NCBI GenBank assembly: GCA_004102645.1
Contig: CP034928.1
Coordinates: 434,001 to 498,000 of the forward strand
Direction of reading: 5' to 3'
DNA length: 64,000 nt
Origin: Candidatus Bipolaricaulis sibiricus
GTDB taxonomy: Bacteria > Bipolaricaulota > Bipolaricaulia > Bipolaricaulales > Bipolaricaulaceae
The position numbers and the translations under genes are program-made. Positions 1 to 64,000 of the stretch are shown one piece after another. The notes under the pieces were generated by a model, which did no database searches, was not told the DNA's origin, and worked only from the letters and a program-made list of their open reading frames with translations. How positions within the stretch are numbered: the first letter of the stretch is position 1; the number at the start of each line of letters is the position of its first letter.

Positions 1-2422
1 CATCCCGCAGGAGGACTCCGTAGACGCGATCCGCATAGCGAACGACCTCTTCATTGTGGGAGATCATGATGACCTGGGCCTCCCGCGCGAACTCCCGTAG
101 AAGACGTGCCAGCCGTTCGGAATTGGCGCGATCGAGGGCCGCGTCCACCTCGTCAAGGAAGTAGAACGGCGCGGGTTTCCCTGCCGCCAACGCCAGCACG
201 AACGCGATCGCGACGAGCGTCTTCTCCCCGCCCGACAGCGAGTCGAGCAATCGTGCCTCCTTCCCCGGGGGGCGTGCCTCCACGAGAAGGCCCGACCCGA
301 TGTTCCCCGGTTCGGCCAGGGCGAGACCAGCCTGTCCGCCCCCAAACAGGATCTTGAACAGCCGGTCCAGTTCGGCGGAGACCGTCTCCATGGTAGCGAG
401 GAACTTCTCCTTCTTCTTGACTTCGATCTCGCCGATGAACCGCTCGATCTCGTGCTTTTCGGTCTCCAGCGTCGCCACGCGGTCCTTCAGTTCCTGGAAC
501 TCGGCGAGGAACGCATCGTAGTCGGCGATCGCGCGCAGGTTGACCGTCCCTAGCTCGGCTTGGCGGCGCTCGGCTTGACGGAGGCGTGTCTGGAGAACCT
601 CAAGCGATCCCGGCTCGCCACCGCCCTCCGGCTCCGCCACGTCGCCAATCGCCGCCAGCTCGCCCTGGATCTCTGCTACTTCGCGCTCGGAACGGGCGAG
701 GCTTGCGCGATGACGTTCGAGCTCGCGGTATGCGTCGCGTCGCCGATCGCGCTGGGCGTGGAGGTCGCTCTCCTCGGTTGCGCGCGCGGTCTGGGCTTTG
801 GCGGCGGCCCGGGACCGATCCGCAAGTGCTGCTTCGGCACTGGCCAGCTCGGCACTCAACGCCTCCATCTCCTTGCGCAGGCGGGCCAGGGTCTGTTCTC
901 GAGAGCGAAGCTGGGCCTGTCGGGGGGATAGGTCCACGCTCGATCGTCGAACCTGCGATCCGCCAACGATCGCCCCGCCGCGCTCCAGAAGGTCGCCATC
1001 GAGGGTAACCACGCGCACTCCCAGCGCGTCTCGCACGGCCTCGAGCGACTCAGCGATGAGGGTGTCGCCTAGGACGTACGCCACGGCGGGGCGTGCTTCC
1101 GGCGGGCAGTCCACAAACTCCGCGGCGAGACCAAGGACACCTGGCAATCGGGCCGCGGCACGGGCCTTCGCTGACACGGTGGGAACGACGAGGCGGTCGA
1201 GGGGGAGAAACCGCGCCCGCCCTGCCTTGCGCTCCTTGAGATGCTGCACGGCCTTCAGAGCGAGGTCCCGTGTCTCGACAACAAGGTCATGGACGTGGCC
1301 CCCTACTGCCGTGGCGAACGCCACCTCCATCCCCTCCTTGGGGGTGGCGAGCTGCCCCAAGGTTCCCTTGATCCCGGTCCATCCTAAGTTGAGCAGGGTC
1401 TCGACCGCATCCGGCGGTCGGTCCTGTCGCGAGGCGAGGTCCCGCATGTCGCGGATGGTCTCCTGGAGCGACGTGATCTCCCGTTCAGTGAGGCGAGCCT
1501 CGGCCTCCTTCGTCGCAAGCATCCCTCGGAGCCGTTCTACGCTGCGGACGAGATCCGCAAGGCCGTCGTCTCCGGCGGGGCGCTCCCCGCTCTTGCGCTC
1601 GCGGATCTCGATTTCCCGGTCCAGGCGATCGACTTCGGCAGCCAACTCGTCTACCGTGTCCCGGAGCCGTGCCGCCTGGGCCTGGGCTCGATCGAGGGCG
1701 GCCTTCCGGCTCTGCAGACGACGCCAGGCGAGTGTGGCTCCGATCCGATCCCGCTCTGCGGACAGGGCTTGGTACTCCAGGGCGGCCTCCCGCTCGCGGT
1801 ACAGGGCGGCGAGTCGCTGCCGACGTTCGGCAAGGAGGATCCGGCTTGTATTCAGGCGTTCCTTGACCTCTCCCAACTCCTCGATGGCCCGGGCCTTTCG
1901 CTCTTCGTAGGCGGCGATCCCCGCTACCTCGTCCAGGATCTCCCTCCGCTCGCGGGGGGAACGCTCCAGGACATCGATGACCATCCCCTGCTCCACGATG
2001 TGGTACCCATCACGCTCGATCCCGGCCAGGCTCAACAGGGCCTCCACATCCCGGGCAGCGGCGACGCGCCCTTGGATACGGTAGGTGGACGAAGTGCGGT
2101 TGATCCGCCGCGCGAGCTGTACTTCGTCCCCCGCGTCCGGAAGGAGCTCGCGGAACGTGCCTCCCCGGTTGTCCAGTGTCAGGGAGACTTCGGCTTCATC
2201 CACCGGGTTTCCGTCGGGAGGGGTGTGAAGGAGGTGTTCGATCCGTTCGGCACGCAGTGACCGGGAGTGGCGACCCATGACGAACGTGAGCGCGTCAAGC
2301 AGGTTGGACTTTCCCGTTCCGTTCTCCCCGATGATGGCGGTGAACCCGGGGAAGAACTCGAGCGCTACCCGACGACGGAACGACTTGAAGCCGTGGACCG
2401 TGAGCCGGACGATGGATGTCAT
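1..2422 (-). CDS. smc: Chromosome segregation ATPase SMC, short-armed, 3' end cut by window
   Basis: SMC is the ATPase core of the condensin that compacts and segregates the chromosome. The frame starts at ATG 2422 and stays open to base 1 (807 codons), so only the last few residues are missing. Walker A GENGTGKSN lies at residues 32-40, a Q-loop-like VEQG near 140, the hinge at about 345-490 (ending LDGDLLERGGAIVGG), LGTVNLRAI near 620, the ABC signature LSGGEK at 729 and Walker B FLDEVDAALD near 755. I checked the frame at the start, hinge and end. The arms between heads and hinge are only about 150-170 residues each, roughly half the family norm, although all functional parts are present. 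No Shine-Dalgarno or close -10 box is obvious at the start. Confidence 0.95.
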   Translation of the reverse strand, partial: MTSIVRLTVHGFKSFRRRVALEFFPGFTAIIGENGTGKSNLLDALTFVMGRHSRSLRAERIEHLLHTPPDGNPVDEAEVSLTLDNRGGTFRELLPDAGDEVQLARRINRTSSTYRIQGRVAAARDVEALLSLAGIERDGYHIVEQGMVIDVLERSPRERREILDEVAGIAAYEERKARAIEELGEVKERLNTSRILLAERRQRLAALYREREAALEYQALSAERDRIGATLAWRRLQSRKAALDRAQAQAARLRDTVDELAAEVDRLDREIEIRERKSGERPAGDDGLADLVRSVERLRGMLATKEAEARLTEREITSLQETIRDMRDLASRQDRPPDAVETLLNLGWTGIKGTLGQLATPKEGMEVAFATAVGGHVHDLVVETRDLALKAVQHLKERKAGRARFLPLDRLVVPTVSAKARAAARLPGVLGLAAEFVDCPPEARPAVAYVLGDTLIAESLEAVRDALGVRVVTLDGDLLERGGAIVGGSQVRRSSVDLSPRQAQLRSREQTLARLRKEMEALSAELASAEAALADRSRAAAKAQTARATEESDLHAQRDRRRDAYRELERHRASLARSEREVAEIQGELAAIGDVAEPEGGGEPGSLEVLQTRLRQAERRQAELGTVNLRAIADYDAFLAEFQELKDRVATLETEKHEIERFIGEIEVKKKEKFLATMETVSAELDRLFKILFGGGQAGLALAEPGNIGSGLLVEARPPGKEARLLDSLSGGEKTLVAIAFVLALAAGKPAPFYFLDEVDAALDRANSERLARLLREFAREAQVIMISHNEEVVRYADRVYGVLLRD

Positions 2423-2655
2423 GGGCAACGGCCCTCGCGGAAGGGGATGCGAGGTGCGCACAGGCCGGGGCGGGTACGGGCGCGGAACGACCAGACGTTG
2501 CCGGGCACGGTGGCGGCTCTTGCCCGGTGTCCGCGGGGGAGGGAGACGGCGGTACCCGCGCCAACCGCGTGGTTGCTCGGTCCGTAACAGAACCCTTGTC
2601 CGCTCACCCGCTCTCCAAGCTGTCCCACTCAGCCTCCCGAGACGTGGGGCCTAGT

Positions 2656-2669
2656 GTAACGTTCGTTAC
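2656..2669. promoter_or_regulatory. Perfect dyad GTAACG-tt-CGTTAC
   Basis: A 6-bp perfect inverted repeat with a 2-bp centre lies in the 304-bp gap between smc and the coiled-coil gene. This is an operator-like size and shape, about 230 bp upstream of the smc start. No known binding protein is recognised. The rest of the gap (2423-2726) holds only the terminator below and no convincing gene. Confidence 0.3.
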
Positions 2670-2679
2670 GCAGGGCGGC

Positions 2680-2714
2680 AAAGAAACGGGGCGCGGCCCT
2701 GTTCGCCGCGCCCC
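2680..2714 (-). terminator. Rho-independent terminator after the coiled-coil pair
   Basis: The 10-bp perfect GC stem GGGGCGCGGC / GCCGCGCCCC (2688-2697 with 2705-2714) has a 7-nt loop. On the minus strand it is followed by GTTTCTTT. It lies 12 bp past the stop of the 2727-3773 gene and should separate that gene from smc. Confidence 0.7.
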
Positions 2715-2726
2715 TGCCGTAGCTGT

Positions 2727-3773
2727 CTACCCGCCAAGGAGGCCGAGCACGAGGCCAGCGAGCCCTGCGAGGAGGGCGACAATCGCCAGGCCTTGGGCCA
2801 TCGCCAGCCCGTCCTGAAGAGCTTTCACGTCCAAGCCGGTTACCGTAGCCTCGACCGTGGTCAGCCGGGTCTCGTGGTCGTCCACCTGGGCCTGCAGTGC
2901 CCCGACCGTGGTCTTCAGATCGGAGGTGAACCCGCCGATGGCCTTCTCCAGGTAGGCGATCTTCTCCCGGTTGTTCTCGATCTTGATGTTGAGTGCCTGG
3001 ACGGCCTGCTCCAGGGCCAGAATCCGTCGCTGCATCGAGCCAATGTCCTGGGCCTCAAGGGCGGCAATGCGGCCCGCGTGCTCCGAGAGCTGGCGGTTGA
3101 TGCCCGCGATCGAACCCTGCAGAGAGACGATCTCCTGGGACAGCCTCTCATCGCGCGCCTCGATCTCTGCCCTCAGCGAGGCCTCGCAGGCCTCGATCTG
3201 GGATTTCAGGGCCAGTACAGCGCCCTCGACGGCGGTCAGCCGGTTCGCGTGGACCGTCCCCTGCTTCGTCAGGTCGGAGACCTTGTCCCCGAGGGTGGCG
3301 ATCGCCGTGGCGAACTCCTGCCGTGTCTTCTCGAGATTCTGCGCCAGAGAAGCGATGCCAGCGGCAAGCTCCTGGTCCGTCTTCGTCAGGGACTCCGTGA
3401 TCCCGCGGAGTGTGGTGATCTGCACCCATGCCTCGTCCAACCGGGCCGCGAGACCGTCCACCTGGGCCATCAGCCCCGGGATTCGTGCGCAGATCTCCTG
3501 GAGCTCTTTGATCTTGGCCTCGGCATCCCGCAGCTGGGCTGCGACCACGCGGTACTTCGCCGCCAAATCCGCGTCCACTGCGTTCAGGGTTGCCACCGCA
3601 CCCTTCAGCTCGGTGATGAGCCCGGCGAAGAACAGGCTCACCTGGCTGAACGCGCTCTCCATGGCGGCGATTTCCTCTTCGGCTGGGGGAAGCTGGACCG
3701 CACCTTGGGCCAACGCCATCCCGCCGAGGAGCACCGCCCCCGCAACCAGCCCTCCGATCACCCTTTTCATCAT
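2727..3773 (-). CDS. Exported coiled-coil protein with C-terminal membrane anchor (paralogue A)
   Basis: No named family is recognised. The 348-residue product has an N-terminal signal or anchor (MMKRVIGGLVAGAVLLGG then ALAQG) and a conserved block LPPAEEEIAAMESAFSQV followed by a membrane-proximal FFAGLITELKG. A long heptad-rich coiled coil runs to about residue 320, and the protein ends in a hydrophobic Gly/Leu segment, AIVALLAGLAGLVLGLLGG. Both ends could therefore sit in a membrane with the coil outside the cytoplasm. Start 3773 is chosen because AAGGAGGT lies just upstream; a longer reading to 4064 has no signal peptide. It is a tandem paralogue of the gene at 3992-4699. The 218 bp between them shows nothing else. 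Confidence 0.8.
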   Translation of the reverse strand: MMKRVIGGLVAGAVLLGGMALAQGAVQLPPAEEEIAAMESAFSQVSLFFAGLITELKGAVATLNAVDADLAAKYRVVAAQLRDAEAKIKELQEICARIPGLMAQVDGLAARLDEAWVQITTLRGITESLTKTDQELAAGIASLAQNLEKTRQEFATAIATLGDKVSDLTKQGTVHANRLTAVEGAVLALKSQIEACEASLRAEIEARDERLSQEIVSLQGSIAGINRQLSEHAGRIAALEAQDIGSMQRRILALEQAVQALNIKIENNREKIAYLEKAIGGFTSDLKTTVGALQAQVDDHETRLTTVEATVTGLDVKALQDGLAMAQGLAIVALLAGLAGLVLGLLGG

Positions 3774-3991
3774 CGGAACGACCTCCTTCTTTCCGTCATC
3801 CAGGTTTCCAGGGTAGCGAGCATCCCCGGCCCATCGTGATGGCCGCTGGGCTCGGCTGGGGTGGGTTTTGTCACGTTCAGCGCGGACAGCCGTCCCAGCG
3901 ATTCCACGGGATCCCCTCCCGCAAGAGGAGACGGTGGGGAGGGCGCACTGGCCCGCCGCCACCGTCTGTGGGCGTACGTTGGTCAGACCGA

Positions 3992-4699
3992 TCAGCTGCC
4001 CGAGGAGAGGAGAAGGAACAGCAGGCCGCCTACGGCGATCGGCACGAGGAAGATCGCTGACCACTGAGCCTGCTGGGCTTGAGCCAACCGCGCCAGCTCG
4101 GCCTTCAGAGCCTCAATCTGCTCCCGCTGCTCCGCCGCTTGGAGCTGGACCTCCTCCACCACGGCCAGGCGCTCCTCGAACGATGTGTTCGACGCGACGA
4201 GAGCGAGCTCGAGCCCCTCGATCTTCGCTCGGTTGTTGTCGATGCGGATAGACAGAGCCTCTGACGCCTTGTCCAGGGCGGCAATCCGCCGTTCGAGCGA
4301 TGCCAGGTCGTACCTCTCAAGCGCACTGATCCGCCCGTCGAGCTCCATGATCTTGGGCCCGATGGACTCCTCGATCACCTGGTGCACCTTCATCAGGCGG
4401 CTGACCAGGTCAGCGATTTGGCCCGCCTGGGCCCTCGACCGCTCGGCCAGCCCCTCCACACCCATCTGCAAGACCAGGGCCGCCTTCTCCAAGTCATCGG
4501 CCCGCTTGCCGAGCATGGTGAGGGAGCCTTTGATCTCGATGATGAACCCTCGGAAGAAGTCCGCCACCTGTGCGAAGGCGTTCTCGAGTACAGCGACCTC
4601 TTCTTCGGCCGGGGGAAGCACAACCTCTCCCTGGGCGAGACCCGATCCCGCCCACAGGAGCATCCCCACCAGCAGTCCGCCTAGTATTCGTCTTGCCAT
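3992..4699 (-). CDS. Exported coiled-coil protein with C-terminal membrane anchor (paralogue B)
   Basis: This 235-residue paralogue of the downstream gene has a signal sequence MARRILGGLLVGMLLWAG, the shared block LPPAEEEVAVLENAFAQV, FFRGFIIEIKG, a heptad coiled coil, and the shared motif DNNRAKIEGLELA (compare DNNREKIAYLEKA in paralogue A). It ends with a membrane segment, FLVPIAVGGLLFLLLSSGS. It lacks about 110 residues of coil compared with A. ATG 4699 follows AAAGGAGGG by 8 nt; GTG 4702 is an alternative. The family suggests an envelope spacer or scaffold role; function is unknown. Confidence 0.78.
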   Translation of the reverse strand: MARRILGGLLVGMLLWAGSGLAQGEVVLPPAEEEVAVLENAFAQVADFFRGFIIEIKGSLTMLGKRADDLEKAALVLQMGVEGLAERSRAQAGQIADLVSRLMKVHQVIEESIGPKIMELDGRISALERYDLASLERRIAALDKASEALSIRIDNNRAKIEGLELALVASNTSFEERLAVVEEVQLQAAEQREQIEALKAELARLAQAQQAQWSAIFLVPIAVGGLLFLLLSSGS

Positions 4700-4817
4700 C
4701 ACGCGTGCCCTCCTTTCGTGCATTGCCGGTTCGATCCCGTCCGCACCGTAGCCGAGCCGAAGGCTTCGGGCAGCACCTCGTGGGTGTCGGCCAGGGTCTG
4801 TTCGTCGCTGCCCTATC

Positions 4818-4836
4818 GGACACGGGTCCCGTGTCC
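4818..4836. promoter_or_regulatory. 19-bp near-perfect palindrome upstream of hppA
   Basis: GGACACGGG and CCCGTGTCC flank a single T. The palindrome ends 20 bp before the hppA -35 box and lies between two divergent transcription units, where an operator would be expected. No T tract follows on either strand, so a terminator is less likely. Confidence 0.4.
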
Positions 4837-4856
4837 TGCGGCTTCCTGGTCTGCGG

Positions 4857-4885
4857 TTGAGGGTTCTCGACTTCGGGGGTAGAGT
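4857..4885 (+). promoter_or_regulatory. Promoter of hppA
   Basis: TTGAGG (4857-4862), a 17-bp spacer and TAGAGT (4880-4885). The start codon is 47 bp further on and has its own AAGGAGG site, so this is a conventional leadered transcript, unlike many others here. Confidence 0.6.
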
Positions 4886-4932
4886 TGCGCTCGATTGCAG
4901 TTCCACTGCAAGACGCAAAGGAGGCTGGAACT

Positions 4933-7101
4933 ATGGGTTGGATGTTGGGGGCCGCAGCCCTCGTGTCACTCGCCGCACTCGCTTGGTCAGCGTATGGAAC
5001 GTACTCGGTGGCGCGCCGCCCCGTGGGGAACGAGCGGATGAAGGAGATCCAGAAGTACATCCGCGATGGTGCGTGGGCGTTCATGATCGCCGAGGCGAAG
5101 GTGATGGTCGTCACCATGGTCGTGGTCGCCGCCGTGTTGTGGGCGGTGTTCTACTGGGAAGTGGCGCTCGCTTTCCTGATCGGTTCGGCCTTGGCGATGT
5201 TCGCCGGGTTCATCGGGATGAACGCTGCGACGCTCGCCAATGCCCGGACGACCCACGCGGCACAGCGCTCGATCAAGGACGCGCTGACGGTTGCGTTCTC
5301 TGGGGGATCGGTGATGGGAATGGCCGTCGCCGGGCTGGCGGTGGGCGGATTGGTGTTGGTCATCCTCCTTTTCCGTCGCGAGTTTGATCCGGCGGTCCTC
5401 TACATCCACACGAAGAGCCTGTTCGGGATCCAGGGTGCGGAGCTGAACTTCATCAAGGGGGCGCTCATCGTCTCCGCCTATTCCGCTGGGGCGTCGCTCG
5501 TGGCGTTGTTTGACCGCGTGGGTGGCGGCATCTACACCAAGGCCGCGGACATGGCGGCCGACCTCGTGGGGAAGGTTGAGCTGAAGATTCCCGAGGACGA
5601 CCCGCGCAACCCAGCGACGATCGCCGACAACGTCGGGGACAACGTGGGCGATGTGGGCGGTCTTGGTGCGGACCTTCTCGAGTCCTTCATCGGGGCTGTC
5701 ATCTCTTCGATTGTGATCGCCCTCTACGTGTACGTCGGGCGGTTCAACCCCGACATCCAGAACCTCATGGCGAAGTTCGGCCTGGGGGAGAACATCACCC
5801 AAGACTTCTGGTGGTTCGCGTTGCTCCCCATTCTGTTCGTCGCCGGCGGGATCGTGGCCTGCCTGATTGCCATCGCCTACATACGGTTCTCCCGTCGAGA
5901 GAAGAACATGCAGGGGATTCTCATGAACGGGACGCGGCTCGGGGCCTTGCTGACTGCCGGGTTCGCTGCGCTCACGACCTGGCTCTCCCCCTTCAACTGG
6001 ATTCCGTTCTACGCCGCCATCATGGGGATTGCCAGCGGAATCGGCATCGGTTTCGTGTCCGAGTACTACACCTCGAGCCGCTACAAGCCGACCCAGGGGT
6101 TGGCCAAGGCCTACCAGTCGGGGCCTGCGATCGGTGTCACCGAGGGGATGGCAGTGGGCATGTTGTCCGCGCTGTGGCCGTGCCTCATCATCGCTGTGTC
6201 GACCGTTCTTGCCTACCAGATGGGTGGACTGCTGGCGGTGGCCTACGCTGCGCTAGGGATGCTTTCGTTCGTGGGGATGACCGTGTCGGTGGACTCGTAC
6301 GGCCCGATCGCCGACAACGCCTCGGGGATCGCGACGATGGCCAAGCTCGACCCTACGGTGCGGGAGAAGACCGACCAGCTCGATTCCATTGGCAACACGA
6401 CCGCTGCGATTGGCAAGGGGTTTGCCATCGGTTCGGCGGCGTTCGCGGCTCTGGGCCTGATCGTTGCCTACCTCTGGTCAGCTGCGGGACGTGCCGATGA
6501 GGTACACGTGCCGAACATTCCCATCATCAACCCTGAGGTGGGCGGGCTTGTCGTGGCAGGGCTGATCGTGGGGGCGATGGTTACCTACGTGTTCTCCGCT
6601 CTCCTCATCCGATCCGTCTCGCGCACCGCCGACGTCATGGTTCAGGAGATCCGCCGCCAGTTCCGGGAGAACCCGAAGATCCTGTCCGGCGAGGCGATGC
6701 CCGACTACAAACGCTGCATCACGATCACGGCCCACGGCGGGGTGCGGCGGATGGTCCTTCCCTCTCTCCTCGCCTTGGGGATGCCGCTGTTCGTGGGGTT
6801 GCTCTTTGGCCGGTACACCCTCGCCGGGTTCCTCGTGGGGGCGCTCCTGTCGGCGATCATGCTCGCCATCTACTGCGGGAACGCCGGAGGGGCGATGGAC
6901 AACGCGAAGAAGTACGTTGAAGAAGGCCACTTCGGAGGCAAGGGTTCCGAAGCCCACGCCGCCGGGGTAGTGGCCGACACCGTGGGGGACCCGCTCAAGG
7001 ACACGGTCGGACCAAGCTTGGACATCTTGATCAAGCTGATGAGCGTGATCTCGCTCCTGTTCGCCTCCTTGTTCCCGGTGATCCCGTTCTTCATGCGGTA
7101 A
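4933..7101 (+). CDS. hppA: Membrane-bound K+-dependent-type pyrophosphatase (H+ or Na+ pumping)
   Basis: The enzyme couples hydrolysis of pyrophosphate to ion export across the cytoplasmic membrane. The 722-residue product has some 16 hydrophobic segments and the family motifs: EDDPRNPATIADNVGDNVGD near residues 215-235, GADLLESFIGAV just after, and DTVGDPLKDTVGPSLDIL near the C terminus. Alanine in GNTTAAIGKGFAIG, where K+-independent enzymes have lysine (GNTTKA), places it in the K+-dependent class. The Glu in LLESF occurs in both Na+ and H+ pumps, so the ion is open. ATG 4933 follows AAAGGAGGC by 8 nt; an in-frame ATG at 4885 overlaps the -10 box and is rejected. Confidence 0.96.
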   Translation: MGWMLGAAALVSLAALAWSAYGTYSVARRPVGNERMKEIQKYIRDGAWAFMIAEAKVMVVTMVVVAAVLWAVFYWEVALAFLIGSALAMFAGFIGMNAATLANARTTHAAQRSIKDALTVAFSGGSVMGMAVAGLAVGGLVLVILLFRREFDPAVLYIHTKSLFGIQGAELNFIKGALIVSAYSAGASLVALFDRVGGGIYTKAADMAADLVGKVELKIPEDDPRNPATIADNVGDNVGDVGGLGADLLESFIGAVISSIVIALYVYVGRFNPDIQNLMAKFGLGENITQDFWWFALLPILFVAGGIVACLIAIAYIRFSRREKNMQGILMNGTRLGALLTAGFAALTTWLSPFNWIPFYAAIMGIASGIGIGFVSEYYTSSRYKPTQGLAKAYQSGPAIGVTEGMAVGMLSALWPCLIIAVSTVLAYQMGGLLAVAYAALGMLSFVGMTVSVDSYGPIADNASGIATMAKLDPTVREKTDQLDSIGNTTAAIGKGFAIGSAAFAALGLIVAYLWSAAGRADEVHVPNIPIINPEVGGLVVAGLIVGAMVTYVFSALLIRSVSRTADVMVQEIRRQFRENPKILSGEAMPDYKRCITITAHGGVRRMVLPSLLALGMPLFVGLLFGRYTLAGFLVGALLSAIMLAIYCGNAGGAMDNAKKYVEEGHFGGKGSEAHAAGVVADTVGDPLKDTVGPSLDILIKLMSVISLLFASLFPVIPFFMR

Positions 7102-7104
7102 GAG

Positions 7105-7644
7105 ATGGGGGAGGAGCTTCGCGGAGCGCGGGTGGCCCTTCGCCCGGTTGCGGCGGGGGACCGCCCGCTTCTCCGGCGCTGGTTTGGGGATCGCGAGTTG
7201 CGTGGGTTCATCGGCCGGCAACCTGCGGTTGGCCCCCGCAGCGGACAGGGGGCCGATCCTCACGATGCCCAGTTCCTCATCCTCCTTTGGGATGGGCAAC
7301 GCCCCATCGGTGTCTGCGGGCTGTTCGGGATCTCCTGGATCGAGCGGACGGCGGAGGTGGGAATCCTCCTTGGGGAGAAGGACACGTGGGGCCATGGCTA
7401 CGGCCCAGAGGCGCTGCGGGTTCTGGTCGACCACGCGCGCGATGAGCTGGGGTTGTCGAGGATCAGCCTCTGCGTTCACGCCACGAACACCCGGGCGATC
7501 CGTGCCTACGAGAAGGTGGGGTTCGTGGTTGAACAGCGGCTGACCGTGGGCCGGTGGCTGTTCGGCCGCGGGGTTGAGATCCTCGTGATGGCGCTCCCGG
7601 AGCGCGCGGCGGCGTCGGCCGTGGGGATGCGGAGACGGACATGA
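7105..7644 (+). CDS. GNAT acetyltransferase, RimJ/RimL type
   Basis: Predicted acetyl-CoA-dependent N-acetyltransferase of 179 residues, close to the usual size. The fold is visible as VALRPVAAGDRPLLRRWF at the N terminus, the beta-strand IGVCGLFGISW, EVGILLGEKDTWGHGYGPEAL (the acetyl-CoA pyrophosphate loop is the GHGYG part) and TNTRAIRAYEKVGFVVE, the standard C-terminal signature of the RimJ/RimL group. Such enzymes acetylate protein N termini, polyamines or antibiotics; the substrate cannot be read from sequence. It begins 3 bp after hppA and its stop overlaps the next start (ATGA), so it may be read from the hppA transcript. Confidence 0.88.
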   Translation: MGEELRGARVALRPVAAGDRPLLRRWFGDRELRGFIGRQPAVGPRSGQGADPHDAQFLILLWDGQRPIGVCGLFGISWIERTAEVGILLGEKDTWGHGYGPEALRVLVDHARDELGLSRISLCVHATNTRAIRAYEKVGFVVEQRLTVGRWLFGRGVEILVMALPERAAASAVGMRRRT

Positions 7645-8558
7645 TCCACGCCGAGGGGCTGACGCGGCGGTTTGGGCCACGCACTGCCGTGGACCGCCTG
7701 ACCCTTGACGTCCCGGAGGGAGAGATCCTGGGCCTTCTCGGTCCCAACGGCGCCGGCAAGACGACCACGGTGCGCATGCTCGCCTGCCTGCTCTCCCCCA
7801 CCAGCGGCCGGGCCCACGTGGCGGGGTACGACATCCACGAGGCGGCGCAGAGGGTCCGCAGCTCCGTGGGGATCCTCACCGAGTCGCCGGGGTTCTACAA
7901 GCGGCTGTCGCTCGAGCGAAACCTGCGCTACTTCGCCGAGCTGTACGGAGTGCCGGATCCCCGCAGTGCGGTGCGGCGTTATCTGGACCGGCTTGGGCTC
8001 TGGGAGCGCCGGGGTGACGCGGTTGCCACCCTCTCCAAGGGCCTTCGCCAGCGGTTGGCGCTCGCTCGAGCTCTCGTTCATGAGCCGAAGGTCCTGTTCC
8101 TCGATGAACCGACGTCCGGCCTCGATCCAGAGAGCGCGCGGGACGTCCGTCAGTTCATCGGGGAGTTGGCGAGCGAGCGGCGCACGGTGCTTCTGTGCAC
8201 GCACAACCTCCCTGAGGCGGAGGAGCTCTGTGCACGGATTGCCGTCCTGCGAACGCGGCTCATCGCCCTGGACCGGCCCGAGGTGCTGAAGCAGCGTCTG
8301 TCGGGGTCGAGGGTGACGGTCGGACTGGCCAATCCCAGGCCGGAGTTCGCTTCCAGTCTTGGGTTGCCGTGTGTGAGAGGAGTGGAGCTCGGCGATGGGA
8401 GCCTATCGGTCGAGGTGGCGGACCCCGGGCGGGATATCCCGGCCGTGGTGCGGCGGCTTGTCGAGCTGGGGGCGGAGATCCGGTCGGTGACGCGGGACGA
8501 GCGGACGCTCGAAGATGTGTACCTGGAACTCGTGGGGGGCGCCGATGGGGCGGCTTAG
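7641..8558 (+). CDS. ABC transporter ATP-binding subunit (ABC-2 exporter type)
   Basis: ATPase of an export or efflux system, 305 residues. Walker A GPNGAGKTTT is at about residues 36-45, the signature is the variant LSKGLRQR near 133, Walker B is VLFLDEPTSGLDPES near 155, and the switch His lies in LLCTHNLPEAEEL. The roughly 80-residue C-terminal extension after the nucleotide-binding domain is typical of this group. It overlaps the acetyltransferase by 4 bp (ATGA) and the permease by 14 bp, so the two form one complex. Confidence 0.93.
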   Translation: MIHAEGLTRRFGPRTAVDRLTLDVPEGEILGLLGPNGAGKTTTVRMLACLLSPTSGRAHVAGYDIHEAAQRVRSSVGILTESPGFYKRLSLERNLRYFAELYGVPDPRSAVRRYLDRLGLWERRGDAVATLSKGLRQRLALARALVHEPKVLFLDEPTSGLDPESARDVRQFIGELASERRTVLLCTHNLPEAEELCARIAVLRTRLIALDRPEVLKQRLSGSRVTVGLANPRPEFASSLGLPCVRGVELGDGSLSVEVADPGRDIPAVVRRLVELGAEIRSVTRDERTLEDVYLELVGGADGAA

Positions 8559-9258
8559 GGTACTCATGGCGAAGGAGTGGGAAGAGCTGAGCAGGATCAA
8601 AATGGTCCTGTACGGCGCGCTGTTCCTGCCGCTCCTCATGGGAGGCCTGGCGGGGTTCATGGTCTGGCAAGGCCAGGGGCTACCGCCGGAGGCCCAGGCG
8701 GCCCTGTTCAACACAGCGCTGATGTACTTCTTGATCCTCCCGGTGATGATCCCGGTCACGCTGGCGGTGTACTCGATCGTCGGGGAGAAGGAGCAAGGGA
8801 CCCTCGAACCACTCCTCGCTACCCCGCTCACGGACTGGGAGCTTTTCGTGGGCAAGGCGCTGGTCGCCGTGCTGCCGTCGGTCGGGCTGACGTGGGCGGT
8901 GTTCGGGCTGTTTCTCGCAGCGGCTCACGTCATGCTGGGCGGGATTCCAGCAGGTGTGCTCACCCCACCGTGGCTTCTCTCGATCCTCGTCTTGTCGCCC
9001 CTCCTCGCGGTGTTCGGGGTCTTCGTATCCATGCTCGTCTCGTCGCGGACGAGCGACCCCCGCGCGGCGTACCAGTTCTCGGGGCTCGCGGTCGTCCCTA
9101 CCCTCATTCCGCTGATCGTGTACTCCGTCCAACTCACGGCGGTGAACTTCCTCCTCGTGATCCTCGAGGGAGGAATCCTCGTCGTCCTCAACACGGTCCT
9201 CCTCTACCTGGCGGTGCGGCTGTTCCGGCGCGAGGAGATCCTCACCCGGTGGAAGTGA
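8545..9258 (+). CDS. ABC-2 type permease subunit
   Basis: Membrane partner of the preceding ATPase, 237 residues from ATG 8545. Six hydrophobic segments are seen, starting with VLYGALFLPLLMGGLAGFMV, and the pattern YSIVGEKEQGTLEPLLATPL between segments 2 and 3 is a hallmark of ABC-2 and Na+-efflux (NatB-like) permeases. The substrate is unknown. An in-frame ATG at 8515 would deepen the overlap with the ATPase gene and has no better ribosome site. Confidence 0.9.
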   Translation: MGRLRVLMAKEWEELSRIKMVLYGALFLPLLMGGLAGFMVWQGQGLPPEAQAALFNTALMYFLILPVMIPVTLAVYSIVGEKEQGTLEPLLATPLTDWELFVGKALVAVLPSVGLTWAVFGLFLAAAHVMLGGIPAGVLTPPWLLSILVLSPLLAVFGVFVSMLVSSRTSDPRAAYQFSGLAVVPTLIPLIVYSVQLTAVNFLLVILEGGILVVLNTVLLYLAVRLFRREEILTRWK

Positions 9259-10622
9259 GACCGCCCCTCTGTCCGCCGGATTGGGTCCGGGATGCTGTCT
9301 TCTACCAGATCTTCCCCGACCGATTTCGGAATGGGGATCCGGCCTGTGATCCCCCGGGGGCGCAGGCGTGGGGGGACCCGCCCACCCACCACTCGTTCTT
9401 CGGAGGCGATCTGATCGGTGTTCGCGACGCCCTCCCCTACCTCCGGAGCCTGGGGATCAACGCCCTGTACCTCACGCCGATCTTCACCGGATCGACGAAC
9501 CACAAGTACGATGGCGAGGACTACTTTCGGGTGGACCCTGCCTTTGGCGGTGACGAGGCGTTCCGGTCGCTCCGCTCTGCAGTGCACGAGCAGGGGGTGC
9601 GGGTCGTCCTCGACGGTGTGTTCAACCACTGTGGAGTCGGTCACCCGTTCTTCCGGGACGTCGCGGAGCGGGGAAGGTGCTCGCCCTACTGGAAGTGGTT
9701 CCTGATTCGCGGAGAGCGGCCTCAGGCCATCCCGGAGCCCAACTACGCGTGTTGGGCTGGACACGCGCAGCTTCCGGAGTGGAACCTTGACCATCCCCCG
9801 GTGCGGGATTACCTGCTGGCGGTTGTCCGTCACTGGCTCGCTCAGGGCATCGACGGCTGGCGGCTGGACACGGTGGAGTACCTTCCCCCCGATTTCGTTC
9901 GCGACATCTACCGGGTTGCCAAGAACGCGAACCCGCGGGCGTATGTCCTCGGTGAGACGATGGGGCTGGCCACCTCGTGGTTCCGCCACCGCGCTCTGGA
10001 TGGCGTGATGCACTACAAGCTTCGGGAAGGCCTGGTCAGGTTTCTCGCTGAAGAGACGTGGGATGCCCCTCGGTTCGCCCTGTACGCCCGCGGCCTCTGG
10101 GCGAGCTACCCCCGCGAGGCGAACTACGCCTGCTACACGCTGCTGGGGAGCCATGATGTCCCGCGTTTCCTTACCCTTTGTGGCGGCGACGCGCGGCGGG
10201 TGGCTCTGGGGGCAGCGTTCCTGTTCGCCTACCCTGGTGCTCCCGCCATCTACTACGGGGATGAAATCGGGCTCGAGGGGGGGGAGGACCCCGACTGCCG
10301 GCGGACCTTCCCGTGGGACGAACGAGTCTGGAACCACCGCCTCCAGGAGACGTTCCGCACACTGGCCCGGCTGCGAGGGCAGGAGCCGGCCCTCCGACAG
10401 GGCGACGTGCGGTGGCACTACGCAGAACGGAGAGCTCTGGCCTTCTTGCGCGGACTCCCGGAGGTCGAGATCCTGTTCGCTCTCAACGCCGGCAATGAGG
10501 ATTCCGCCGTGCCCGTTCCCCCAGGAGGCCGCTGGGCGGACCCTCTCACGGGGGAACGCCTGTCGGGACGTCTTCCGCTGGCGCCGCTCGGATTTCGTTA
10601 CCTGAAACGACGCTGCAGGTAG
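9249..10622 (+). CDS. GH13 alpha-glucan hydrolase (neopullulanase / cyclomaltodextrinase-like)
   Basis: Hydrolyses alpha-1,4 (possibly alpha-1,6) glucosidic bonds in maltodextrins. The 457-residue product begins PPDWVRDAVFYQIFPDRF, typical of cytoplasmic maltodextrin hydrolases; no signal peptide is seen. The four GH13 regions are present: DGVFNHCG near 122, WRLDTVE with the nucleophile Asp near 206, VLGETMG with the acid Glu near 235, and LLGSHDVPR with the third Asp near 302. The start is a GTG inside the permease stop region (9249; GTG 9255 is equally possible), so translation is probably coupled. It converges on malG with no intervening base. It fits as the intracellular step after Mal uptake. 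Confidence 0.9.
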   Translation: MEVRPPLCPPDWVRDAVFYQIFPDRFRNGDPACDPPGAQAWGDPPTHHSFFGGDLIGVRDALPYLRSLGINALYLTPIFTGSTNHKYDGEDYFRVDPAFGGDEAFRSLRSAVHEQGVRVVLDGVFNHCGVGHPFFRDVAERGRCSPYWKWFLIRGERPQAIPEPNYACWAGHAQLPEWNLDHPPVRDYLLAVVRHWLAQGIDGWRLDTVEYLPPDFVRDIYRVAKNANPRAYVLGETMGLATSWFRHRALDGVMHYKLREGLVRFLAEETWDAPRFALYARGLWASYPREANYACYTLLGSHDVPRFLTLCGGDARRVALGAAFLFAYPGAPAIYYGDEIGLEGGEDPDCRRTFPWDERVWNHRLQETFRTLARLRGQEPALRQGDVRWHYAERRALAFLRGLPEVEILFALNAGNEDSAVPVPPGGRWADPLTGERLSGRLPLAPLGFRYLKRRCR

Positions 10623-11480
10623 CTACTCCTTCACCGCGCCGCCGGTGAGCCCGGAGATGATGAGCTTCTGGAGCGGAAGGAAGATCGCGAGGATGAGGAG
10701 CGCACCCAGGATCGCCGCCGCCGAGAACGCGCCCCACCGGCGGTCGTAGGCCTGCTGGATGAAGAACCGCAGCCCCACAGACAAGGTGTACATGTCTGTC
10801 CCCTTGAGAAGGATGCTCGCGAGGACGTACTCCGAGTAGGTGGTGATGAACTGGATGATGAGCACCACGGCGAGGATCGGTCGGGCGAGCGGGAGCACGA
10901 TCCGCAGGAACGCCTGGAACGGTGTCGCCCCGTCCACGAGCGCCGATTCCTCCACGGACCGAGGGATCGTGTCGAAGTAGCCCTTCATGAACCAGGTGTT
11001 GAACCCCATCGCCCCCCCGAGATAGACCATGATCAACCCGGGGTGGGTGTTGTACCCAAGCCAGGGGATGAACTCCTTGATCTTAATGAGCAGGAGGTAG
11101 ATCGCGACCATCGCCAGCATCTGGGGGAACATCTGAACGAGGAGTAGCCCAAGAAGCCCCGCCCGCCGGCCGCGGAACCGGAACCGCGAGAACGCGTACG
11201 CCCCAAGCGCGCACAGGAACACCGTGATCAGCGACGTGATTCCCGAAACCTGGAGTGTGTTCAAGATCCACCGCGGGAACGGGACGGTGGGGTCGGTGAA
11301 CAGCCGACGGTAGTGCTCAAGGGTGGGATTGGCCGGGAACAGCCGTTGTTCGAGAAGGTTGTTCGTCGGGTTGAACGATGCGGACAGGATCCACAGGACG
11401 GGGAACAGGGCGTACAGGAGCGCCAGCCCGATCAGGCTGTAGCGGATGACGAGGCCCACGACGCTCGGTCGGCTATACAC
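10623..11480 (-). CDS. malG: Maltodextrin ABC importer permease MalG
   Basis: Inner-membrane permease subunit, 285 residues, with six transmembrane segments. The EAA loop that contacts the ATPase is ESALVDGATPFQAFLRIVLP. Length and the sequences LWILSASFNPTNNLL and SVGLRFFIQQAYD match MalG rather than general sugar permeases. It is the last gene of malE-malF-malG and overlaps malF by 8 bp. Its stop abuts the stop of the GH13 gene directly. No ATPase (MalK/MsmX) gene lies in this cluster. Confidence 0.93.
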   Translation of the reverse strand: MYSRPSVVGLVIRYSLIGLALLYALFPVLWILSASFNPTNNLLEQRLFPANPTLEHYRRLFTDPTVPFPRWILNTLQVSGITSLITVFLCALGAYAFSRFRFRGRRAGLLGLLLVQMFPQMLAMVAIYLLLIKIKEFIPWLGYNTHPGLIMVYLGGAMGFNTWFMKGYFDTIPRSVEESALVDGATPFQAFLRIVLPLARPILAVVLIIQFITTYSEYVLASILLKGTDMYTLSVGLRFFIQQAYDRRWGAFSAAAILGALLILAIFLPLQKLIISGLTGGAVKE

Positions 11481-13023
11481 CGCGGCTCACATCCTCCAGC
11501 GCTCGGGTGAACCGGAAGTTCACCGCGCTGATCGTGGCGATGATGACGAAGATGATGATCGAAACGGCCGATGCAAGGCCGAGTTGGTTCCCGCGGTCGC
11601 CCTCGAACGCCAAGCGGTAGGTCCAGGAAATGAGGATGTCCGTCGCCCCGGCCGGCGTCGCCGCGCCGAGCACAGCCGGCCGACCGGCCGTGACGAGCCA
11701 GATGATCGTGAAGTTGTTGAACGTGAACGCGAACGATCCGATGAGAAGCGGGGCAACGCTCACCCAGAGCAAGGGCATGGTGATCGTCCAGAACCTCTGC
11801 CAACCCGTTGCCCCATCCACCCGCGCCGCTTCGTACATCTCCTTGGGGATGCTCTGGAGGGCACCCAGCGAGACGATCATCATGTACGGATAGGTGAGCC
11901 AGACGTTGATGAAGATGAGGGCTGTGCGCGCCCAGAACGGGTCCTGCAGCCAGCGCACCTTCGTGCCGAACAGCTCGCCGATGATTCGGTTGATCACCCC
12001 GAGGTCGGTGTTGAACAGCCCGGCCCACACGAGTGCGGAGATGAACGCCGGCATCGCGTACGGGATGATGAGAAGCGACCGGTAGAAGAACCGGCCACGA
12101 ACGTAGGGGTCGTTGAGGAGGTACGCGAGCACCAGCCCGAGCCAGAAACTGAAGAACACCGTGAGGAACGACCACGCCACCGTCCAGCCGAACACCCGGG
12201 TGAAGTCGGCGCGGATGCCCGGGTTCCTCAGCACATCGAGGTAGTTTCTGAACCCGACGTAGATCTGGAACCCTGGCTCGATCCGCACACCGTCGGGCGA
12301 GGTGAAGTACCCCTCACGAGCCGTGTACACGATCCCCGTCTCGAGGTCACGTATCGCGTCAACGTCCCGCAGGTACTCGTACTTTCGGAGGTATGTTCCG
12401 AACTCGCGGACTGTGGCCAGGCGAACGTGGACCCCCTCCAACATGAGGTCCAACCGCTCGAGCGCGGGCAACGACTGGTAGATCTGGGCCAACGAGAGAC
12501 GTGTGAAGTCGTCGAACGCGACGACCGTCCCGTCTGCTCCCTGGACGAAGCGGGGGTCGGCGAGGTCTACCGGGAGCAGTGCGCTCCTCTCTGACAGGTA
12601 GGACCGTCCATCGTCGGCGAGGAGGATCACCCGGAGCTCACCTTGAGGGTTCCGAAATGCCCAATAGGAGAACGTTGCGTGGTCTGGCGGGAGGTAGTAG
12701 CGGTTCTCTAGCTGGGTGATGACTTGGTTCTTGGTGAGGAGGTTTCCCGTCTGGAGGTTGGTGAGGGACACGTTGATCGTGTACCCGATCGGATACACCA
12801 CCATCGCGAACAGGAACACAAGGCCCGGCAGGAGGAATCGCAGGGGGTACGCCCGCCGCGACAGGACCACGAAGTTGAGGAGGAGCGCTCCGGCGGCGAG
12901 GACGGCGAGCAGAAGATGGTCCCCGCGCAAGAGGAGCGAGACAGCGGCCCAGACGGCCACCGCATCCAATAGGGCGAGGATCCCGAGTTTGACCGCGTGT
13001 GCAACGAGCCCCCGCCCAGCCAT
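11473..13023 (-). CDS. malF: Maltodextrin ABC importer permease MalF
   Basis: Partner permease of MalG, 516 residues, almost the length of E. coli MalF. Three N-terminal hydrophobic segments are followed by a large extracytoplasmic loop at about residues 100-270 (the P2 region that contacts the binding protein) and then five membrane segments. The EAA loop is YEAARVDGATGWQRFWTITMP. ATG 13023 has no purine-rich ribosome site because it directly follows the T tract of the intercistronic hairpin. Either translation is weak or the true start lies a little downstream. Confidence 0.92.
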   Translation of the reverse strand: MAGRGLVAHAVKLGILALLDAVAVWAAVSLLLRGDHLLLAVLAAGALLLNFVVLSRRAYPLRFLLPGLVFLFAMVVYPIGYTINVSLTNLQTGNLLTKNQVITQLENRYYLPPDHATFSYWAFRNPQGELRVILLADDGRSYLSERSALLPVDLADPRFVQGADGTVVAFDDFTRLSLAQIYQSLPALERLDLMLEGVHVRLATVREFGTYLRKYEYLRDVDAIRDLETGIVYTAREGYFTSPDGVRIEPGFQIYVGFRNYLDVLRNPGIRADFTRVFGWTVAWSFLTVFFSFWLGLVLAYLLNDPYVRGRFFYRSLLIIPYAMPAFISALVWAGLFNTDLGVINRIIGELFGTKVRWLQDPFWARTALIFINVWLTYPYMMIVSLGALQSIPKEMYEAARVDGATGWQRFWTITMPLLWVSVAPLLIGSFAFTFNNFTIIWLVTAGRPAVLGAATPAGATDILISWTYRLAFEGDRGNQLGLASAVSIIIFVIIATISAVNFRFTRALEDVSRGV

Positions 13024-13058
13024 AAAAGAGGACAGGGGGCAGCCCTAGGGCTGCCCCC
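13024..13058 (-). terminator. Attenuator hairpin between malE and malF
   Basis: An 11-bp perfect stem, GGGGGCAGCCC (13035-13045) with GGGCTGCCCCC (13048-13058), is followed on the minus strand by TGTCCTCTTTT directly before the malF ATG. It has the form of an intrinsic terminator. Partial readthrough would give more MalE than MalFG, a common need of binding-protein importers. Confidence 0.7.
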
Positions 13059-13070
13059 TCGCGGTGTAGG

Positions 13071-14273
13071 CTACGGGCACTTCAGGGCGGCCTTGATCTT
13101 CTGAACCGCTTCCTGCAATGCCTGTTCAGGCGTTGCCTGACCGTTGGCGATTAGGCTCTGGGCATCGGCCCACGCGCCCCACACCGACGCCATCTCCGGG
13201 ATGTTGGGCATCGGGATGCCGTTCTGCCCCTGGAGACCGAACGCAGCGATGTCGGGATCGCTCTTCACAAGCTCGAACGTTGGTAGGTGGGCCGGCGGCC
13301 GCGGGTTCCGGTGGTACAGCGCAAGCATCGTGTCCTTGGTCGCGATGTAGTTGAGGAGGAAATCAAACGCGAGGACCTTGTTCCGGCTGAACGAGCTCAC
13401 CATGAACCCCTGAACGCCGATAAACGGCTTCGGAACGCCATAGGAACCATCGGCACACTGAATCGACGGGATCATCGCGATACCGTAGTCGATCCCTGCG
13501 GCCTTGGTATCGGCAACGAGCCATGGGCCGGAGATGACCATTGCTGCGTTTCCGCCGAAGAACAGCGCCCGCATCGTGTCCCACGAGACGCCTGCGGGAA
13601 GGAGGCCCTCGTCGATCATGTCTGCGAACAGCTGCGCTCCGCGGAGGGCCCCCTCGTTGGCGAGGCCCACATCACATGGGTTGAGAGCACCGTTGGCATC
13701 CGTCCCGAAGATGTATCCGCCACACGCCGAGAGCATAGGGAACCAGTGATAGGGGTCTGGACCATTCTGGAAGACGATCGCGTACATCGGCTTCGTTGGA
13801 TCCGTGATCTGGCGCGCGAACGCGAGGAGCTCATCCCACGTCTTCGGCATCTCCGGCACAAGCTTCTTGTTGTAGATGATGGCGATGTTCTCTGCCCCCT
13901 GCGGGACACCGTAGTTCTTCCCGCCATAGGAGAACGCCTGTATTGATGACACGCTGAACTCGGCGAGCTTCGGCCCGAAGCTCACGGGTTCCAGCAGCCC
14001 GTTCGCAGCCAGCTCACCCACCCAATCGTGCGCGCCGACGATGATGTCCGGCCCTTGGCCCGTTGGAGCAGCAGTGATGAACTGGCCCCGGATCTGATCG
14101 AACGCGATCTCCACAACCTCTATCTCGACGCCGGTGATCGCCTTGTACTCGACAGCTAGGTCTCGCAGCACCGGGGTTCGCGTGTCATCGGCCCAGATCA
14201 CCAGTTTTGGAACCTGGGCGAACGCCACCGTACCCAGGACCAGCGCCAACGCAAACGTGAGAACTCTCTTCAT
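13071..14273 (-). CDS. malE: Maltodextrin-binding protein MalE
   Basis: Extracytoplasmic substrate-binding protein, 400 residues. The signal peptide is MKRVLTFALALVLGTVAFA with cleavage near AFA-Q. The mature part opens KLVIWADDTRTPVLRDLA and contains GPDIIVGAHDWVGELAANGLL, both typical of the MalE family. Start 14273 is set by AAGGAGGT directly upstream; the longer reading from 14354 is not needed. It lies 84 bp after the GH57 gene with no hairpin between them, so the secreted glucanase and its uptake system may be co-transcribed. Confidence 0.93.
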   Translation of the reverse strand: MKRVLTFALALVLGTVAFAQVPKLVIWADDTRTPVLRDLAVEYKAITGVEIEVVEIAFDQIRGQFITAAPTGQGPDIIVGAHDWVGELAANGLLEPVSFGPKLAEFSVSSIQAFSYGGKNYGVPQGAENIAIIYNKKLVPEMPKTWDELLAFARQITDPTKPMYAIVFQNGPDPYHWFPMLSACGGYIFGTDANGALNPCDVGLANEGALRGAQLFADMIDEGLLPAGVSWDTMRALFFGGNAAMVISGPWLVADTKAAGIDYGIAMIPSIQCADGSYGVPKPFIGVQGFMVSSFSRNKVLAFDFLLNYIATKDTMLALYHRNPRPPAHLPTFELVKSDPDIAAFGLQGQNGIPMPNIPEMASVWGAWADAQSLIANGQATPEQALQEAVQKIKAALKCP

Positions 14274-14357
14274 CCTAACCTCCTTCACACTGTCTCTCGC
14301 CCACCGTTCCGTGTGTTCTGTTGCTGTTTTCTTTCTCGTGTGCGTCGCTCTCACCTC

Positions 14358-17246
14358 CTAGAACCGAACCTCAACCGGTAGAAGCACCGTGTAGCGTTGC
14401 TCCGCCCGATCATACCCCGCCAGGACCTCCTCTTGGGAGACCCCCGCCGGTGCCAGGTAGTCGTAGACCTGCGGGGCCCACAGTGGGTCTGGGCAACCGC
14501 CGCCCGTCCACTCGCCGGGGCTGCCCCCGATCGGGCGGAGGTGGTTCGGACCGTATCCGTCCTGCGAGCCCACGAGCACGTAGTGCCAACCCCGTACCTC
14601 GGGAAGGAGCGTCTTGGGGATCGTGACGATGACCCGCCCCCGTCTGGGGTCGCTCGCGACCTCAACGAGGAATGGGCCCTCGCCGCTTGCCGTCCACAGG
14701 TGCCGCCCGTACGCCGGCCACCCCGCTACCTTCAGGAAGTAGTCCCACGGATGGTCCGGGCTGAACGCGACCTGGGCCGCCTTGCCCTCCTCATGAGCAT
14801 CGATCCTCCCACCTGGTGCGATGTCGAAGTACACGAACAAGATGGGGTGGGAGAACCCGTGGGGCCCATTCCAGGGGTTGGGCAGGGTCGGGAAGTCGAA
14901 CGCGAGCTGCCACCGGTCGTCCGCGTCGTACACCGCGTAGCGGACGAGGTCGAACAGCCCCCTCTCCGCGAACACGCTGTTCAGCGGGTACACGTATGTC
15001 CCCGGTCCGTGGTCATCCTCCGCGGGGTCGTCCATCGCCCACACCTCCACCCCCTGGAGGAGGGTCGGGATCCGCGCCCACAGGGGTCGCTCCGGGGCCT
15101 GCCCGAGAAGAGCGCCCTTCCGCTCCAAGGCCACCGCGAGCACCAGGCTTCCACCGGGTTCCACACCCAGCTCCTCGAACGGGATCCCGAACTCGACGAC
15201 GTTGCCGACAGACGCCGCGCGCTGGGTGAGGGTTCGAATCGGGGAGGCGAGGCGCCACCCGCCCCGGCCGTCGGCCGCGTAGCGGAACACGTACCCCGAG
15301 CCGTCTGCGTTGACCTTGGCCAGATCAAGCTCTACTGCCGATACAAGGGCGAACCCAAGGGGAACCTCGCTGTGGCGGGCGGCAACGTTCGCTCGCTCCC
15401 CCGGCTTGCCGGTTGCGTAGAGGACGAGCTTTGTGTCTGTTCCGATCAGATCGCGAGCCGGACCGTCAAGGTCCACCCGCACGAACAGCGCTCCTTCCCC
15501 GTAGGCCACAGCCAGCTGCTCGACCGCTCCCGTCCCCGGGGTGACAGCCGCCTCGGCCCACTCAGCCGGTTCCGTGACCTGCCCATCGAGCAGGGGTTTC
15601 GCCTCACCCAGGTTGGCACGAAGGGGCACCCGGAGACGCAACGACAGAACCCCGGGAATGTCCCGATCGGCATACCCCGCAGCCCGATAGGCGGCCACAA
15701 GGTGCGTCTTGAACAACCAGTCAAAGAGGTCATCGGTTCCCGAATCCTGGTCATCGCCGTACCACCAGAACCAGTCCGAACCTTCGGCAGCGTAGAGTGC
15801 GCGGAGGGCTTCAGGGTGCGGGTCCTTGGCGAACACGGCCTTCCGGGCTGCCGCCAGCCGCTCCCACGCCTCGTCTTCCTCCGGTTCCCCGCTCCAGGTG
15901 GAGAGATCCCCGGCCCACGACCCTACGGGGATCGCCGTCAACTCCCGTTCGGGGGGGTGACAGGCCAGGAAGCCCTGCGGCGTCACCGTGTTGACCCAGT
16001 CCGCCTGGAGGAGCTCTCCATATAGGGCGCGGAGGAACTCCCGGCCGTTGTCGGGGTAGCCCGCCATGAACATCCAGTTCTCCCCGTCGACGGCCACCAC
16101 CACCACGTGCCTCTCCGGGTGGTCCAGCTCGTCCCAGTAGCGCCGTAGTTCGGACATGAAGTCGCCAACGGCTTCGGCGGTGGGCTTGTTCCCGTAGGCG
16201 AAGCCGATCTTATCCGACAGGTTGTGGTCGCGGAAGAAGAGGACGATGTTCCCGAACCGCCACGGTTGGGTGAGCTCGGCGCGGGTCGGCGTTCGACCAA
16301 GGGACGCGCCCAGCGTCCACTCGTCGGCCACCGTCCACGCAAACCCCGCCTCGGCCAGGAGTTCGATCGCTCGGTCCGAGACTGCCTGTTCGGGAGGCCA
16401 AACCCCGACGGCGGGGGCTCCGAACAGCGCCCGATGCTGATCCTGCGCGAGTTCGAGCTGGCCTAGAATATCCTCGTCCCACCCCCGCTCGGCGAGCAAG
16501 GGGAGGATCGGGTGGTAGAACGGGCTCGTGATGAGCTCGGTCCCCAGCTCCGCCGCCGCGCGGTACGCACCCACGACGCGGGTCAGGACCTCGTGCTGGG
16601 CGCGGACGACACGAGCGAGGTCCGCCTCCGTCCATCCGCTCTGCCCCCGCAGGGAGAGCAAGCCAAGCTCGTCGTGGAGCTCGGGGGAGATCTGCCACAG
16701 GAGGAACAGCCCCGCGGCATCGAGGAGCTCCGCGTCCGTGAGGGGGCGGCTGGCCCGGAGGACGTTGAGCTGAGCGTAGTAGGGATCGTAGTATGCCCCG
16801 CCGGGGCGCAGCATGTAGGGGTTGAGCCAGAAGAACTGCTCTTGCATCGCGGCCCGGACCTCAGGAGACAGGGTCGCCGGCTCGTGGATGAGCGTCCACG
16901 TCCACCGCAGGTGGTTGTCCACCGCGCCGATGAGCTCGTACAGCCCCCCGCGGGCCCGCTCCTCGTCCGTGATCTCGACGTAATCGAGGAGCTGCCAGAG
17001 GAGGCTTGGCTGGAGGTTGTAGGTCACGGCAACACCGGGGAACTCGGCGAGGATGAGGGGCGAGTCGATGTACTCCTGAACCCCGTGCACACGGACCCAC
17101 GGGAGCTCGTACTCCCCCGTAAGGCGATTCCAGTACAAGGGCTGGTGTTGGTGCCACACGATGGCCAGGTTGAGGGGGCCCTTGGACAGAGCGGGCAGGC
17201 CTACCAGAAGGAGGAACAGACCACAAAGCCTCGCGATACGCATCAT
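14358..17246 (-). CDS. Secreted GH57 glycoside hydrolase (amylopullulanase-like)
   Basis: Probable extracellular alpha-glucan hydrolase of 962 residues. It has a signal peptide (MRIARLCGLFLLLVGLPALS), the GH57 motif HQHQPLY at 32-38, the nucleophile Glu in GVWPPEQAVS near 285 and the acid Asp in VVAVDGENWMF near 388. The catalytic barrel and helical part end near residue 560. The remaining 400 residues are beta-rich, with FVYFDIAPGGRIDAHEE, and resemble the glucodextranase C-terminal domain seen after GH57 domains. CGGAGGTGG precedes the paired ATG codons, and a -10-like TAAACT is close by on the minus strand. Its products would feed MalEFG. Confidence 0.9.
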   Translation of the reverse strand: MMRIARLCGLFLLLVGLPALSKGPLNLAIVWHQHQPLYWNRLTGEYELPWVRVHGVQEYIDSPLILAEFPGVAVTYNLQPSLLWQLLDYVEITDEERARGGLYELIGAVDNHLRWTWTLIHEPATLSPEVRAAMQEQFFWLNPYMLRPGGAYYDPYYAQLNVLRASRPLTDAELLDAAGLFLLWQISPELHDELGLLSLRGQSGWTEADLARVVRAQHEVLTRVVGAYRAAAELGTELITSPFYHPILPLLAERGWDEDILGQLELAQDQHRALFGAPAVGVWPPEQAVSDRAIELLAEAGFAWTVADEWTLGASLGRTPTRAELTQPWRFGNIVLFFRDHNLSDKIGFAYGNKPTAEAVGDFMSELRRYWDELDHPERHVVVVAVDGENWMFMAGYPDNGREFLRALYGELLQADWVNTVTPQGFLACHPPERELTAIPVGSWAGDLSTWSGEPEEDEAWERLAAARKAVFAKDPHPEALRALYAAEGSDWFWWYGDDQDSGTDDLFDWLFKTHLVAAYRAAGYADRDIPGVLSLRLRVPLRANLGEAKPLLDGQVTEPAEWAEAAVTPGTGAVEQLAVAYGEGALFVRVDLDGPARDLIGTDTKLVLYATGKPGERANVAARHSEVPLGFALVSAVELDLAKVNADGSGYVFRYAADGRGGWRLASPIRTLTQRAASVGNVVEFGIPFEELGVEPGGSLVLAVALERKGALLGQAPERPLWARIPTLLQGVEVWAMDDPAEDDHGPGTYVYPLNSVFAERGLFDLVRYAVYDADDRWQLAFDFPTLPNPWNGPHGFSHPILFVYFDIAPGGRIDAHEEGKAAQVAFSPDHPWDYFLKVAGWPAYGRHLWTASGEGPFLVEVASDPRRGRVIVTIPKTLLPEVRGWHYVLVGSQDGYGPNHLRPIGGSPGEWTGGGCPDPLWAPQVYDYLAPAGVSQEEVLAGYDRAEQRYTVLLPVEVRF

Positions 17247-17314
17247 CCACCTCCGGGTTCGAGTTTACTCGGAATGGCGTGCTCCGCAGCCTTGGTCCAT
17301 GCCCCCCGGGGAAG

Positions 17315-17343
17315 GGAACTGCCGTCCCCCGCACCGCAGTTCC
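17315..17343 (-). terminator. Hairpin immediately after the nuclease-phosphatase gene
   Basis: GGAACTGC (17315-17322) pairs perfectly with GCAGTTCC (17336-17343) around a 14-nt or slightly shorter loop. It begins at the stop codon of the upstream gene. No U tract follows, so it may stabilise the 3' end or act with Rho. Confidence 0.35.
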
Positions 17344-19259
17344 TACCGGCTGCTGGGTAAGGTGAACGTGTCGAGGGTTGTACGGCGGGGCACTATCTCC
17401 CCGCCCACCTCGACGGCGACTCCCACAGCCTCAACGAAGATCCCGTCCGGGTCGGCTTCCACTCGGAGGTAGAACAGGTGATCGTCGATTCCCACACGGG
17501 ATCCTTCTGTTCGCTCGGGCCCGAGGGGGTACAGGTTGGCGCCGCCGCCACCCACGACGAGGTACGTCACTCCGTCGCGCTCGATTCGCTCGTAGTTGTG
17601 GGCGTGACCACTGAACACAAGGTCCACCCCTAGCTCCACGAATACGGGGTGCCAGAGCGACTGAAGCCCCTCACTCCCCGGCCCGTAGACCGCATCGGAG
17701 GAGAACACTGGGTGGTGGAAGACAACGAACTTGTGTCGCTCTGGACCAGACAGGCTGGCGCGCAGCCAGTCGATCTGGTCGAGGTAGTCCTGGGGCCGGC
17801 GGGCGTTCGTGTCCAGCCCTACCACCACTGCATCCCCCCACCGGAGGGTCCACCACCGCTTCCCCCCCTGCCCGGCACCAGGTGGGAAGTCGAACGACTG
17901 ATAGTAGGTGATGCTGTTGCGCTCGTGATTGCCCAGCACGGGCAGAAATGGAGCCCGGAGCAGCAACCCGGACAACGAGGCAAACAGGTGGTCCCAGTAC
18001 CGCGGGAGTGGGCTCTCCACAAGATCGCCGGCGTGGAGAATGAACTGAAAGGGGGTGGGATCCGTCGCCACGGCATCCCCGACGAGCTGAATCCGGTTCA
18101 CCCCGTCCCATTGCCACTGTGTGTCTGCGATCACGGCGAACGCCACCGGATCCGATGCCGCAGGAGCAGTGGTGAACGTCCCCACAGGGCTCGTCCAGTT
18201 CGCTCCCGTGGTTCCGAGAACGACCCGGTACGCATAGCGCGTTCCCGGTTCGAGACCGTACAGCCGGAGGTGGACGGTCTCGCGACCAGCCGTGCCCGTC
18301 GGTCGATGTTCCTTCGCTGACGGCAACGCGGCCGAGAGGGCGAACGCGTCCCATGGTCCGTACTCGACCCGAGCCGGGAGCGGGCTGTTCGCTGTCCAGG
18401 ATACGGTGACTTCCGTGGCTGACGGTGCGCCAGTGTAGGGCCCGTGCAGGAACGGAAGTGCAGGCCACCCCTCAGGAAGGTCAATCTGCTCGGCGATGTC
18501 CACTTCCAGGAACGGGCCACGACGATCCAGCCAACCCAGTACTCCGTGCACGATGGCCACTCGTCCGACGGACCGCACCAGATCCCCGCCAAGCTGAACC
18601 CCCAGTTCCGGCGCAAGGATCACGTGAAAACCGTACCGGGAACCGGCCGCGTGGAGAACCCACCTCCCGCTGGGATCCTTCTCCCAGCTTCCCACGGTGA
18701 ACCTCACGGACGTAGCCTGCGTGACGTAGGACACAGGATTTGCCTCGATGTCTTCGAGATCCAGGACCACGCGAGCGGTCTCCCAGATTCCCCGGCCGAG
18801 GGCTTGAGCAAGGCGTTCGGCGTGCTGGAACCGACTCCGGTACAGAGCGTTCGGAGGGATGAACAGCGTCCGGGCGAGCCCCGCTAGGAGAAGCTCCTCT
18901 CCCGCCAGCCGCCACTCACCGTCCTGCTCCACCCATACGTGAGCCAGCAGTCGGCTGTGGGCATCCCGCACCTGGCGGTCCAGCTCGAGGTAGACGGTCT
19001 TGCCCATGGTCAGTGTGCGCAGGAGCCGCGTGGCGTCGTCGGCCCACGGTTCGCCGAGCTCCGGGGCATCAATCCCGAGGAGACGGACCCGTTCCCAAGA
19101 CCCAATGCCCGGTACCGGTTCGAGCAGCCGCACTTCGATCGTGTCGCCATCCACCCAGCGGGTGATGCGAGCCGCGGCGCAGCCTGTCGGGGGCTGTGCC
19201 ATCGCCCAGCTGGTGCAGGCTACGGTGATCAGTAGAATCGCCCATCCTCTCGTCTGCAT
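17343..19259 (-). CDS. Secreted fusion: thermonuclease + OB-like + purple-acid-phosphatase-type metallophosphatase
   Basis: A multidomain exported enzyme of 638 residues. After the signal peptide (MQTRGWAILLITVACTSWAMA) comes a staphylococcal-nuclease-type domain at about 28-165 (WVDGDTIEVRL, RVRLLGIDAPELGEPW, and AHSRLLAHVWVE carrying the catalytic Arg region). An OB-like beta segment spans roughly 175-265. A fibronectin-like domain at about 280-375 follows (VTVSWTANSPLPARVEYG), as in purple acid phosphatases, then a metallophosphatase with ADTQW, HAGDLVE, GNHER, FHHPVF and SGHAHNYER. It could cut nucleic acid and remove phosphate. The start is 9 bp after the UgpA-like stop, so it is the last gene of that operon. 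The combination recalls Bacillus YhcR, but the phosphatase class differs. Confidence 0.87.
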   Translation of the reverse strand: MQTRGWAILLITVACTSWAMAQPPTGCAAARITRWVDGDTIEVRLLEPVPGIGSWERVRLLGIDAPELGEPWADDATRLLRTLTMGKTVYLELDRQVRDAHSRLLAHVWVEQDGEWRLAGEELLLAGLARTLFIPPNALYRSRFQHAERLAQALGRGIWETARVVLDLEDIEANPVSYVTQATSVRFTVGSWEKDPSGRWVLHAAGSRYGFHVILAPELGVQLGGDLVRSVGRVAIVHGVLGWLDRRGPFLEVDIAEQIDLPEGWPALPFLHGPYTGAPSATEVTVSWTANSPLPARVEYGPWDAFALSAALPSAKEHRPTGTAGRETVHLRLYGLEPGTRYAYRVVLGTTGANWTSPVGTFTTAPAASDPVAFAVIADTQWQWDGVNRIQLVGDAVATDPTPFQFILHAGDLVESPLPRYWDHLFASLSGLLLRAPFLPVLGNHERNSITYYQSFDFPPGAGQGGKRWWTLRWGDAVVVGLDTNARRPQDYLDQIDWLRASLSGPERHKFVVFHHPVFSSDAVYGPGSEGLQSLWHPVFVELGVDLVFSGHAHNYERIERDGVTYLVVGGGGANLYPLGPERTEGSRVGIDDHLFYLRVEADPDGIFVEAVGVAVEVGGEIVPRRTTLDTFTLPSSR

Positions 19260-19268
19260 CGCCTCCCC

Positions 19269-20435
19269 CTACCGTTCGTAGTGGACTCGCCGCTGGACCA
19301 CCGTGAGCTGGAACAAGGACAGGACAAAGATAACGGCGAACAGGATCACCGATGCGGCGGAGGCGAGTCCGTAGTGGCCAGCATCGAACGCCCGGGTGAA
19401 CACGTAGTAGACCACGGTCAACGCCGACTTCTGGGGGCCGGGTCCCTGGAGGAGGATGAGGACCTCCTCGAAGATCTTGAACGAGCCGATGAGAGAGATG
19501 ATGAGAAGGAAGAACACCTGTGGGGTAACCATCGGGACCGTGATCTTACGCCACACCGCAAACGGACCGGCTCCGTCCACCCGCGCTGCCTCGTAGTACT
19601 CCCGGTCGATCCCCTGCATCCCCGCGAGTAGGATCAGGGCCTGATATCCCACGAATCGCCACACGTTCATGATGACCAGCGCCGCCATCACATAGCGGGG
19701 GTCGTTGAGCCAGTTGAGAAGGCTGAACTCCACCCCAAACCACCCGGCCACGCTGCGCAAGAAGTAGTTGAGGAGACCGAAGTCCCGATCGTAGATCCAC
19801 GACCAGACCATGGTAATGGCGACGATGGGGGTGATGTACGGAAGAAAGCTCGTCAACCGGAAGAACGCTTTCCCCCGAAGCTCTCGGTGGAGAAGCGTGG
19901 CCAGGAGTAGCGCGAGGATCAGGGTAGTGGGAACGCTGACTCCCACGTACACGGAGGTGTTGACCAACGCTTTGGCGAAGTCCGGATCGCGGAAGGCGCG
20001 GGTGAAATTGGCCCAGCCCACGGGTTCCATCGCCCAGCCGGTGGTGGCATGATGCACCCGCAGATCCTCTCCTTCCCTGACGATGATGTACTCCTGCCCT
20101 GACGCCTCATCCTTGACCACCCAGCGATCGACCTGGCGCAGACGCACCCAGAGATCGTCGGGCGCCACTCCACGCTTGAGCAGGGCACTCGCCAGCTCCT
20201 CCGGGATGCGGCCGCGGGCGAGGGTGGTTGCCCACTCCGCACTGTCCGCTGTGGTGTACACCACCGGGCCCGCCACCGTCCGCGTTCGGATGTCGTATAC
20301 GCTGTACAGGAACGCGTTCACGAACGGGTAGAACGTGAACAGCCCCAATACTGCGAGGGTGGGGAGGAGGTACACGTAGGCCTCCAGCGTGTCCCACCAG
20401 AACCGTCGGCCCTTCCGCAGCGTAGGCAGCCTCAT
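19269..20435 (-). CDS. ABC importer permease, UgpA / sugar type
   Basis: Inner-membrane subunit of a carbohydrate-class (CUT1) importer, 388 residues. Membrane segment 1 is YLLPTLAVLGLFTFYPFVNAFLYSVYDI. An unusually long polar insert follows, at about 50-120, predicted to be outside the membrane. Five more segments and the EAA loop YEAARVDGAGPFAVWRKITVPM come next. It lies between the binding-protein gene and the nuclease-phosphatase gene. Substrate could be glycerol-3-phosphate or a sugar; the phosphatase neighbour favours a phosphorylated compound, by inference only. Confidence 0.87.
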   Translation of the reverse strand: MRLPTLRKGRRFWWDTLEAYVYLLPTLAVLGLFTFYPFVNAFLYSVYDIRTRTVAGPVVYTTADSAEWATTLARGRIPEELASALLKRGVAPDDLWVRLRQVDRWVVKDEASGQEYIIVREGEDLRVHHATTGWAMEPVGWANFTRAFRDPDFAKALVNTSVYVGVSVPTTLILALLLATLLHRELRGKAFFRLTSFLPYITPIVAITMVWSWIYDRDFGLLNYFLRSVAGWFGVEFSLLNWLNDPRYVMAALVIMNVWRFVGYQALILLAGMQGIDREYYEAARVDGAGPFAVWRKITVPMVTPQVFFLLIISLIGSFKIFEEVLILLQGPGPQKSALTVVYYVFTRAFDAGHYGLASAASVILFAVIFVLSLFQLTVVQRRVHYER

Positions 20436-20451
20436 CCAGCTTGGGAGTGGC

Positions 20452-20477
20452 GCGGGGGAGGGTTCCCCCTCCCCCGC
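20452..20477 (-). terminator. Intercistronic hairpin after the UgpB-like gene
   Basis: An 11-bp perfect GC stem (20452-20462 with 20467-20477) has a 4-nt loop. No U tract follows. It sits in the 54 bp between the binding-protein and permease genes, the same place as the malE-malF hairpin, and may stabilise the upstream message. Confidence 0.5.
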
Positions 20478-20489
20478 CCCCCCGACCTC

Positions 20490-21680
20490 CTACCTGATGG
20501 CTTCGATCTCGGCCGCAAGCGCGTCCAGGATCGCCTTCGGGGTGTCCTGTCCCTTCACGAGGAGCTCCCAGTAGGTGATCAGCAGGCTGCGCATGTCCAT
20601 GTACCGCGGGTGAAGGAGCTGGCCGAATCCACCGGCGATCAACTGCTCCGTCATCGCCTTCTGCTCAGGCTTGGTAGCGATGTAGGCTTGCCACGTCTCA
20701 CCGTAGATGGCGGTCCGCGTCACTGGGAGGTAGCCCGTCTTCTGGGCCCAGTACGTGGTGTTGTCCTCGCGGAGGAGGAACGCGATCAACTTCGCTGCGG
20801 CCTCGATCTGGGCCCGCGACTGCTTGGGTGCGAACACGGCCAGATTCGTGCCCTGGATCATCGACGCGCAGTTCACATGACAGGGAAGGGGCGCCACCGC
20901 CAACGGAACTCCCGCCGTCTTCGCGGCGTTCATGTTGTAGGTGTAGCCCGCCGAGGTGTCGATGAACAGCCCGATCGTGAGCCCCTTCTGAATGGCGTCC
21001 GATGTGTAGGCGCTGTCCACCAACGCGTACTTGGCAAGGCGTGCCGCGAACTCCGCGGCCTCCAGCCCCGCCGCGTTGTTGATCGTGACCTTCGACCAGT
21101 CGTCGGACAAGATCGAGCCGCCGGCCTGATTGAGGAAGGTCAAGAAGATCTCGGGGTTCGGTGGACGGAACGCTGTTCCGTAGATGCCCTTTGCCTCATC
21201 CTTCCCGATCGCGGTGACGTAGGACTCGAACTCCGCCCACGTGGTCGGCGGATTGGGAACGAGGTCCGGCCGGTAGTAGAGGACCAGGATCGACTTGTTG
21301 AACGGGACCGTCACCATTCGCCCCTCGAACAGCTGGCTGAACTGGGGGAGGAACTGATCTTGGATGTCCTCCGGGAGGAACAAGTCCAGATCGACCAGCG
21401 CGTCGAGCCACAGCGTAGTCCAGTTCTCGTACTGCTGGGCCAAGGTTGGCGGCTCGCCGGCTGCCACCGCTGCGATTAGCTTCTGCTGAAGGGCGCTGTA
21501 CCCCCCCTGGTAGATGAGGTCGACCTCGATGGTCGGGTTCTCGTCGCGGAACTTCTGGACGAGCTCGGTCAGCGTGGTCCCCAATACTCCGCTCATCGCG
21601 TGCCAGAAACTGATCTTCACTTGCCCAAACGCCACCACGCCCAGCACACACAACAACGCTAGTACTGCGATTCGTCGCAT
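20490..21680 (-). CDS. ABC importer substrate-binding protein, UgpB-like
   Basis: Extracytoplasmic solute-binding protein of family 1, 396 residues. The signal peptide is MRRIAVLALLCVLGVVAFG. The mature N terminus, VKISFWHAMSGVLGTTLTELVQKFRDE, resembles UgpB and related glycerol-3-phosphate or sugar binders, as does VPFNKSILVLYYRPDLV. Start 21680 is preceded by GGAGGTGGGTGAC; the longer in-frame start at 21710 lies ahead of the signal peptide. It is the second gene of the unit. Confidence 0.88.
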   Translation of the reverse strand: MRRIAVLALLCVLGVVAFGQVKISFWHAMSGVLGTTLTELVQKFRDENPTIEVDLIYQGGYSALQQKLIAAVAAGEPPTLAQQYENWTTLWLDALVDLDLFLPEDIQDQFLPQFSQLFEGRMVTVPFNKSILVLYYRPDLVPNPPTTWAEFESYVTAIGKDEAKGIYGTAFRPPNPEIFLTFLNQAGGSILSDDWSKVTINNAAGLEAAEFAARLAKYALVDSAYTSDAIQKGLTIGLFIDTSAGYTYNMNAAKTAGVPLAVAPLPCHVNCASMIQGTNLAVFAPKQSRAQIEAAAKLIAFLLREDNTTYWAQKTGYLPVTRTAIYGETWQAYIATKPEQKAMTEQLIAGGFGQLLHPRYMDMRSLLITYWELLVKGQDTPKAILDALAAEIEAIR

Positions 21681-21763
21681 GTCACCCACCTCCATGGGTT
21701 GTCCAGACACCTGTTGCGCCTTCCTCCGGATCCCTGCCTGTTCTTCCTGTTCTCACCTCCCTC

Positions 21764-22618
21764 TCACTTGATCCCGGTGCGGGCGATCCCCTGGATGAAC
21801 TGCCGCTGCGCGAAGAGGAACAGGATCAAGACGGGGACGATCGCCATCGTGGCTGCGGCCATCAGCCGTGGGTAGTCCGTACCGATGTCCATCATGAAGA
21901 ACCTGAGTCCGACGGGCACGGTCCGCAACTCCACCTTGTCGGTCATGATGATCACCCACAGGAACGCGTTCCAGGAGCCAACGAACTTGAACAGGGCCAC
22001 AGTGGCGATCCCCGGCCGGACCAGTGGCACGGCGATCTGGAAGATGTAGCGCAGTCGATGGCACCCGTCGATCCGGGCCGAGTCCCACAGCTCGTCGGGA
22101 ATCGTCTTGAAGAACTGGCGGAGGAGGAAGATCCCGAACACTCCAGCCGTCCACGGGATGATGAGCGCCCAGTACGTGTTGTACCAGCCCAGGCGGTTGA
22201 TGAGGATGAACGATGGCACGAGCAACATCTGGCCGGGGATCATCAGCGTGCCGAGGAGAAGGCCGAGCAGCAGCCCCCGCCCGAGGAACGTCATCTTCGC
22301 CAGGACGTACGCCGCGGGAATGCTCGTCACGACGTCGCCCACCGTGGTGGTGATGGCGAGGAAGAACGAGTTCCAGAAGTAGATGGCAAATGGAGCGGCG
22401 TGCCACGCGGCCGGGTAGTTGTCCCAGCGGACCGGGTTGGGGATCCACTGGGGGGGGATGCGCAGTGCCTGGACGATGTCCTTGAGGGATGTCGTGATCA
22501 TCCAGAACAGCGGCATCGCCATGATCACCGCCACGAAAGCGAGAGACACGTAGACCACCACAAGGCTGCCCACCCGCCTCAGCAGATAGGTCTCCCCGCC
22601 CCGCCGGTGAACCGCCAT
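21764..22618 (-). CDS. ABC importer permease, UgpE / MalG type
   Basis: Second permease of the UgpBA-like importer, 284 residues, six membrane segments. The EAA loop is DSARIDGCHRLRYIFQIAVPL and the C terminus FAQRQFIQGIARTGIK is typical of this class. It is the first gene of the operon: permease, binding protein, permease, nuclease-phosphatase. ATG 22618 gives a normal N terminus; the upstream extension to 22750 has no membrane or signal features and overlaps the promoter. Confidence 0.88.
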   Translation of the reverse strand: MAVHRRGGETYLLRRVGSLVVVYVSLAFVAVIMAMPLFWMITTSLKDIVQALRIPPQWIPNPVRWDNYPAAWHAAPFAIYFWNSFFLAITTTVGDVVTSIPAAYVLAKMTFLGRGLLLGLLLGTLMIPGQMLLVPSFILINRLGWYNTYWALIIPWTAGVFGIFLLRQFFKTIPDELWDSARIDGCHRLRYIFQIAVPLVRPGIATVALFKFVGSWNAFLWVIIMTDKVELRTVPVGLRFFMMDIGTDYPRLMAAATMAIVPVLILFLFAQRQFIQGIARTGIK

Positions 22619-22631
22619 GGTCCTCACCAGT

Positions 22632-22660
22632 ACTCTACCTTGGGCACCGAGACACGACAA
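22632..22660 (-). promoter_or_regulatory. Promoter of the UgpEBA-nuclease operon
   Basis: On the minus strand TTGTCG (plus 22655-22660), a 17-bp spacer and TAGAGT (plus 22632-22637). The start codon at 22618 is 13 nt after the -10 box, so the leader would be about 6 nt. Confidence 0.55.
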
Positions 22661-22756
22661 GGTTCTGATCCATCTTGTGCTCGATGTCGCTCCGAAACGA
22701 GCGGCTGCAGCTTCTCGGTATCCGTGGTCGGCGGGGTGAGCGGGGGTCAACGTGCG

Positions 22757-24601
22757 CTAGAAGGACAACTTCCAGCCGATGTTCCAGTACTCGAGCGGGT
22801 GCGCCTTCGACTGGTCGATCATCCCGCGCGTAAACACGGCAAGCCCGGCCATGACGGGCACCTCCAGCCTCAGCCGCACGCGCCGAAGCCCAAACAGATA
22901 GGGTCCATCGCCGAGCCAGAAATCCGCATTGAACCAAACATTGCCGCTCCCACAGCAGCTCGCGCTTCGATACGCGAGCCCAACGTACGTCCACTCCGCG
23001 CTGCGGAAGCTCAATGGACTTGCGCTGTTCATCCTCGCCCGATCAAGGGCCACCCCAGCCTCGAGGCGTAGATCCCCGAGCCAGCAGTAGATCCGCCACC
23101 CGTAGATCTGGAACCCGGTCCAGGCGTTGTCCGTCCACACCGCGTCTCCGTAAACAGAGAGGCAACCCCGACCCCCCGGCCAATTGGGCTCGAGGTGCAC
23201 GACCTTCTGGTCGGTGGCGTAGGTGACCGACAGGTCGGCGGTGATCCCGCAACACAGCAGGGGCAGGCCCCTCAGCGTGAGCGCGAAGGTCCCCAATCCA
23301 ACTGGGGCCCAGGATAGCGCGGCATCGTAGCTGATGCCACAGCAGAGGGGACGGCTGTCGGCCCTGACCGCGATCTGCCGAAGCGTGAACCCCCAGCAGC
23401 AGTCTCCGAAGTCGATCGTGATCGTCCACGGGGCAGACGTGTACCGGAGTCGGTGGCTGAGGAACATGCCGGGCAATCCTCCTTCTGTGCAGCAGCGGTT
23501 CCGCGACGTGGAGATCAGGTTCGGCGGCAGGATCACCGCGACACCGTCGATCACCGTGATCGTCCCGTGCACGCACACCTCGCTCGCGTACGAGGTCCCC
23601 ACCGTGGACCAGCCAGGGTGGATCGGCAGGATGACCTCTACCCGATTCCCCACCGCAGCCCCGCCGCCGAGCCTTACGCGGTACCCGCTGTGGCCGTGGT
23701 ACGAGCCAGGAGGGGATCCCGAACTGGGAGTGATGCTCGCGACCGGGCCCTGGACGTACACGGTCTGGCCGACATGGTTCAGGGCCTCGAACCAACGGAT
23801 CGTGGTTCCCGGGCATCCCGCGGACACGGCCACCCCCATGCACGTGCCGAGCGAGAGGGCTGACGGCGAGGTGATGGATACCTCGGCCACGGAATACCCT
23901 CCTGAGGCAGGGCCGCCCGAGGTGTACCGGTAGCCCTTGATCGTCCCGCGCACGCAGACCGTCCTTCCGACCCAGCTCGTCCAGAACTGAGTCCCGAAGG
24001 CTGTCTCGAACGCGGCGACACTCGCCGGGGGAACGTAGATCTGGAACCGATCGGGATCGGGCGAATCCACACCGATGCTCAGGGTTAGCGCCGCCCCCGC
24101 GTACGCGTACCCCGCGACCGGTCCTGCCACGTACACCTCGCGGCCCATGAACTTCCATGCATCCATCCAGGAGACGACCTCGACGCACGGCCAGGCACCG
24201 AACGTGCTTCGGTCGCCAGAGGTGTACTCGGTAGCACGTGCCCAATGGTGGAACGAGAGACGCAGGGTTCCGCCCTCGAGCGGGGTCTCCATGTGGAGCC
24301 AGGCCCTGCGGTACCGGGCCTCCTGAACGTGGAAGTAGATCTTTCCCCAGGCGTCGAACGCCCCCAAGCTTCCGTCCAGATGAAAGTTCTGGTAGCGCAG
24401 CAAGCCATCGGAGTAGATCTTGGACTCGCTCTCCACCCTCCACCCCGGGGCAAACTGCCAGTTGAGGGTGATGTCCGAGCTGTAGATCCGGGTGGTAGGC
24501 AGAAGCTCGAAGGTCAGATCCCAGGACCCAACAAGCGGCATGGCTTGGGCGAGGGCTACCGCCAACACGAGGGACAGCGCAGACGCCAGGTGCTGTCGCA
24601 T
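22757..24601 (-). CDS. Predicted outer-membrane beta-barrel protein with repeated Cys-Cys pairs and OB-like repeats
   Basis: No named family is recognised. The 614-residue product has a signal peptide (MRQHLASALSLVLAVALAQA), an N-terminal beta-rich part, then three or four repeated units of the form VYVAGPVAGY, VCVRGTIKGY, VYVQGPVASI and VCVHGTITVI at about residues 150-390. These look like small OB-type beta units. The second half has alternating amphipathic strands and ends WNIGWKLSF with a terminal Phe, the usual BAM recognition signal of outer-membrane barrels. Vicinal cysteines occur in NRCCTEG, GDCCWGF, PLCCGIS, LLCCGIT and ASCCGSG. AATGGAGGTGGAGG precedes ATG 24601; the longer frame to 25117 runs over the divergent gene and is spurious. 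Confidence 0.72.
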   Translation of the reverse strand: MRQHLASALSLVLAVALAQAMPLVGSWDLTFELLPTTRIYSSDITLNWQFAPGWRVESESKIYSDGLLRYQNFHLDGSLGAFDAWGKIYFHVQEARYRRAWLHMETPLEGGTLRLSFHHWARATEYTSGDRSTFGAWPCVEVVSWMDAWKFMGREVYVAGPVAGYAYAGAALTLSIGVDSPDPDRFQIYVPPASVAAFETAFGTQFWTSWVGRTVCVRGTIKGYRYTSGGPASGGYSVAEVSITSPSALSLGTCMGVAVSAGCPGTTIRWFEALNHVGQTVYVQGPVASITPSSGSPPGSYHGHSGYRVRLGGGAAVGNRVEVILPIHPGWSTVGTSYASEVCVHGTITVIDGVAVILPPNLISTSRNRCCTEGGLPGMFLSHRLRYTSAPWTITIDFGDCCWGFTLRQIAVRADSRPLCCGISYDAALSWAPVGLGTFALTLRGLPLLCCGITADLSVTYATDQKVVHLEPNWPGGRGCLSVYGDAVWTDNAWTGFQIYGWRIYCWLGDLRLEAGVALDRARMNSASPLSFRSAEWTYVGLAYRSASCCGSGNVWFNADFWLGDGPYLFGLRRVRLRLEVPVMAGLAVFTRGMIDQSKAHPLEYWNIGWKLSF

Positions 24602-24690
24602 CTCGCCTCCACCTCCATTGCCGTGCGGATCGTTGAGTGCTGCCTGGTCGGTCCTGGGCGGCGGTGCCTGACACGCAAGCTCCGCAGTGC

Positions 24691-24724
24691 ACGTTATCAT
24701 AACGTTCCCACATCGGGCGGGCAA
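24691..24724 (-). promoter_or_regulatory. Promoter with overlapping operator palindrome for the barrel-protein gene
   Basis: On the minus strand TTGCCC (plus 24719-24724), a 17-bp spacer and TATGAT (plus 24696-24701). The -10 box lies inside a 15-bp palindrome, ACGTTAT-C-ATAACGT (24691-24705), placed to block RNA polymerase if bound. The divergent tdk promoter is 140 bp away. Confidence 0.5.
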
Positions 24725-24845
24725 GCGACGCCCCAACAACAGGTCTGCGCAGCCTTCGGGACCGGTCTGCACGGGTGATGCGCCTCCGGGGAGCTTGTCT
24801 CCCAGGGGAGGCAGGGGATCCCCGGCTCTCAGGCGACTGCGCTGC

Positions 24846-24874
24846 TTGGCGTGTCCGCGCGATTGGGCTACGAT
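24846..24874 (+). promoter_or_regulatory. Promoter of tdk, predicted leaderless
   Basis: TTGGCG (24846-24851), a 17-bp spacer and TACGAT (24869-24874), then 9 nt to the ATG. No ribosome site exists between the -10 box and the start codon. Confidence 0.55.
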
Positions 24875-24883
24875 CCCGCCGCC

Positions 24884-25465
24884 ATGGCGGGACGACTGGA
24901 GGTAGTTACGGGGTGCATGTTCTCGGGGAAGACGGAGGAGCTTCTGCGGCGGGTGGAGCGGGCCCGCATCGCGAGGAAGGAAGTCCTCCTGTTCAAACCC
25001 GAACTCGACACGCGGTACGCTGCGGAGGAGGTGGTCACCCACTACGGGCGGTCCCTCCCGTGCCGGCGGCTGCCGACGGACATCGCGTGGGCGTCGTTCT
25101 CCGAACTCGTTGCCCAACCCCCGTCACCCGTCACCGAAGTGTTCGCATTCGACGAAGCCAACTTCTTCGGCCCGTCGTTCCCCAACCTGTGTGAACGGCT
25201 CGTCTCCTTGGGGAAGCGGGTCATCGTGGCGGGCCTCGACCTCAACTTCCGGGGTGAGCCGTTCGGTCCGATCCCCCAGCTTCTGGCCCTTGCCGACGAG
25301 ACGCTCAAGCTGTCCGCGGTGTGCACCGTGTGTGGCGAGCCCGCCACGCGCTCCCAACGCCTTGTGGATGGTAAGCCCGTCACCGGGGGGCCGGAGGTCC
25401 TCATCGGCGGTCTGGAGAGCTACGAGCCGCGCTGCCGGGCTCACTTCATCTCCCCCGGTCGCTGA
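24884..25465 (+). CDS. tdk: Thymidine kinase
   Basis: Type II thymidine kinase of the salvage pathway, ATP + thymidine to dTMP, 193 residues, normal length. The P-loop GCMFSGKTEELL is at residues 10-21, the catalytic Glu lies in FAFDEANFF, and the substrate and lasso region is GLDLNFRGEPFGPIPQLLALAD. The zinc site is formed by CTVCGEPA and the C-terminal CRAHF. ATG 24884 is chosen because the family starts with the beta-strand LEVVTGCMFSGKT and because a -10 box precedes it by 9 nt. It is followed after 4 bp by the importer ATPase gene. Confidence 0.95.
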   Translation: MAGRLEVVTGCMFSGKTEELLRRVERARIARKEVLLFKPELDTRYAAEEVVTHYGRSLPCRRLPTDIAWASFSELVAQPPSPVTEVFAFDEANFFGPSFPNLCERLVSLGKRVIVAGLDLNFRGEPFGPIPQLLALADETLKLSAVCTVCGEPATRSQRLVDGKPVTGGPEVLIGGLESYEPRCRAHFISPGR

Positions 25466-25469
25466 GCCC

Positions 25470-26216
25470 ATGGGGGCCCCGGCGGTCGAGTTCTGCGAGG
25501 TCTCGTTCGCCTACCGTGGTCAGACGGGGGCGCTGTCCGTCCTCGATCGGGTCTCCCTTGCCGTGTCTCACGGGGGGTGGGCGACCCTGGTCGGACCCTC
25601 GGGGTGCGGGAAGACGACACTTCTCAAGATCGGGGCGAGGCTCCTGGAACCCGACTCCGGCACGGTGCGGGTTCAGGACGGAGGCGATGGGCCACGGATC
25701 GCCTACATGCCCCAGGCCGATACTCTCCTCCCGTGGCGGGATGCCCTCGGAAACGCACTCCTGCCAGCGGAGGCGACGGGGCGCAACCGGGCGCAAGCCC
25801 GGGCCGAGGCCCAGGCGCCGTTCCACGAGTTCGGACTGGCGGGTTTCGAGCGGAGCTACCCCCACGAGCTGTCGGGCGGGATGCGGCAGCGCCTGGCCCT
25901 CATGCGCACACTCCTCTCCCGTGGCGAGGTTCTGCTCCTGGACGAGCCGTTCGGGGCGCTCGATGCCCTGACTCGCACCGCTCTCCAGGATTGGCTTGCT
26001 GCGGCGCGGATCTTCCGTCGGAAGACAGTCCTGTTGGTGACCCACGATGTAGAGGAGGCGGTTCTTCTGTCGGACCAGGTCCATGTCCTCAGCCCTCGTC
26101 CCGCCCGCGTGGTCGCGACACTTCCGGTCGCCCTTCCCCACCCTCGCTTGCGTACCGATCCTCGCATTGCCCAGGCCCGGGCTGACATCCTGAAGAACCT
26201 CGCGTCCCATGCATAG
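25470..26216 (+). CDS. ABC importer ATPase, NitT/TauT class (ThiZ-like)
   Basis: ATPase of a small-molecule importer, 248 residues. Walker A is GPSGCGKTTL near residue 43, the signature LSGGMRQRLALMRTLL near 135, and Walker B VLLLDEPFGALDALTR. The sequence MPQADTLLPWRDALGNALLP is typical of the nitrate/taurine/HMP class. ATG 25470 follows the tdk stop closely; the long upstream frame lies inside tdk and is spurious. It overlaps the permease gene by 8 bp. Confidence 0.9.
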   Translation: MGAPAVEFCEVSFAYRGQTGALSVLDRVSLAVSHGGWATLVGPSGCGKTTLLKIGARLLEPDSGTVRVQDGGDGPRIAYMPQADTLLPWRDALGNALLPAEATGRNRAQARAEAQAPFHEFGLAGFERSYPHELSGGMRQRLALMRTLLSRGEVLLLDEPFGALDALTRTALQDWLAAARIFRRKTVLLVTHDVEEAVLLSDQVHVLSPRPARVVATLPVALPHPRLRTDPRIAQARADILKNLASHA

Positions 26217-26988
26217 GGTCCGGATCAGCGGGCTGCCCAGTGCACTTCTCCTCCTCTCACTTCTCGCCCTGTGGGAGGTCGCGGTGCGCCTGGCAGGGGT
26301 GCCACCCTACATCCTTCCCCCTCCAGCCCGGATCCTGGCCACCCTGGCCGCCGACCTGCCGCTGCTCCTGCGGCACGCCGGCACGACGCTGAGCGAGGTG
26401 GCTGCGGGGCTTGCGCTGGGGGCCGCCAGCGGGGTCACCGTGGCCCTGGTGGGGTTCTACGTCCCCGCGATCGGTCGTGCGCTCCACCCGTTCGTCCTCT
26501 CGTCCCAGGTGGTTCCCGTGTTCGCTCTCGCCCCCCTGCTCGTGTTGTGGTTCGGCTACGGGCTGTGGCCGAAGGTGATCGTGGTGGGCCTGATCACATT
26601 CTTCCCGATCGCGGTCAACCTGGATCACGGTCTGCGATCGGTCGGGCCCGACCTGGTGGATCTCCTCATCACGCTCGGGGCCCGGGAGGCAACGATCTTC
26701 CGGCTGGTCCGACTCCCAGCCGCGCTGCCGGCGGCGATGGCGGGTCTCAAGGTCGCCGCCACGGTGGCCCTTGCCGGGGCCGTGATCGGAGAGTGGATCG
26801 GCGGGCAGGGCGGGTTGGGGTACGTCATGATCCAGGCCAACGCCGTTCTCCGCGCCGACCGGGTGTTCGCCGCTCTTGTCGTGCTTACCCTGCTCGGGAT
26901 CGGGTTGTTCGGCGCCGTGGCCGCCCTTGAGCGTTGTGTCCTCCGCTGGCGCCCGCGCGACTCCCGGCGCAAGATCGCGTCGCGATGA
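26209..26988 (+). CDS. ABC importer permease, NitT/TauT class (ThiX-like)
   Basis: Inner-membrane permease of 259 residues, six membrane segments. It shows the class pattern ILPPPARILATLAADLP after segment 1, VPVFALAPLLVLWFGYG, and the ATPase-contact loop DLLITLGAREATIFRLVRLPAALPAAMAGLKVAA. It overlaps both neighbours (8 bp with the ATPase, ATGA with the binding protein), which makes a single three-subunit importer certain in practice. Confidence 0.9.
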   Translation: MHRVRISGLPSALLLLSLLALWEVAVRLAGVPPYILPPPARILATLAADLPLLLRHAGTTLSEVAAGLALGAASGVTVALVGFYVPAIGRALHPFVLSSQVVPVFALAPLLVLWFGYGLWPKVIVVGLITFFPIAVNLDHGLRSVGPDLVDLLITLGAREATIFRLVRLPAALPAAMAGLKVAATVALAGAVIGEWIGGQGGLGYVMIQANAVLRADRVFAALVVLTLLGIGLFGAVAALERCVLRWRPRDSRRKIASR

Positions 26989-27917
26989 GATGGATGTGGG
27001 CCCTGTTCGTCCCGTTTGTCCTCGGCCACGGGGAGCCACTCCGGGTGATGCTCGACTTCTACCCGAACCCCAACCACGTCCCGCTCTACGTGGCCCAGGC
27101 GCAGGGGCTGTTCCGGGCGGCAGGAGTCGAGGTGGAGATCATTGCCCCCTCCGACCCAAGCGACCCAACGAAGCTTGTCGCAGCTCGGGCGGTAGACCTC
27201 GCGCTGACACCCCAGGCGAACTACCTCCTCGCCAGGGGGGCCGGCCTTCCCCTCGTGGCGGTGGGAGCGCTGATCGATGGGGCCCTGGGCGGCCTGCTGG
27301 CCCTCGAGCGGTCTGGCATCACCGACCTTGCCGACCTGCGCGGACGGCGGATCGGGTATGCCCTCGAACCCCTGGAGCCAGTCCTGTGGCGGACGATGCT
27401 TCGCCATGCCGGAGTGGAGCCGGCGGAGGTAGAGCTCGTCTACGTAGGGATGAACACCTTGTTCGCGCTCCTCGCCCGGCGCGTGGATGCCATTGGGGCG
27501 TTCCGGAACTACGAGGTCCTGGCGGTGGAGGCGCTCGGCGATCAGCCGCGGTTCTTCCCCCAGGAGGAACATGGGGTTCCCGACACCTATGAGCTCGTCC
27601 TGATCGCGCACCCGACGTTCGTGCGGGCACACCTGCCGCGCGTCCGTCTCTTCGTGCAGGCGCTCGCCGAGGCAATCGACTTCACCCTGGACCACCCTGC
27701 CGAGGCCCTGGCCATGTTTGAGGCCGCGGTTCCCGAGCTCGCCGGGGAGGAGCTCACCCGCCGCTCGTTCGCCGCCACGCTTCCCCGCTATGCGCGTGGG
27801 GTACGTCACGACGACGTTCCGCGGTGGGAGGCGATGCAGGCCTACCTCGTCGCCCACGGGCTGATTCCGCACGCCCTGCCCATCACTGACCTCATCACCA
27901 CCGAGGCACTCCCGTAG
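26985..27917 (+). CDS. ABC importer binding protein, ThiY/NMT1-like (pyrimidine precursor of thiamine)
   Basis: Binding protein of 310 residues with a signal peptide (MRWMWALFVPFVLGHG). The mature start LRVMLDFYPNPNHVPLYVAQAQGLF is close to the NMT1/ThiY signature in which the pyrimidine (HMP or its formylamino precursor) is bound; LALTPQANYLLARGAGLPLVAVGAL and IGAFRNYEVLAVE also fit. The likely role is uptake of a thiamine pyrimidine precursor, by homology. I found no TPP riboswitch upstream and no thi biosynthetic gene in the window, so specificity remains an inference. Confidence 0.83.
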   Translation: MRWMWALFVPFVLGHGEPLRVMLDFYPNPNHVPLYVAQAQGLFRAAGVEVEIIAPSDPSDPTKLVAARAVDLALTPQANYLLARGAGLPLVAVGALIDGALGGLLALERSGITDLADLRGRRIGYALEPLEPVLWRTMLRHAGVEPAEVELVYVGMNTLFALLARRVDAIGAFRNYEVLAVEALGDQPRFFPQEEHGVPDTYELVLIAHPTFVRAHLPRVRLFVQALAEAIDFTLDHPAEALAMFEAAVPELAGEELTRRSFAATLPRYARGVRHDDVPRWEAMQAYLVAHGLIPHALPITDLITTEALP

Positions 27918-27922
27918 CCAGG

Positions 27923-27951
27923 TTGCGGCCCCCTCCCTGGGGGGGTAGCCT
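27923..27951 (+). promoter_or_regulatory. Promoter of the suf operon
   Basis: TTGCGG (27923-27928), a 17-bp spacer and TAGCCT (27946-27951). The sufC ATG is 10 nt further on with no ribosome site, implying a leader of 3-4 nt at most. Confidence 0.5.
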
Positions 27952-27961
27952 CACGTCTCGT

Positions 27962-28684
27962 ATGCCCATTCTGGCCGTCGATGATCTCCACGTGGCGGTT
28001 GGGGAGAAGCCGGTCCTGCGCGGGGTCGACCTTGCCCTCGAGCCCGGACGGGTCCATGCGCTAATGGGACCCAACGGATCTGGGAAGTCGACCCTCGCCC
28101 TGAGCCTGGCCGGCAGCCCGGGCTATGTGGTGACCCGCGGGAGAGCGATCCTCGACGGGGCTGACCTCCTCGCCCTTCCGCCCGTCGAGCGAGCGCGGAA
28201 GGGGCTGTTCCTGGGGTTCCAGTACCCCCCCGAGATCGAGGGCGTATCGCTGCGGGAGTTCCTGCGGTTGGCGTGCGCGGAGCGGGGCCAGGGGTTCTGC
28301 GAGTTTCACAAGAGCTACCCCCAGGCCATCGCCCGTCTGAAGATGGACGCGTTCGACGGCCGGGAGCTCAACGTCGGGTTCTCGGGAGGGGAGAAGAAGC
28401 GCTCCGAGCTCTTGCAGCTTCTTCTGCTGAAGCCGAAGGTGGCCCTGCTCGACGAGCCTGACTCCGGGGTGGACGTTGACGCCCTGCGCCTCATCGCCGG
28501 TGGGATTCGCGACCTGGCCGAGAGCGGCGCTGCGGTCCTCATCATCACCCACTACCCGCGGATCCTGGACCACGTTCCGTTGTCCGAGGTGTTTGTGCTC
28601 GATGAAGGCCGGGTCGTCGAGCAGGGAGGGCCCGAGCTTGCTCATCGAATTGGCGAACAGGGGTTCGAGGTGGTGCGCGGATGA
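27962..28684 (+). CDS. sufC: Fe-S cluster assembly ATPase SufC
   Basis: Cytoplasmic ATPase that drives the SufB scaffold, 240 residues. Walker A is GPNGSGKSTLA near residue 37, the family-specific FLGFQYPPEIEGVSLREFLR near 85, the signature FSGGEKKRSELLQLLLL near 140, and Walker B ALLDEPDSGVDVDAL. ATG 27962 lies just after the promoter. The stop overlaps the sufB start (ATGA). Order: sufC, sufB, sufS, sufU. Confidence 0.96.
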   Translation: MPILAVDDLHVAVGEKPVLRGVDLALEPGRVHALMGPNGSGKSTLALSLAGSPGYVVTRGRAILDGADLLALPPVERARKGLFLGFQYPPEIEGVSLREFLRLACAERGQGFCEFHKSYPQAIARLKMDAFDGRELNVGFSGGEKKRSELLQLLLLKPKVALLDEPDSGVDVDALRLIAGGIRDLAESGAAVLIITHYPRILDHVPLSEVFVLDEGRVVEQGGPELAHRIGEQGFEVVRG

Positions 28685-30015
28685 TCGGGAAGGGAGCCCC
28701 GCGTACGCTGACCCGTGAGTTCGTCGAGGAGCTCTCGGTCGAGAAGGGGGAGCCGGCGTGGATGCGTTCCCATCGCGAGCACTGCCTGGCCGTGTTCGAG
28801 CAAGCGCGCCTTCCGCGGTTCGGCCCAGATCTCTCGCAGCTCGACTTCACCGATCTCTCCTACTACGCGCGGCCAGTGGATCCCGTTCAGCGGTGGGAGG
28901 ACCTCCCCGACGAGATCCGCCGCACCTTCCACGCTCTGCGGCTTCCAGAAGCCGAGCAGAAGGCCCTCGCCGGGCTCGGCGCCCAGGTCGACTCTGAGGT
29001 CGTGTACCGGTCGCTCCTCGACGAGGTCCGTGCGCAGGGCGTGATCTTCGCGAGCATGGACGCGGCGGTGCGCGACTACCCATGGATCCGCGACTACTTC
29101 ATGAAGGCGATCCCGCCTGAGGACAACAAGTTCGCAGCCCTCCACGGCGCGGTGTGGAGCGGGGGAACGTTCATCTGGGTTCCGCCGGGTGTTGAGGTAG
29201 CCGTCCCGCTTCAGGCCTACTACCGGATGCAGACTGAGGCCGTGGGCCAGTTTGAGCACACGCTGATCGTCGCCGAGCCTGGCTCCTCCGTGCACTACAT
29301 CGAGGGGTGCAGCGCGCCGAGGTTCGCCCGATCGGCGCTGCACTCGGGGATGGTGGAGATCTTCGCCAAGGAGGGAGCCAAGGTCCGGTTCACGACCGTC
29401 CAGAACTGGTCGAAGAACGTCTACAACCTGAACAACAAGCGGGCCCTGGCCTACGCCGGAGCGGCGGTGGACTGGGTATCCGGGTCGCTGGGGAGCAAGG
29501 TGACCATGCTCTATCCGACGACCGTTCTCCTTGGGCCCGGGGCGCGGACAGAGAACCTGTCGTTCACCTTCTCGCAGGACGGGATGTGGCTCGACAGCGG
29601 GGCCCGGGCCATCCACCGCGCGCCGGACACGACGTCGCGGCTCGTCTCGCGGTCCGTCGTTCAGGGGAGCGGCCGATCCGTGTTTCGCGGCACCGTGCAC
29701 GTGTTCCCGCATGCCAAGGGGTCCAAGGCGCACGTGGAGTGCTCGACCCTCCTTCTCACCCCGGACGCGAAGACGGAGACGATTCCCATCCTCAACGCCG
29801 AGACCGATGACGTCGAGCTGGGTCACGAGGCGACGGTGGGTCGGGTGTCCCAGGACCAGCTGTTCTACCTGATGAGCCGGGGACTCTCCCAGGCCCAAGC
29901 GATGAGTCTCATCGTCAACGGGTTCGTGTCCCCGATCCTGAAAGAGATCCCGCTCGAGTACTCGATCGAGCTCAAGGGCCTCCTCGAGACGAGCTTCGAG
30001 AGGGCGATCGGCTGA
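28681..30015 (+). CDS. sufB: Fe-S cluster scaffold SufB
   Basis: Scaffold subunit of the SufBC(D) complex, 444 residues, slightly shorter than typical SufB. The N-terminal part has RTFHALRLPEAEQKALAGLG and DSEVVYRS. The beta-helix core follows with EGCSAPRF and FTTVQNWSKNVYNLNNKRA. The conserved cluster residues of SufB are present: Cys in HVECSTLL near 355 and Glu in GHEATV near 384. This favours SufB over SufD. No sufD gene is present between sufB and sufS, so a SufB2C2 complex is implied unless sufD lies elsewhere. It overlaps sufS by one base. Confidence 0.94.
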   Translation: MIGKGAPRTLTREFVEELSVEKGEPAWMRSHREHCLAVFEQARLPRFGPDLSQLDFTDLSYYARPVDPVQRWEDLPDEIRRTFHALRLPEAEQKALAGLGAQVDSEVVYRSLLDEVRAQGVIFASMDAAVRDYPWIRDYFMKAIPPEDNKFAALHGAVWSGGTFIWVPPGVEVAVPLQAYYRMQTEAVGQFEHTLIVAEPGSSVHYIEGCSAPRFARSALHSGMVEIFAKEGAKVRFTTVQNWSKNVYNLNNKRALAYAGAAVDWVSGSLGSKVTMLYPTTVLLGPGARTENLSFTFSQDGMWLDSGARAIHRAPDTTSRLVSRSVVQGSGRSVFRGTVHVFPHAKGSKAHVECSTLLLTPDAKTETIPILNAETDDVELGHEATVGRVSQDQLFYLMSRGLSQAQAMSLIVNGFVSPILKEIPLEYSIELKGLLETSFERAIG

Positions 30016-31229
30016 TGGCCCCCCGCATTCGCGCCGATTTCCCGATCCTTCAGCGCACGGTTCACGGGAAGCCCCTCGTGTACCTCGACTCCGCGGCCAC
30101 CGCGATGAAGCCGGCCGCCGTGATCGAGGCCGAGGCAGCGTTCTACCGCGAGTCCTACGCCAACGTGCGGCGGGGGGTGTACGAGCTCGGGGCCGAGGCC
30201 ACCGACCGGTACGAGAGGGCGCGGGCCACGGTCGCCGCTCTCATCGGTGCTCCCCCAGCGGAGGTCGTGTTCACCCGAGGCACGACCGAGGCCCTCAACC
30301 TTGCGGCGTGGGGGCTTGGGGAGGCGCTCGTCGAGCCCGGCGACGAAATCCTCGTCACAGAGATGGAGCACCACGCGAACCTCCTCCCGTGGCAGGAGAT
30401 GGCGCGGCGCCGCGGCGCGCACCTGCGCGCCGTGGCCGTGACTCCGGACGGGCAACTGGACCAGGATGACCTGCGGCGCAAGCTGTCCCCGCGGACGAAG
30501 GTCGTGTCCGTGGTCCACGTTTCCAACGTCTTGGGGACGGTGAACCCGGTGGCGGAGATCGCTCGCCAGGCCCATCAGCACGGGGCGGTGGTGGTGGCGG
30601 ACGCTGCCCAGTCCGTCCCCCACATGCCAGTGGACGTAGCCGAGCTGGGGGCGGACCTCATCGCGTTCTCGGGGCACAAGATGCTCGGGCCGACGGGGAT
30701 CGGTGTCCTGTGGGGGAAGCGGGATGTGTTGGCAGAGCTTCCCCCGTTCATTGTCGGCGGGGAGATGGTACGTGAAGTGTGGCTGAACTGGGCGACGTGG
30801 GACGAACCGCCGGCCCGGTTCGAGGGCGGGACTCCGCCCATTGCGCAGGCGGTCGGGCTGGCCGCAGCCGTGGATTACCTCCGGGCGCTCGGGATGGACA
30901 AGGTCCGCCAGCACGGAGAAGCGCTGGCGGCCCTTACCCTGGATGGGCTGCTCTCTCGACCGTACGTGACGGTCTACGGACCCCACGACCCCGCGATGCG
31001 CGGCGCTCTCGTCGCGTTCTCCCTGTCTGGGGTCCACCCCCACGACGTGGCCACGCTCCTCGATCAAGAGGGGATTGCGATTCGTGGCGGGCATCACTGC
31101 GCGCAGCCCCTGCACCGGCGGTTCGGCATCCCCGCCTCGTGTCGTGTGTCGTTCCACGTGTACAACACCCTCGACGAGGTCGAGCGGTTCGTCTCCGCCC
31201 TCGATCGGGTATGGGAAAGCCTCCGATGA
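30015..31229 (+). CDS. sufS: Cysteine desulfurase SufS
   Basis: PLP enzyme that supplies sulfur from cysteine as an enzyme persulfide, 404 residues. The N terminus YLDSAATAMKP is typical. The PLP lysine lies in FSGHKMLGPTG near residue 223, the cofactor His in MEHHANLLPW, and the catalytic Cys in RGGHHCAQPL near 362, the group II (SufS) context. It overlaps sufU by 3 bp, and SufU is the expected sulfur acceptor. Confidence 0.96.
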   Translation: MAPRIRADFPILQRTVHGKPLVYLDSAATAMKPAAVIEAEAAFYRESYANVRRGVYELGAEATDRYERARATVAALIGAPPAEVVFTRGTTEALNLAAWGLGEALVEPGDEILVTEMEHHANLLPWQEMARRRGAHLRAVAVTPDGQLDQDDLRRKLSPRTKVVSVVHVSNVLGTVNPVAEIARQAHQHGAVVVADAAQSVPHMPVDVAELGADLIAFSGHKMLGPTGIGVLWGKRDVLAELPPFIVGGEMVREVWLNWATWDEPPARFEGGTPPIAQAVGLAAAVDYLRALGMDKVRQHGEALAALTLDGLLSRPYVTVYGPHDPAMRGALVAFSLSGVHPHDVATLLDQEGIAIRGGHHCAQPLHRRFGIPASCRVSFHVYNTLDEVERFVSALDRVWESLR

Positions 31230-31600
31230 CCGGGTACGAAGAGGTCATCCTCGACCACTGGCGCCATCCCCGGAACAAGGGGCGGCTTCCTTCCCCCGAC
31301 GCCTCGGCCGTGGAGGCGAACCCATTGTGCGGGGACGTGGTGCGGATCGAACTCGCGATTCATGACGGGCGTGTCCACGACGTTCGCTTCGAAGGCGAAG
31401 GATGCGCGATCTCGCTCGCCGCGGCGTCGCTTCTCACCGAGCTGGTGCAGGGCAAGTCGGTGGCCGAGGCAGCCGCGGTGACCGATGAGGCACTGCTGTC
31501 CGCGCTGGGAGGCGTGGTGCGGACGCGTCTCTCGTGTGCGCTCCTCCCGCTGCGTGCCTTGCGCAAGGCGCTGGGGGCGACACCCCACCCCAGGCAATGA
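31226..31600 (+). CDS. sufU: Sulfur acceptor / scaffold SufU
   Basis: IscU-like fold protein of 124 residues that takes persulfide from SufS. It starts MTGYEEVILDHWRHPRNKG and has the three zinc/sulfur cysteines in PLCGD near 36, EGEGCAISLAAAS near 60 and RLSCALLPL near 106, plus Asp in CGD. The family insert between Cys 2 and 3 is short. The true start is ATG 31226, overlapping the sufS stop. The longer frame from 30779 is internal to sufS. Confidence 0.92.
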   Translation: MTGYEEVILDHWRHPRNKGRLPSPDASAVEANPLCGDVVRIELAIHDGRVHDVRFEGEGCAISLAAASLLTELVQGKSVAEAAAVTDEALLSALGGVVRTRLSCALLPLRALRKALGATPHPRQ

Positions 31601-31661
31601 CGGGCCGCTCTCGGGGGAACCTCCTCTGGGTGGCGGGTGTAGGTGGGTGGGGTGATTCGAG

Positions 31662-32885
31662 ATGACACAGTTGGGTCGCGCGTCGGTTGCTGTCCTCCTG
31701 GGGATCCTCCTCGCTGCGGGGGGGCTCGCCGCAGAGGAGGCGAAGCCCGTCCTCCCCGCGGGACTGATTCCCACCCCGGACAAGCCGGGAATCGTCCTCT
31801 CGCTCAAGACCGACAAGGGTGTCTATGCCCCTGGCGAAGCGCTCAGGCTGACGTTCACCCTCCCCCGCCCGGCGTACGTGTACGTGTACAATCTGACATC
31901 GGCTGGTAGAGTGCAGCTCATCGTTCCCAACCGGTTCCTGCAGGACTCGTTCTTTCCCGCGGGGACCCACACGTTGCCCACCCGAGGCTGGGTGCTGCGA
32001 CTGACCGAACCAGAGGGCGTGGAGTACCTCCAGCTCGTCGCGAGCGAGACGCCGCTGTCGTTCTACGAGGCCAAGGGGTTCGAGAAGGACGCGTTTCTCG
32101 TCTTCACCCAGCCCGCGGCCTTTGCGGGCACGATCCAGGGACTGTTGGGCGGGAACTGGGGGGCAGTGTGGACGGCCTACCGGGTGTACAAGCCCAAGGC
32201 GTACGTTTCTGTGACGACCGTCCCGCCGGGGGCCGCGGTGTCTGTGGACGGCCAAGCGGTCGGCCTGTCCCCCGTGTCGACCGTCGTCTCCCCGGGGCGC
32301 ATCCGCGTCCAGGCGTCGCGGGCGGGCTACGAGACCCGCTCCGTCCAGCTCACCGTGACCGACGGTGAGGAGGTTCACCTCTCCCTCACCCTGTCGCCGT
32401 CGCGGCCGGCCTGGCCTCCGTTGCGGCCGACGTTGCCTCCGTCCGGAGGTGCGCCGCAGATCGACGTGGACGCCAGCGTCGGCGTTGCTGTGGGCGCGGA
32501 CTCGATCGCCCTCGACCTGTGGGTTGCCGGGCTCGGGTTCGGGGCGTCGGTCCGCCCCGCCCCGCCCCGCCCGGACCTCACCCAGCCTGGCCCGGGCGGC
32601 GAGTACCCTTGGGGCCCCGAGGTCGAGGCCTACCTGGCGCTGTGGGTTCCCTTCGGTCGCGGGGGGGCTCTCCTCCTCGGCGGGCTGTCGGCGCAGGACA
32701 TGGCGTGGATCCCGGCGTGGTCTCCCGCGGCCGTGCGGCCACAGGTTGTCGTGGAACCTGAGGTGTGGAGCCAGTACCGGGTTACTTTTGGAGTGGGGAT
32801 CGGCATCGTCGGCGACGGATGGCGCGGGCACGTCCTCTGGCACAACCGTCGCGGCCCCGTTCTGGGGTTCGTGCTGTCGATCTAG
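31662..32885 (+). CDS. Secreted DUF4384 + PEGA-domain protein
   Basis: Exported protein of 407 residues, function unknown. The signal peptide is followed by a DUF4384-like domain at about 40-150 (DKGVYAPGEALRLTFTLPRP, then YVYVYNLTSAGRVQLIVPNR). A PEGA-type domain follows at about 180-245 (VSVTTVPPGAAVSVDGQAVG then SPGRIRVQASRAGYE). The C-terminal 130 residues are beta-rich and may form a small barrel. PEGA domains often sit in surface or envelope proteins. It has a purine-rich leader (GGGTGGGGTG) before the ATG. It shares the DUF4384-like part with the gene at 36997-38100. Confidence 0.82.
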   Translation: MTQLGRASVAVLLGILLAAGGLAAEEAKPVLPAGLIPTPDKPGIVLSLKTDKGVYAPGEALRLTFTLPRPAYVYVYNLTSAGRVQLIVPNRFLQDSFFPAGTHTLPTRGWVLRLTEPEGVEYLQLVASETPLSFYEAKGFEKDAFLVFTQPAAFAGTIQGLLGGNWGAVWTAYRVYKPKAYVSVTTVPPGAAVSVDGQAVGLSPVSTVVSPGRIRVQASRAGYETRSVQLTVTDGEEVHLSLTLSPSRPAWPPLRPTLPPSGGAPQIDVDASVGVAVGADSIALDLWVAGLGFGASVRPAPPRPDLTQPGPGGEYPWGPEVEAYLALWVPFGRGGALLLGGLSAQDMAWIPAWSPAAVRPQVVVEPEVWSQYRVTFGVGIGIVGDGWRGHVLWHNRRGPVLGFVLSI

Positions 32886-32913
32886 GAAGTCCTCGGGTAC
32901 GGCTGAGCAAGAG

Positions 32914-32940
32914 ACCGGGGCGCCGGTGAGGCGCCCCGGT
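32914..32940. terminator. Hairpin between convergent genes
   Basis: An 11-bp perfect stem ACCGGGGCGCC / GGCGCCCCGGT with a 5-nt loop. It lies 29 bp after the DUF4384-PEGA stop and 25 bp after the beta-helix stop, and so can serve both strands, although no long U tract is present. Confidence 0.5.
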
Positions 32941-32964
32941 ATGGGTAGCTGGAAGGGAGAGGGT

Positions 32965-35724
32965 CTACTCGTTGACGATCTCGATGAGAACCTCCTGGTG
33001 CCTGCCATCCCGGAGAGCGATGATCAGCTTGTAGTATCCCGCAGGGAGACCACCGGCCGGGTACCAGATCGGAACACCACCGTCAGGTCGGGTGGGGATC
33101 GAGATCTCCTGCAGCCCTGTCACCGGGTTGTAGCGGGTGGGTCCCCAGTACCAGATCGTCTGGTGTCCGTTCTCGTGGAGCTGGATCAGCGTGACCCAGC
33201 CACCAATCGCTGTGACTGGGTTCCCTTGGAAGTCGTGCAGCTCGAACGAGACGAAGATTGGTTGGCCCGCTTCGTAGATGGCGTCAACCAACTGCCCTTG
33301 GAAGGCACCCGCGCCACCGGCGATACCGAGGTCAACGAACGACCCTGCGCCGCCGGCCGGAGTGGCCCCGTAACCGAGGAGGAGGCGCACGAAGTCGCCA
33401 TAGTCGAAGGCGAAACCGAGAGCGTGGGTCACCGCGAGGAACCCGAACTCGTTGAGGAGTGTCTCGGCCTCTTCCTTGGTGAGGCCGTAACGAGTCATGA
33501 GATCCAGGATCAGCAGGCCCTCAGAGAGGAGACCGCCCCGCGAGAGGAGGAAGATCGCCGCGTCGGCGTCCAACCCCTGTGAGGACATGAACTCCAGCAC
33601 CTCGCACACTGGACGTGGGAGATAGGGGTAGTAGTTGACCAGTCCGAACGTGGCTGTGCCCGGGTTGCGCCCGCCCCACCAGTTGTAGGTGGCGTCGAGC
33701 ACGCCCAGACCGCTGTTGGTCACGTTACCGTAGATGTCGTTCCAGTTGATGTGGATCGTCGAGGCGTCGACCCCTCCCGCTACCGTCACGTCTCCGAGGA
33801 TCTTGAAGCCCTCGCCCATGCGACCGAGAAGGATCCCCGCCGCCTGAAGGGACAGGGTGCCCGTGAGCGTGGCTGGGTTTGGGCAGCTTGAGCAGCTGAA
33901 GAGGTTCGTCGGACCTGTCACCGGGGTGCTGGCGTTGTAGGTCCCCTCACGGACCCGGATCGTGTCCGCGAATGGGAGCGTGTTGGCACCCGCGATGGCG
34001 GTGTTGAGGTAGCCACCGGTGGGCTCGGGCCCGACCGGGGCGACGATGATCGTCACCGGCCCGTTGATCTGCACACCAGGTTGGGTCGGGTCTCCGTCCG
34101 GGTCTGTCCCCAGCCACGGGCTGAAGATGACGTTGCCGTAGATAGCGTCGCCGCCGCCTGCGTACTCAGGGACGTCATCCCAGTCGAGATCTACCCACGG
34201 GCCTGTGGACGAACCCCACCAGTTGAGGGCCGCGTCCAGAACCTGGCTCTCGTAGTTCACCAAGCCCCACGCGTTTCCGGCGATGCTGTTGAACCGAACG
34301 AGCGTCCCTCCGGGAACCACAGAACCCCCGCCCCAGCTGCTCACGGCGACGTAGTTACCGCTGAGGACGTTCCGCTCGATCGTGGTGTTCAGGGCATCGT
34401 ACTGAAGGTCGATCCCCCAGTCGCTATCCAGCACGGTGTTTCCTGCGATGAGGTTGTGGTTCGCCGGCCCTCCTCCCCACGCCGTGAGGCCCATCACAGC
34501 GATGCTCGTCTGGTTGTTGAACACGAGGTTGTCCAGGACCGATACGTTGTCACTCCCCACCACGAGGATTCCACTTGCCGTCCAGTACGGGTTGTTTACC
34601 CAGTGGTTGGAGACGACGTTCCCCACCACCTGCCCCGTGGCACCGTAGCTTACCTGAATCCCGTTTTCCGCCCACCAGCCGGTCGCCGCCTCCAGGCCGT
34701 TGCCCGTCACGATGTTGCCGATGATGTTGACGATGGGATCAGGAGCCGGACCTCGCTGCCAGCCAACGACGTCGCCGAGGGCTCCGATGCCGACTCGGCT
34801 GTAGTTGGAGACGGCGTTCTCGATGATGTCGACCACGGAGTCTCCGTAGACGAGGATCCCCGCTGTCTGTGACCCCGTCCCCACCCCTCCCGGCATGAGG
34901 TTGCGGATCGTGTTGCCCCGGATCGTTCCGTGGACGTTCCGGTACAGGATGCCGACCAGCCGTGATCCGCTTGGGGGGACCACGTTCTGCCCGTCCACGG
35001 TGAGGAACAAGACGTCGGTGAAGCTGATCTCCGGCCCGGACACGTGCGTTCCGGCCAGCGTTCCGCCGTAAGCGAAGACGATCGGATCGAACTTAGCCGT
35101 GCTCTCAGCGATTGTGTACGTCTGGGAGCCAGGGGCCTTGATCACCGCTCCGGGTTCCCCTTGGAGGACAATGCCCTTCCCGATCAACGCTTGGGTCACG
35201 TAGGTTCCGGCCTTCACGAGGACCGTGTCCCCCGTCTTGGCCGCGTTCAGGGCGCGCTGGATCTGCATCTCCGGCCCAACGACGAACCGACCAAGGCCGA
35301 GGTCGAACACCACGGAGTAAGACGCTAGCAGGGGGTCAGCAATCGCCGCGAGGAGCGCCTCGGCCACTGTCGCGTAGTACGCAACGCCCGTGTTATAGGG
35401 TGGCGTTGGTGACTCCGGGGCGTAGACCTTGCCCACAAGGCCCAACTCGAGGGCCGTTGTTTCCAGGTTCGGCGTGCTCCCCTGGCCGTACTTCATCAAT
35501 GGGGCCACGCCCTGTCCCCCGAAGATGACCGTGCCCGCTGGCGCGGTCAGGCTCACAGTCGTCCCCAGGGAGTCCATGATGTAGATCCCCATCGGGGTGT
35601 TGACCACCGTGTTTGCCCCGGCAAACGTAGCGGAGAACGATCCGGCCGTAAGCGCATAGATGGCTACGCCCGCCCAACCGGTGGTCACCCCCGTGTCGTG
35701 GACGTAAATGTCCTGGAGCATCAC
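32965..35724 (-). pseudogene. C-terminal part of a split secreted beta-helix protein
   Basis: Continuation, in the same reading frame, of the 35758-36249 gene beyond an amber codon. As read from ATG 35724 it gives 919 residues with no signal peptide and no ribosome site. Right-handed parallel beta-helix repeats (pectate-lyase-like, many NNxI and GNTI turns such as GNTVLDSDWGIDLQYDAL) fill most of the chain. Near residues 680-780 there is an acidic helical stretch (MTRYGLTKEEAETLLNEFGF). The last 120 residues form a beta-sandwich-like domain (GYYKLIIALRDGRHQEVLIE). The intact protein would be a surface or adhesin-like protein of 1,094 residues. As it stands, this half is probably not exported. 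Confidence 0.75.
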
Positions 35725-35757
35725 AGAAGTGCTGTTGGTTAGAGCGATACCGTTTCG

Positions 35758-35760
35758 CTA
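35758..35760 (-). other. In-frame amber codon splitting the beta-helix gene
   Basis: TAG on the minus strand between NVEVLHV and RNGIALTNSTSV. The frame is the same on both sides and repeat spacing is unbroken, so a single base change (for example from TAC, TGG or CAG) explains the break. Confidence 0.85.
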
Positions 35761-36249
35761 GACGTGCAGGACCTCCACGTTCCGAACTGCCGCCCCGCTG
35801 ACAGCGTTCAGGTCCAGTCCTCCCAGTGGGGACCCACCGGGTAGAGCCGTCTTCCCTGCTCCGATGATCTTCACGTTCTGGATCGTGAAGTTGAGCACGC
35901 CGGACACGTGAACCAGGAAGTGCCGCGCATTGCCAGCGGTGATCGTGATGTTCTCAATCGTGACGTTGTTCCCTGCCCCGGACACCCCGATCCCGTAGCC
36001 AGCGGATTTGGGTTGAAGGATCACCAAGTCCTTACCTACGCCCGAAATCGTAACGGCCTTCGTGATGTTCAGGTTCTCTATGTACGTCCCCGCAGCGACG
36101 ATGATCGTATCCCCTGGTTCTGCCGCGCTGATCGCGGCCTGGATCGTCGGGTAGTCTCCCGGCACGTTGATCGTTGCCGCCAGCCCCGTCATCGAGACCA
36201 GCAAGGCCAGTCCTGTCACTAGCCACCCAGATCGTACTGCTCCTCCCAT
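35758..36249 (-). pseudogene. N-terminal part of the split beta-helix protein (signal peptide + first helix coils)
   Basis: This 163-residue reading has a signal peptide (GWLVTGLALLVSMTGLAA) and the classic opening of secreted beta-helix proteins, INVPGDYPTIQAAISAAEPGDTI. Several helix coils then follow, before the frame meets TAG in the middle of a coil. AAGGAGG precedes ATG 36249. A secreted fragment of this length would lack most of the helix and is unlikely to fold, so I treat it as the first half of a disrupted gene. Confidence 0.75.
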
Positions 36250-36996
36250 CCCTGCCTCCTTCCCCTCGCCTGCGTTCAGAAGAAACCCTTTCGAGTGAGC
36301 GACTTCAGCCTATGTGGCCCGATCCTTTCCTAGACCATCACCCCCCTGCGGGCGCCCCCTAGCTCCAGGATTCGACGCCGACGAATAACCAGGAATCAAT
36401 GAATAGCGCCAAAGGAACAAGCATGTCAAGTGACACTATGTCCTACTAGCGAACACTGTAAACAGAGTGGCCGATGTATTAAACGCGCACTCCGGGGAGC
36501 GCGCCCGGCCGTGCGCGGCGAGCAAGGCCCGCTGGACGCTCTGGGACATTGGGCTTAAGCTCCTCGGGCCCCTGCCTCCACGGGGGTGTGGCGCATGACC
36601 GGCAGCGTGGAGCGGACGGGTCTCAGGCTTGCCGGTACCCAGGTGCGGGTTGGAGGTGGACAACAGGCCGCGGCAGTCCCTGTCCACCCGGGAAGACCCG
36701 CGGTCAGGCACGTCGCCCCGAACCCGCTGGGTGGGCCTGAGGCCGCTGCCGATGGTGAACGCCGGCGGCAGACCCGCCTCCAGGTCGATTCCACGGAGCG
36801 GATGTCCGTCTGTTCTGGCTCGAGCTCGGCGAGCCTTTCTGCAGTCTCCTTACTGAATCGCGTGTCAGCGCGCCGAGATGGGACTGGTTCGGGCCCCGGA
36901 GTCCGCAGTACTGCTCAACGCCGCCGCGCGGGCGGATAGGAGCAGCCTTTGAATCCAATGGCCACCTTCTGGTAGACTTGACATGAGGGGATTAAC
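36250..36996. other. 747-bp stretch with no assigned gene
   Basis: The part near 36360-36480 is clearly richer in A+T than the surroundings; the rest is GC-rich. Short frames exist on both strands (up to 117 codons) but none has a ribosome site, a close -10 box or a recognisable domain. No tRNA, RNase P, tmRNA or group II intron motif was seen. It could hold a decayed gene, an unknown RNA or the long leader of its neighbours. Confidence 0.5.
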
Positions 36997-38100
36997 ATGG
37001 ATGTCAGAGCACTCGCGGGCATCTTCGTGTCTCTCTTCGCGATCTCGTCCAGCGCGCAGCTCTCTGACCTCACGGTGCAGCGTCTCCAGGGTGCCGCCCG
37101 ATTGGCGTCGCACCCGTTGGAGCTTCAGGTGAACGACGGCTGCGCGCACACCTACTACGCTGGACAGGACATGGTGATCACGGTTCGATCACCGCTGGAG
37201 GGCTTCCTGTACCTCTTTCACTTTCGTGCTGACGGCGTGGTCACGATGATGCTCTTCCCGTGCCGTCACTTCTGGGGTGACTTCCCGCTGGTGGCCCGGG
37301 CGAACGCGCCATTGACGATCCCCCCCGAAGGGGCACGGGTGTCTCTTGCAATTGGCTCGCCGGCGGGGAGGGATGCCTTGCTGGGGATGGTAGTCCCGGT
37401 CGAGCAAACGGATCTGGTGTCCTACTTCGGCGCGTATGACGCCCGGGAGTTCAGGTACCGCACTGGGGATCAGGAGGGGTTCGCCTTGTTCTTGGCGCGG
37501 AGGATCGACGACTTGAGAGCACGAGGTGTTCCGTGTGCGGCTTCGGTGTGCATCTTCCAGTCAGCGGACGCTCCGCGAGCGCCGATGGGTGCCATTGCGC
37601 TTTCAGAGGACGGCTGTAACGTGGGGGCGATGTTCCAGTGTTCCTCGGGAGGGCTTCCGATTGGCTGCGAGTCCATCGGAGCAGATCTGGCGCGTGCAGA
37701 AAGGACCGAACTTCCCAACACGTCGGGACCTGGGGAGGACGCTGTTCTGCTCTCGGCGGGCCACTTCTTTGGGTCGCTAGGAGAGGGCGATTGGCATGAC
37801 TGGTACAGGATGCGGTCGCCACACGGCGAGGGTTGCATCCTGTGGTTCGATCCTGGCGGGCTGATCGTCGACCTCTACCTCCTTCACGACCCGTGCGGGG
37901 ATGTGCTGGCCGAGTGCCTGGGAGTGACGGAGACGACGGCGATCCTTGTCCCGTGCTACGCGGGCATGGAATGCCCGGGACTGGGAGAGTGCTTCCAGGG
38001 CGGGGAGTGCCGCTTCTTCATCCGCATCGTCTGGCGAGGCGGGAGTGGCAACTACCGTCTGTCCCTTCTTTGGGAACAGCCCGGCCGGAGTCTGCCCTGA
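36997..38100 (+). CDS. Secreted Cys-rich DUF4384-like protein with pre-peptidase-type C-terminal domain
   Basis: Exported protein of 367 residues, function unknown. A short signal peptide (LAGIFVSLFAISSSA) leads to a DUF4384-like domain at about 40-140 (TYYAGQDMVITVRSPLEGFL, LYLFHFRADGVVTMMLFP). The C-terminal third (DWHDWYRMRSPHGEGCILWF and GSGNYRLSLLW) resembles pre-peptidase C-terminal jelly-roll domains. About fourteen Cys residues suggest disulfides or metal sites outside the cell. GAGGGG lies 6 nt before ATG 36997. It is related in its first domain to the protein at 31662-32885, on the other side of the beta-helix gene. Confidence 0.75.
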   Translation: MDVRALAGIFVSLFAISSSAQLSDLTVQRLQGAARLASHPLELQVNDGCAHTYYAGQDMVITVRSPLEGFLYLFHFRADGVVTMMLFPCRHFWGDFPLVARANAPLTIPPEGARVSLAIGSPAGRDALLGMVVPVEQTDLVSYFGAYDAREFRYRTGDQEGFALFLARRIDDLRARGVPCAASVCIFQSADAPRAPMGAIALSEDGCNVGAMFQCSSGGLPIGCESIGADLARAERTELPNTSGPGEDAVLLSAGHFFGSLGEGDWHDWYRMRSPHGEGCILWFDPGGLIVDLYLLHDPCGDVLAECLGVTETTAILVPCYAGMECPGLGECFQGGECRFFIRIVWRGGSGNYRLSLLWEQPGRSLP

Positions 38101-38142
38101 CCGGTGGACCCGTCAGCGCGTTGGGATAGGGCTCCCCCACGC

Positions 38143-38763
38143 TCACGGGCAGCTCGCTGGGTGGCTCTCGGGCCCATCGTGATCCCACACTGCGGGAATG
38201 AAGACCATCAGGATCCGCGTCTTGCGGGTGAGAGGGGCCGATGCGCAGGTGTGGCCTGGTGGGAACGAGAGCAGCTGGGGTGCCGACAGCACGGTGATCT
38301 TCCCGTCGCAGTCGAGACGCATCTTGCCTTCTAGTAGTACCCCATATGCCTGAACTCCCGTGTACCCGTGGAGTGGCGTGAGCTCGCGGCGCGAGTCGCG
38401 CGCCCAGGCCTCGATGATCTGCCAGCCTCCGTTCGGTCCGCGGCTCAGCTCTCTTCCGTCCCAGCTGCCGGCGGCAAGGCTGCGGACGGTCCGGTCAGGA
38501 GCCAGGCGCCCCAGATCCCGGATCGAGGGGGTGCGGAACTGGATCTCGCTGGCGGCCTGGAGCAAAGCCTGATTGTAGTCCTCGTGCGTGATCCGCCCTG
38601 TCTCGATGAGCAGCTGAAGGGCAGCCTGCTCCCGTGAAGAGAGCTGCAGGAAAGCCCACAACGCGGAATTGCCGATTTGCTTCACCGTGAGGCCGGTCTC
38701 ACGCTTCCGGGCCTTGAGCTGCTCGTGAACGTCCGGGTCGAGCACCAGATGTTTGGTCGCCAT
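38143..38763 (-). CDS. Ribbon-helix-helix + cupin-like regulator
   Basis: Predicted DNA-binding protein of 206 residues. The first 45 residues (KHLVLDPDVHEQLKARKRETGLTVKQIGNSAL) look like a ribbon-helix-helix (Arc/MetJ/CopG) domain. A helical segment follows to about residue 115. Residues 120-195 (PLHGYTGVQAYGVLLEGKMRLDCDGKITVLSAPQLLSFPPGH) read as a cupin barrel, probably a ligand sensor. I know of no named family with this order. ATG 38763 follows AGGGGTGGCG; GTG 38769 is an alternative. It converges on the secreted Cys-rich gene, with 42 bp between stops. Confidence 0.65.
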   Translation of the reverse strand: MATKHLVLDPDVHEQLKARKRETGLTVKQIGNSALWAFLQLSSREQAALQLLIETGRITHEDYNQALLQAASEIQFRTPSIRDLGRLAPDRTVRSLAAGSWDGRELSRGPNGGWQIIEAWARDSRRELTPLHGYTGVQAYGVLLEGKMRLDCDGKITVLSAPQLLSFPPGHTCASAPLTRKTRILMVFIPAVWDHDGPESHPASCP

Positions 38764-38798
38764 CGCCACCCCTGTTAATGTCTGCTGTGAGTGTTAGT

Positions 38799-38827
38799 AT
38801 TGTGCGTCGGGAGAGATGGTCGGTCAA
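38799..38827 (-). promoter_or_regulatory. Promoter of the RHH-cupin gene
   Basis: On the minus strand TTGACC (plus 38822-38827), a 17-bp spacer and CACAAT (plus 38799-38804). The start codon is 35 bp downstream. The region around it is A+T-rich compared with the window. Confidence 0.5.
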
Positions 38828-38946
38828 CTGGTCGTCCATACTTGACTAGACGATAAACAACTGCTACGATCCTTCGGGAATGTTTCCCATGCGGGAGACA
38901 GTGCCCGGTGCGGTGCGTCTGCTCGCATCCTCCTTAGCGCCCGCCA

Positions 38947-38986
38947 GCCGAAGGCCCCTGATGAGCCCCAGGGGCCTTCACTCGGC
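38947..38986. terminator. Strong hairpin downstream of rlmN
   Basis: A 10-bp inner stem AAGGCCCCTG / CAGGGGCCTT (38951-38960 with 38969-38978) plus outer GCCGA / TCGGC pairs separated by a 3-nt bulge. It lies about 30 bp past the rlmN stop. There is no U tract, so intrinsic termination is uncertain. Confidence 0.4.
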
Positions 38987-39017
38987 TACGGATCTCAACA
39001 CGGGAGGGCACGGGACA

Positions 39018-40133
39018 TCAGCGGCCTGGCTCTTCTTGGGTAGCGCAGCGCGATTCACCCCCGACTGGGGAGGAGTCCCGCGCGGCGCCGGATGATGGGC
39101 AGTCCGCCTCTGCGCGGAGTTGTCCGCAACCCGCTTGGATGTCCACGCCGCGGGAGCGACGCACGGTGGCATCCACACCACGGCGGATCAGCTCCCGCCG
39201 GAACGCATCGACGCTCTGCGGGTCAGGCCGCTGGAAGGGAAGGCCCGGGGCCGGGTTGAATGGGATTAGGTTCACGTGGGCAAGGCGTCCCCGCAGGAGC
39301 GCGGCCAAGGCGCGGGCATGGTAGAGGTGGTCGTTCACGCCCGCGAGGAGGACGTATTCGTAGGACACCCGCCGCCCAGTGACTTCGGCATAGGCGTCGG
39401 CTGCGGCTAGGATGTCCCGGATCGTCCACCGCCTGGCCGATGGGACGATTCTCCGCCGGAGTGTGTCGCTGGGGGCGTGGAGAGAGACCGCGAGGTTGAC
39501 CTGGAGGTTCTCTCCTGCCAGACGGCGGATTCCCGGCACGACTCCGATCGTGGAGACGGTGAACCGGCGTGCCCCGAGGGCGAACCCGTGCCCTTCGTTG
39601 AGGTTGCGGATCGCCTTGAGCGTGGCATCGTAGTTGAGGAGGGGCTCGCCCATCCCCATCAGCACGACGTGGGTGAGTCCCTCACCGTGGGCCCCGAGCT
39701 CTCGAGCAGAGTGGAGGACCTGGGCCGCGATTTCCCCGGCCGAGAGGTCACGCGTATACCCCATCCTGCCTGTGGCGCAGAACGCGCACCCCACCGGGCA
39801 CCCTACCTGGGTCGAGATGCACACGGTCCGCCGGTTGTCTTCGCGAATCAGGACTGTCTCAATGGTCTGCCCATCGGCAAGGCGAAGGAGGACCTTTTCG
39901 GTTCCCTGATCGTCAGATCGGTGCCCGGCAACCCCGGGCACGGCCACCGTGAATGCGCCGGCGAGACGGGCTCGGAGCCCGGTGGGAAGACTCGTCATCT
40001 GGTCAAAGTCCGTGGCGAGGTGCTTCCAGACCCACTCCCAGACCTGCTGAGCACGGAACGGGGGATCGCCCCATGAGGCGAGGGTTGCCGCCAGTTCATC
40101 GCGGGAAAGGTCAAGGAGATCGCGCGGATCCAT
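39018..40133 (-). CDS. rlmN: 23S rRNA / tRNA adenine C2-methyltransferase RlmN
   Basis: Radical-SAM enzyme that makes m2A at 23S rRNA A2503 and tRNA A37, 371 residues. The cluster motif CPVGCAFCATG (CxxxCxxC) is near residue 115, the SAM region GMGEPLLNYD near 165, and the catalytic C-terminal Cys in DIQAGCGQLR near 340. Start 40133 (MDPRDLLDLSRDEL) is chosen because GATAAT ends 7 nt before it. ATG 40142 overlaps that -10 box and would not be transcribed. The last 30 residues are a low-complexity tail. Confidence 0.94.
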   Translation of the reverse strand: MDPRDLLDLSRDELAATLASWGDPPFRAQQVWEWVWKHLATDFDQMTSLPTGLRARLAGAFTVAVPGVAGHRSDDQGTEKVLLRLADGQTIETVLIREDNRRTVCISTQVGCPVGCAFCATGRMGYTRDLSAGEIAAQVLHSARELGAHGEGLTHVVLMGMGEPLLNYDATLKAIRNLNEGHGFALGARRFTVSTIGVVPGIRRLAGENLQVNLAVSLHAPSDTLRRRIVPSARRWTIRDILAAADAYAEVTGRRVSYEYVLLAGVNDHLYHARALAALLRGRLAHVNLIPFNPAPGLPFQRPDPQSVDAFRRELIRRGVDATVRRSRGVDIQAGCGQLRAEADCPSSGAARDSSPVGGESRCATQEEPGR

Positions 40134-40140
40134 CCCCCCC

Positions 40141-40170
40141 ATTATCGCCTGACGGCGCGGAGAGTAGTAT
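40141..40170. promoter_or_regulatory. Divergent -10 boxes for rlmN and the dihydropyrimidinase
   Basis: Minus-strand GATAAT (plus 40141-40146) is 7 nt from the rlmN ATG. Plus-strand TAGTAT (40165-40170) is 7 nt from the ATG at 40178. The -35 boxes are weak. The start codons are only 44 bp apart, so both promoters must overlap. Neither gene has a ribosome site. Confidence 0.5.
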
Positions 40171-40177
40171 CGGTTCC

Positions 40178-41500
40178 ATGACGGAGTTCGTGATTGCGGG
40201 TGGGAGGGTGGTCACACCGCGTCGGGTTGCAGAGACGGACGTGCTCATCAGGGATGGAAGGGTTGCCCGGGTGGGGAGGATTGCCGCCCGGGTACCGCGG
40301 ACTTCGGCATGCGGTCTGGTCGTGCTTCCTGGGGTAGTCGACGCCCATGTTCACCTCGACCTTCCCGTGGCAGGCACTCGGTCGGCAGACGACTGGTGGA
40401 GTGGAACGGTGGCGGCGGCCGCGGGGGGAACAACCACGGTTGTGGACTTCACACTTGGCAGGCCGGATGTTTCTCTTCCTGAGCAGATCGAGCAGCGAAT
40501 CACTGAGGCTAAGCCTGCAGCGGTGGACTACGCTCTCCGGGGAGAGATGGTCGGTTGGACCCCCGACCGGGTGGGCGAACTCACCGCGGCCGCCGAGCTC
40601 GGGGTCCGCTCGTTCAAGTTCTACCTCGCCTACGGATCGAGCGGCCGGAGGACGTCGCTGGGGACGCTCCGGCGGGCGATGAACGCCATCCGGGACCTGG
40701 GGGGGACGGCGATGGTCCATGCCGAGGCCGAGGAATTGGTCGACCCGATGGGGGGATCATTCCCTCACGCCCGTCCCGCGATTGCGGAGGAGGTGGCGAT
40801 CGGCGAGGTTGGAGCGCTTGCCCGGGACGCGGGTTGCCCGACCTACGTCGCGCACATTTCCAGTGCCCGTGGACTGGCCGCGCTGCAGGCTGCGCAGCGG
40901 GCGGGCGCGCCTCTGGTCGGCGAGACCTGTCCCCATTATCTACTCCTGGATGAGGCGGTCTACACACGGCCCGACGGGCATCGGTTCTCCGTAGCTCCCC
41001 CCCTGCGGGCTGGGGCTGACCGGGACGCCCTGTGGGCTGGCCTCAAGCGGCGAGACTTCCAGGCGGTAGCCACCGACCATTGCCCGTTCTCGCGTGCGCA
41101 GAAGGACGCGCACCGGGACGATCCAAGCCACCTTCCCTCCGGGCTGCCAGGGGTGGAGACGCTGCTTCCCCTCCTCTACTCGGAGGGGGTAGCGAAGGGG
41201 CGGATCACCCTCCGCGACCTCGCCTGGTACCTCAGCGAAGGGCCGGCGCGGGCGTTCGGCCTGTGGCCCCGCAAGGGGGCCGTTCGGGCAGGCACGGATG
41301 CGGATCTTGTGCTCCTCGACCCCCGCGCTCGGTGGACGATCCGCGCCGGCGCTCTTCACATGCGGACGGACTTCTCCCCGTACGAGGACCGGGCCGTCCG
41401 CGGTCGGGTGGTGGGGGTGCTCTCCCGGGGCGAGTGGGTGGTCCGGGATGGGGAGCTTCTCGTCGAACCGGGTCGGGGGCAGTTCATCCCTTGGGGGTAG
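40178..41500 (+). CDS. Dihydropyrimidinase / hydantoinase family amidohydrolase
   Basis: Cyclic amidohydrolase opening dihydropyrimidine or hydantoin rings, 440 residues. The metal motif DAHVHLDLP is near residue 58, the carboxylated Lys lies in RSFKFYLAYG near 148, and further metal His residues are in MVHAEAEE and THISSAR-like AHISSARG. ATDHCPFSRAQK carries the final Asp near 300. Allantoinase and dihydroorotase are relatives; the DHCPF and lysine contexts favour dihydropyrimidinase. The gene stands alone, so its substrate is not given by context. Confidence 0.85.
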   Translation: MTEFVIAGGRVVTPRRVAETDVLIRDGRVARVGRIAARVPRTSACGLVVLPGVVDAHVHLDLPVAGTRSADDWWSGTVAAAAGGTTTVVDFTLGRPDVSLPEQIEQRITEAKPAAVDYALRGEMVGWTPDRVGELTAAAELGVRSFKFYLAYGSSGRRTSLGTLRRAMNAIRDLGGTAMVHAEAEELVDPMGGSFPHARPAIAEEVAIGEVGALARDAGCPTYVAHISSARGLAALQAAQRAGAPLVGETCPHYLLLDEAVYTRPDGHRFSVAPPLRAGADRDALWAGLKRRDFQAVATDHCPFSRAQKDAHRDDPSHLPSGLPGVETLLPLLYSEGVAKGRITLRDLAWYLSEGPARAFGLWPRKGAVRAGTDADLVLLDPRARWTIRAGALHMRTDFSPYEDRAVRGRVVGVLSRGEWVVRDGELLVEPGRGQFIPWG

Positions 41501-41594
41501 CACCCTGCTCGTTGTACGTCGCGGATCGTGAAGTCGGCTACACTACTGGGAGAAGCCGACCGGCTGGGTGTGGGTGGTGTCTAAGGAGGGAACG

Positions 41595-42314
41595 ATGGTA
41601 CGACGCGTGTGGGTGGCGGCAGTGGTGACGTCCGTTGGAATGGTGGTGGGGGTCGTGGGCCAGGTGTCGGTGGGGCTGGGATCGGGAGGCCCGCTGGTCG
41701 GGCTGCTCACGTTGGACTTGTCCCCACTCAACGCGGCTCTGTCCGCGGCGGGGTACCCCACGGTCGAAGGTCCGCTCGTTGTCTTTGGCGGCGGTGGCGT
41801 GGGCGGGGTCCTTGGTGGTCCGGTGTTCGGTGGGATCGGGTTCGGAGGCAGCCTCACCGCGCTCGCTTCAGACAAGCGAACCGATCTTGAGCTGGGCTAC
41901 GGTGGTATGGTGATCGAGGTGGCACGGCCGGCTGGTCAAGGGGCCATCATCGGCGTCGGGGCCGTGCTGGGCGGCGGTGGTCTGGATCTGACGGCGCGCG
42001 CTCGCCGGCCACTGGACTTCGACGACGCCCTGGCGGATCCCCCCGTGAGTCAGTTCAGTCTCGGGTTCTTCGGCGGACTGGCCTACCTGCGGCTGCAGGT
42101 TCAGGTGTTGCCCTGGCTGGCAGCCGAGGTGTGGGGCGGGTACTTCCTCGCCTTCCCCGGCCGATGGGAAGAGGGAGGGCGCGAGATCGCGGGCCCGCAA
42201 CTCGAACTCCGGGCGCCGTTCTTGGGGCTGCGCATCTCGTTTGGCGGGATAGGATCCCCTGCGGCGGCCGTGCCGGGGCCGGAGACTCCCGCACCGCAAG
42301 AAGAGCAGGAGTAG
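41595..42314 (+). CDS. Secreted glycine-rich protein of unknown function
   Basis: 239 residues with a signal peptide (VWVAAVVTSVGMVVGVVGQ). The middle is rich in glycine (VVFGGGGVGGVLGGPVFGGIGFGGS), followed by alternating beta-strands and a charged, proline-rich tail (PGPETPAPQEEQE). The strand pattern is like small outer-membrane or lipocalin-type barrels, but there is no terminal aromatic residue. AAGGAGGG lies 5 nt before ATG 41595, the strong site seen on other exported genes here. I do not recognise a family. Confidence 0.68.
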   Translation: MVRRVWVAAVVTSVGMVVGVVGQVSVGLGSGGPLVGLLTLDLSPLNAALSAAGYPTVEGPLVVFGGGGVGGVLGGPVFGGIGFGGSLTALASDKRTDLELGYGGMVIEVARPAGQGAIIGVGAVLGGGGLDLTARARRPLDFDDALADPPVSQFSLGFFGGLAYLRLQVQVLPWLAAEVWGGYFLAFPGRWEEGGREIAGPQLELRAPFLGLRISFGGIGSPAAAVPGPETPAPQEEQE

Positions 42315-42392
42315 GGACCGACGGGGGCAACAGCGCAAGGCCTCCCCGCCCAATCTCCGGCGGGGAGCGCCCTGCTGCGGTGTACCACGCCC

Positions 42393-42917
42393 TTAGGCCT
42401 TCAGTTCCCACGCGGCGACGATCTCCCCGAAGAACAGCGTGTGGAAGTCGCCACGGGGGTAGTACTTGGACCGAGTTCCTTCGTCGAGCAGTCCTTCTGG
42501 GGTCAGCGCTGCCCGGGCAGCCACGCGGCACTCGTAGGCAACTGCGCACCCGGGGAGGAGGGGAACACGGACCTTCGTTCCAGGGATGATCTGCAGGCTG
42601 AGTTCGGCGAACTTGTCGACGTCCCGCCCAGAACGGCTCCCGCAGAACGCGAGCTCCTCTGCCATCGTGCCCAGGGGCACGTTCACTGTGAACGCCCCGC
42701 TGTGCGCGATGCAGCGGTGGGTGTAGCGCGACGGCCGCACCAGGACGTGGCACACCGGCCGTGACCACACCGTCCCGATCTGGAGCCAGCCGATCGTCAT
42801 TGCGTTCGGGCGGTCGTGGTCGTCCACCGCGACCAGGAACGCACCGCCTCCATGCAGGACTTGTTCCTGAACTTCACCGAACCGCTTCCACGGATCGATC
42901 GCGCTCAAGCTCGTCAT
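42393..42917 (-). CDS. Flavin reductase-like FMN-binding protein
   Basis: Flavin reductase-domain protein of 174 residues. FLVAVDDHDRPNAMTIGWLQIG and WSRPVCHVLVRPSRYTHRCIAHSGAFTVNVP match the split-barrel FMN-binding fold, where the THR/SAFTVN region holds the flavin phosphate. It may reduce FMN with NAD(P)H or act as a flavoredoxin; the partner is not given by context. GAGGTG lies 9 nt before ATG 42917 (ATG 42926 is an alternative). The longer frame to 43292 reads through a repeat and is rejected. Confidence 0.83.
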   Translation of the reverse strand: MTSLSAIDPWKRFGEVQEQVLHGGGAFLVAVDDHDRPNAMTIGWLQIGTVWSRPVCHVLVRPSRYTHRCIAHSGAFTVNVPLGTMAEELAFCGSRSGRDVDKFAELSLQIIPGTKVRVPLLPGCAVAYECRVAARAALTPEGLLDEGTRSKYYPRGDFHTLFFGEIVAAWELKA

Positions 42918-42969
42918 TGCATCCATCACCTCGTCACTGGGGTACGAAGGTACCCACAACCCGATCTCG

Positions 42970-43146
42970 CCGCGGAGAACGCGGAGGACACGGGATCGCA
43001 GAGAACACCACAGGGATTTGACACGAAGGACGCGAAAGGCACAGAGGAGGGAGGAGAACAGGGGTCGTGGGTAGGGACACCTAGGTCCGTTGCCGTCTCC
43101 GTGTCCTCCGTGGTGAAGCGGCTCCGGGGTTCCGCTGTGTCTCTGG
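42970..43146. repeat. Imperfect inverted repeat, possibly a dispersed MITE-like element
   Basis: The left part has repeated GCGGAGAAC / GCGGAGGACAC / CAGAGAACAC words. The right part has the complement, including a perfect 12-bp arm CGGAGGACACGG (42982-42993) with CCGTGTCCTCCG (43099-43110) and GTGTCTCTGG at the end. Such words are known from dispersed elements that give false Glu-Asp-Thr-rich proteins. One copy is seen here. Confidence 0.45.
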
Positions 43147-43167
43147 GATGAGGTGCCGCGCTCGGGT

Positions 43168-44892
43168 TCATGTTTCCCTTCTCCAGGTTGCTCGCTCGAA
43201 CGGGCTTGGGTAGTACGCAGCGAGGATCCCTCCCCCGATGAACTCGCGGAGGATGGACGTCGCGGGGATCTCGTCCCCGGGGTAGGGGACAAACCACCGC
43301 AGCTCCTCCAGAAGCCGCTCTGCCCTCAGCCGCAGCCGCGGATGCCGTACCTGAAGAAGCAGCGGCTCGACCCGGGACCGGAGGACGTTCCACTCGAAGA
43401 CGAGGGCTGAGTTGAACATCACATCGGCTCGCCCCTGGTGGGGGAACACGAAGCGCTTCTCCCCTCGCCGTACGTTGTCCCACATCCGCAGCGTGTCCTC
43501 CGCAGTGTAGCCGCGGTAGGCGGCGTCCCGCACCACCCGCCGCAGGAGCCGGGTGTCGGTGGTCGACATCCGCACATGGTCGTCGAGGTTGAGCTGAGTG
43601 AGGGCGGAGGCGTAGATGCGGAACGAACGTTCGTCCAGGTGCGACGGGAGGAGGTCGGGGTTCAGGCAGTGCAGCCCTTCGACAAGGAGGATCCCGTCCT
43701 CCTTCAGCTTGAGCTCGCTTCCCACCTCGCGCTGCCCCGTCGCGAAGTCGAACCGTGGCAGGCGCACGGTCTTCCCCGCGAGGAGCTCCTCCATCTGATG
43801 TCGAAAGAGGGGCACCTCCACCGCCGAGACGTCGTCGAAGTCGGTGAGGCCGCGACGGGCCATCTCATCGCGGGGCAGGAAGTAGTCGTCCATCGACACG
43901 GGATACGGCCTGAGCCCGAGCGACAGAAGCTGGATCGCGAGCCGCTTCGTGAACGTGGTCTTGCCCGACGAGGACGGGCCGGCGATGAGGATCAAGCGCG
44001 GGGAAGAGGGATGGTCCGCGATCGCCTCCGCGATCTGGGCGATGCGCTGGTTGTGGAGGGCCTCCGAGACGAGGATCAGTTCCGTCATCCGCCCTGTCCG
44101 GACTGCCTCGTTGACCGTGCAGGCGTCGTACACGCCGAGTAGATCGAGCCAATGCCCGTATTCTTCGAACACCTGGAGGAGCGCGGAGTAGTCCTCGGCC
44201 GGGGCGAGCTCGGTCGGCCGCTCGCGGCGGGGGAAGCGGAGGATGAACCCCCGCGGGTAGGGGGCGAGGGCAAACCAGCGTAGGAATCCAGTGGACGGCA
44301 CCATCGGACCGAACAGGTAGTCCTCGAACTGCCCCAGCCGATAGAGGGGAACCGTGCCTCCGATCCCCCCCTGCACGAGGAGCTCTGCCTTGCTGGCGAG
44401 ACCCTGGGCGCAGAGGCGGGCCTGAGCCTGCGTAAGGGCAACCTCCTCCCGGACGATGGGGGCGTCCGCGCGCACGAGGTCGCGCATGTGGGCCTCGATC
44501 CGGCCCAACTCCTCCGGGGTGAACAGGGGCCGCCGCACCACCCGGCAGTAGTACCCTCCGAACGGCACGGAGTGGTCGATGATCAGGCGCGCCTCCGGGA
44601 ACAGGGAGTCCACCGCCGCCGCCAGGAGGAAGCTCAGCGATCGGGTGTAAATCCGGATTCCCTCCGAGTCGGTGAGGAACACGGGCCGCACCGAGGCGTC
44701 CTCACGGAGGGGGAACGAGAGCTCTCGCAGCTCCCCATCCACGATCGCTGCCACCGCCGGGACCTGGGGCTCGGGGTACGCCGCGAGGACGAAGTCCGCC
44801 AACGGGGTTCCCGTGGGCCCCTCGAACGCACGGTCATCAGGGAACACCGCCTGGACCGTCTCCCGCCGCTTGCTCGGCCGGACCTGTGCCAT
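43168..44892 (-). CDS. Nucleoside (uridine) kinase with threonyl-tRNA synthetase-like N terminus
   Basis: 574 residues. The N-terminal 60 are TGS-like, and residues about 60-220 resemble the second additional (editing-like) domain of threonyl-tRNA synthetase, with IDHSVPFGGYYC in place of the catalytic HxxxH pattern. The C-terminal kinase has the P-loop IAGPSSSGKTTFTKRL near 290, SMDDYFLPR, and LVEGLHCLNPDLLP. The same architecture occurs in a bacterial nucleoside-kinase family that includes a Thermotoga protein. Substrate is probably uridine or cytidine. TACAAT ends 9 nt before ATG 44892 with no ribosome site. Confidence 0.88.
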   Translation of the reverse strand: MAQVRPSKRRETVQAVFPDDRAFEGPTGTPLADFVLAAYPEPQVPAVAAIVDGELRELSFPLREDASVRPVFLTDSEGIRIYTRSLSFLLAAAVDSLFPEARLIIDHSVPFGGYYCRVVRRPLFTPEELGRIEAHMRDLVRADAPIVREEVALTQAQARLCAQGLASKAELLVQGGIGGTVPLYRLGQFEDYLFGPMVPSTGFLRWFALAPYPRGFILRFPRRERPTELAPAEDYSALLQVFEEYGHWLDLLGVYDACTVNEAVRTGRMTELILVSEALHNQRIAQIAEAIADHPSSPRLILIAGPSSSGKTTFTKRLAIQLLSLGLRPYPVSMDDYFLPRDEMARRGLTDFDDVSAVEVPLFRHQMEELLAGKTVRLPRFDFATGQREVGSELKLKEDGILLVEGLHCLNPDLLPSHLDERSFRIYASALTQLNLDDHVRMSTTDTRLLRRVVRDAAYRGYTAEDTLRMWDNVRRGEKRFVFPHQGRADVMFNSALVFEWNVLRSRVEPLLLQVRHPRLRLRAERLLEELRWFVPYPGDEIPATSILREFIGGGILAAYYPSPFERATWRRET

Positions 44893-45016
44893 GGGACGGC
44901 GATTGTACCCCCAGGGCTTCGGGGACCGCGGTCCGGTGTCCAGGGTCCGCAGCCCGGTGGTCTGTGAGCCGGGTCAGCTGGGGGTGTTCCTGCCGCGCGT
45001 GCTGCCGAAGGACCGC

Positions 45017-45595
45017 TCAGGGGGCGGGGGCAGCCAGTTCGGGCAGGTCCTCCCACGACCGCCGGTAGGCTGCGAGGTCCTCGGCCGAGAAGAGAACAAA
45101 CCAGACCTCGTCCAAGGCGCCAGGGTGGGCCTGGAGGAACGCTCGCACCTCGCTCAGGGCAACCGGCGCCGCTTCCTCGACCGGGTAGCCGTAGACCCCG
45201 GTCGAGATGCTGGGGAAGGCAACCGTCTGCAACCCCTTCTCTACAGCTAGGGCGAGACAGGATCGGTAGGCGCACGCGAGGAGCTCCGCCTCCCCATGGC
45301 GGCCGCCGCGCCAGACCGGGCCCACGGTGTGGACCACCCACCTCGCCCGGAGGTTCCCGCCCGGGGTGATCACCGCCTCGCCCGGGGGGAGAGGGCCGCG
45401 GTCGCGACGGACGTCCGCTGCTCCCTTTGTGAGCGCGGGTCCACCCGCGCGGTGGATCGCCCCCGACACCCCGCCCCCGGGAGTGAGCTGGGGGTTAGCT
45501 GCGTTCACGATCGCGTCCACGTCTTGGGTCGTGATGTCCCCACGCCGGAGGACGAGCCGCGTGCCTGCCACCTCGGTCTCGAACCGCTCGCTCAT
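45017..45595 (-). CDS. Macro-domain protein (O-acetyl-ADP-ribose deacetylase type)
   Basis: A single macro domain of 192 residues. It carries LRRGDITTQDVDAIVNAANPQLTPGGGVSGAIHRAGG, the ADP-ribose-binding motif, and FPSISTGVYGYPVEEAA, the phosphate loop. Such proteins remove ADP-ribose from proteins or hydrolyse O-acetyl-ADP-ribose. ATG 45595 comes 2 bp after the stop of the metallopeptidase-HEPN gene and has GGGGATTGAGG before it, so the two are co-transcribed and translated separately. Confidence 0.92.
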   Translation of the reverse strand: MSERFETEVAGTRLVLRRGDITTQDVDAIVNAANPQLTPGGGVSGAIHRAGGPALTKGAADVRRDRGPLPPGEAVITPGGNLRARWVVHTVGPVWRGGRHGEAELLACAYRSCLALAVEKGLQTVAFPSISTGVYGYPVEEAAPVALSEVRAFLQAHPGALDEVWFVLFSAEDLAAYRRSWEDLPELAAPAP

Positions 45596-45597
45596 CC

Positions 45598-46386
45598 TCA
45601 ATCCCCAGCTTGACGTGCCTCGGCAACAAGGTCCTGCGCGCACGATACTGCCTCCCGAGCCACAGCGGGGCGCACCCGCTCGCACGGAGGCGACGCCCCC
45701 GCCTCTCCCATGTCCAGCGACACCCCGTCGAGGCGGAGGAGGGGCTTGAACCGACGGAACGCGGGGTCGTGGCGGACGGCGCGGGCGAGGAGCTCCGGGA
45801 TCCCATCGTGGCCGATCGCCTCCGGATCCTCGCCCCAGGTGAGGAGGAGCGCCCGCAGGGCGCGGTCGGCGCTTGCGAGGGCCGCGTCGAGCGCCCAGTC
45901 GTGGCGACCCGCCGCGAGCAGCGCCTCACCTGCCCCGAGGTCATGCTCGGCCTGGCGGAGGTGTCGGGCCGCCTCGGCCTGCCGTGCCTTCTCTGGCCAA
46001 GGTATGCCTGCCCCCCCGCGCAGCTCGTCGAGCATCCCCTCGTCGGAGTAGCCGAAGCGGTGGCCAAGCTCGTGGTACACCGTCCGCCGGACCTGGTCCC
46101 TGAGCTCGTCCTCGCTCTGGCACCACTCCTCCAGTGGACGCCTGTAGAGCACGATCGTCCCCGGGAAGTCGCTCGGTGTGTCCACGTCGGGGAGCGCCGG
46201 CCCGTCGTACATCCCGAACGGGTAGTCCGGGGGGACGAGGCCCCACTCCGCCATCAACTCGTCGTCAGGGTAGTCGTCAACGCGGACCTCGAGGCCGTTC
46301 AGATACCGGCGGAACTCGGCGGGGAGCTCAGCCAGGGCCTCCCGCACCAGCTCCTCGAACCCCTCTCGACTCAGCTCGACCGGCAT
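45598..46386 (-). CDS. Zincin-like metallopeptidase (DUF1025-type) fused to a HEPN-like domain
   Basis: 262 residues. The first 130 match the small zincin-like family with FGMYDGP, GTIVLYRRPLEEW and the metal site VYHELGHRFGYSDE (HExxH). The second half, EAARHLRQAEHDLGAGEALL to HDGIPELLARAV, is a helical HEPN-like domain as in MNT/HEPN pairs. No clear RxxxxH RNase motif is seen, so it may be a binding or regulatory domain. TAGCAT ends 7 nt before ATG 46386, predicting a leaderless start. It is followed by the macro-domain gene. Confidence 0.78.
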   Translation of the reverse strand: MPVELSREGFEELVREALAELPAEFRRYLNGLEVRVDDYPDDELMAEWGLVPPDYPFGMYDGPALPDVDTPSDFPGTIVLYRRPLEEWCQSEDELRDQVRRTVYHELGHRFGYSDEGMLDELRGGAGIPWPEKARQAEAARHLRQAEHDLGAGEALLAAGRHDWALDAALASADRALRALLLTWGEDPEAIGHDGIPELLARAVRHDPAFRRFKPLLRLDGVSLDMGEAGASPPCERVRPAVAREAVSCAQDLVAEARQAGD

Positions 46387-46442
46387 CTCCCCAATGCTAC
46401 CGGATCCGAGAACCTGAGGGAGGAGACCGGACTCCGGCGCGG

Positions 46443-46470
46443 TTGACGTTCAGACGATGGCGGCTAGAGT
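46443..46470 (+). promoter_or_regulatory. Promoter of the nitrilase gene, predicted leaderless
   Basis: TTGACG (46443-46448), a 16-bp spacer and TAGAGT (46465-46470), then 7 nt to ATG 46478. An in-frame ATG at 46457 lies between the two boxes and so cannot be in the transcript. Confidence 0.6.
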
Positions 46471-46477
46471 TCGCCCC

Positions 46478-47278
46478 ATGCGTGTGGGGTACGTGCAGTT
46501 CGCGCCGGAGTTCGGGGAGGTGGAGCGCAACCTGGACCGGGTGGCGGAGCTCCTCACCGGCGGGCAAGCGGACCTGTGGGTGCTCCCCGAGCTGTTCGCC
46601 ACGGGGTATCAGTTTGCGTCCGCCCGGGAACTGGAGGCCCTCGCCGAGCCGGTGCCGACGGGGCGCACGACGGCCCGCCTCATCGCGCTGGCCCGCGAGG
46701 CGAACGGCCACATCGTCGCCGGCCTCGCGGAGCAGGCGGGCAAGCGGGTCTACAACGCGGCGGTCCTCGTCGGGCCGTCGGGCCTCGTCGCCAGCTACCG
46801 CAAGGTCCACCTGTTCTACGAGGAGAAACACCTGTTCGCCCCGGGCGACCTCCCGTTCCCCGTGGCCGACATCGGCCCGGCCAAGGTCGGGCTCCTCGTG
46901 TGCTACGACCACTTTTTCCCCGAGGCGGCGCGCTCACTCGCCCTCCAGGGGGCGGAGGTCATCGCCCACCCCGCGAACCTCGTTATGCCGGGCCTCGCCC
47001 AGCTCACGATGCGGGTCCGAGCGATGGAGAACCGCGTGTTCACCGTGACTGCGAACCGGGTCGGGGTTGAGGCGCGCACGGGGGAGACCCTCCGGTTCAC
47101 GGGTCTGTCCCAGATCGTGGCCCCAAACGGCGACGTCCTCGCTCAGGGCCCGCAAAACGCGGAGGAGGTGCGGGCCGTCGAGATCGATCCCGCCCGGGCG
47201 CGCGACAAACACCTCACCCGGCTCAACGACGTGTTCGTCGATCGCCGCCCGGAGTTCTACCGCCGCCTCGTGGGTTAG
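46478..47278 (+). CDS. Nitrilase-superfamily carbon-nitrogen hydrolase
   Basis: Predicted omega-amidase or N-carbamoyl amide hydrolase, 266 residues. The catalytic triad is visible: Glu in VLPELFATGY near residue 45, Lys in YRKVHLFYEEKHLF near 110, and Cys in GLLVCYDHFFPEAAR near 143 (the usual context is CYD-RFPE). The substrate is unclear; glutaramate or carbamoyl compounds are candidates, and the dihydropyrimidinase 5 kb away could supply a carbamoyl amino acid. The stop codon TAG is part of the -10 box of the next gene. Confidence 0.87.
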   Translation: MRVGYVQFAPEFGEVERNLDRVAELLTGGQADLWVLPELFATGYQFASARELEALAEPVPTGRTTARLIALAREANGHIVAGLAEQAGKRVYNAAVLVGPSGLVASYRKVHLFYEEKHLFAPGDLPFPVADIGPAKVGLLVCYDHFFPEAARSLALQGAEVIAHPANLVMPGLAQLTMRVRAMENRVFTVTANRVGVEARTGETLRFTGLSQIVAPNGDVLAQGPQNAEEVRAVEIDPARARDKHLTRLNDVFVDRRPEFYRRLVG

Positions 47279-47287
47279 GATTGACCG

Positions 47288-48067
47288 ATGTTCAAGGTGG
47301 CCACGTTCAACGCCAACTCGGTGCGGTCCCGGCTGCCGCTCATCGCGGAGTGGCTGGCGCGAGAGAAGCCGGACGTCCTCTGCCTCCAGGAGACGAAGGT
47401 CCAGGACCCTGAGTTTCCGGCGCAGTTCTTCCGGGAGCGGGGCTACCACGTCGCCTTCCGGGGGCAGAAGGCCCACGCCGGGGTTGCCTTGGCGAGCCGC
47501 GTTGAGCCTACCGAAGTCGCGTTCGGCCTCGACGACGACGGCCCCCCCGACGAGGCACGTCTGGTCCGGGCCACGTTGGACGGGATCCCGATCGTGAACA
47601 CCTACGTCCCGCAGGGGCAGTCCGTTGAGTCGCCTCTGTTCGCCTACAAGCTCGAGTGGCTCCGGCGGCTGCGGGACTACTTCGCCCGCCACTTCTCGCC
47701 CCGCGAGCCCGTCCTCTGGTGCGGGGACCTCAACGTCGCCCCCGGGGAGATCGACGTCCACGACCCCAAGAGGCTTATGAACCATGTCGACTTCCACCCC
47801 GAGGCGCGGGCGGCGCTAGAACGGGTCCGGGAATGGGGGTTCGTGGACGTGTTCCGCCGACACCACCCCAACGAGCCGGGGCAGTACACGTTCTGGGACT
47901 ACCGCGTGCCGGGGGCACTCGACCGCAACGTGGGGTGGCGGGTGGACCACATCTGGGCCACGCCCCCCCTCGCCGAGAGGTCGGTACGGGCGTGGATCGA
48001 CCGCGACGCACGCCGGGCAGAGAAGCCGTCGGACCACACGTTCCTCGTCGCCGAGTTCGAGGTGTAG
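47288..48067 (+). CDS. xthA: Exodeoxyribonuclease III / AP endonuclease
   Basis: Mg-dependent AP endonuclease of base excision repair, 259 residues. Motifs are FNANSVRSRLP near 7, CLQETKVQDPEFP near 34 (metal Glu), YVPQGQSVES, WCGDLNVAPGEIDVHDPK near 142 (catalytic Asp and Asn), WRVDHIWATPPL near 220 and KPSDHTFLVAEF at the end (catalytic His). TAGGAT, overlapping the nitrilase stop, ends 6 nt before ATG 47288, so it may have its own leaderless transcript as well as readthrough. Confidence 0.95.
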   Translation: MFKVATFNANSVRSRLPLIAEWLAREKPDVLCLQETKVQDPEFPAQFFRERGYHVAFRGQKAHAGVALASRVEPTEVAFGLDDDGPPDEARLVRATLDGIPIVNTYVPQGQSVESPLFAYKLEWLRRLRDYFARHFSPREPVLWCGDLNVAPGEIDVHDPKRLMNHVDFHPEARAALERVREWGFVDVFRRHHPNEPGQYTFWDYRVPGALDRNVGWRVDHIWATPPLAERSVRAWIDRDARRAEKPSDHTFLVAEFEV

Positions 48068-48173
48068 GGCTCCCTCCTCGGTCTCTCCGCCTGCGCATGG
48101 ACGTAGCCAACGCATCGCACCTCGCCGAGGGACCGGCGCGCTTGACGCGCTGGGTGGCTGAACTGAGGATGCC

Positions 48174-49130
48174 ATGATGCGCGGTCCGCGGGTCGCTGTG
48201 TTGTGTGGAGGGGACTCGGCGGAGCGGGAAATCTCGCTCCTGTCCGGCCACGGGGTTCACGCATCGCTCGTCCGAAGAGGATGGGATGCCGACCTGGTGA
48301 TCCTCGATACCTACGACGGGCTTCCCCAGCGGCTGGCTCCGTTCACGGCGGTGTTCAACGTCCTTCACGGGGGCAGCGGGGAAGATGGAACGGCACAGCT
48401 TCTGCTCGATCTCATGGGCAAGCCCTATGTGGGGTCGGGTCCACTGGCCTCGGCGCTCGCGATGGACAAAGTGGAGTCGCGACGGGCGTTCCAGGGGAAG
48501 GGCCTTCCGGTTCCGGAGTGGGTTCTGTGCACCGGAGGGGACCTCGGGTCGTTCGTCGCAGAGGCCGAAGAGCTTGGGTACCCCCTTGTTGTCAAGCCAC
48601 GACGTGAAGGATCTAGCATAGGTCTGCACCTTGTTCGCAGCGCTGACGAGCTTGGCGAGGTGAGCGCCGCGCTCCTGGCTCGATACGGGGAGTTCCTGGC
48701 CGAGCGGTTCCTTCCTGGGCGGGAAGTCACGGCCTCCGTGCTCGAGCGGGACGAGGGGGCCGAGGCGCTGCCGCTCATCGAACTTCGGCCGAAGAAGGGA
48801 GAGCTGTTCGACTGGCAGGCGAAGTACAGCCCAGGAGAGTGTACTGTCCTCTGTCCTGCTCCGATTGAACCCGACGTTGCATCGCACATTCAGAACATCG
48901 CCCGTCAAGCGCACGAGGTCCTCGGATGCCGCGATCTGTCACGGGCTGACTTCCGCCTCACCCCCGATGGGGTGCCCCATCTTCTCGAGGTGAACACCCT
49001 CCCTGGGTTCACGGAGATGTCGCTGTTTCCGCGAGCAGCCGGTGCCATCGGGATGTCGTATGATGATCTTGTTGTCTACCTTCTGAACCGCGCTCTCCGT
49101 CGGTTGCCCTCACCGGCCTCGCTCGGATAG
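48174..49130 (+). CDS. ddl: D-alanine--D-alanine ligase
   Basis: ATP-grasp ligase making the D-Ala-D-Ala peptidoglycan dipeptide, 318 residues, normal length. Motifs are VAVLCGGDSAEREISLLSG near 7, FNVLHGGSGEDGTAQ near 61, YPLVVKPRREGSSIGLHLV near 140, and RADFRLTPDGVPHLLEVNTLPGFTEMSLFP near 265 with the metal ligands Asp, Glu and Asn. The serine in EGSSIG is standard. GAGGATGCC precedes paired ATG codons. It supports a peptidoglycan cell wall together with murE. Confidence 0.92.
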   Translation: MMRGPRVAVLCGGDSAEREISLLSGHGVHASLVRRGWDADLVILDTYDGLPQRLAPFTAVFNVLHGGSGEDGTAQLLLDLMGKPYVGSGPLASALAMDKVESRRAFQGKGLPVPEWVLCTGGDLGSFVAEAEELGYPLVVKPRREGSSIGLHLVRSADELGEVSAALLARYGEFLAERFLPGREVTASVLERDEGAEALPLIELRPKKGELFDWQAKYSPGECTVLCPAPIEPDVASHIQNIARQAHEVLGCRDLSRADFRLTPDGVPHLLEVNTLPGFTEMSLFPRAAGAIGMSYDDLVVYLLNRALRRLPSPASLG

Positions 49131-49156
49131 AGTAGCTCTGCGAGGAGGTGATGGGG

Positions 49157-49804
49157 TTGAAGCTCACATGGATCGGCCACGCCTGTTTCCGCATCGAGGC
49201 AAGCGATGGGACGGTGATCATCACGGATCCCTACGACGAGAGCGTCCCCTACAAGGCACCGAGCGGCCCGGCTCATATCGTGACCGTTTCGCACGATCAC
49301 TTCGACCACAACGCGGTAGGACGGGTGGAGGGATCGCCCGTGGTGGTGCGCGGAATCGGCGAGAGAACGGTGCACGGGATCGTGTTCCGCGGCGTGTCGG
49401 CGTTCCACGACACGAAGGGGGGCCGTGACCGAGGCCAGGACGTCATCTTCAAGTTCGCGGTCGACGGGGTGACCCTCGCCCATTTCGGGGATCTCGGGCA
49501 CACCCTGAACGCGGAGCAGCTTCGACCGCTGGGCGACGTAGAGGTGGCTCTTCTCCCCGTGGGCGGCCACTTCACGGTCGGAGCCAAGGAGGCGTCCGAG
49601 GTCGTGCGGTCACTCCCCAAGCTGCGCATCGTGATCCCCATGCACTATCGCACGGAAGTCGTGAAAGACTGGCCGATCCGGCCCGTAGACGAGTTCCTCG
49701 ACGAGGTCGGACTCACGATCAAGCGTGTGAAGAAGGCCGACGTCACGATCACCCCTGCTGTGCTCCCCGCCACCAAGGAGGTGTGGGTTCTCCATCATGC
49801 CTAA
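49157..49804 (+). CDS. Metallo-beta-lactamase-fold hydrolase (UPF0173 type)
   Basis: Zinc-dependent hydrolase of unknown substrate, 215 residues. WIGHACFRIEASDGTVIITDPY opens the fold. The metal motif is SHDHFDHNAV (HxHxDH) and later metal ligands are in AHFGDLGHTLN and VIPMHYRTE. TTG 49157 is preferred because GAGGAGG lies 8 nt before it and relatives begin LTWLGHACF-like; ATG 49151 sits only 2 nt after that site. It overlaps the next gene by 8 bp. Confidence 0.87.
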   Translation: MKLTWIGHACFRIEASDGTVIITDPYDESVPYKAPSGPAHIVTVSHDHFDHNAVGRVEGSPVVVRGIGERTVHGIVFRGVSAFHDTKGGRDRGQDVIFKFAVDGVTLAHFGDLGHTLNAEQLRPLGDVEVALLPVGGHFTVGAKEASEVVRSLPKLRIVIPMHYRTEVVKDWPIRPVDEFLDEVGLTIKRVKKADVTITPAVLPATKEVWVLHHA

Positions 49805-51020
49805 GCCGTCAGCGCGCAGTGTCGCTGCCCCTGCCTCGCCGATTCGCCGTCTGTACCCGCTATCGCTCGAGGCGAAGAGACGTGGCAAGAGGGTCTATCA
49901 TCTGAACATCGGCCAGCCCGACATCCCCACTCCGGCGTCGTTCATGCGGGGGATTCGCGAGGCGAACGTCGAGGTCCTCGACTACGCTCCCTCCCCGGGG
50001 ATTCCCGAGGCGTTGGACGCCCTCGTTCGCTACTACGGGGAGTGGGACCTCAAGGTGGCCAGGGAGGAGATCCTCATCACAATCGGTGGGTCGGAGGGGA
50101 TCACGTTTGCGCTCACGATCGCATGCGATCCCGGCGACCAGGTTCTCGTTCCCGAGCCGTTCTATCCCAACTACCTCGGCTACGCACGCTTGACGAACGT
50201 CGAGGTCGTTCCCATCACCACGTGCCGCGAGGACGGGTTCCACCTGCCACCGCGGCAGGAGATCGAGGCCCTGATTGGGCCCCGCACGCGAGCGATTCTG
50301 TTCTCGCATCCTGGGAATCCCACGGGTGTGGTCTACACGAGGGCCGAGATGGAGTTGCTGGTCGATCTTGCCCTTCGGCACGACCTGTTCATCATCTCCG
50401 ACGAGGTGTACCGGGAGTTTGTCTACGACGGTGAACACACGAGCCTGCTCACGTTCTCCGAGGTCCGCGATCGGGCGATCCTCGTGGACTCGATCTCCAA
50501 ACGCCTGTCGGCGTGTGGAGCACGGATCGGGACCCTCGTGTCCCGCAACAAGGACGTGATGGCCGCGGCAGCGAAGTGCGCCACGATCCGCCTTTCTGCC
50601 CCCACGTTCGAGCAGCTCGGCCTTGTGGCGTTCATGGCGGACCCGGAGCACCGCGCCGTGGTCGAAGAGATGATCAGCGAGTACCGGGCGCGGCGCGATC
50701 TGTTCTGCAGGGAGCTTCTCGACATCCCGGGGATCACGTTCCGCGTTCCGGAGGGGGCGTTCTACGTGATGATGGGGCTTCCAGTGGACGACTCCGAGGC
50801 CTTCGTCCGCTGGATGCTCACCGACTACCCGGGGTCTGAGACGGTGATGTTGGCCCCCGGTGCAGGGTTCTACGCAACACCAGGACTGGGCAAGGACGAA
50901 GCCCGTGCGGCCTACGTCCTTCAAACGGCGCACCTCACTCGGGCGTGCGCAGTGCTTGCCGACGGTTTGTCCACCTTCAACCGCAGCCGGGCGGGGGAGG
51001 TCGTTGGCGAAAGGGGGTAG
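49797..51020 (+). CDS. Class I/II PLP-dependent aminotransferase (aspartate type)
   Basis: Aminotransferase of 407 residues. YHLNIGQPDIPTP is near 33, GGSEGITFALTIACDPGD near 97, the SHPGNPTGVVYT motif near 172, IISDEVYREFVYD near 203, and the PLP Lys in DSISKRLSACGARIG near 240. The serine-cysteine context SKRLSACGARIG is shared with a subgroup of archaeal and thermophile aspartate aminotransferases. The amino donor cannot be fixed from sequence. It is coupled to the preceding hydrolase by an 8-bp overlap. Confidence 0.88.
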   Translation: MPKPSARSVAAPASPIRRLYPLSLEAKRRGKRVYHLNIGQPDIPTPASFMRGIREANVEVLDYAPSPGIPEALDALVRYYGEWDLKVAREEILITIGGSEGITFALTIACDPGDQVLVPEPFYPNYLGYARLTNVEVVPITTCREDGFHLPPRQEIEALIGPRTRAILFSHPGNPTGVVYTRAEMELLVDLALRHDLFIISDEVYREFVYDGEHTSLLTFSEVRDRAILVDSISKRLSACGARIGTLVSRNKDVMAAAAKCATIRLSAPTFEQLGLVAFMADPEHRAVVEEMISEYRARRDLFCRELLDIPGITFRVPEGAFYVMMGLPVDDSEAFVRWMLTDYPGSETVMLAPGAGFYATPGLGKDEARAAYVLQTAHLTRACAVLADGLSTFNRSRAGEVVGERG

Positions 51021-51227
51021 GGCCGGGGATCGCGTTGAACCGCGCAGAGCGTCGCCCCGCAGGCGGAAGAGGCAGGCAGGGAGTCTCTCCTCCACCGAAC
51101 GGTCCTCCTCTCAAGGTTGGGGGGCAACACAACATGGGAGTGTGGCAGCGCCCTCTACGATCCCTGCGCGCAGGGGATTCCCGGCTGTTGGTGGGTCGGC
51201 GGTGAGGCAGCTCGTGCCGAACCTGCG

Positions 51228-51974
51228 ATGAAGGCCAGGAGACAGCGGCTGGACCAGCTCTTGGTCGAGCGGGGGCACGCCCCGTCGCGAGCACAGGCCC
51301 AGGCCCTGATCCGTTCCGGCCGTGTGCGCGCCGACGGCGCTCTCCTGGACAAGCCCGGGGCTCAGGTTTCGACCGATGCGGTGATCGAGCTTTCAGCTCC
51401 CCCCCGCTACGTTTCCCGTGGGGGGGAGAAGCTCGAAGCTGCCCTCGCCGCGTTCGCGCTCGATCCATGCGGCAAGATCTGCCTCGACGTCGGTTCTTCG
51501 ACGGGCGGGTTCACGGACTGCCTCCTCCAGCACGGGGCACAACGGGTGCACGCGGTCGACGTGGGCCGGGGGCAGCTCGACTGGAAGCTCCGAAACGACC
51601 CGCGGGTGATCGTGCACGAGGGCTTGAACGCGCGCTATCTCCAGCCGGAGGACATCGGAGAGCTGGTGGACTTGGCCACGGTGGACGTTTCGTTCATCTC
51701 CCTCCGGCTCGCCCTCCCTCCGCTTGCGGCGATCGTGAGGCCGGGAGGGCAGGTGATCGCTCTTGTCAAACCCCAGTTCGAGGCCGGGCGGGAGCGGGTG
51801 CGCAGGGGAGTGGTCCGCGATCCAGCGGTGCACCACGCGGTCGTGGATGACGTGGTGACCTTCGCCCGTGAGAGCTTGGGATGGAATGTGCAGGCCATGG
51901 CACCGTCACCGCTCCTGGGCCCGGCCGGCAACCGCGAGTTCTTCGTGCACCTTGGGATCCCGCAGAGCGCGTAA
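51228..51974 (+). CDS. tlyA: rRNA 2'-O-methyltransferase TlyA (S4 + FtsJ)
   Basis: Cytidine 2'-O-methyltransferase acting on 16S/23S rRNA, 248 residues. The S4 RNA-binding domain is at about 5-65 (RLDQLLVERGHAPSRAQAQALIRSGRV), followed by the linker PRYVSRGGEKLEAAL. The Rossmann methyltransferase follows with CLDVGSSTGGFTDCLLQHGA near 82, VDVGRGQLDWKLR, and LVKPQFEAGRERV. The start is ATG 51228 by comparison with the family (MKARRQRLDQLL). No close -10 or ribosome site is obvious. The 207 bp before it hold nothing recognised. Confidence 0.92.
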   Translation: MKARRQRLDQLLVERGHAPSRAQAQALIRSGRVRADGALLDKPGAQVSTDAVIELSAPPRYVSRGGEKLEAALAAFALDPCGKICLDVGSSTGGFTDCLLQHGAQRVHAVDVGRGQLDWKLRNDPRVIVHEGLNARYLQPEDIGELVDLATVDVSFISLRLALPPLAAIVRPGGQVIALVKPQFEAGRERVRRGVVRDPAVHHAVVDDVVTFARESLGWNVQAMAPSPLLGPAGNREFFVHLGIPQSA

Positions 51975-52151
51975 GGGTCGGATCGAGGACCGCACGGAGT
52001 GGCCTGGGCTCGGGCTTGGTGTGTGTCGGCTCTGGGGACCAGGCCGGGCATGTGACGGGGAACCCTGATCCTGCTGATCCAGCCTTGCCCGCTGCGTGCA
52101 CGAGCGCCCTGCCCGGGCCTCCGGCGGGCTGGGGGAAGATCCCTGCCCGCC

Positions 52152-52919
52152 TTACTCCGTTCGGCGGGACGTCGCTCCATCCAGAATCCGGTCCATCGTG
52201 GCGCGGAGCCGGGGGTGGTGGGTCCCCTCCCAGTAGAGCTTCCCGCAGGCTGCACACTGCCGGTACTCGTCCCGCCACGCGGCGACGCGGGGCGGGATTC
52301 TCTCGCGAACCTGTTCCTTCTCCACCGGGGCAAGGGCACCGCCACAGGCCAGGCACCGCGTGAACGGTCGCACCTGACTGGCGAGATCGAACCGCCGCAC
52401 GACCTCCCGCGCCTGCTCGACGGGATCGGTAGAGCGGACCCAGTACCCGTGGGTCACGGCGCCGCGCTTGAGAAGCTCCCGGTCGCGCGTGAGCACGATC
52501 CGCCCCTCGCGGACGGCGGACGCGACGAGATCCTCGTCTCGGCATCCGTTTGCGTGGAGGGCATCGAGCCCGAGGAGGCGGAGGAACCGGGCGAGCTTTC
52601 CCAGATGATCATCGAGGAGGAACGCGATGCGACGGAGGGGTGCTCCGCGAACGCGGAGGAGTCCAGTCACGTCGAGGCTCTCGAACTTCGGGTATACGGC
52701 AAGGCGATCACCGTCGCCCAGTCGTGCGGCGAAGTCCACCGGCTCGCCGTTGAGGAGTACAACCTCCACCTCGACGTGGGGCACCCCGAGGGACTCGATC
52801 GCGTCCTTGATCGCGGGCGTCCCCCGGAACGGGTAGGGGACCGTCCTCTGCCGCCACTCCGCAGGGAGGAAGTCGTTCAGCTCCCCGTACACGCGGATCG
52901 CCGCCGTCCCCTCTTCCAC
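52152..52919 (-). CDS. Mut7-C RNase-domain protein with N-terminal ubiquitin-like domain
   Basis: 255 residues. The first 85 form a ubiquitin/ThiS-like beta-grasp (IRVYGELNDFLPAEWRQRT through DRLAVYPKFE). Residues 95-175 are a PIN-like Mut7-C RNase domain (FLLDDHLGKLARFLRLLGLD, EGRIVLTRDRELLKRG) with its acidic residues in place. The C terminus has a zinc ribbon with CLACGG and CAACGKLYWEGTHHPRL. This is a known conserved bacterial protein of uncertain biological role, likely RNA cleavage. GTG 52919 lies 8 bp after the ACT gene's stop with AGGGGCGAGG before it. Confidence 0.9.
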   Translation of the reverse strand: MEEGTAAIRVYGELNDFLPAEWRQRTVPYPFRGTPAIKDAIESLGVPHVEVEVVLLNGEPVDFAARLGDGDRLAVYPKFESLDVTGLLRVRGAPLRRIAFLLDDHLGKLARFLRLLGLDALHANGCRDEDLVASAVREGRIVLTRDRELLKRGAVTHGYWVRSTDPVEQAREVVRRFDLASQVRPFTRCLACGGALAPVEKEQVRERIPPRVAAWRDEYRQCAACGKLYWEGTHHPRLRATMDRILDGATSRRTE

Positions 52920-52927
52920 CCTCGCCC

Positions 52928-53302
52928 CTACGGGATACGGAAGATCGCCTTCGCTCGATCCACCTTGTCCACGGTGAACACGATCTGGTTCTTCTCCACG
53001 GTGCAGTAGCAGGAGAGAACGTTGATCCCTTCGTCAGCGAGCCTTCCCAAGATCGACGCCAGCTGGCCGGGCTGGTGTGGCATCGCCATCACGAGCGCCT
53101 CTCTCTCCTCGAACTCGACCTCTTTGGCGCGCAGAACCTTGCGGGTCTTGTCGGGGTTGTCGGTGACGATCGCGATCACGCCCTCGTCGAGAACGGTCAC
53201 GCCCGCGACCGCTTCCAGGTTCACGTGCTCCGCGCCCAGCGCCTCGGAGATCTCGGCCAGGGCTCCTGGGTTGTTGCCGAGGATGAACGAAAACTCCTTC
53301 AC
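52928..53302 (-). CDS. Tandem ACT-domain protein
   Basis: A small regulatory protein of 124 residues made of two ACT domains: FSFILGNNPGALAEISEALG at the start and MAMPHQPGQLASILGRLADEGINVLSCY at about 70-100. ACT domains bind amino acids; stand-alone tandem forms regulate metabolic enzymes or transport. The start is GTG 53302, preceded by GGAGGTGATC, an almost full anti-16S match. It is first in a unit with the Mut7-C gene. Confidence 0.88.
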   Translation of the reverse strand: MKEFSFILGNNPGALAEISEALGAEHVNLEAVAGVTVLDEGVIAIVTDNPDKTRKVLRAKEVEFEEREALVMAMPHQPGQLASILGRLADEGINVLSCYCTVEKNQIVFTVDKVDRAKAIFRIP

Positions 53303-53375
53303 CGTGGATCACCTCCACCCAGATCGTACCACGGCGGTGGTCCGCCCGGAAGAGCCAGCTCGGCCGAGGTGCAGG

Positions 53376-53910
53376 TCACGAAGGTGGAGAATAGCTCTCG
53401 GGGATTGCCCTGCCGGCGACGGCATGGAGGTGCTCCGTGCTGTCTGGGTAGGGAGGCAGTTCGCACGTCTCCTCTGCGAGGCAGAGGGCGTTCACGTACG
53501 CCGCAGGGTCTGTCCGTACGGTCTCGTTCAAGCACGGCCAGCAGCGTCTCCGATGGGGTGGAGGGGGGCCCATGAGGAGCGCCCCGTCGAATGCCCCCGC
53601 AGGAGGGGCGGCAAGGTTCCGGGCATCGGCACAGAAGACCACCTCGGCGCGGAGTCCTAGGTCAGCGCTCTTGGCTTGGGCAAACGCCACGGCCCGCGGC
53701 GCGAGGTCAACCCGAGAGTCACGGGGCACCCACGACGGAGGAGCGACCGGACCGGCCCTCCGCCGATGTCGGCAAGGCTTCCGTTGGGGGAGAGTATGGG
53801 TCGAGGAAATGGAGCGCTGTGGCCGGTTCCAGCCGGCGACAGGGACGGTCGAGGCGACCCCACTCCCGCTCGACCTCGCGGTCGTAGTAGCTCCGGACCG
53901 CCTCGCTCAG
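53376..53910 (-). pseudogene. Frameshifted class I SAM-dependent methyltransferase remnant
   Basis: Pieces of one methyltransferase lie in order on the minus strand but in three frames: AVRSYYDREVEREWGRLDR then LHFLDPYSP; NGSLADIGGGPVRS with LLRRGCPVTL; and VDLAPRAVAFAQAKSADLG with VVFCADARNLAAPPAGAFDG ending ALLMGP. GxGGGP is the SAM motif I and CADARNL resembles motif II. At least two 1-bp frameshifts are needed to join them, and the C-terminal third after LLMGP is not recognisable. No start codon is evident. It is a decaying gene between the ACT protein and coaE. Confidence 0.75.
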
Positions 53911-53938
53911 CGAGCCCCGTCTGGGCTTCCCACCCCTG

Positions 53939-53968
53939 TTGGCAAAGAGAACGGACGGAGGCTACGCT
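53939..53968 (+). promoter_or_regulatory. Promoter of coaE, predicted leaderless
   Basis: TTGGCA (53939-53944), an 18-bp spacer and TACGCT (53963-53968), then 7 nt to ATG 53976. The GGAGG at 53958 lies upstream of the -10 box and so is not in the transcript. Confidence 0.55.
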
Positions 53969-53975
53969 GCTTCCG

Positions 53976-54575
53976 ATGAAGGTAGTGGGAATCGCGGGAC
54001 CGGCAGGTGCGGGGAAGTCGACCGTGGCTCGCCTTCTCGCCCGCCGACCGGGGGTGGCGCACGTCGACTGCGACGCATTGGCGTGGGCGACGTACGAGCC
54101 GGGAGGAACAGCGTACCGAGCTCTGATCGCCCTGTTTGGGGCGGGCATTCTCTCCCCGACGGGTGCAGTGGACCGGGCCCGGCTGGCTCGAGCCGCCTTC
54201 TCGGCTCCGGAGTTGAAGGCTGCCTTGGAAGCGATCGTGCACCCGCGGGTGATGGACGAGATCCGGGCAGCGATCCGCCGTCACCGAGAGGAGGGGGCCC
54301 GAGTGCTCGTCGTGGAAGGGGCACTTCTGCTGTCTTCACCGCACGTTGACCGGTCACTGTTCGACACGCTCGTGTGGCTGGACGTGCCAGAAGAGGACCG
54401 GCGGAAACGGCTCCTCAGCTTGGGACTCGATCCCGACGTGGTGGCGCGGCGTCTGGACGCGCAGCGCGATCTTCTCCCCCCGACCGATCCCCGCGTTCTG
54501 GTCGTGGACGGGCGGGGTGCGCCAGGGAAGGTGGCACGCCGCCTCGAGGGGTTACTGGGGTTGGGAAACGCCTAG
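53976..54575 (+). CDS. coaE: Dephospho-CoA kinase
   Basis: Last step of CoA synthesis, 199 residues, usual length. The P-loop is VGIAGPAGAGKSTVARLLA at residues 4-22, DCDALAW holds the catalytic Asp near 33, IVHPRVMDEIR is near 88, and VVEGALLLSS precedes VWLDVPEEDRRKRL. ATG 53976 is fixed by the family start and the -10 box. Its 3' end overlaps the 3' end of murE by 24 bp, tail to tail. Confidence 0.93.
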   Translation: MKVVGIAGPAGAGKSTVARLLARRPGVAHVDCDALAWATYEPGGTAYRALIALFGAGILSPTGAVDRARLARAAFSAPELKAALEAIVHPRVMDEIRAAIRRHREEGARVLVVEGALLLSSPHVDRSLFDTLVWLDVPEEDRRKRLLSLGLDPDVVARRLDAQRDLLPPTDPRVLVVDGRGAPGKVARRLEGLLGLGNA

Positions 54576-55985
54576 CCGGCCGGACAGCACAAGATCCAGA
54601 TCGGAGTGAGGCACGGCTCCCTGCGCCGTGATCTGGCACCGCTCGTGCCCCTTGCCGGCGAGGAGGATCACGTCTCCCTCGCGCGCGTCGCCAAGTGCCC
54701 ACCGGATCGCTTCAGCTCGATCGAGCTCGATTCTGTACCGACCGCCCATTGCCCGCACGCCCCGCGCCACGCCCTCGGCGATCCGTCCTGGGTCTTCCCC
54801 CTTGGGATTGTCGGCGGTGATCACGGCGAAGTCGGCGAGAAGGCCGGCCACGCCCCCCATGAGGGGTCGCTTCCCGGCGTCGGCCTCGCCGCTCGCTCCA
54901 AACACGACGATCAGGCGCCGCGCATGGGGGCGCAGCGTCGACAGGGCTTCAGCTAGCGCCTGTGGGTTGTGCGCGTAGTCGACTACGGCCAGGGCCCCGT
55001 TTCCGAGTTCGAACCTCACGAACCGCCCCACGGGGAGCGATGCGTGGGACAGGTTCTCGGCAATGTGATCCACGGGGTGGCCGAGGGCCCACGCCGTTGC
55101 CGCCGCGGCAAGGGCGTTGGCGACGTTGTACCGGCCGGGGAAGTGCAGGCGTACGCGTTGCGCCCCAGCCGGCGTCTGCAGGATGAACTCCGATCCGTCG
55201 GGGCTGAGGCGCAGCCCTCGGGTGTGGATCTCACCGTGATCGATCCCGTAGCGCACCCGGGGTCCAGGACACATCTCGAGGAACCGACCCGCCCACCTAT
55301 CCTCGGCGTTCACGATGCCTACGCCGTCTGGGGGAAGCATTCGGAACAGCCGGAGCTTCGCATCGAGGTAAGCGTCGATCGTGCGGTGGAAGTCGAGGTG
55401 ATCCCGGCCCAGCCCCGTGAACACCGCGGCGGCGAGGTGAACGCCCGCCACCCGCCGTTGGGCTAGACCGATTGAGGAGGCCTCGAATGCGAAGGCCTTC
55501 TTGCCCGACCGCAGCGCCCTTGCCGCGAGTCGGTGGAGATCGGGGGCCTCGGGCGTGGTGACGCAGGACAGCCTCTCTTCCTCGACCCGGACTGTGGTGA
55601 GCGTCTCGCATGCCGGCAGAAGCTGTCCAAGGAGATGGACCACCGTGGTCTTGCCGTTGGTTCCAGTGACCCCGATCGTGGGGATGGCGAGGGTGGGATG
55701 CCCGTAGAACGCTGCCGCAGCGTGGGCGAAGGCACTACGTGCATCGGGTACGCGGACGTACGGGACATCGTCTCGTCGCAGGGGGCGTTCGCCGACGACA
55801 GCCTTCGCGCCCCGGGCCACCGCATCAGGGATGAAGCGGTGTCCGTCTGTGCGCCCCCCGATGAGCGCAAAGAACAGGTCCCCAGGTACGACCCGCCGCG
55901 AGTCCCAGGCCAATCCCCCAACCTCGATCTGTCCCGCCTCGCCCACCGAGGGCAGCGCAGGGAGTAGCTCAGCGACCGTGGGCAT
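54552..55985 (-). CDS. murE: UDP-MurNAc-tripeptide synthetase MurE
   Basis: Mur ligase adding the third amino acid of the peptidoglycan stem, 477 residues. WDSRRVVPGDLFFALIGGRTDGH is near 28, the ATP loop GVTGTNGKTTVVHLLGQLL near 105, the carbamylated-Lys region DAYLDAKLRLFRML near 205, and VVDYAHNPQALAEAL near 345. The specificity loop reads ADNPKGEDP, where meso-DAP enzymes have DNPR and lysine enzymes usually DNPA or DDPN, so the amino acid cannot be assigned with certainty. TAGCAT ends 6 nt before ATG 55985. Confidence 0.9.
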   Translation of the reverse strand: MPTVAELLPALPSVGEAGQIEVGGLAWDSRRVVPGDLFFALIGGRTDGHRFIPDAVARGAKAVVGERPLRRDDVPYVRVPDARSAFAHAAAAFYGHPTLAIPTIGVTGTNGKTTVVHLLGQLLPACETLTTVRVEEERLSCVTTPEAPDLHRLAARALRSGKKAFAFEASSIGLAQRRVAGVHLAAAVFTGLGRDHLDFHRTIDAYLDAKLRLFRMLPPDGVGIVNAEDRWAGRFLEMCPGPRVRYGIDHGEIHTRGLRLSPDGSEFILQTPAGAQRVRLHFPGRYNVANALAAAATAWALGHPVDHIAENLSHASLPVGRFVRFELGNGALAVVDYAHNPQALAEALSTLRPHARRLIVVFGASGEADAGKRPLMGGVAGLLADFAVITADNPKGEDPGRIAEGVARGVRAMGGRYRIELDRAEAIRWALGDAREGDVILLAGKGHERCQITAQGAVPHSDLDLVLSGRLGVSQPQ

Positions 55986-56114
55986 GGGGACATGCTAAGC
56001 GGGAAGGGACAAGGGAGGCGGGACACACGGGAGTGCGCCAGGACCCACGTGCCTTCGGGTGGACGCGTGCCGGACCGCCCGCGGGCGGGTTGTCCGCAGG
56101 TCGAGGTGCTGAGT

Positions 56115-56597
56115 CTAGGTGTACTTGTCGGCGACGGCAGACGCTGCGTACGCCTCAGGCTTGGTCCGGACACGGTAGCCGACGCCGAGGATCATCCCCA
56201 CCACTTCCTCCACCAGATCCCGCGTCCGGCCGTTGCGGCCGATGTCCACATGGATCTCAAGCTGGAATTCGCTGATTCCCCGCTCCTTGAGGGACCTGAT
56301 CAGATCCTCGGCTGTCTCGTACGAAAGCCAAGCCTCACGGTAGATGCGCTCGCGGAGGCTGATGGGCCGCTTGTCCTTCATCCGGCGCCAGAAGTAGCGG
56401 CCGCCGCGCCCCACGCGGTGGACGACGATCGCCGAGACGTACTCGACTTCGTCGCAGTAGGTCTGGGAATCGGTTCCGACGACGACTTCGTACTGGTCTT
56501 CGGGGGCACAGGACATCATCAGCAAGATCTCATCCAGGACTTCAGTGAACGAGAGCTTGCCAAGGGTGGGACTGTGGTAACACGAACCATCGCCCAT
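56115..56597 (-). CDS. RNase H-like YkuK family protein
   Basis: 160 residues. YEVVVGTDSQTYCDEVEYVSAIVVHRVGRGG shows the first RNase H strand with its Asp, and FQLEIHVDIGRNGRTRDLVEEVVGMI shows a second acidic strand, as in the YkuK (DUF458) family. A nuclease or RNA-binding role is possible but unproven. TAAGAT, which contains the stop codon of the histidine kinase gene, ends 9 nt before ATG 56597. Confidence 0.8.
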   Translation of the reverse strand: MGDGSCYHSPTLGKLSFTEVLDEILLMMSCAPEDQYEVVVGTDSQTYCDEVEYVSAIVVHRVGRGGRYFWRRMKDKRPISLRERIYREAWLSYETAEDLIRSLKERGISEFQLEIHVDIGRNGRTRDLVEEVVGMILGVGYRVRTKPEAYAASAVADKYT

Positions 56598-56609
56598 AGC
56601 GGGGCGATC

Positions 56610-57989
56610 TTAGATCTGGGATGGCGGTGGTTCAAGGAGCGGAAGCGTGAACGTGAACTCCGCCCCGCCTCTGTTCGTAACCCAGATTCGGCCCCCGTAA
56701 GCGTGGACAAGCTCACGGGCAATGGCGAGGCCCAAGCCCGTCCCTTCACCACTCCGGGACTTGTCCCCTTGGTAGAACCGCTCGAACACGTGAGGGAGAT
56801 CGTCCGGCGGAACGCCGGGGCCTTCGTCCTTGACCGAGACGTGCACCTCGGAGTCGACGCGGGAAGCCGTGACGGTGATCGTCCCTCCCTTCGGGGAATA
56901 GCGCAGGGCGTTGTCGAGGAGGTTGCCCAGCACTTGGCGGATGCGTCGCGGATCAGCATTGGCGACAAGGTTGGGTTCTGCACGGACCTCGATCGTTACT
57001 CCATCCTCGATGGCTGTGGGGCGTACGGCCTCCACTACGGCTCGCGCCAGCTCTCCGATGTCCGTCGGCTCGCGCACGAGATGAAGGTGCCCGGCCTCGG
57101 CCAACGTCAACGTACGAAGATCCTCCACCAGCTCCGCCAGGTGAAGGGTCTGGTCGTACACCGGGGCCAACGCCTCGGGAGTGAGGGGGAACACCCCATC
57201 GAGCATCCCTTCAAGGTTTCCGCGCACGACGGACAGGGGCGTGCGCAGTTCGTGGGCGACGTCCGTGAGGAGGTTCTGACGAGCCTTCTCCGAGCTCTCG
57301 AGAGCGGCGGCCATGTCGTTAAACGCCCGGCCCAGCTGGCCGATCTCGTCCCGGGTACGAATCACCACACGGTGGGCCAGATCTCCCTCGGCGATGCGAG
57401 CCGTGGCCAGGATCAGGCGCCGGAGAGGCCGCGAGAGCTGGGCCACGAGAATCACCGCGAGCAGCGCCGCGGCGAACAGGGCGACTCCCCCGGCGACAAG
57501 CGCTGCCCACCGAACCGAGTTCACGAACTCCCGTTCCAGGGGGGTCAGGTTGGCCATGTCCAAGGGGATCACCGTCGCTACCTGGCGATCGTCCACAACC
57601 ACGGGGATGCCGTACTGCTGGACGATCTCGCGGATCTGGGGGTCGTTGGCCATGCACTCGCCGACTTGGCCCTGCTCCGAGCAGCCCACAACCCGGAACT
57701 CCGTGTCGAGCACCATGATCCGGTCAAGGATCGGTCGCTGGAAGACCTCCGTTCCCCGCCGGACGTAGCTCACGAGCTGGAAGTAGAGGTCGAGGCCGGA
57801 CCAGCTTCCGTTGTCCCGCCAGTACCCCGCCAGGAACGGGACCAAGCTCTCGACCTCAAAGTGACGCTGCTCGAGACGGAACGAGTCGAATCGCTCTCGG
57901 ACCCCGCTGGTGGTGAGCCAGTAGTTCGCTCCCACAGCGAGGAGGGCCGTGATGAGCAAGGCTCCGGTCAGCTTCCAGCGAAACGACAC
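56610..57989 (-). CDS. Two-component sensor histidine kinase
   Basis: Membrane kinase of 459 residues. Two membrane segments (near 8-28 and 165-190) enclose an extracytoplasmic sensor of about 135 residues. A HAMP domain follows (AQLSRPLRRLILATARIAEGDLAHRV), then the phospho-acceptor helix LLTDVAHELRTPLSVVRG with His near 246, and the ATPase domain with N box NLLDNALRYSP, DEGPGVPPDDL and GEGTGLGLAIARELV. The signal is unknown. It begins 3 bp after the response regulator stop. Confidence 0.95.
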   Translation of the reverse strand: MSFRWKLTGALLITALLAVGANYWLTTSGVRERFDSFRLEQRHFEVESLVPFLAGYWRDNGSWSGLDLYFQLVSYVRRGTEVFQRPILDRIMVLDTEFRVVGCSEQGQVGECMANDPQIREIVQQYGIPVVVDDRQVATVIPLDMANLTPLEREFVNSVRWAALVAGGVALFAAALLAVILVAQLSRPLRRLILATARIAEGDLAHRVVIRTRDEIGQLGRAFNDMAAALESSEKARQNLLTDVAHELRTPLSVVRGNLEGMLDGVFPLTPEALAPVYDQTLHLAELVEDLRTLTLAEAGHLHLVREPTDIGELARAVVEAVRPTAIEDGVTIEVRAEPNLVANADPRRIRQVLGNLLDNALRYSPKGGTITVTASRVDSEVHVSVKDEGPGVPPDDLPHVFERFYQGDKSRSGEGTGLGLAIARELVHAYGGRIWVTNRGGAEFTFTLPLLEPPPSQI

Positions 57990-57992
57990 CCG

Positions 57993-58688
57993 CTACTCCC
58001 CCTCCGGACCAGGACGGAACTTGTAGCCCACCCCGTGGACGGTGAGGATGTGGGTCGGATTCTCAGGGTCGGGTTCGATCTTGTGTCGGAGGTTCTTCAC
58101 GTGTGAGTCCACCGTGCGGGGGAGCGTTGCATACGTCCTCTCCTGGAGCGCCTCGAGGAGCTCGCGGCGGGTGAACACCCGGCCTGGGTGCGCCGCGAGG
58201 AACGCCAGGAGATCGAACTCCGTCGGTGTGAGATCAAGTACGGAACCAGCGAGCCGCGCTTCGCGCGCAGCCAGGTCCACGGTCAACGGGCCCGCTCGGA
58301 TCACCTCCGGAGCGGAGCCGCCCTCGGTTCGCCGGAGTACGGCCCGCACCCGTGCGGCCAGCTCTCTCAGGCTGAACGGCTTGGTCACGTAGTCGTCGGC
58401 GCCCATCTCCAGTCCTGCCACGCGGTCGGCTTCCTCAGCACGGGCGGTGAGCATGATGATGGGAGTCCTCGCCTGCTGGCGGATGCGGCGGGCAACCTCG
58501 AGCCCGTGCATCCCCGGCAGCATGAGGTCGAGCACCACCAGGTCGGGCTGAAGAGAGTGGAACATCGCCCACCCGTCCTCTCCGGTGAACGCCACCTCCA
58601 CCCGGTACCCTTCGCGCATCAGATACGTCTGCACCATCCGCGCGATCTCCCGTTCATCTTCCACGACGAGGATCGTTTTCATGTCCAT
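57993..58688 (-). CDS. OmpR-family response regulator
   Basis: DNA-binding regulator of 231 residues paired with the kinase. The receiver domain has VVEDE at 8-12, the phosphorylated Asp54 in VVLDLMLPGM, and the Lys in DDYVTKPFSLREL. The winged-helix output domain follows (LTPTEFDLLAFLAAHPGRVFTRRELLE, then TVDSHVKNLRHKI). ATG 58688 is used; ATG 58682 (MKTILVVEDE) is equally possible and would lie 10 nt after a TAGGCT -10 box. Confidence 0.95.
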   Translation of the reverse strand: MDMKTILVVEDEREIARMVQTYLMREGYRVEVAFTGEDGWAMFHSLQPDLVVLDLMLPGMHGLEVARRIRQQARTPIIMLTARAEEADRVAGLEMGADDYVTKPFSLRELAARVRAVLRRTEGGSAPEVIRAGPLTVDLAAREARLAGSVLDLTPTEFDLLAFLAAHPGRVFTRRELLEALQERTYATLPRTVDSHVKNLRHKIEPDPENPTHILTVHGVGYKFRPGPEGE

Positions 58689-58861
58689 GGTTAGCCTACC
58701 CAAAGGAGGGAGAGGGGGCGAGGCATCCCTCGGCCCCTCTCATGCATCAGGGGCGGTTTAGGTGGTTGAGCTCTCGCGTGCTCTTCAACCACGGCGGACT
58801 ATCCTCCTGCGGCGTCGAGGGGCCGTGCAGGGGTTGTGAAGATCCCGCGGAGGCCGCTACC

Positions 58862-60934
58862 ATGGCCGTGGACATGAAGCGTGACCTCTCTGGGTTGCTG
58901 CATCCCAGCTCGGTTGTCGTGGTAGGGGCATCCGCCGCGCCACACAAGATCGGGGGGGTGCTGTTCGCCAACGTTGCCGCGTTTCCCGGGCCGGTGTACG
59001 CGGTGAACCCGGGCTACCGCGAGGTCCTCGGGCGGCCGTGCGTCCCGACGGTGGATGCGCTGCCGGAGCCCGTGGGGTTGGCGGTGATCGTCGTGTCCCC
59101 GGATGACGCGCTGCGGGCGCTGGAGGCGTGCGGCCGAAAGGGGATCCCCCACGCAGTGGTCATCACCGCCGGCTTCAAGGAACAGGGAGGGCAGGGGATC
59201 GAGCGAGAACGCGAACTGGTAAGGATCGCCTCGGAGTACGGGATGAACGTGGTTGGCCCGAACGCATTCGGGGTTGTCTTCCCCCGGGTGGGACTCAATG
59301 CAACCTTTGCCCCCCGAGGAGCGTTGCCGGGGCACATCGCGTTCATATCCCAATCCGGGGCGCTCGGAAGCGGTGTTCTGAACTGGGCCTGGCATCGGAA
59401 GCTCGGCTTCTCGGCGTTCGTGTCGGTGGGGAACAAGGCCGTACTCACGGAAACCGACTTCTTGACGGCGTTCGCTCACGACCCCGATACGAAGGTCATC
59501 GCAGCCTACCTGGAGGCAATCGAGGACGGGGAAGCGTTTCTGCGTGTCGTGGAGGAGGTGACACGGGAGAAGCCGGTGCTGGTCCTGAAGGCTGGCCGAA
59601 CCGAGGTGGGCGCGCGAGCTGCCTCGTCCCACACCGGCGCGCTGGCCGGATCCGACCGCGCCTACGATGCGGCCTTCCGTCGCTCTGGGGTGATCCGGGT
59701 CCGCACGGTCGAAGAGCTGTTCGAGGGTGCAGTGGCCCTGGCCCAGCAACCGGCCCCGCGTGGACGACGGCTGGGGATCGTTACCAACGCGGGCGGCCCA
59801 GGCATTCTCGCCGCAGACGCTGCGGCGGACGACGGGCTCGAGCTGGCGCCTCTGTCGCCGGGTACGGTCGCCTCGCTTGCCAACAGGTTCTCGTCTGCTG
59901 CGAGCGCGGCGAATCCGGTGGACATCCTGGCCGACGCGACGGCGGAGGGGTTCCGCGACGCGGTGGAGTGGGTGCTCGCGGACCCGAACGTGGACATGGG
60001 GCTCGTTCTCACTGCGCCCCACCCCATCCTCACCTTCACCCAGCTTGCCGGAGACGTGGCCGCAGCGCACCTCCGCCAGCGGAAGCCGGTGGCGGCGAGC
60101 TTCATGGCCGGTGACCTCGGACCAGAGGCAGAACGGGTACTCCGCGACGCCGGGGTCCCTGCCTACTTCGAGCCCAGTCGGGCCGTGCGGGCGTTGGCGA
60201 CGCTGGTCCGGTACCGGGAGATCCGCGATCGTCCCCCGCGGGAAGTCCGGGACGTGAAGGCAGATCGGGCACGCGCGCGGGAGATCCTGGCCACGGGCCG
60301 TACTCGGCTTGGGGTCGAGGCGGTGGAGCTTCTCGCTGCCTATGGGATCCCCGTTGCCCGCGGCGGCCTCGCCCGAAGTGCCGCCGAGGCGGTCGCGCTG
60401 GCGCGGGACGTCGGAGGGCCGGTGGTTCTCAAGCTCGTCGCGCCCGAGGTAGTCCACAAGTCCGACGTGGGAGGGGTTAGGATCGGTGTTCCTCCGAGCA
60501 GAGTCCGATCGGTGTACCGCGAGCTGGCGGCACTCCTTCCGGATCGGCCCGGAGTGGGTGTGTACGTGCAGGAGCTTCTACCCCCCGGAGAGGAGGTCAT
60601 CGTGGGGGTCAGTCGGGACCCTACGTTCGGGCCACTCGTGATGTTCGGCCTGGGCGGGGTGTTCGTGGAGGTGCTGGACGACGTGGCGTTCAGCCTGGCC
60701 CCTCTCTCGCCACGGGAGGCCGAGGACCTCGTGCGGAGGATCAAGGGGTTCCCGGTCCTCGCCGGGCTGCGGGGCCGACCGCCGGTCTTCCTGGGCGGCC
60801 TGGCCGAGGTCGTGGAGAGGGTGAGCCACCTCGCTGCGGACTTCCCCGAGATCCAGGAGTTGGACATCAACCCGCTCTTGTGCTACCCGAGCCGCGTCGT
60901 GGCGGTGGACCTCCGGGTCACCGTTGGCGCCTAG
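58862..60934 (+). CDS. Acyl-CoA (acetate-CoA) ligase, ADP-forming, fused alpha and beta
   Basis: Converts acetyl- or acyl-CoA, ADP and phosphate to acid, CoA and ATP, the energy-yielding step of peptide and sugar fermentation in many anaerobes. 690 residues. The CoA-binding domain begins LLHPSSVVVVGASAAPHKIGG. The ligase part has GHIAFISQSGALGSGVLNW, then the phosphorylated His in SSHTGALAGSDRAYDAAF near 257. The ATP-grasp part starts near 480 (GVEAVELLAAYGIPVARGG) and ends IQELDINPLLCYPSRVVAVD. GGAGG lies 8 nt before ATG 58862. Confidence 0.92.
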   Translation: MAVDMKRDLSGLLHPSSVVVVGASAAPHKIGGVLFANVAAFPGPVYAVNPGYREVLGRPCVPTVDALPEPVGLAVIVVSPDDALRALEACGRKGIPHAVVITAGFKEQGGQGIERERELVRIASEYGMNVVGPNAFGVVFPRVGLNATFAPRGALPGHIAFISQSGALGSGVLNWAWHRKLGFSAFVSVGNKAVLTETDFLTAFAHDPDTKVIAAYLEAIEDGEAFLRVVEEVTREKPVLVLKAGRTEVGARAASSHTGALAGSDRAYDAAFRRSGVIRVRTVEELFEGAVALAQQPAPRGRRLGIVTNAGGPGILAADAAADDGLELAPLSPGTVASLANRFSSAASAANPVDILADATAEGFRDAVEWVLADPNVDMGLVLTAPHPILTFTQLAGDVAAAHLRQRKPVAASFMAGDLGPEAERVLRDAGVPAYFEPSRAVRALATLVRYREIRDRPPREVRDVKADRARAREILATGRTRLGVEAVELLAAYGIPVARGGLARSAAEAVALARDVGGPVVLKLVAPEVVHKSDVGGVRIGVPPSRVRSVYRELAALLPDRPGVGVYVQELLPPGEEVIVGVSRDPTFGPLVMFGLGGVFVEVLDDVAFSLAPLSPREAEDLVRRIKGFPVLAGLRGRPPVFLGGLAEVVERVSHLAADFPEIQELDINPLLCYPSRVVAVDLRVTVGA

Positions 60935-61153
60935 GTGGGGGCATGTCCCGATCGCGGGACAGCTGTCGGACACGGCGTTTGAAGCGACAGATGCAGGGTC
61001 ATGCTTCGGTAACGGCGGGGCGCGCTCCGGACCGGAATGCGCCTTCGCAGCAGCGGGCGCGGTGCCCGGCGGCGTCCACGGGGAACGCCCTCGTCCGGGA
61101 GAGCGGAAGCGCCTCCCCTAGGCACTCCCCGCGGCAGGGGTCTGTCTGGCGAG

Positions 61154-61555
61154 CTACGGCCGAGCCTCGACCTCGATCGTGATCGCGGTCGAGAGCGAGC
61201 TCCCCACAGAGCAGTACCGCTCATGCGATAGCTGGGCTGCCTTGCGGAGGTTCTCCTCGGGTACGCCCTCGGCCCGGAAGAGGAGCTTTGCCGTGCGGAA
61301 CGCCTTGGGATGCTCGGGCGCCCGTTCCGCGGTGATCACGATCTCCAGGCTTCGCGCCGGTGTGCGCATCTTCTGCAGAATCGAGACCACGTCCATTCCC
61401 GTGCATCCCCCGAGCGCACACAGGAGGAGCTCCGTGGGCCGTGGTGCGGTGTTCTGCCCTCCCACCTCCGGCCCCGCGTCCATGGCCACGGGATGACCCG
61501 ACGGTCCGACTCCGACGAAGCGCATGCCATTCTTCCAAGTCACCTTGGCTTCCAT
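61154..61555 (-). CDS. OsmC/Ohr-family protein
   Basis: Peroxide-reductase-family protein of 133 residues. Family features are APRPTELLLCALGGCTGMDVVSIL, with the first Cys in LLCALGGCTG near 50, and SHERYCSVGSSLSTAITIEVE with the second Cys near 118. Organic hydroperoxide reduction with a thiol donor is the usual role. Transcribed divergently from the ArsR-glutaredoxin unit, with TTGAGA, 17 bp and TACCCT placed 6 nt before ATG 61555. Confidence 0.9.
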   Translation of the reverse strand: MEAKVTWKNGMRFVGVGPSGHPVAMDAGPEVGGQNTAPRPTELLLCALGGCTGMDVVSILQKMRTPARSLEIVITAERAPEHPKAFRTAKLLFRAEGVPEENLRKAAQLSHERYCSVGSSLSTAITIEVEARP

Positions 61556-61561
61556 GGGTCG

Positions 61562-61633
61562 AGGGTATCAGAGAACACACTCTATCTCAATAGTTCAATG
61601 ACGGTTGAAATGGACCGGGCATCGGGGTACACT
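61562..61633. promoter_or_regulatory. Divergent promoters of osmC and arsR, both predicted leaderless
   Basis: Minus strand: TTGAGA (plus 61585-61590), 17 bp, TACCCT (plus 61562-61567), 6 nt to ATG 61555. Plus strand: TTGAAA (61605-61610), 17 bp, TACACT (61628-61633), 6 nt to GTG 61640. The spacing is identical on both sides and neither start has a ribosome site. Confidence 0.65.
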
Positions 61634-61639
61634 TCGGTC

Positions 61640-61957
61640 GTGGAGCGAGGGGTTATGGAGCTTGCGAAGGCGTGTTCCGCTCTGGGGAACGCGGAGCGGG
61701 TGCGCATCATCAGCTATCTGCTCGCCCGACGGGGTTCACACTGTGGGCAGATCGCGGGCGCGCTCGGCATGAGCAGCTCCGCCTTCTCGTACCACCTGCG
61801 GCTCCTGGAGGAGGCGGGGCTTGTCAAGCGGAACCGGAACGGCCGGCTCCACTGTCTGAGTTTGACCCCAGCGCTCGAGGATCTCCTGTCCGTGGGCGTC
61901 CGCAGAACACTAGCCAAGGAGGGAACGAGATGGACGCGAAAGTCGAACGCGAGGTAA
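61640..61957 (+). CDS. ArsR-family transcriptional regulator
   Basis: Winged-helix regulator of 105 residues: MELAKACSALGNAERVRIISYLLARRGSHCGQIAGALGMSSSAFSYHLRLLEEAGLVKRNRNGRLH. The recognition helix region is SSSAFSYHLRLLEEAG. Cysteines in KACSAL, SHCGQI and LHCLSL could sense thiol oxidation or metals. GTG 61640 is chosen because a near-consensus promoter ends 6 nt before it; in-frame ATG 61598 and 61611 lie upstream of the transcription start. It overlaps the glutaredoxin gene by 28 bp and probably controls this locus. Confidence 0.85.
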   Translation: MERGVMELAKACSALGNAERVRIISYLLARRGSHCGQIAGALGMSSSAFSYHLRLLEEAGLVKRNRNGRLHCLSLTPALEDLLSVGVRRTLAKEGTRWTRKSNAR

Positions 61958-62175
61958 TTGTGTACAGCACGCCTACGTGCCCCTGGTGTGGGGTGGCGAA
62001 GAGGTACCTCGAGGGCAAGGGGATCGCCTATACCGAGATCGACGTGTCGGCCGACTACCAGGCAGCGATGGAGATGGTGCGGAAGACGGGGCAGCAGGGC
62101 GTCCCGGTGATCGAGGTCGATGGCGAGTTCGTGATCGGGTTTGACAAGGCCCGCCTCGACGCGCTGTTGGGGTGA
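61930..62175 (+). CDS. Glutaredoxin-like protein (NrdH / Grx type)
   Basis: Small thiol-disulfide oxidoreductase of 81 residues. It has the active site TPTCPWCGVAKRYL (CxxC) near 15-18, the cis-Pro in GQQGVPVIEVDGEFVIGFD, and GFD near the glutathione or reductase-binding groove. CPWC is common in thermophile glutaredoxin-like proteins. AAGGAGGG lies 6 nt before ATG 61930, within arsR. With OsmC and ArsR it forms a thiol-stress locus. Confidence 0.9.
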   Translation: MDAKVEREVIVYSTPTCPWCGVAKRYLEGKGIAYTEIDVSADYQAAMEMVRKTGQQGVPVIEVDGEFVIGFDKARLDALLG

Positions 62176-62347
62176 CCGAAGCCCGAGGCTGCACCGATCC
62201 TGCGGTTGGCTCCCCGCAACTGACGGGGGGGCGTTGTCTGCAGGTGGGCATCGGCCGTCGGTCGGGACCGGCCTGCGGTCTGCTGGGAACGGGCGCTCGG
62301 ACCTATGTGGTTCAACCTCCAACGATCTGAATCGCGAGCCGCGTCTC

Positions 62348-62424
62348 TGGTGGAGGCGAGCGGGATCGAACCGCCGACCCCCGGCTTGCAAAGCCGGTGC
62401 TCTCCCAAACTGAGCTACGCCCCC
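62348..62424 (-). tRNA. tRNA-Ala (anticodon TGC)
   Basis: Minus-strand cloverleaf beginning GGGGGCGTAGCTCAG, with D arm, anticodon stem CCGGC / GCCGG around loop TTTGCAA (anticodon TGC), T arm GGCGGTTCGATCCCGCT and acceptor CGCCTCC pairing with the 5' end. ACCA follows, so CCA is encoded. The 172 bp before and 198 bp after hold nothing else recognised. Confidence 0.97.
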
Positions 62425-62622
62425 GGGAACACAGCCGCAAGTTGCAGGTGCCGGGTCATGGGTCTGTGAACCTGAACCCCTGCTGCCTGGCAAGGCACGA
62501 TGTTCCTGCTGCCGGCCCTGGGGAAGACCCCGGGCGGACGGTCGGTTATACAGAGGCCGCCCAGGAGCGTCAAGGACACCCCGGCGGGCATGCCGCCCAC
62601 GATCGGGCGATAATGGGGGTTC

Positions 62623-63786
62623 ATGGCCGGGCTTACGATCGAGGAAATCCCGCTCGGGGATCGTCGGCTGCGGGAGTTCGTCGCGGTTCCGTGGCATGTC
62701 CACCGTCGGGATCCATGCTGGACCCCGCCCCTCACAGCTGACCTCCTCGGCAGCCGGCTCCTCGGCCTCACGGGCCTTCTTACCCCTGCCCACCCCTACC
62801 ATCGCACCGCCGAGGTCACCCACTTTCTCGCGCGGGACGGGGCACATCTGGTGGGTCGGGTCTCGGCCGCAGTGAACCATCGGTTCAACGAGTTCCACGA
62901 CGCGAACCTGGGGTTCTTCGGGTTCTACGAGTCTGTCCGAGACTACGCAGTCACGGAGGCGCTCCTTGACAGCGCGCGGGCGTGGCTGGCCAAGCACGGC
63001 GCGGAGGCGCTGCGCGGCCCCGGTGGCTATTCGAACGCCACCCATGAGTCCCATCAAGCTGTGCTCGTCCACGGGTTCGACACTCCTCCCACCGTCGAGC
63101 TCACCCACAACCCGCCCTACTACGGCGAACTCCTCGAACGATACGGTCTCCGCAAAGTCAAGGACTACCACGCCTACTGGATCTCCCCAGAGGGAGCCCG
63201 AGAACCCCGTCTGGAGCGGATCGTCGAGACGGTGCGTGGCCGACGGGGGATCGAGACGCGGCCTCTCGACATGCGTCGCCTCCGCGAGGAGGTCGAGAAG
63301 CTCGTCTTCGTCTACAACGAAGCGTGGGCTGACAACTGGGGTTACCTCCCCATCACGGAGTCGGAGGCGGAAGCACTCGCCCGCAGCCTGAAGACGATCG
63401 CAGACCCAGAGCTGGTTCGGTTTGCGTATGTCGGTGGGGAACTGGCAGCGATGATCGGCGCGATTCCCGACCCCAACGTGGTCCTGAGGCCGAGGTGGAA
63501 CCCTGTGCTCGATCTGGACGTTGTGCGCGCGGTGCGTCTGCTGGCCCGACGCCGCGCTATCCGCACGGCACGGCTGATGTTCTTCGGGATTCGTCCCCCG
63601 TACCGGAAGCTGGGTGTGGACGCTGTCCTGTTTCACGAGGTGCTGACGATTGCCTGGAGCAAGGGGTACCGGGCCGGGGAGGCGTCGATGCTTCTTGAGG
63701 ACAACGATCTCATCCTTCGCGCTGCAGCATCGATGGGCGGGGTGCTGTACAAGACCTGGCGCATCTACGAAATGCCCATCTCGTAG
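62623..63786 (+). CDS. GNAT-like acetyltransferase, large uncharacterised family
   Basis: 387 residues, no named function. The N-terminal half contains PWHVHRRDPCWTPPLTADL and HRFNEFHDANLGFFGFYE, seen in a family of large GNAT-fold proteins. The C-terminal half contains VYNEAWADNWGYLPITESEAE and RTARLMFFGIRPPYRKLGVDAVLFHE, which fits the acetyl-CoA-binding strand and loop. Two GNAT folds in tandem are likely. GATAAT ends 8 nt before ATG 62623 and no ribosome site is seen. Possibly an acyltransferase acting on a small molecule or lipid. Confidence 0.75.
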   Translation: MAGLTIEEIPLGDRRLREFVAVPWHVHRRDPCWTPPLTADLLGSRLLGLTGLLTPAHPYHRTAEVTHFLARDGAHLVGRVSAAVNHRFNEFHDANLGFFGFYESVRDYAVTEALLDSARAWLAKHGAEALRGPGGYSNATHESHQAVLVHGFDTPPTVELTHNPPYYGELLERYGLRKVKDYHAYWISPEGAREPRLERIVETVRGRRGIETRPLDMRRLREEVEKLVFVYNEAWADNWGYLPITESEAEALARSLKTIADPELVRFAYVGGELAAMIGAIPDPNVVLRPRWNPVLDLDVVRAVRLLARRRAIRTARLMFFGIRPPYRKLGVDAVLFHEVLTIAWSKGYRAGEASMLLEDNDLILRAAASMGGVLYKTWRIYEMPIS

Positions 63787-63903
63787 TCCGTCAGCCGTTG
63801 TCCGTGGCTCGTCTTCCGTGGGCCGCTTTCCGTGAGGTCGCAGGTGGCAGTGAGGACCGGATAGGGTCGCGGGGGCCACGGATCACCCAAAAGCGGGGAA
63901 CGG

Positions 63904-63909
63904 TATAAT
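63904..63909 (+). promoter_or_regulatory. -10 box TATAAT of the terminal gene, predicted leaderless
   Basis: A perfect TATAAT ends 6 nt before GTG 63916. The -35 region at 63881-63886 is weak. No ribosome site is present. Confidence 0.5.
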
Positions 63910-63915
63910 CTCCGT

Positions 63916-64000
63916 GTGGCGGTGCAAAACAGAATCCGCAAGGTCAAGAAGCGTGACCGGTCGCTCGTTGCCTTTGACCAGGGCCGGATCGTCCACGCCA
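63916..64000 (+). CDS. Start of an ATP-cone protein, probably ribonucleotide reductase (cut by window)
   Basis: Only 28 residues are visible: NRIRKVKKRDRSLVAFDQGRIVHA after VAVQ. This is the first strand-helix of an ATP-cone, the allosteric domain at the N terminus of B12-dependent and anaerobic ribonucleotide reductases and of the regulator NrdR. The N-terminal position and the V-x-KRD-x-S-L-V-x-F-D pattern favour a reductase (NrdJ class), but the rest is needed. GTG 63916 is taken because TATAAT ends 6 nt before it. Confidence 0.65.
   Translation, partial: MAVQNRIRKVKKRDRSLVAFDQGRIVHA

Follow-up and report, generated by a model that had tools for sequence, protein, structure and literature searches.

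A putative nucleic-acid scavenging locus with an exported nuclease–phosphatase and a U3GBP-like ABC importer in Candidatus Bipolaricaulis sibiricus

Introduction

In a 64,000-nucleotide stretch of the genome of Candidatus Bipolaricaulis sibiricus (contig CP034928.1, positions 434,001 to 498,000; hereafter the window, in whose numbering positions are given), the genes of a UgpEBA-like ABC importer are followed by a gene joining a nuclease to a phosphatase. Does the enzyme serve the importer, and what would then be taken up? A sequence-only reading had proposed that one exported protein cuts and dephosphorylates extracellular nucleic acid, and that the adjacent transporter takes up the released product. 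A search of the accessible literature found no account of this locus in Bipolaricaulota.

A single exported chain of nuclease, OB-like and phosphatase domains

The fused gene (17343..19259, minus strand) encoded a single chain of 638 aa, with fibronectin-like (Fn3) and metallophosphatase domains behind the nuclease and OB-like ones. Its ORF started with an ATG at 19259, directly preceded by GGGGGAGG, and the stop of the upstream permease gene lay at 19269, leaving a gap of 9 bp. Searching Pfam for the domains named in the sequence-only reading gave matches to SNase (residues 57–160, 1e-13), Pur_ac_phosph_N (residues 278–364, 5e-11) and Metallophos (residues 374–556, 1e-15), all in this one chain and all above the curated cut-offs. 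On the minus strand these corresponded to an SNase domain (18771..19178, residues about 28–163, by Pfam, Foldseek and residue comparison), a fibronectin-like PAP N-terminal domain (18168..18428, PF16656) and a calcineurin-type metallophosphatase domain (17592..18140, PF00149). The middle domain (18480..18770, minus strand, residues about 164–260) gave no match in the Pfam search. In an AlphaFold2 model of the SNase domain plus this region (251 aa, pLDDT 93.5), residues 161–232 of the construct ran strand-strand-strand-helix-strand-strand, which is the order of an OB-fold, so the middle domain is predicted to be OB-like. The full chain was modelled with a pLDDT of 87.7 and a break at the 263–267 linker. 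The N-terminus had a hydrophobic helix (residues 6–15) and an AMA|Q site, predicting that the protein is exported. The ORF, Pfam and AlphaFold2 results confirmed a single exported chain 9 bp behind the importer.

The SNase domain matched SNase structures in Foldseek with target-normalised TM values of 0.81–0.89. Equivalents of D21, R35, D40, E43 and R87 were kept, and T41 was replaced by Ala. R35, E43, R87 and the metal ligand D21 were intact in 26 of 26 importer-linked SNase copies, one R35 being an ambiguous X. By its fold, the catalytic R35/E43/R87 and the ligands D21 and D40, the domain is a member of the Staphylococcal nuclease family.

The phosphatase carried the motifs DTQ, GDLVE, GNHE, FHHP and GHAHNYE, which were largely kept across a family alignment that included one divergent second copy, in locus L156. 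Among solved structures its fold was nearest to plant purple acid phosphatases (PAPs) by Foldseek. The Tyr of GDxxY, the Fe(III) ligand of PAPs, was absent from the window protein (GDLVES), and no Tyr stood at that position across the family alignment. The earlier description as a purple-acid-type phosphatase therefore held for the PAP N-terminal domain and the PAP fold but not for the Tyr with which true purple enzymes bind metal; judged by its motifs, this is a PAP-fold metallophosphatase without that ligand, not a purple enzyme.

Importer genes and the pocket of the binding protein

The conserved first gene of the importer–nuclease unit encoded a UgpE/GlcU/MalG-like permease of the CUT1 type (21764..22618, minus strand), which matched the UgpE model at 1e-38, under its equivalog cut-off. 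It was followed on the same strand by a U3GBP-like (UgpB-like) substrate-binding protein (20490..21710; SBP_bac_8, 8e-34) with the signal peptide MRRIAVLALLCVLGVVAFG and a likely start at ATG 21680, and by a UgpA/MalF-like CUT1 permease (19269..20435) assigned by domain and family models. No ATPase gene was present inside the UgpEBA–nuclease cluster; four TOBE_2 ATPases encoded elsewhere in the genome could drive the importer.

Among solved structures, the Thermus 7c0f series came closest to the binding protein (7e-36 with a single sequence, 2e-56 with a profile; about 31–33% identity), and we take this series to be the T. thermophilus uridylyl-guanosine dinucleotide binder U3GBP. E. coli UgpB was a weaker match (5e-22 and 7e-37, respectively). 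The T. thermophilus U3G-binding protein has been described as one of two proteins to which UgpB is most closely related, in an account that gives no PDB codes; there, two Tyr and two Ser holding the phosphate are conserved in the UgpB, GPC and U3G binders, and a Trp pair is the mark of G3P binders (PMC12718374). The pocket of the window protein was made up of Y71, Y94, E95, S140, Y235, T252, S253, Y258, G287, Y327 and R374. The phosphate quartet (Y71, S140, S253 and Y327) was kept, as were E95, G287 and R374. Positions altered in the compared 7c0f-series PDB variants corresponded to Y71, Y94, S140, Y235, T252 and Y258, and all six were conserved in the window protein, position 94 being Tyr for Phe. 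The signature Y-Y/F-E-S-Y-T-S-Y-G-Y-R was common to the 7c0f series and every SNase-linked copy examined; in several cases, copies without SNase and the phosphatase-only-linked L153 and L156 had Ser at 252 and other changes. The E. coli UgpB–UgpAE system has a homologous CUT1 importer and shares the pocket Y, E, S, S, G, Y and R, but differs in its Trp clamp: GWQGW of E. coli was replaced by AFRP-PNP in the window protein, which was nearer to the 7c0f series.

The 7c0f-like pocket and the kept phosphate quartet suggest that what is imported probably retains a phosphate, as in a nucleotide or NpN, instead of arriving as a free nucleoside. By the same comparison, a nucleotide that carries a phosphate or phosphodiester is the favoured ligand. 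Classical G3P import was disfavoured by the absent Trp clamp. The pocket also appeared unlike that of a binder specific for an unphosphorylated sugar. Thus, of the proposed uptake of a cut and dephosphorylated product, the link to the importer stood, but full dephosphorylation before uptake became less likely.

Conservation of the locus in Bipolaricaulota

Relatives were collected by a contig scan with a narrow SBP alignment, and their neighbourhoods were mapped. The order UgpE–UgpB–UgpA–SNase/OB was found in 28 of the 33 named Candidatus Bipolaricaulota loci whose contig extends beyond UgpA (L121–L134, L137–L144, L146, L148–L150, L155 and L167). These loci are not independent events, since the species are related; moreover, named and unnamed entries stem largely from shared genomes and do not count separately. 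Among the other five, the phosphatase was present in L147, L153 and L156, and neither nuclease nor phosphatase in L151 and L154. The phosphatase adjoined the unit in 23 loci, and a thymidine kinase gene lay near it in 25 Bipolaricaulota loci. As the 1.70-Mb, one-contig genome of Candidatus B. sibiricus contained a single SNase gene and the order recurred in these 28 loci, the adjacency of SNase and importer was not due to chance. In L150 and L116 the importer, PAP, tdk and NMT1-importer genes were all on one strand, whereas tdk was divergent in the window's group; orientation thus changed while gene content stayed, a sign of functional linkage. What is conserved is the pair of importer and nuclease, not the fusion. 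A functional link of nuclease and importer, as first proposed, was therefore supported by a neighbourhood conserved across the phylum.

One of the loci with this order, L124 (DYGJ01000004.1), is titled Thermotoga sp.; it grouped closely with the Bipolaricaulis loci and is probably a mislabelled MAG. In one Bipolaricaulota group without the nuclease (the f5 relatives), an inserted xylose-isomerase-like TIM-barrel gene separated the gene of the binding protein from that of UgpA (L118:8576-9397, L151:9255-10103; Pfam on the L118 copy). The substrate of this importer group may differ.

Origin of the fusion

When 150 relatives were compared, each half of the fused protein usually matched a gene of its own, the two genes being adjacent. 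In a tree of the concatenated nuclease and phosphatase, a branch (92/94) set all seven fused rows (7/7) apart; outside the fused clade, and in the outgroup, the two were separate genes. The linker of the fusion was 7–8 residues long and of the PEGWPAL type. The best reading of these sequences is that nuclease and phosphatase were ancestral neighbours, already side by side, and merged a single time, later, in one clade. The fused chain of the sequence-only reading was real and exported, but would be a derived part of the system.

YhcR of Bacillus is an exported SNase, OB and calcineurin-like phosphatase protein in one chain. Pfam gave no match to the YhcR-type 5′-nucleotidase C-terminal domain in the fusion, which, compared with YhcR, was tied to an importer and arose within Bipolaricaulota. 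The comparison with YhcR made in the sequence-only reading was thus a fair analogy, though not one between the same proteins.

Flanking genes

Upstream of the operon and on the other strand lay a thymidine kinase gene (tdk, about 24884..25465, plus strand; PF00265, 9e-44), next to which a second ABC importer was encoded (25470..27917, plus strand; PF00005, PF00528 and PF09084), comprising an ATPase (25470-26216), a permease (26209-26988) and an NMT1/THI5-type binding protein (about 26985-27917; PF09084, 3e-60). This second importer next to tdk was conserved in relatives. Ten of them (L125–L127, L129–L134 and L148; minus-strand ORFs, e.g. L133:3126-3800) had a second SNase/OB protein on the NMT1-importer side of tdk, which the window did not have. 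By residue comparison these paralogues had lost D21 and D40 in 10/10 and E43 in 9/10; each is a catalytically dead homologue and probably a binding protein. Thymidine kinase and, in relatives, a second importer with a dead SNase paralogue, neither of which had entered the sequence-only reading, strengthened the nucleic-acid interpretation.

Between tdk and ugpE, a gene on the minus strand (22757..24601) encoded an exported protein of 614 aa with OB-like repeats, a beta-rich C-terminal part and a C-terminal Phe. Its OB region and the one in the dead SNase paralogues were homologous (1e-18). Homologues of the protein were rare: only L048/L131 had one, in the corresponding position. The protein is possibly an outer-membrane partner.

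Downstream of the fusion lay genes for GH57 and MalEFG (10623-17246, minus strand); they were rejected as part of the unit, being adjacent in only a minority of relatives. A strong hairpin with a T-rich tail (13034-13059, minus strand; 11 pairs, 9 of them GC) between malE and malF is likely to be an attenuator.

Other lineages and known systems

In Eisenbacteria, Zixibacteria and unclassified bacteria (L103, L105, L106, L174, L176–178, L181, L184, L185, L189, L190 and L192), U3GBP-like importers adjoined large exported LTD, OB-fold, DUF5689 and FlgD-Ig proteins, by analogy a possible second kind of nucleic-acid feeding locus. In these lineages Thr or Ile often replaced the quartet's second Ser, so their importers or ligands may differ. 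In the Bacillota loci listed, read by eye, no exported nuclease was recognised nearby. The Thermus 7c0f protein had the same pocket signature as the window protein, but no nuclease neighbour was present in its own locus; the nuclease–importer link is thus not universal.

Surface SNases beside an ABC importer are known in mycoplasmas (M. agalactiae MAG_5040-5070, mhp379 and Mpn133), and the SNase of M. agalactiae is co-transcribed with an ABC importer proposed for nucleic-acid precursors (PMC3585158, PMC9740415). These operons resembled the Bipolaricaulota loci (28/33) in the conserved position of an exported nuclease next to an ABC importer, but they include an ATPase with two ATP-binding domains and the binding protein P80, whereas here the importer was of the CUT1 type with no ATPase gene, and the phosphatase, OB domain and thymidine kinase were found in a free-living lineage. 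In the portion of the Izemoplasmatales account used here, extracellular nucleases, phosphohydrolases and an ABC importer occur together, and a large LTD/nucleic-acid-binding protein resembles the LTD/OB proteins found beside U3GBP-like importers elsewhere; that portion reads the importers as nucleoside/nucleobase transporters, unlike the U3GBP-like CUT1 type here, and describes no SNase–phosphatase fusion or CUT1 U3GBP-like importer (PMC8289736). Thus, mycoplasmas and Izemoplasmatales provided precedent for nuclease–importer loci; what is new is an importer of the U3GBP-like CUT1 class, the presence of a phosphatase, its fusion to the nuclease and the association with thymidine kinase. The dead SNase beside the second importer was a further difference from both.

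Discussion

We consider it probable that this locus serves to scavenge nucleic acids, an exported nuclease/phosphatase working with an importer of a phosphorylated nucleotide product. Extracellular nucleic acid, the substrate first suggested, was supported as the likely one. With its catalytic residues intact, the exported SNase/OB part would act beyond the inner membrane, binding DNA or RNA and cutting it to 3′-phosphorylated mono- and dinucleotides, from which the metallophosphatase would remove terminal phosphates, giving NpN dinucleoside monophosphates, nucleosides and phosphate. The U3GBP-like protein, as its pocket suggests, would capture a phosphate- or phosphodiester-bearing nucleotide and deliver it to UgpA/UgpE, with energy from a shared ATPase whose gene lies outside the cluster. 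Gene content (a DHHA1 protein of 326 aa, the pyrimidine phosphorylase PYNP) points to a DHH/DHHA1-type phosphoesterase, pyrimidine phosphorylase and thymidine kinase that would lead the product into nucleotide pools or catabolism inside the cell. OMP decarboxylase and ThyX were also present, suggesting pyrimidine and dTMP synthesis. The locus therefore looks more like a means of scavenging or feeding than of rescuing an auxotroph, and the idea that nucleotide auxotrophy drives it was not supported. A narrower version, to which we give only tentative credence, is that of a dedicated NpN importer: SNase would make NpNp, the phosphatase would trim the 3′-phosphate, the CUT1 importer would take up NpN intact and a nanoRNase-type enzyme would split it inside.

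The enzymes might instead dephosphorylate the products before uptake, as the sequence-only reading had it, and do so fully, with the CUT1 importer taking up free nucleosides, thymidine above all. The phosphatase beside the nuclease and the thymidine kinase beside the importer fit this, as does the reading of the mycoplasma nuclease–ABC operons as importers of nucleic-acid precursors; yet all phosphate-coordinating residues were kept in the pocket, and three BMP-type (nucleoside) binding proteins encoded outside the locus give nucleosides another route, which makes this version unlikely. Release of phosphate might also be the point, the Ugp-like importer separately taking up glycerophosphodiesters or glycerol phosphate in a phosphate-starvation set. 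Ugp is a member of the Pho regulon in E. coli, and the UgpB ancestry, the presence of the E/G/R residues with which UgpB holds glycerol and a GDPD (glycerophosphodiester phosphodiesterase) protein encoded outside the locus agree with such a role. We nevertheless hold it to be quite improbable, given the absent Trp clamp, the thymidine kinase and NMT1 importer that travel with the unit, and neighbourhoods in which no phosphate transporter genes were noticed and a cluster with no GDPD gene.

A third alternative is a sugar-uptake island, in which a carbohydrate importer is co-transcribed with an unrelated nuclease. It was suggested by the GH57 and MalEFG genes that come straight after the unit in the window and in a few relatives, and by the isomerase-like TIM-barrel gene inside the importer of the f5 relatives. 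GH57/MalEFG were missing from most relatives' neighbourhoods while SNase was retained, however, and the MalE of the downstream cluster did not have the pocket signature of the UgpB-like protein, so that we regard a carbohydrate importer as very unlikely. Scavenging of nucleic acid with import of a phosphorylated product thus remained the preferred reading.

Thermus is reported to have an ABC protein that binds a dinucleotide but has no clear role, and the nearest kin of that protein here adjoins nuclease, phosphatase and thymidine kinase phylum-wide. The fusion would be a fresh one, joining two consecutive steps of one pathway. If the narrower version is true, NpN import would be a physiological role for U3GBP-type binding proteins and a way of feeding on nucleic acids that saves energy. 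The locus would thus offer a concrete, testable function for the U3GBP-type family and a genetic marker for bacteria feeding on environmental DNA or RNA.
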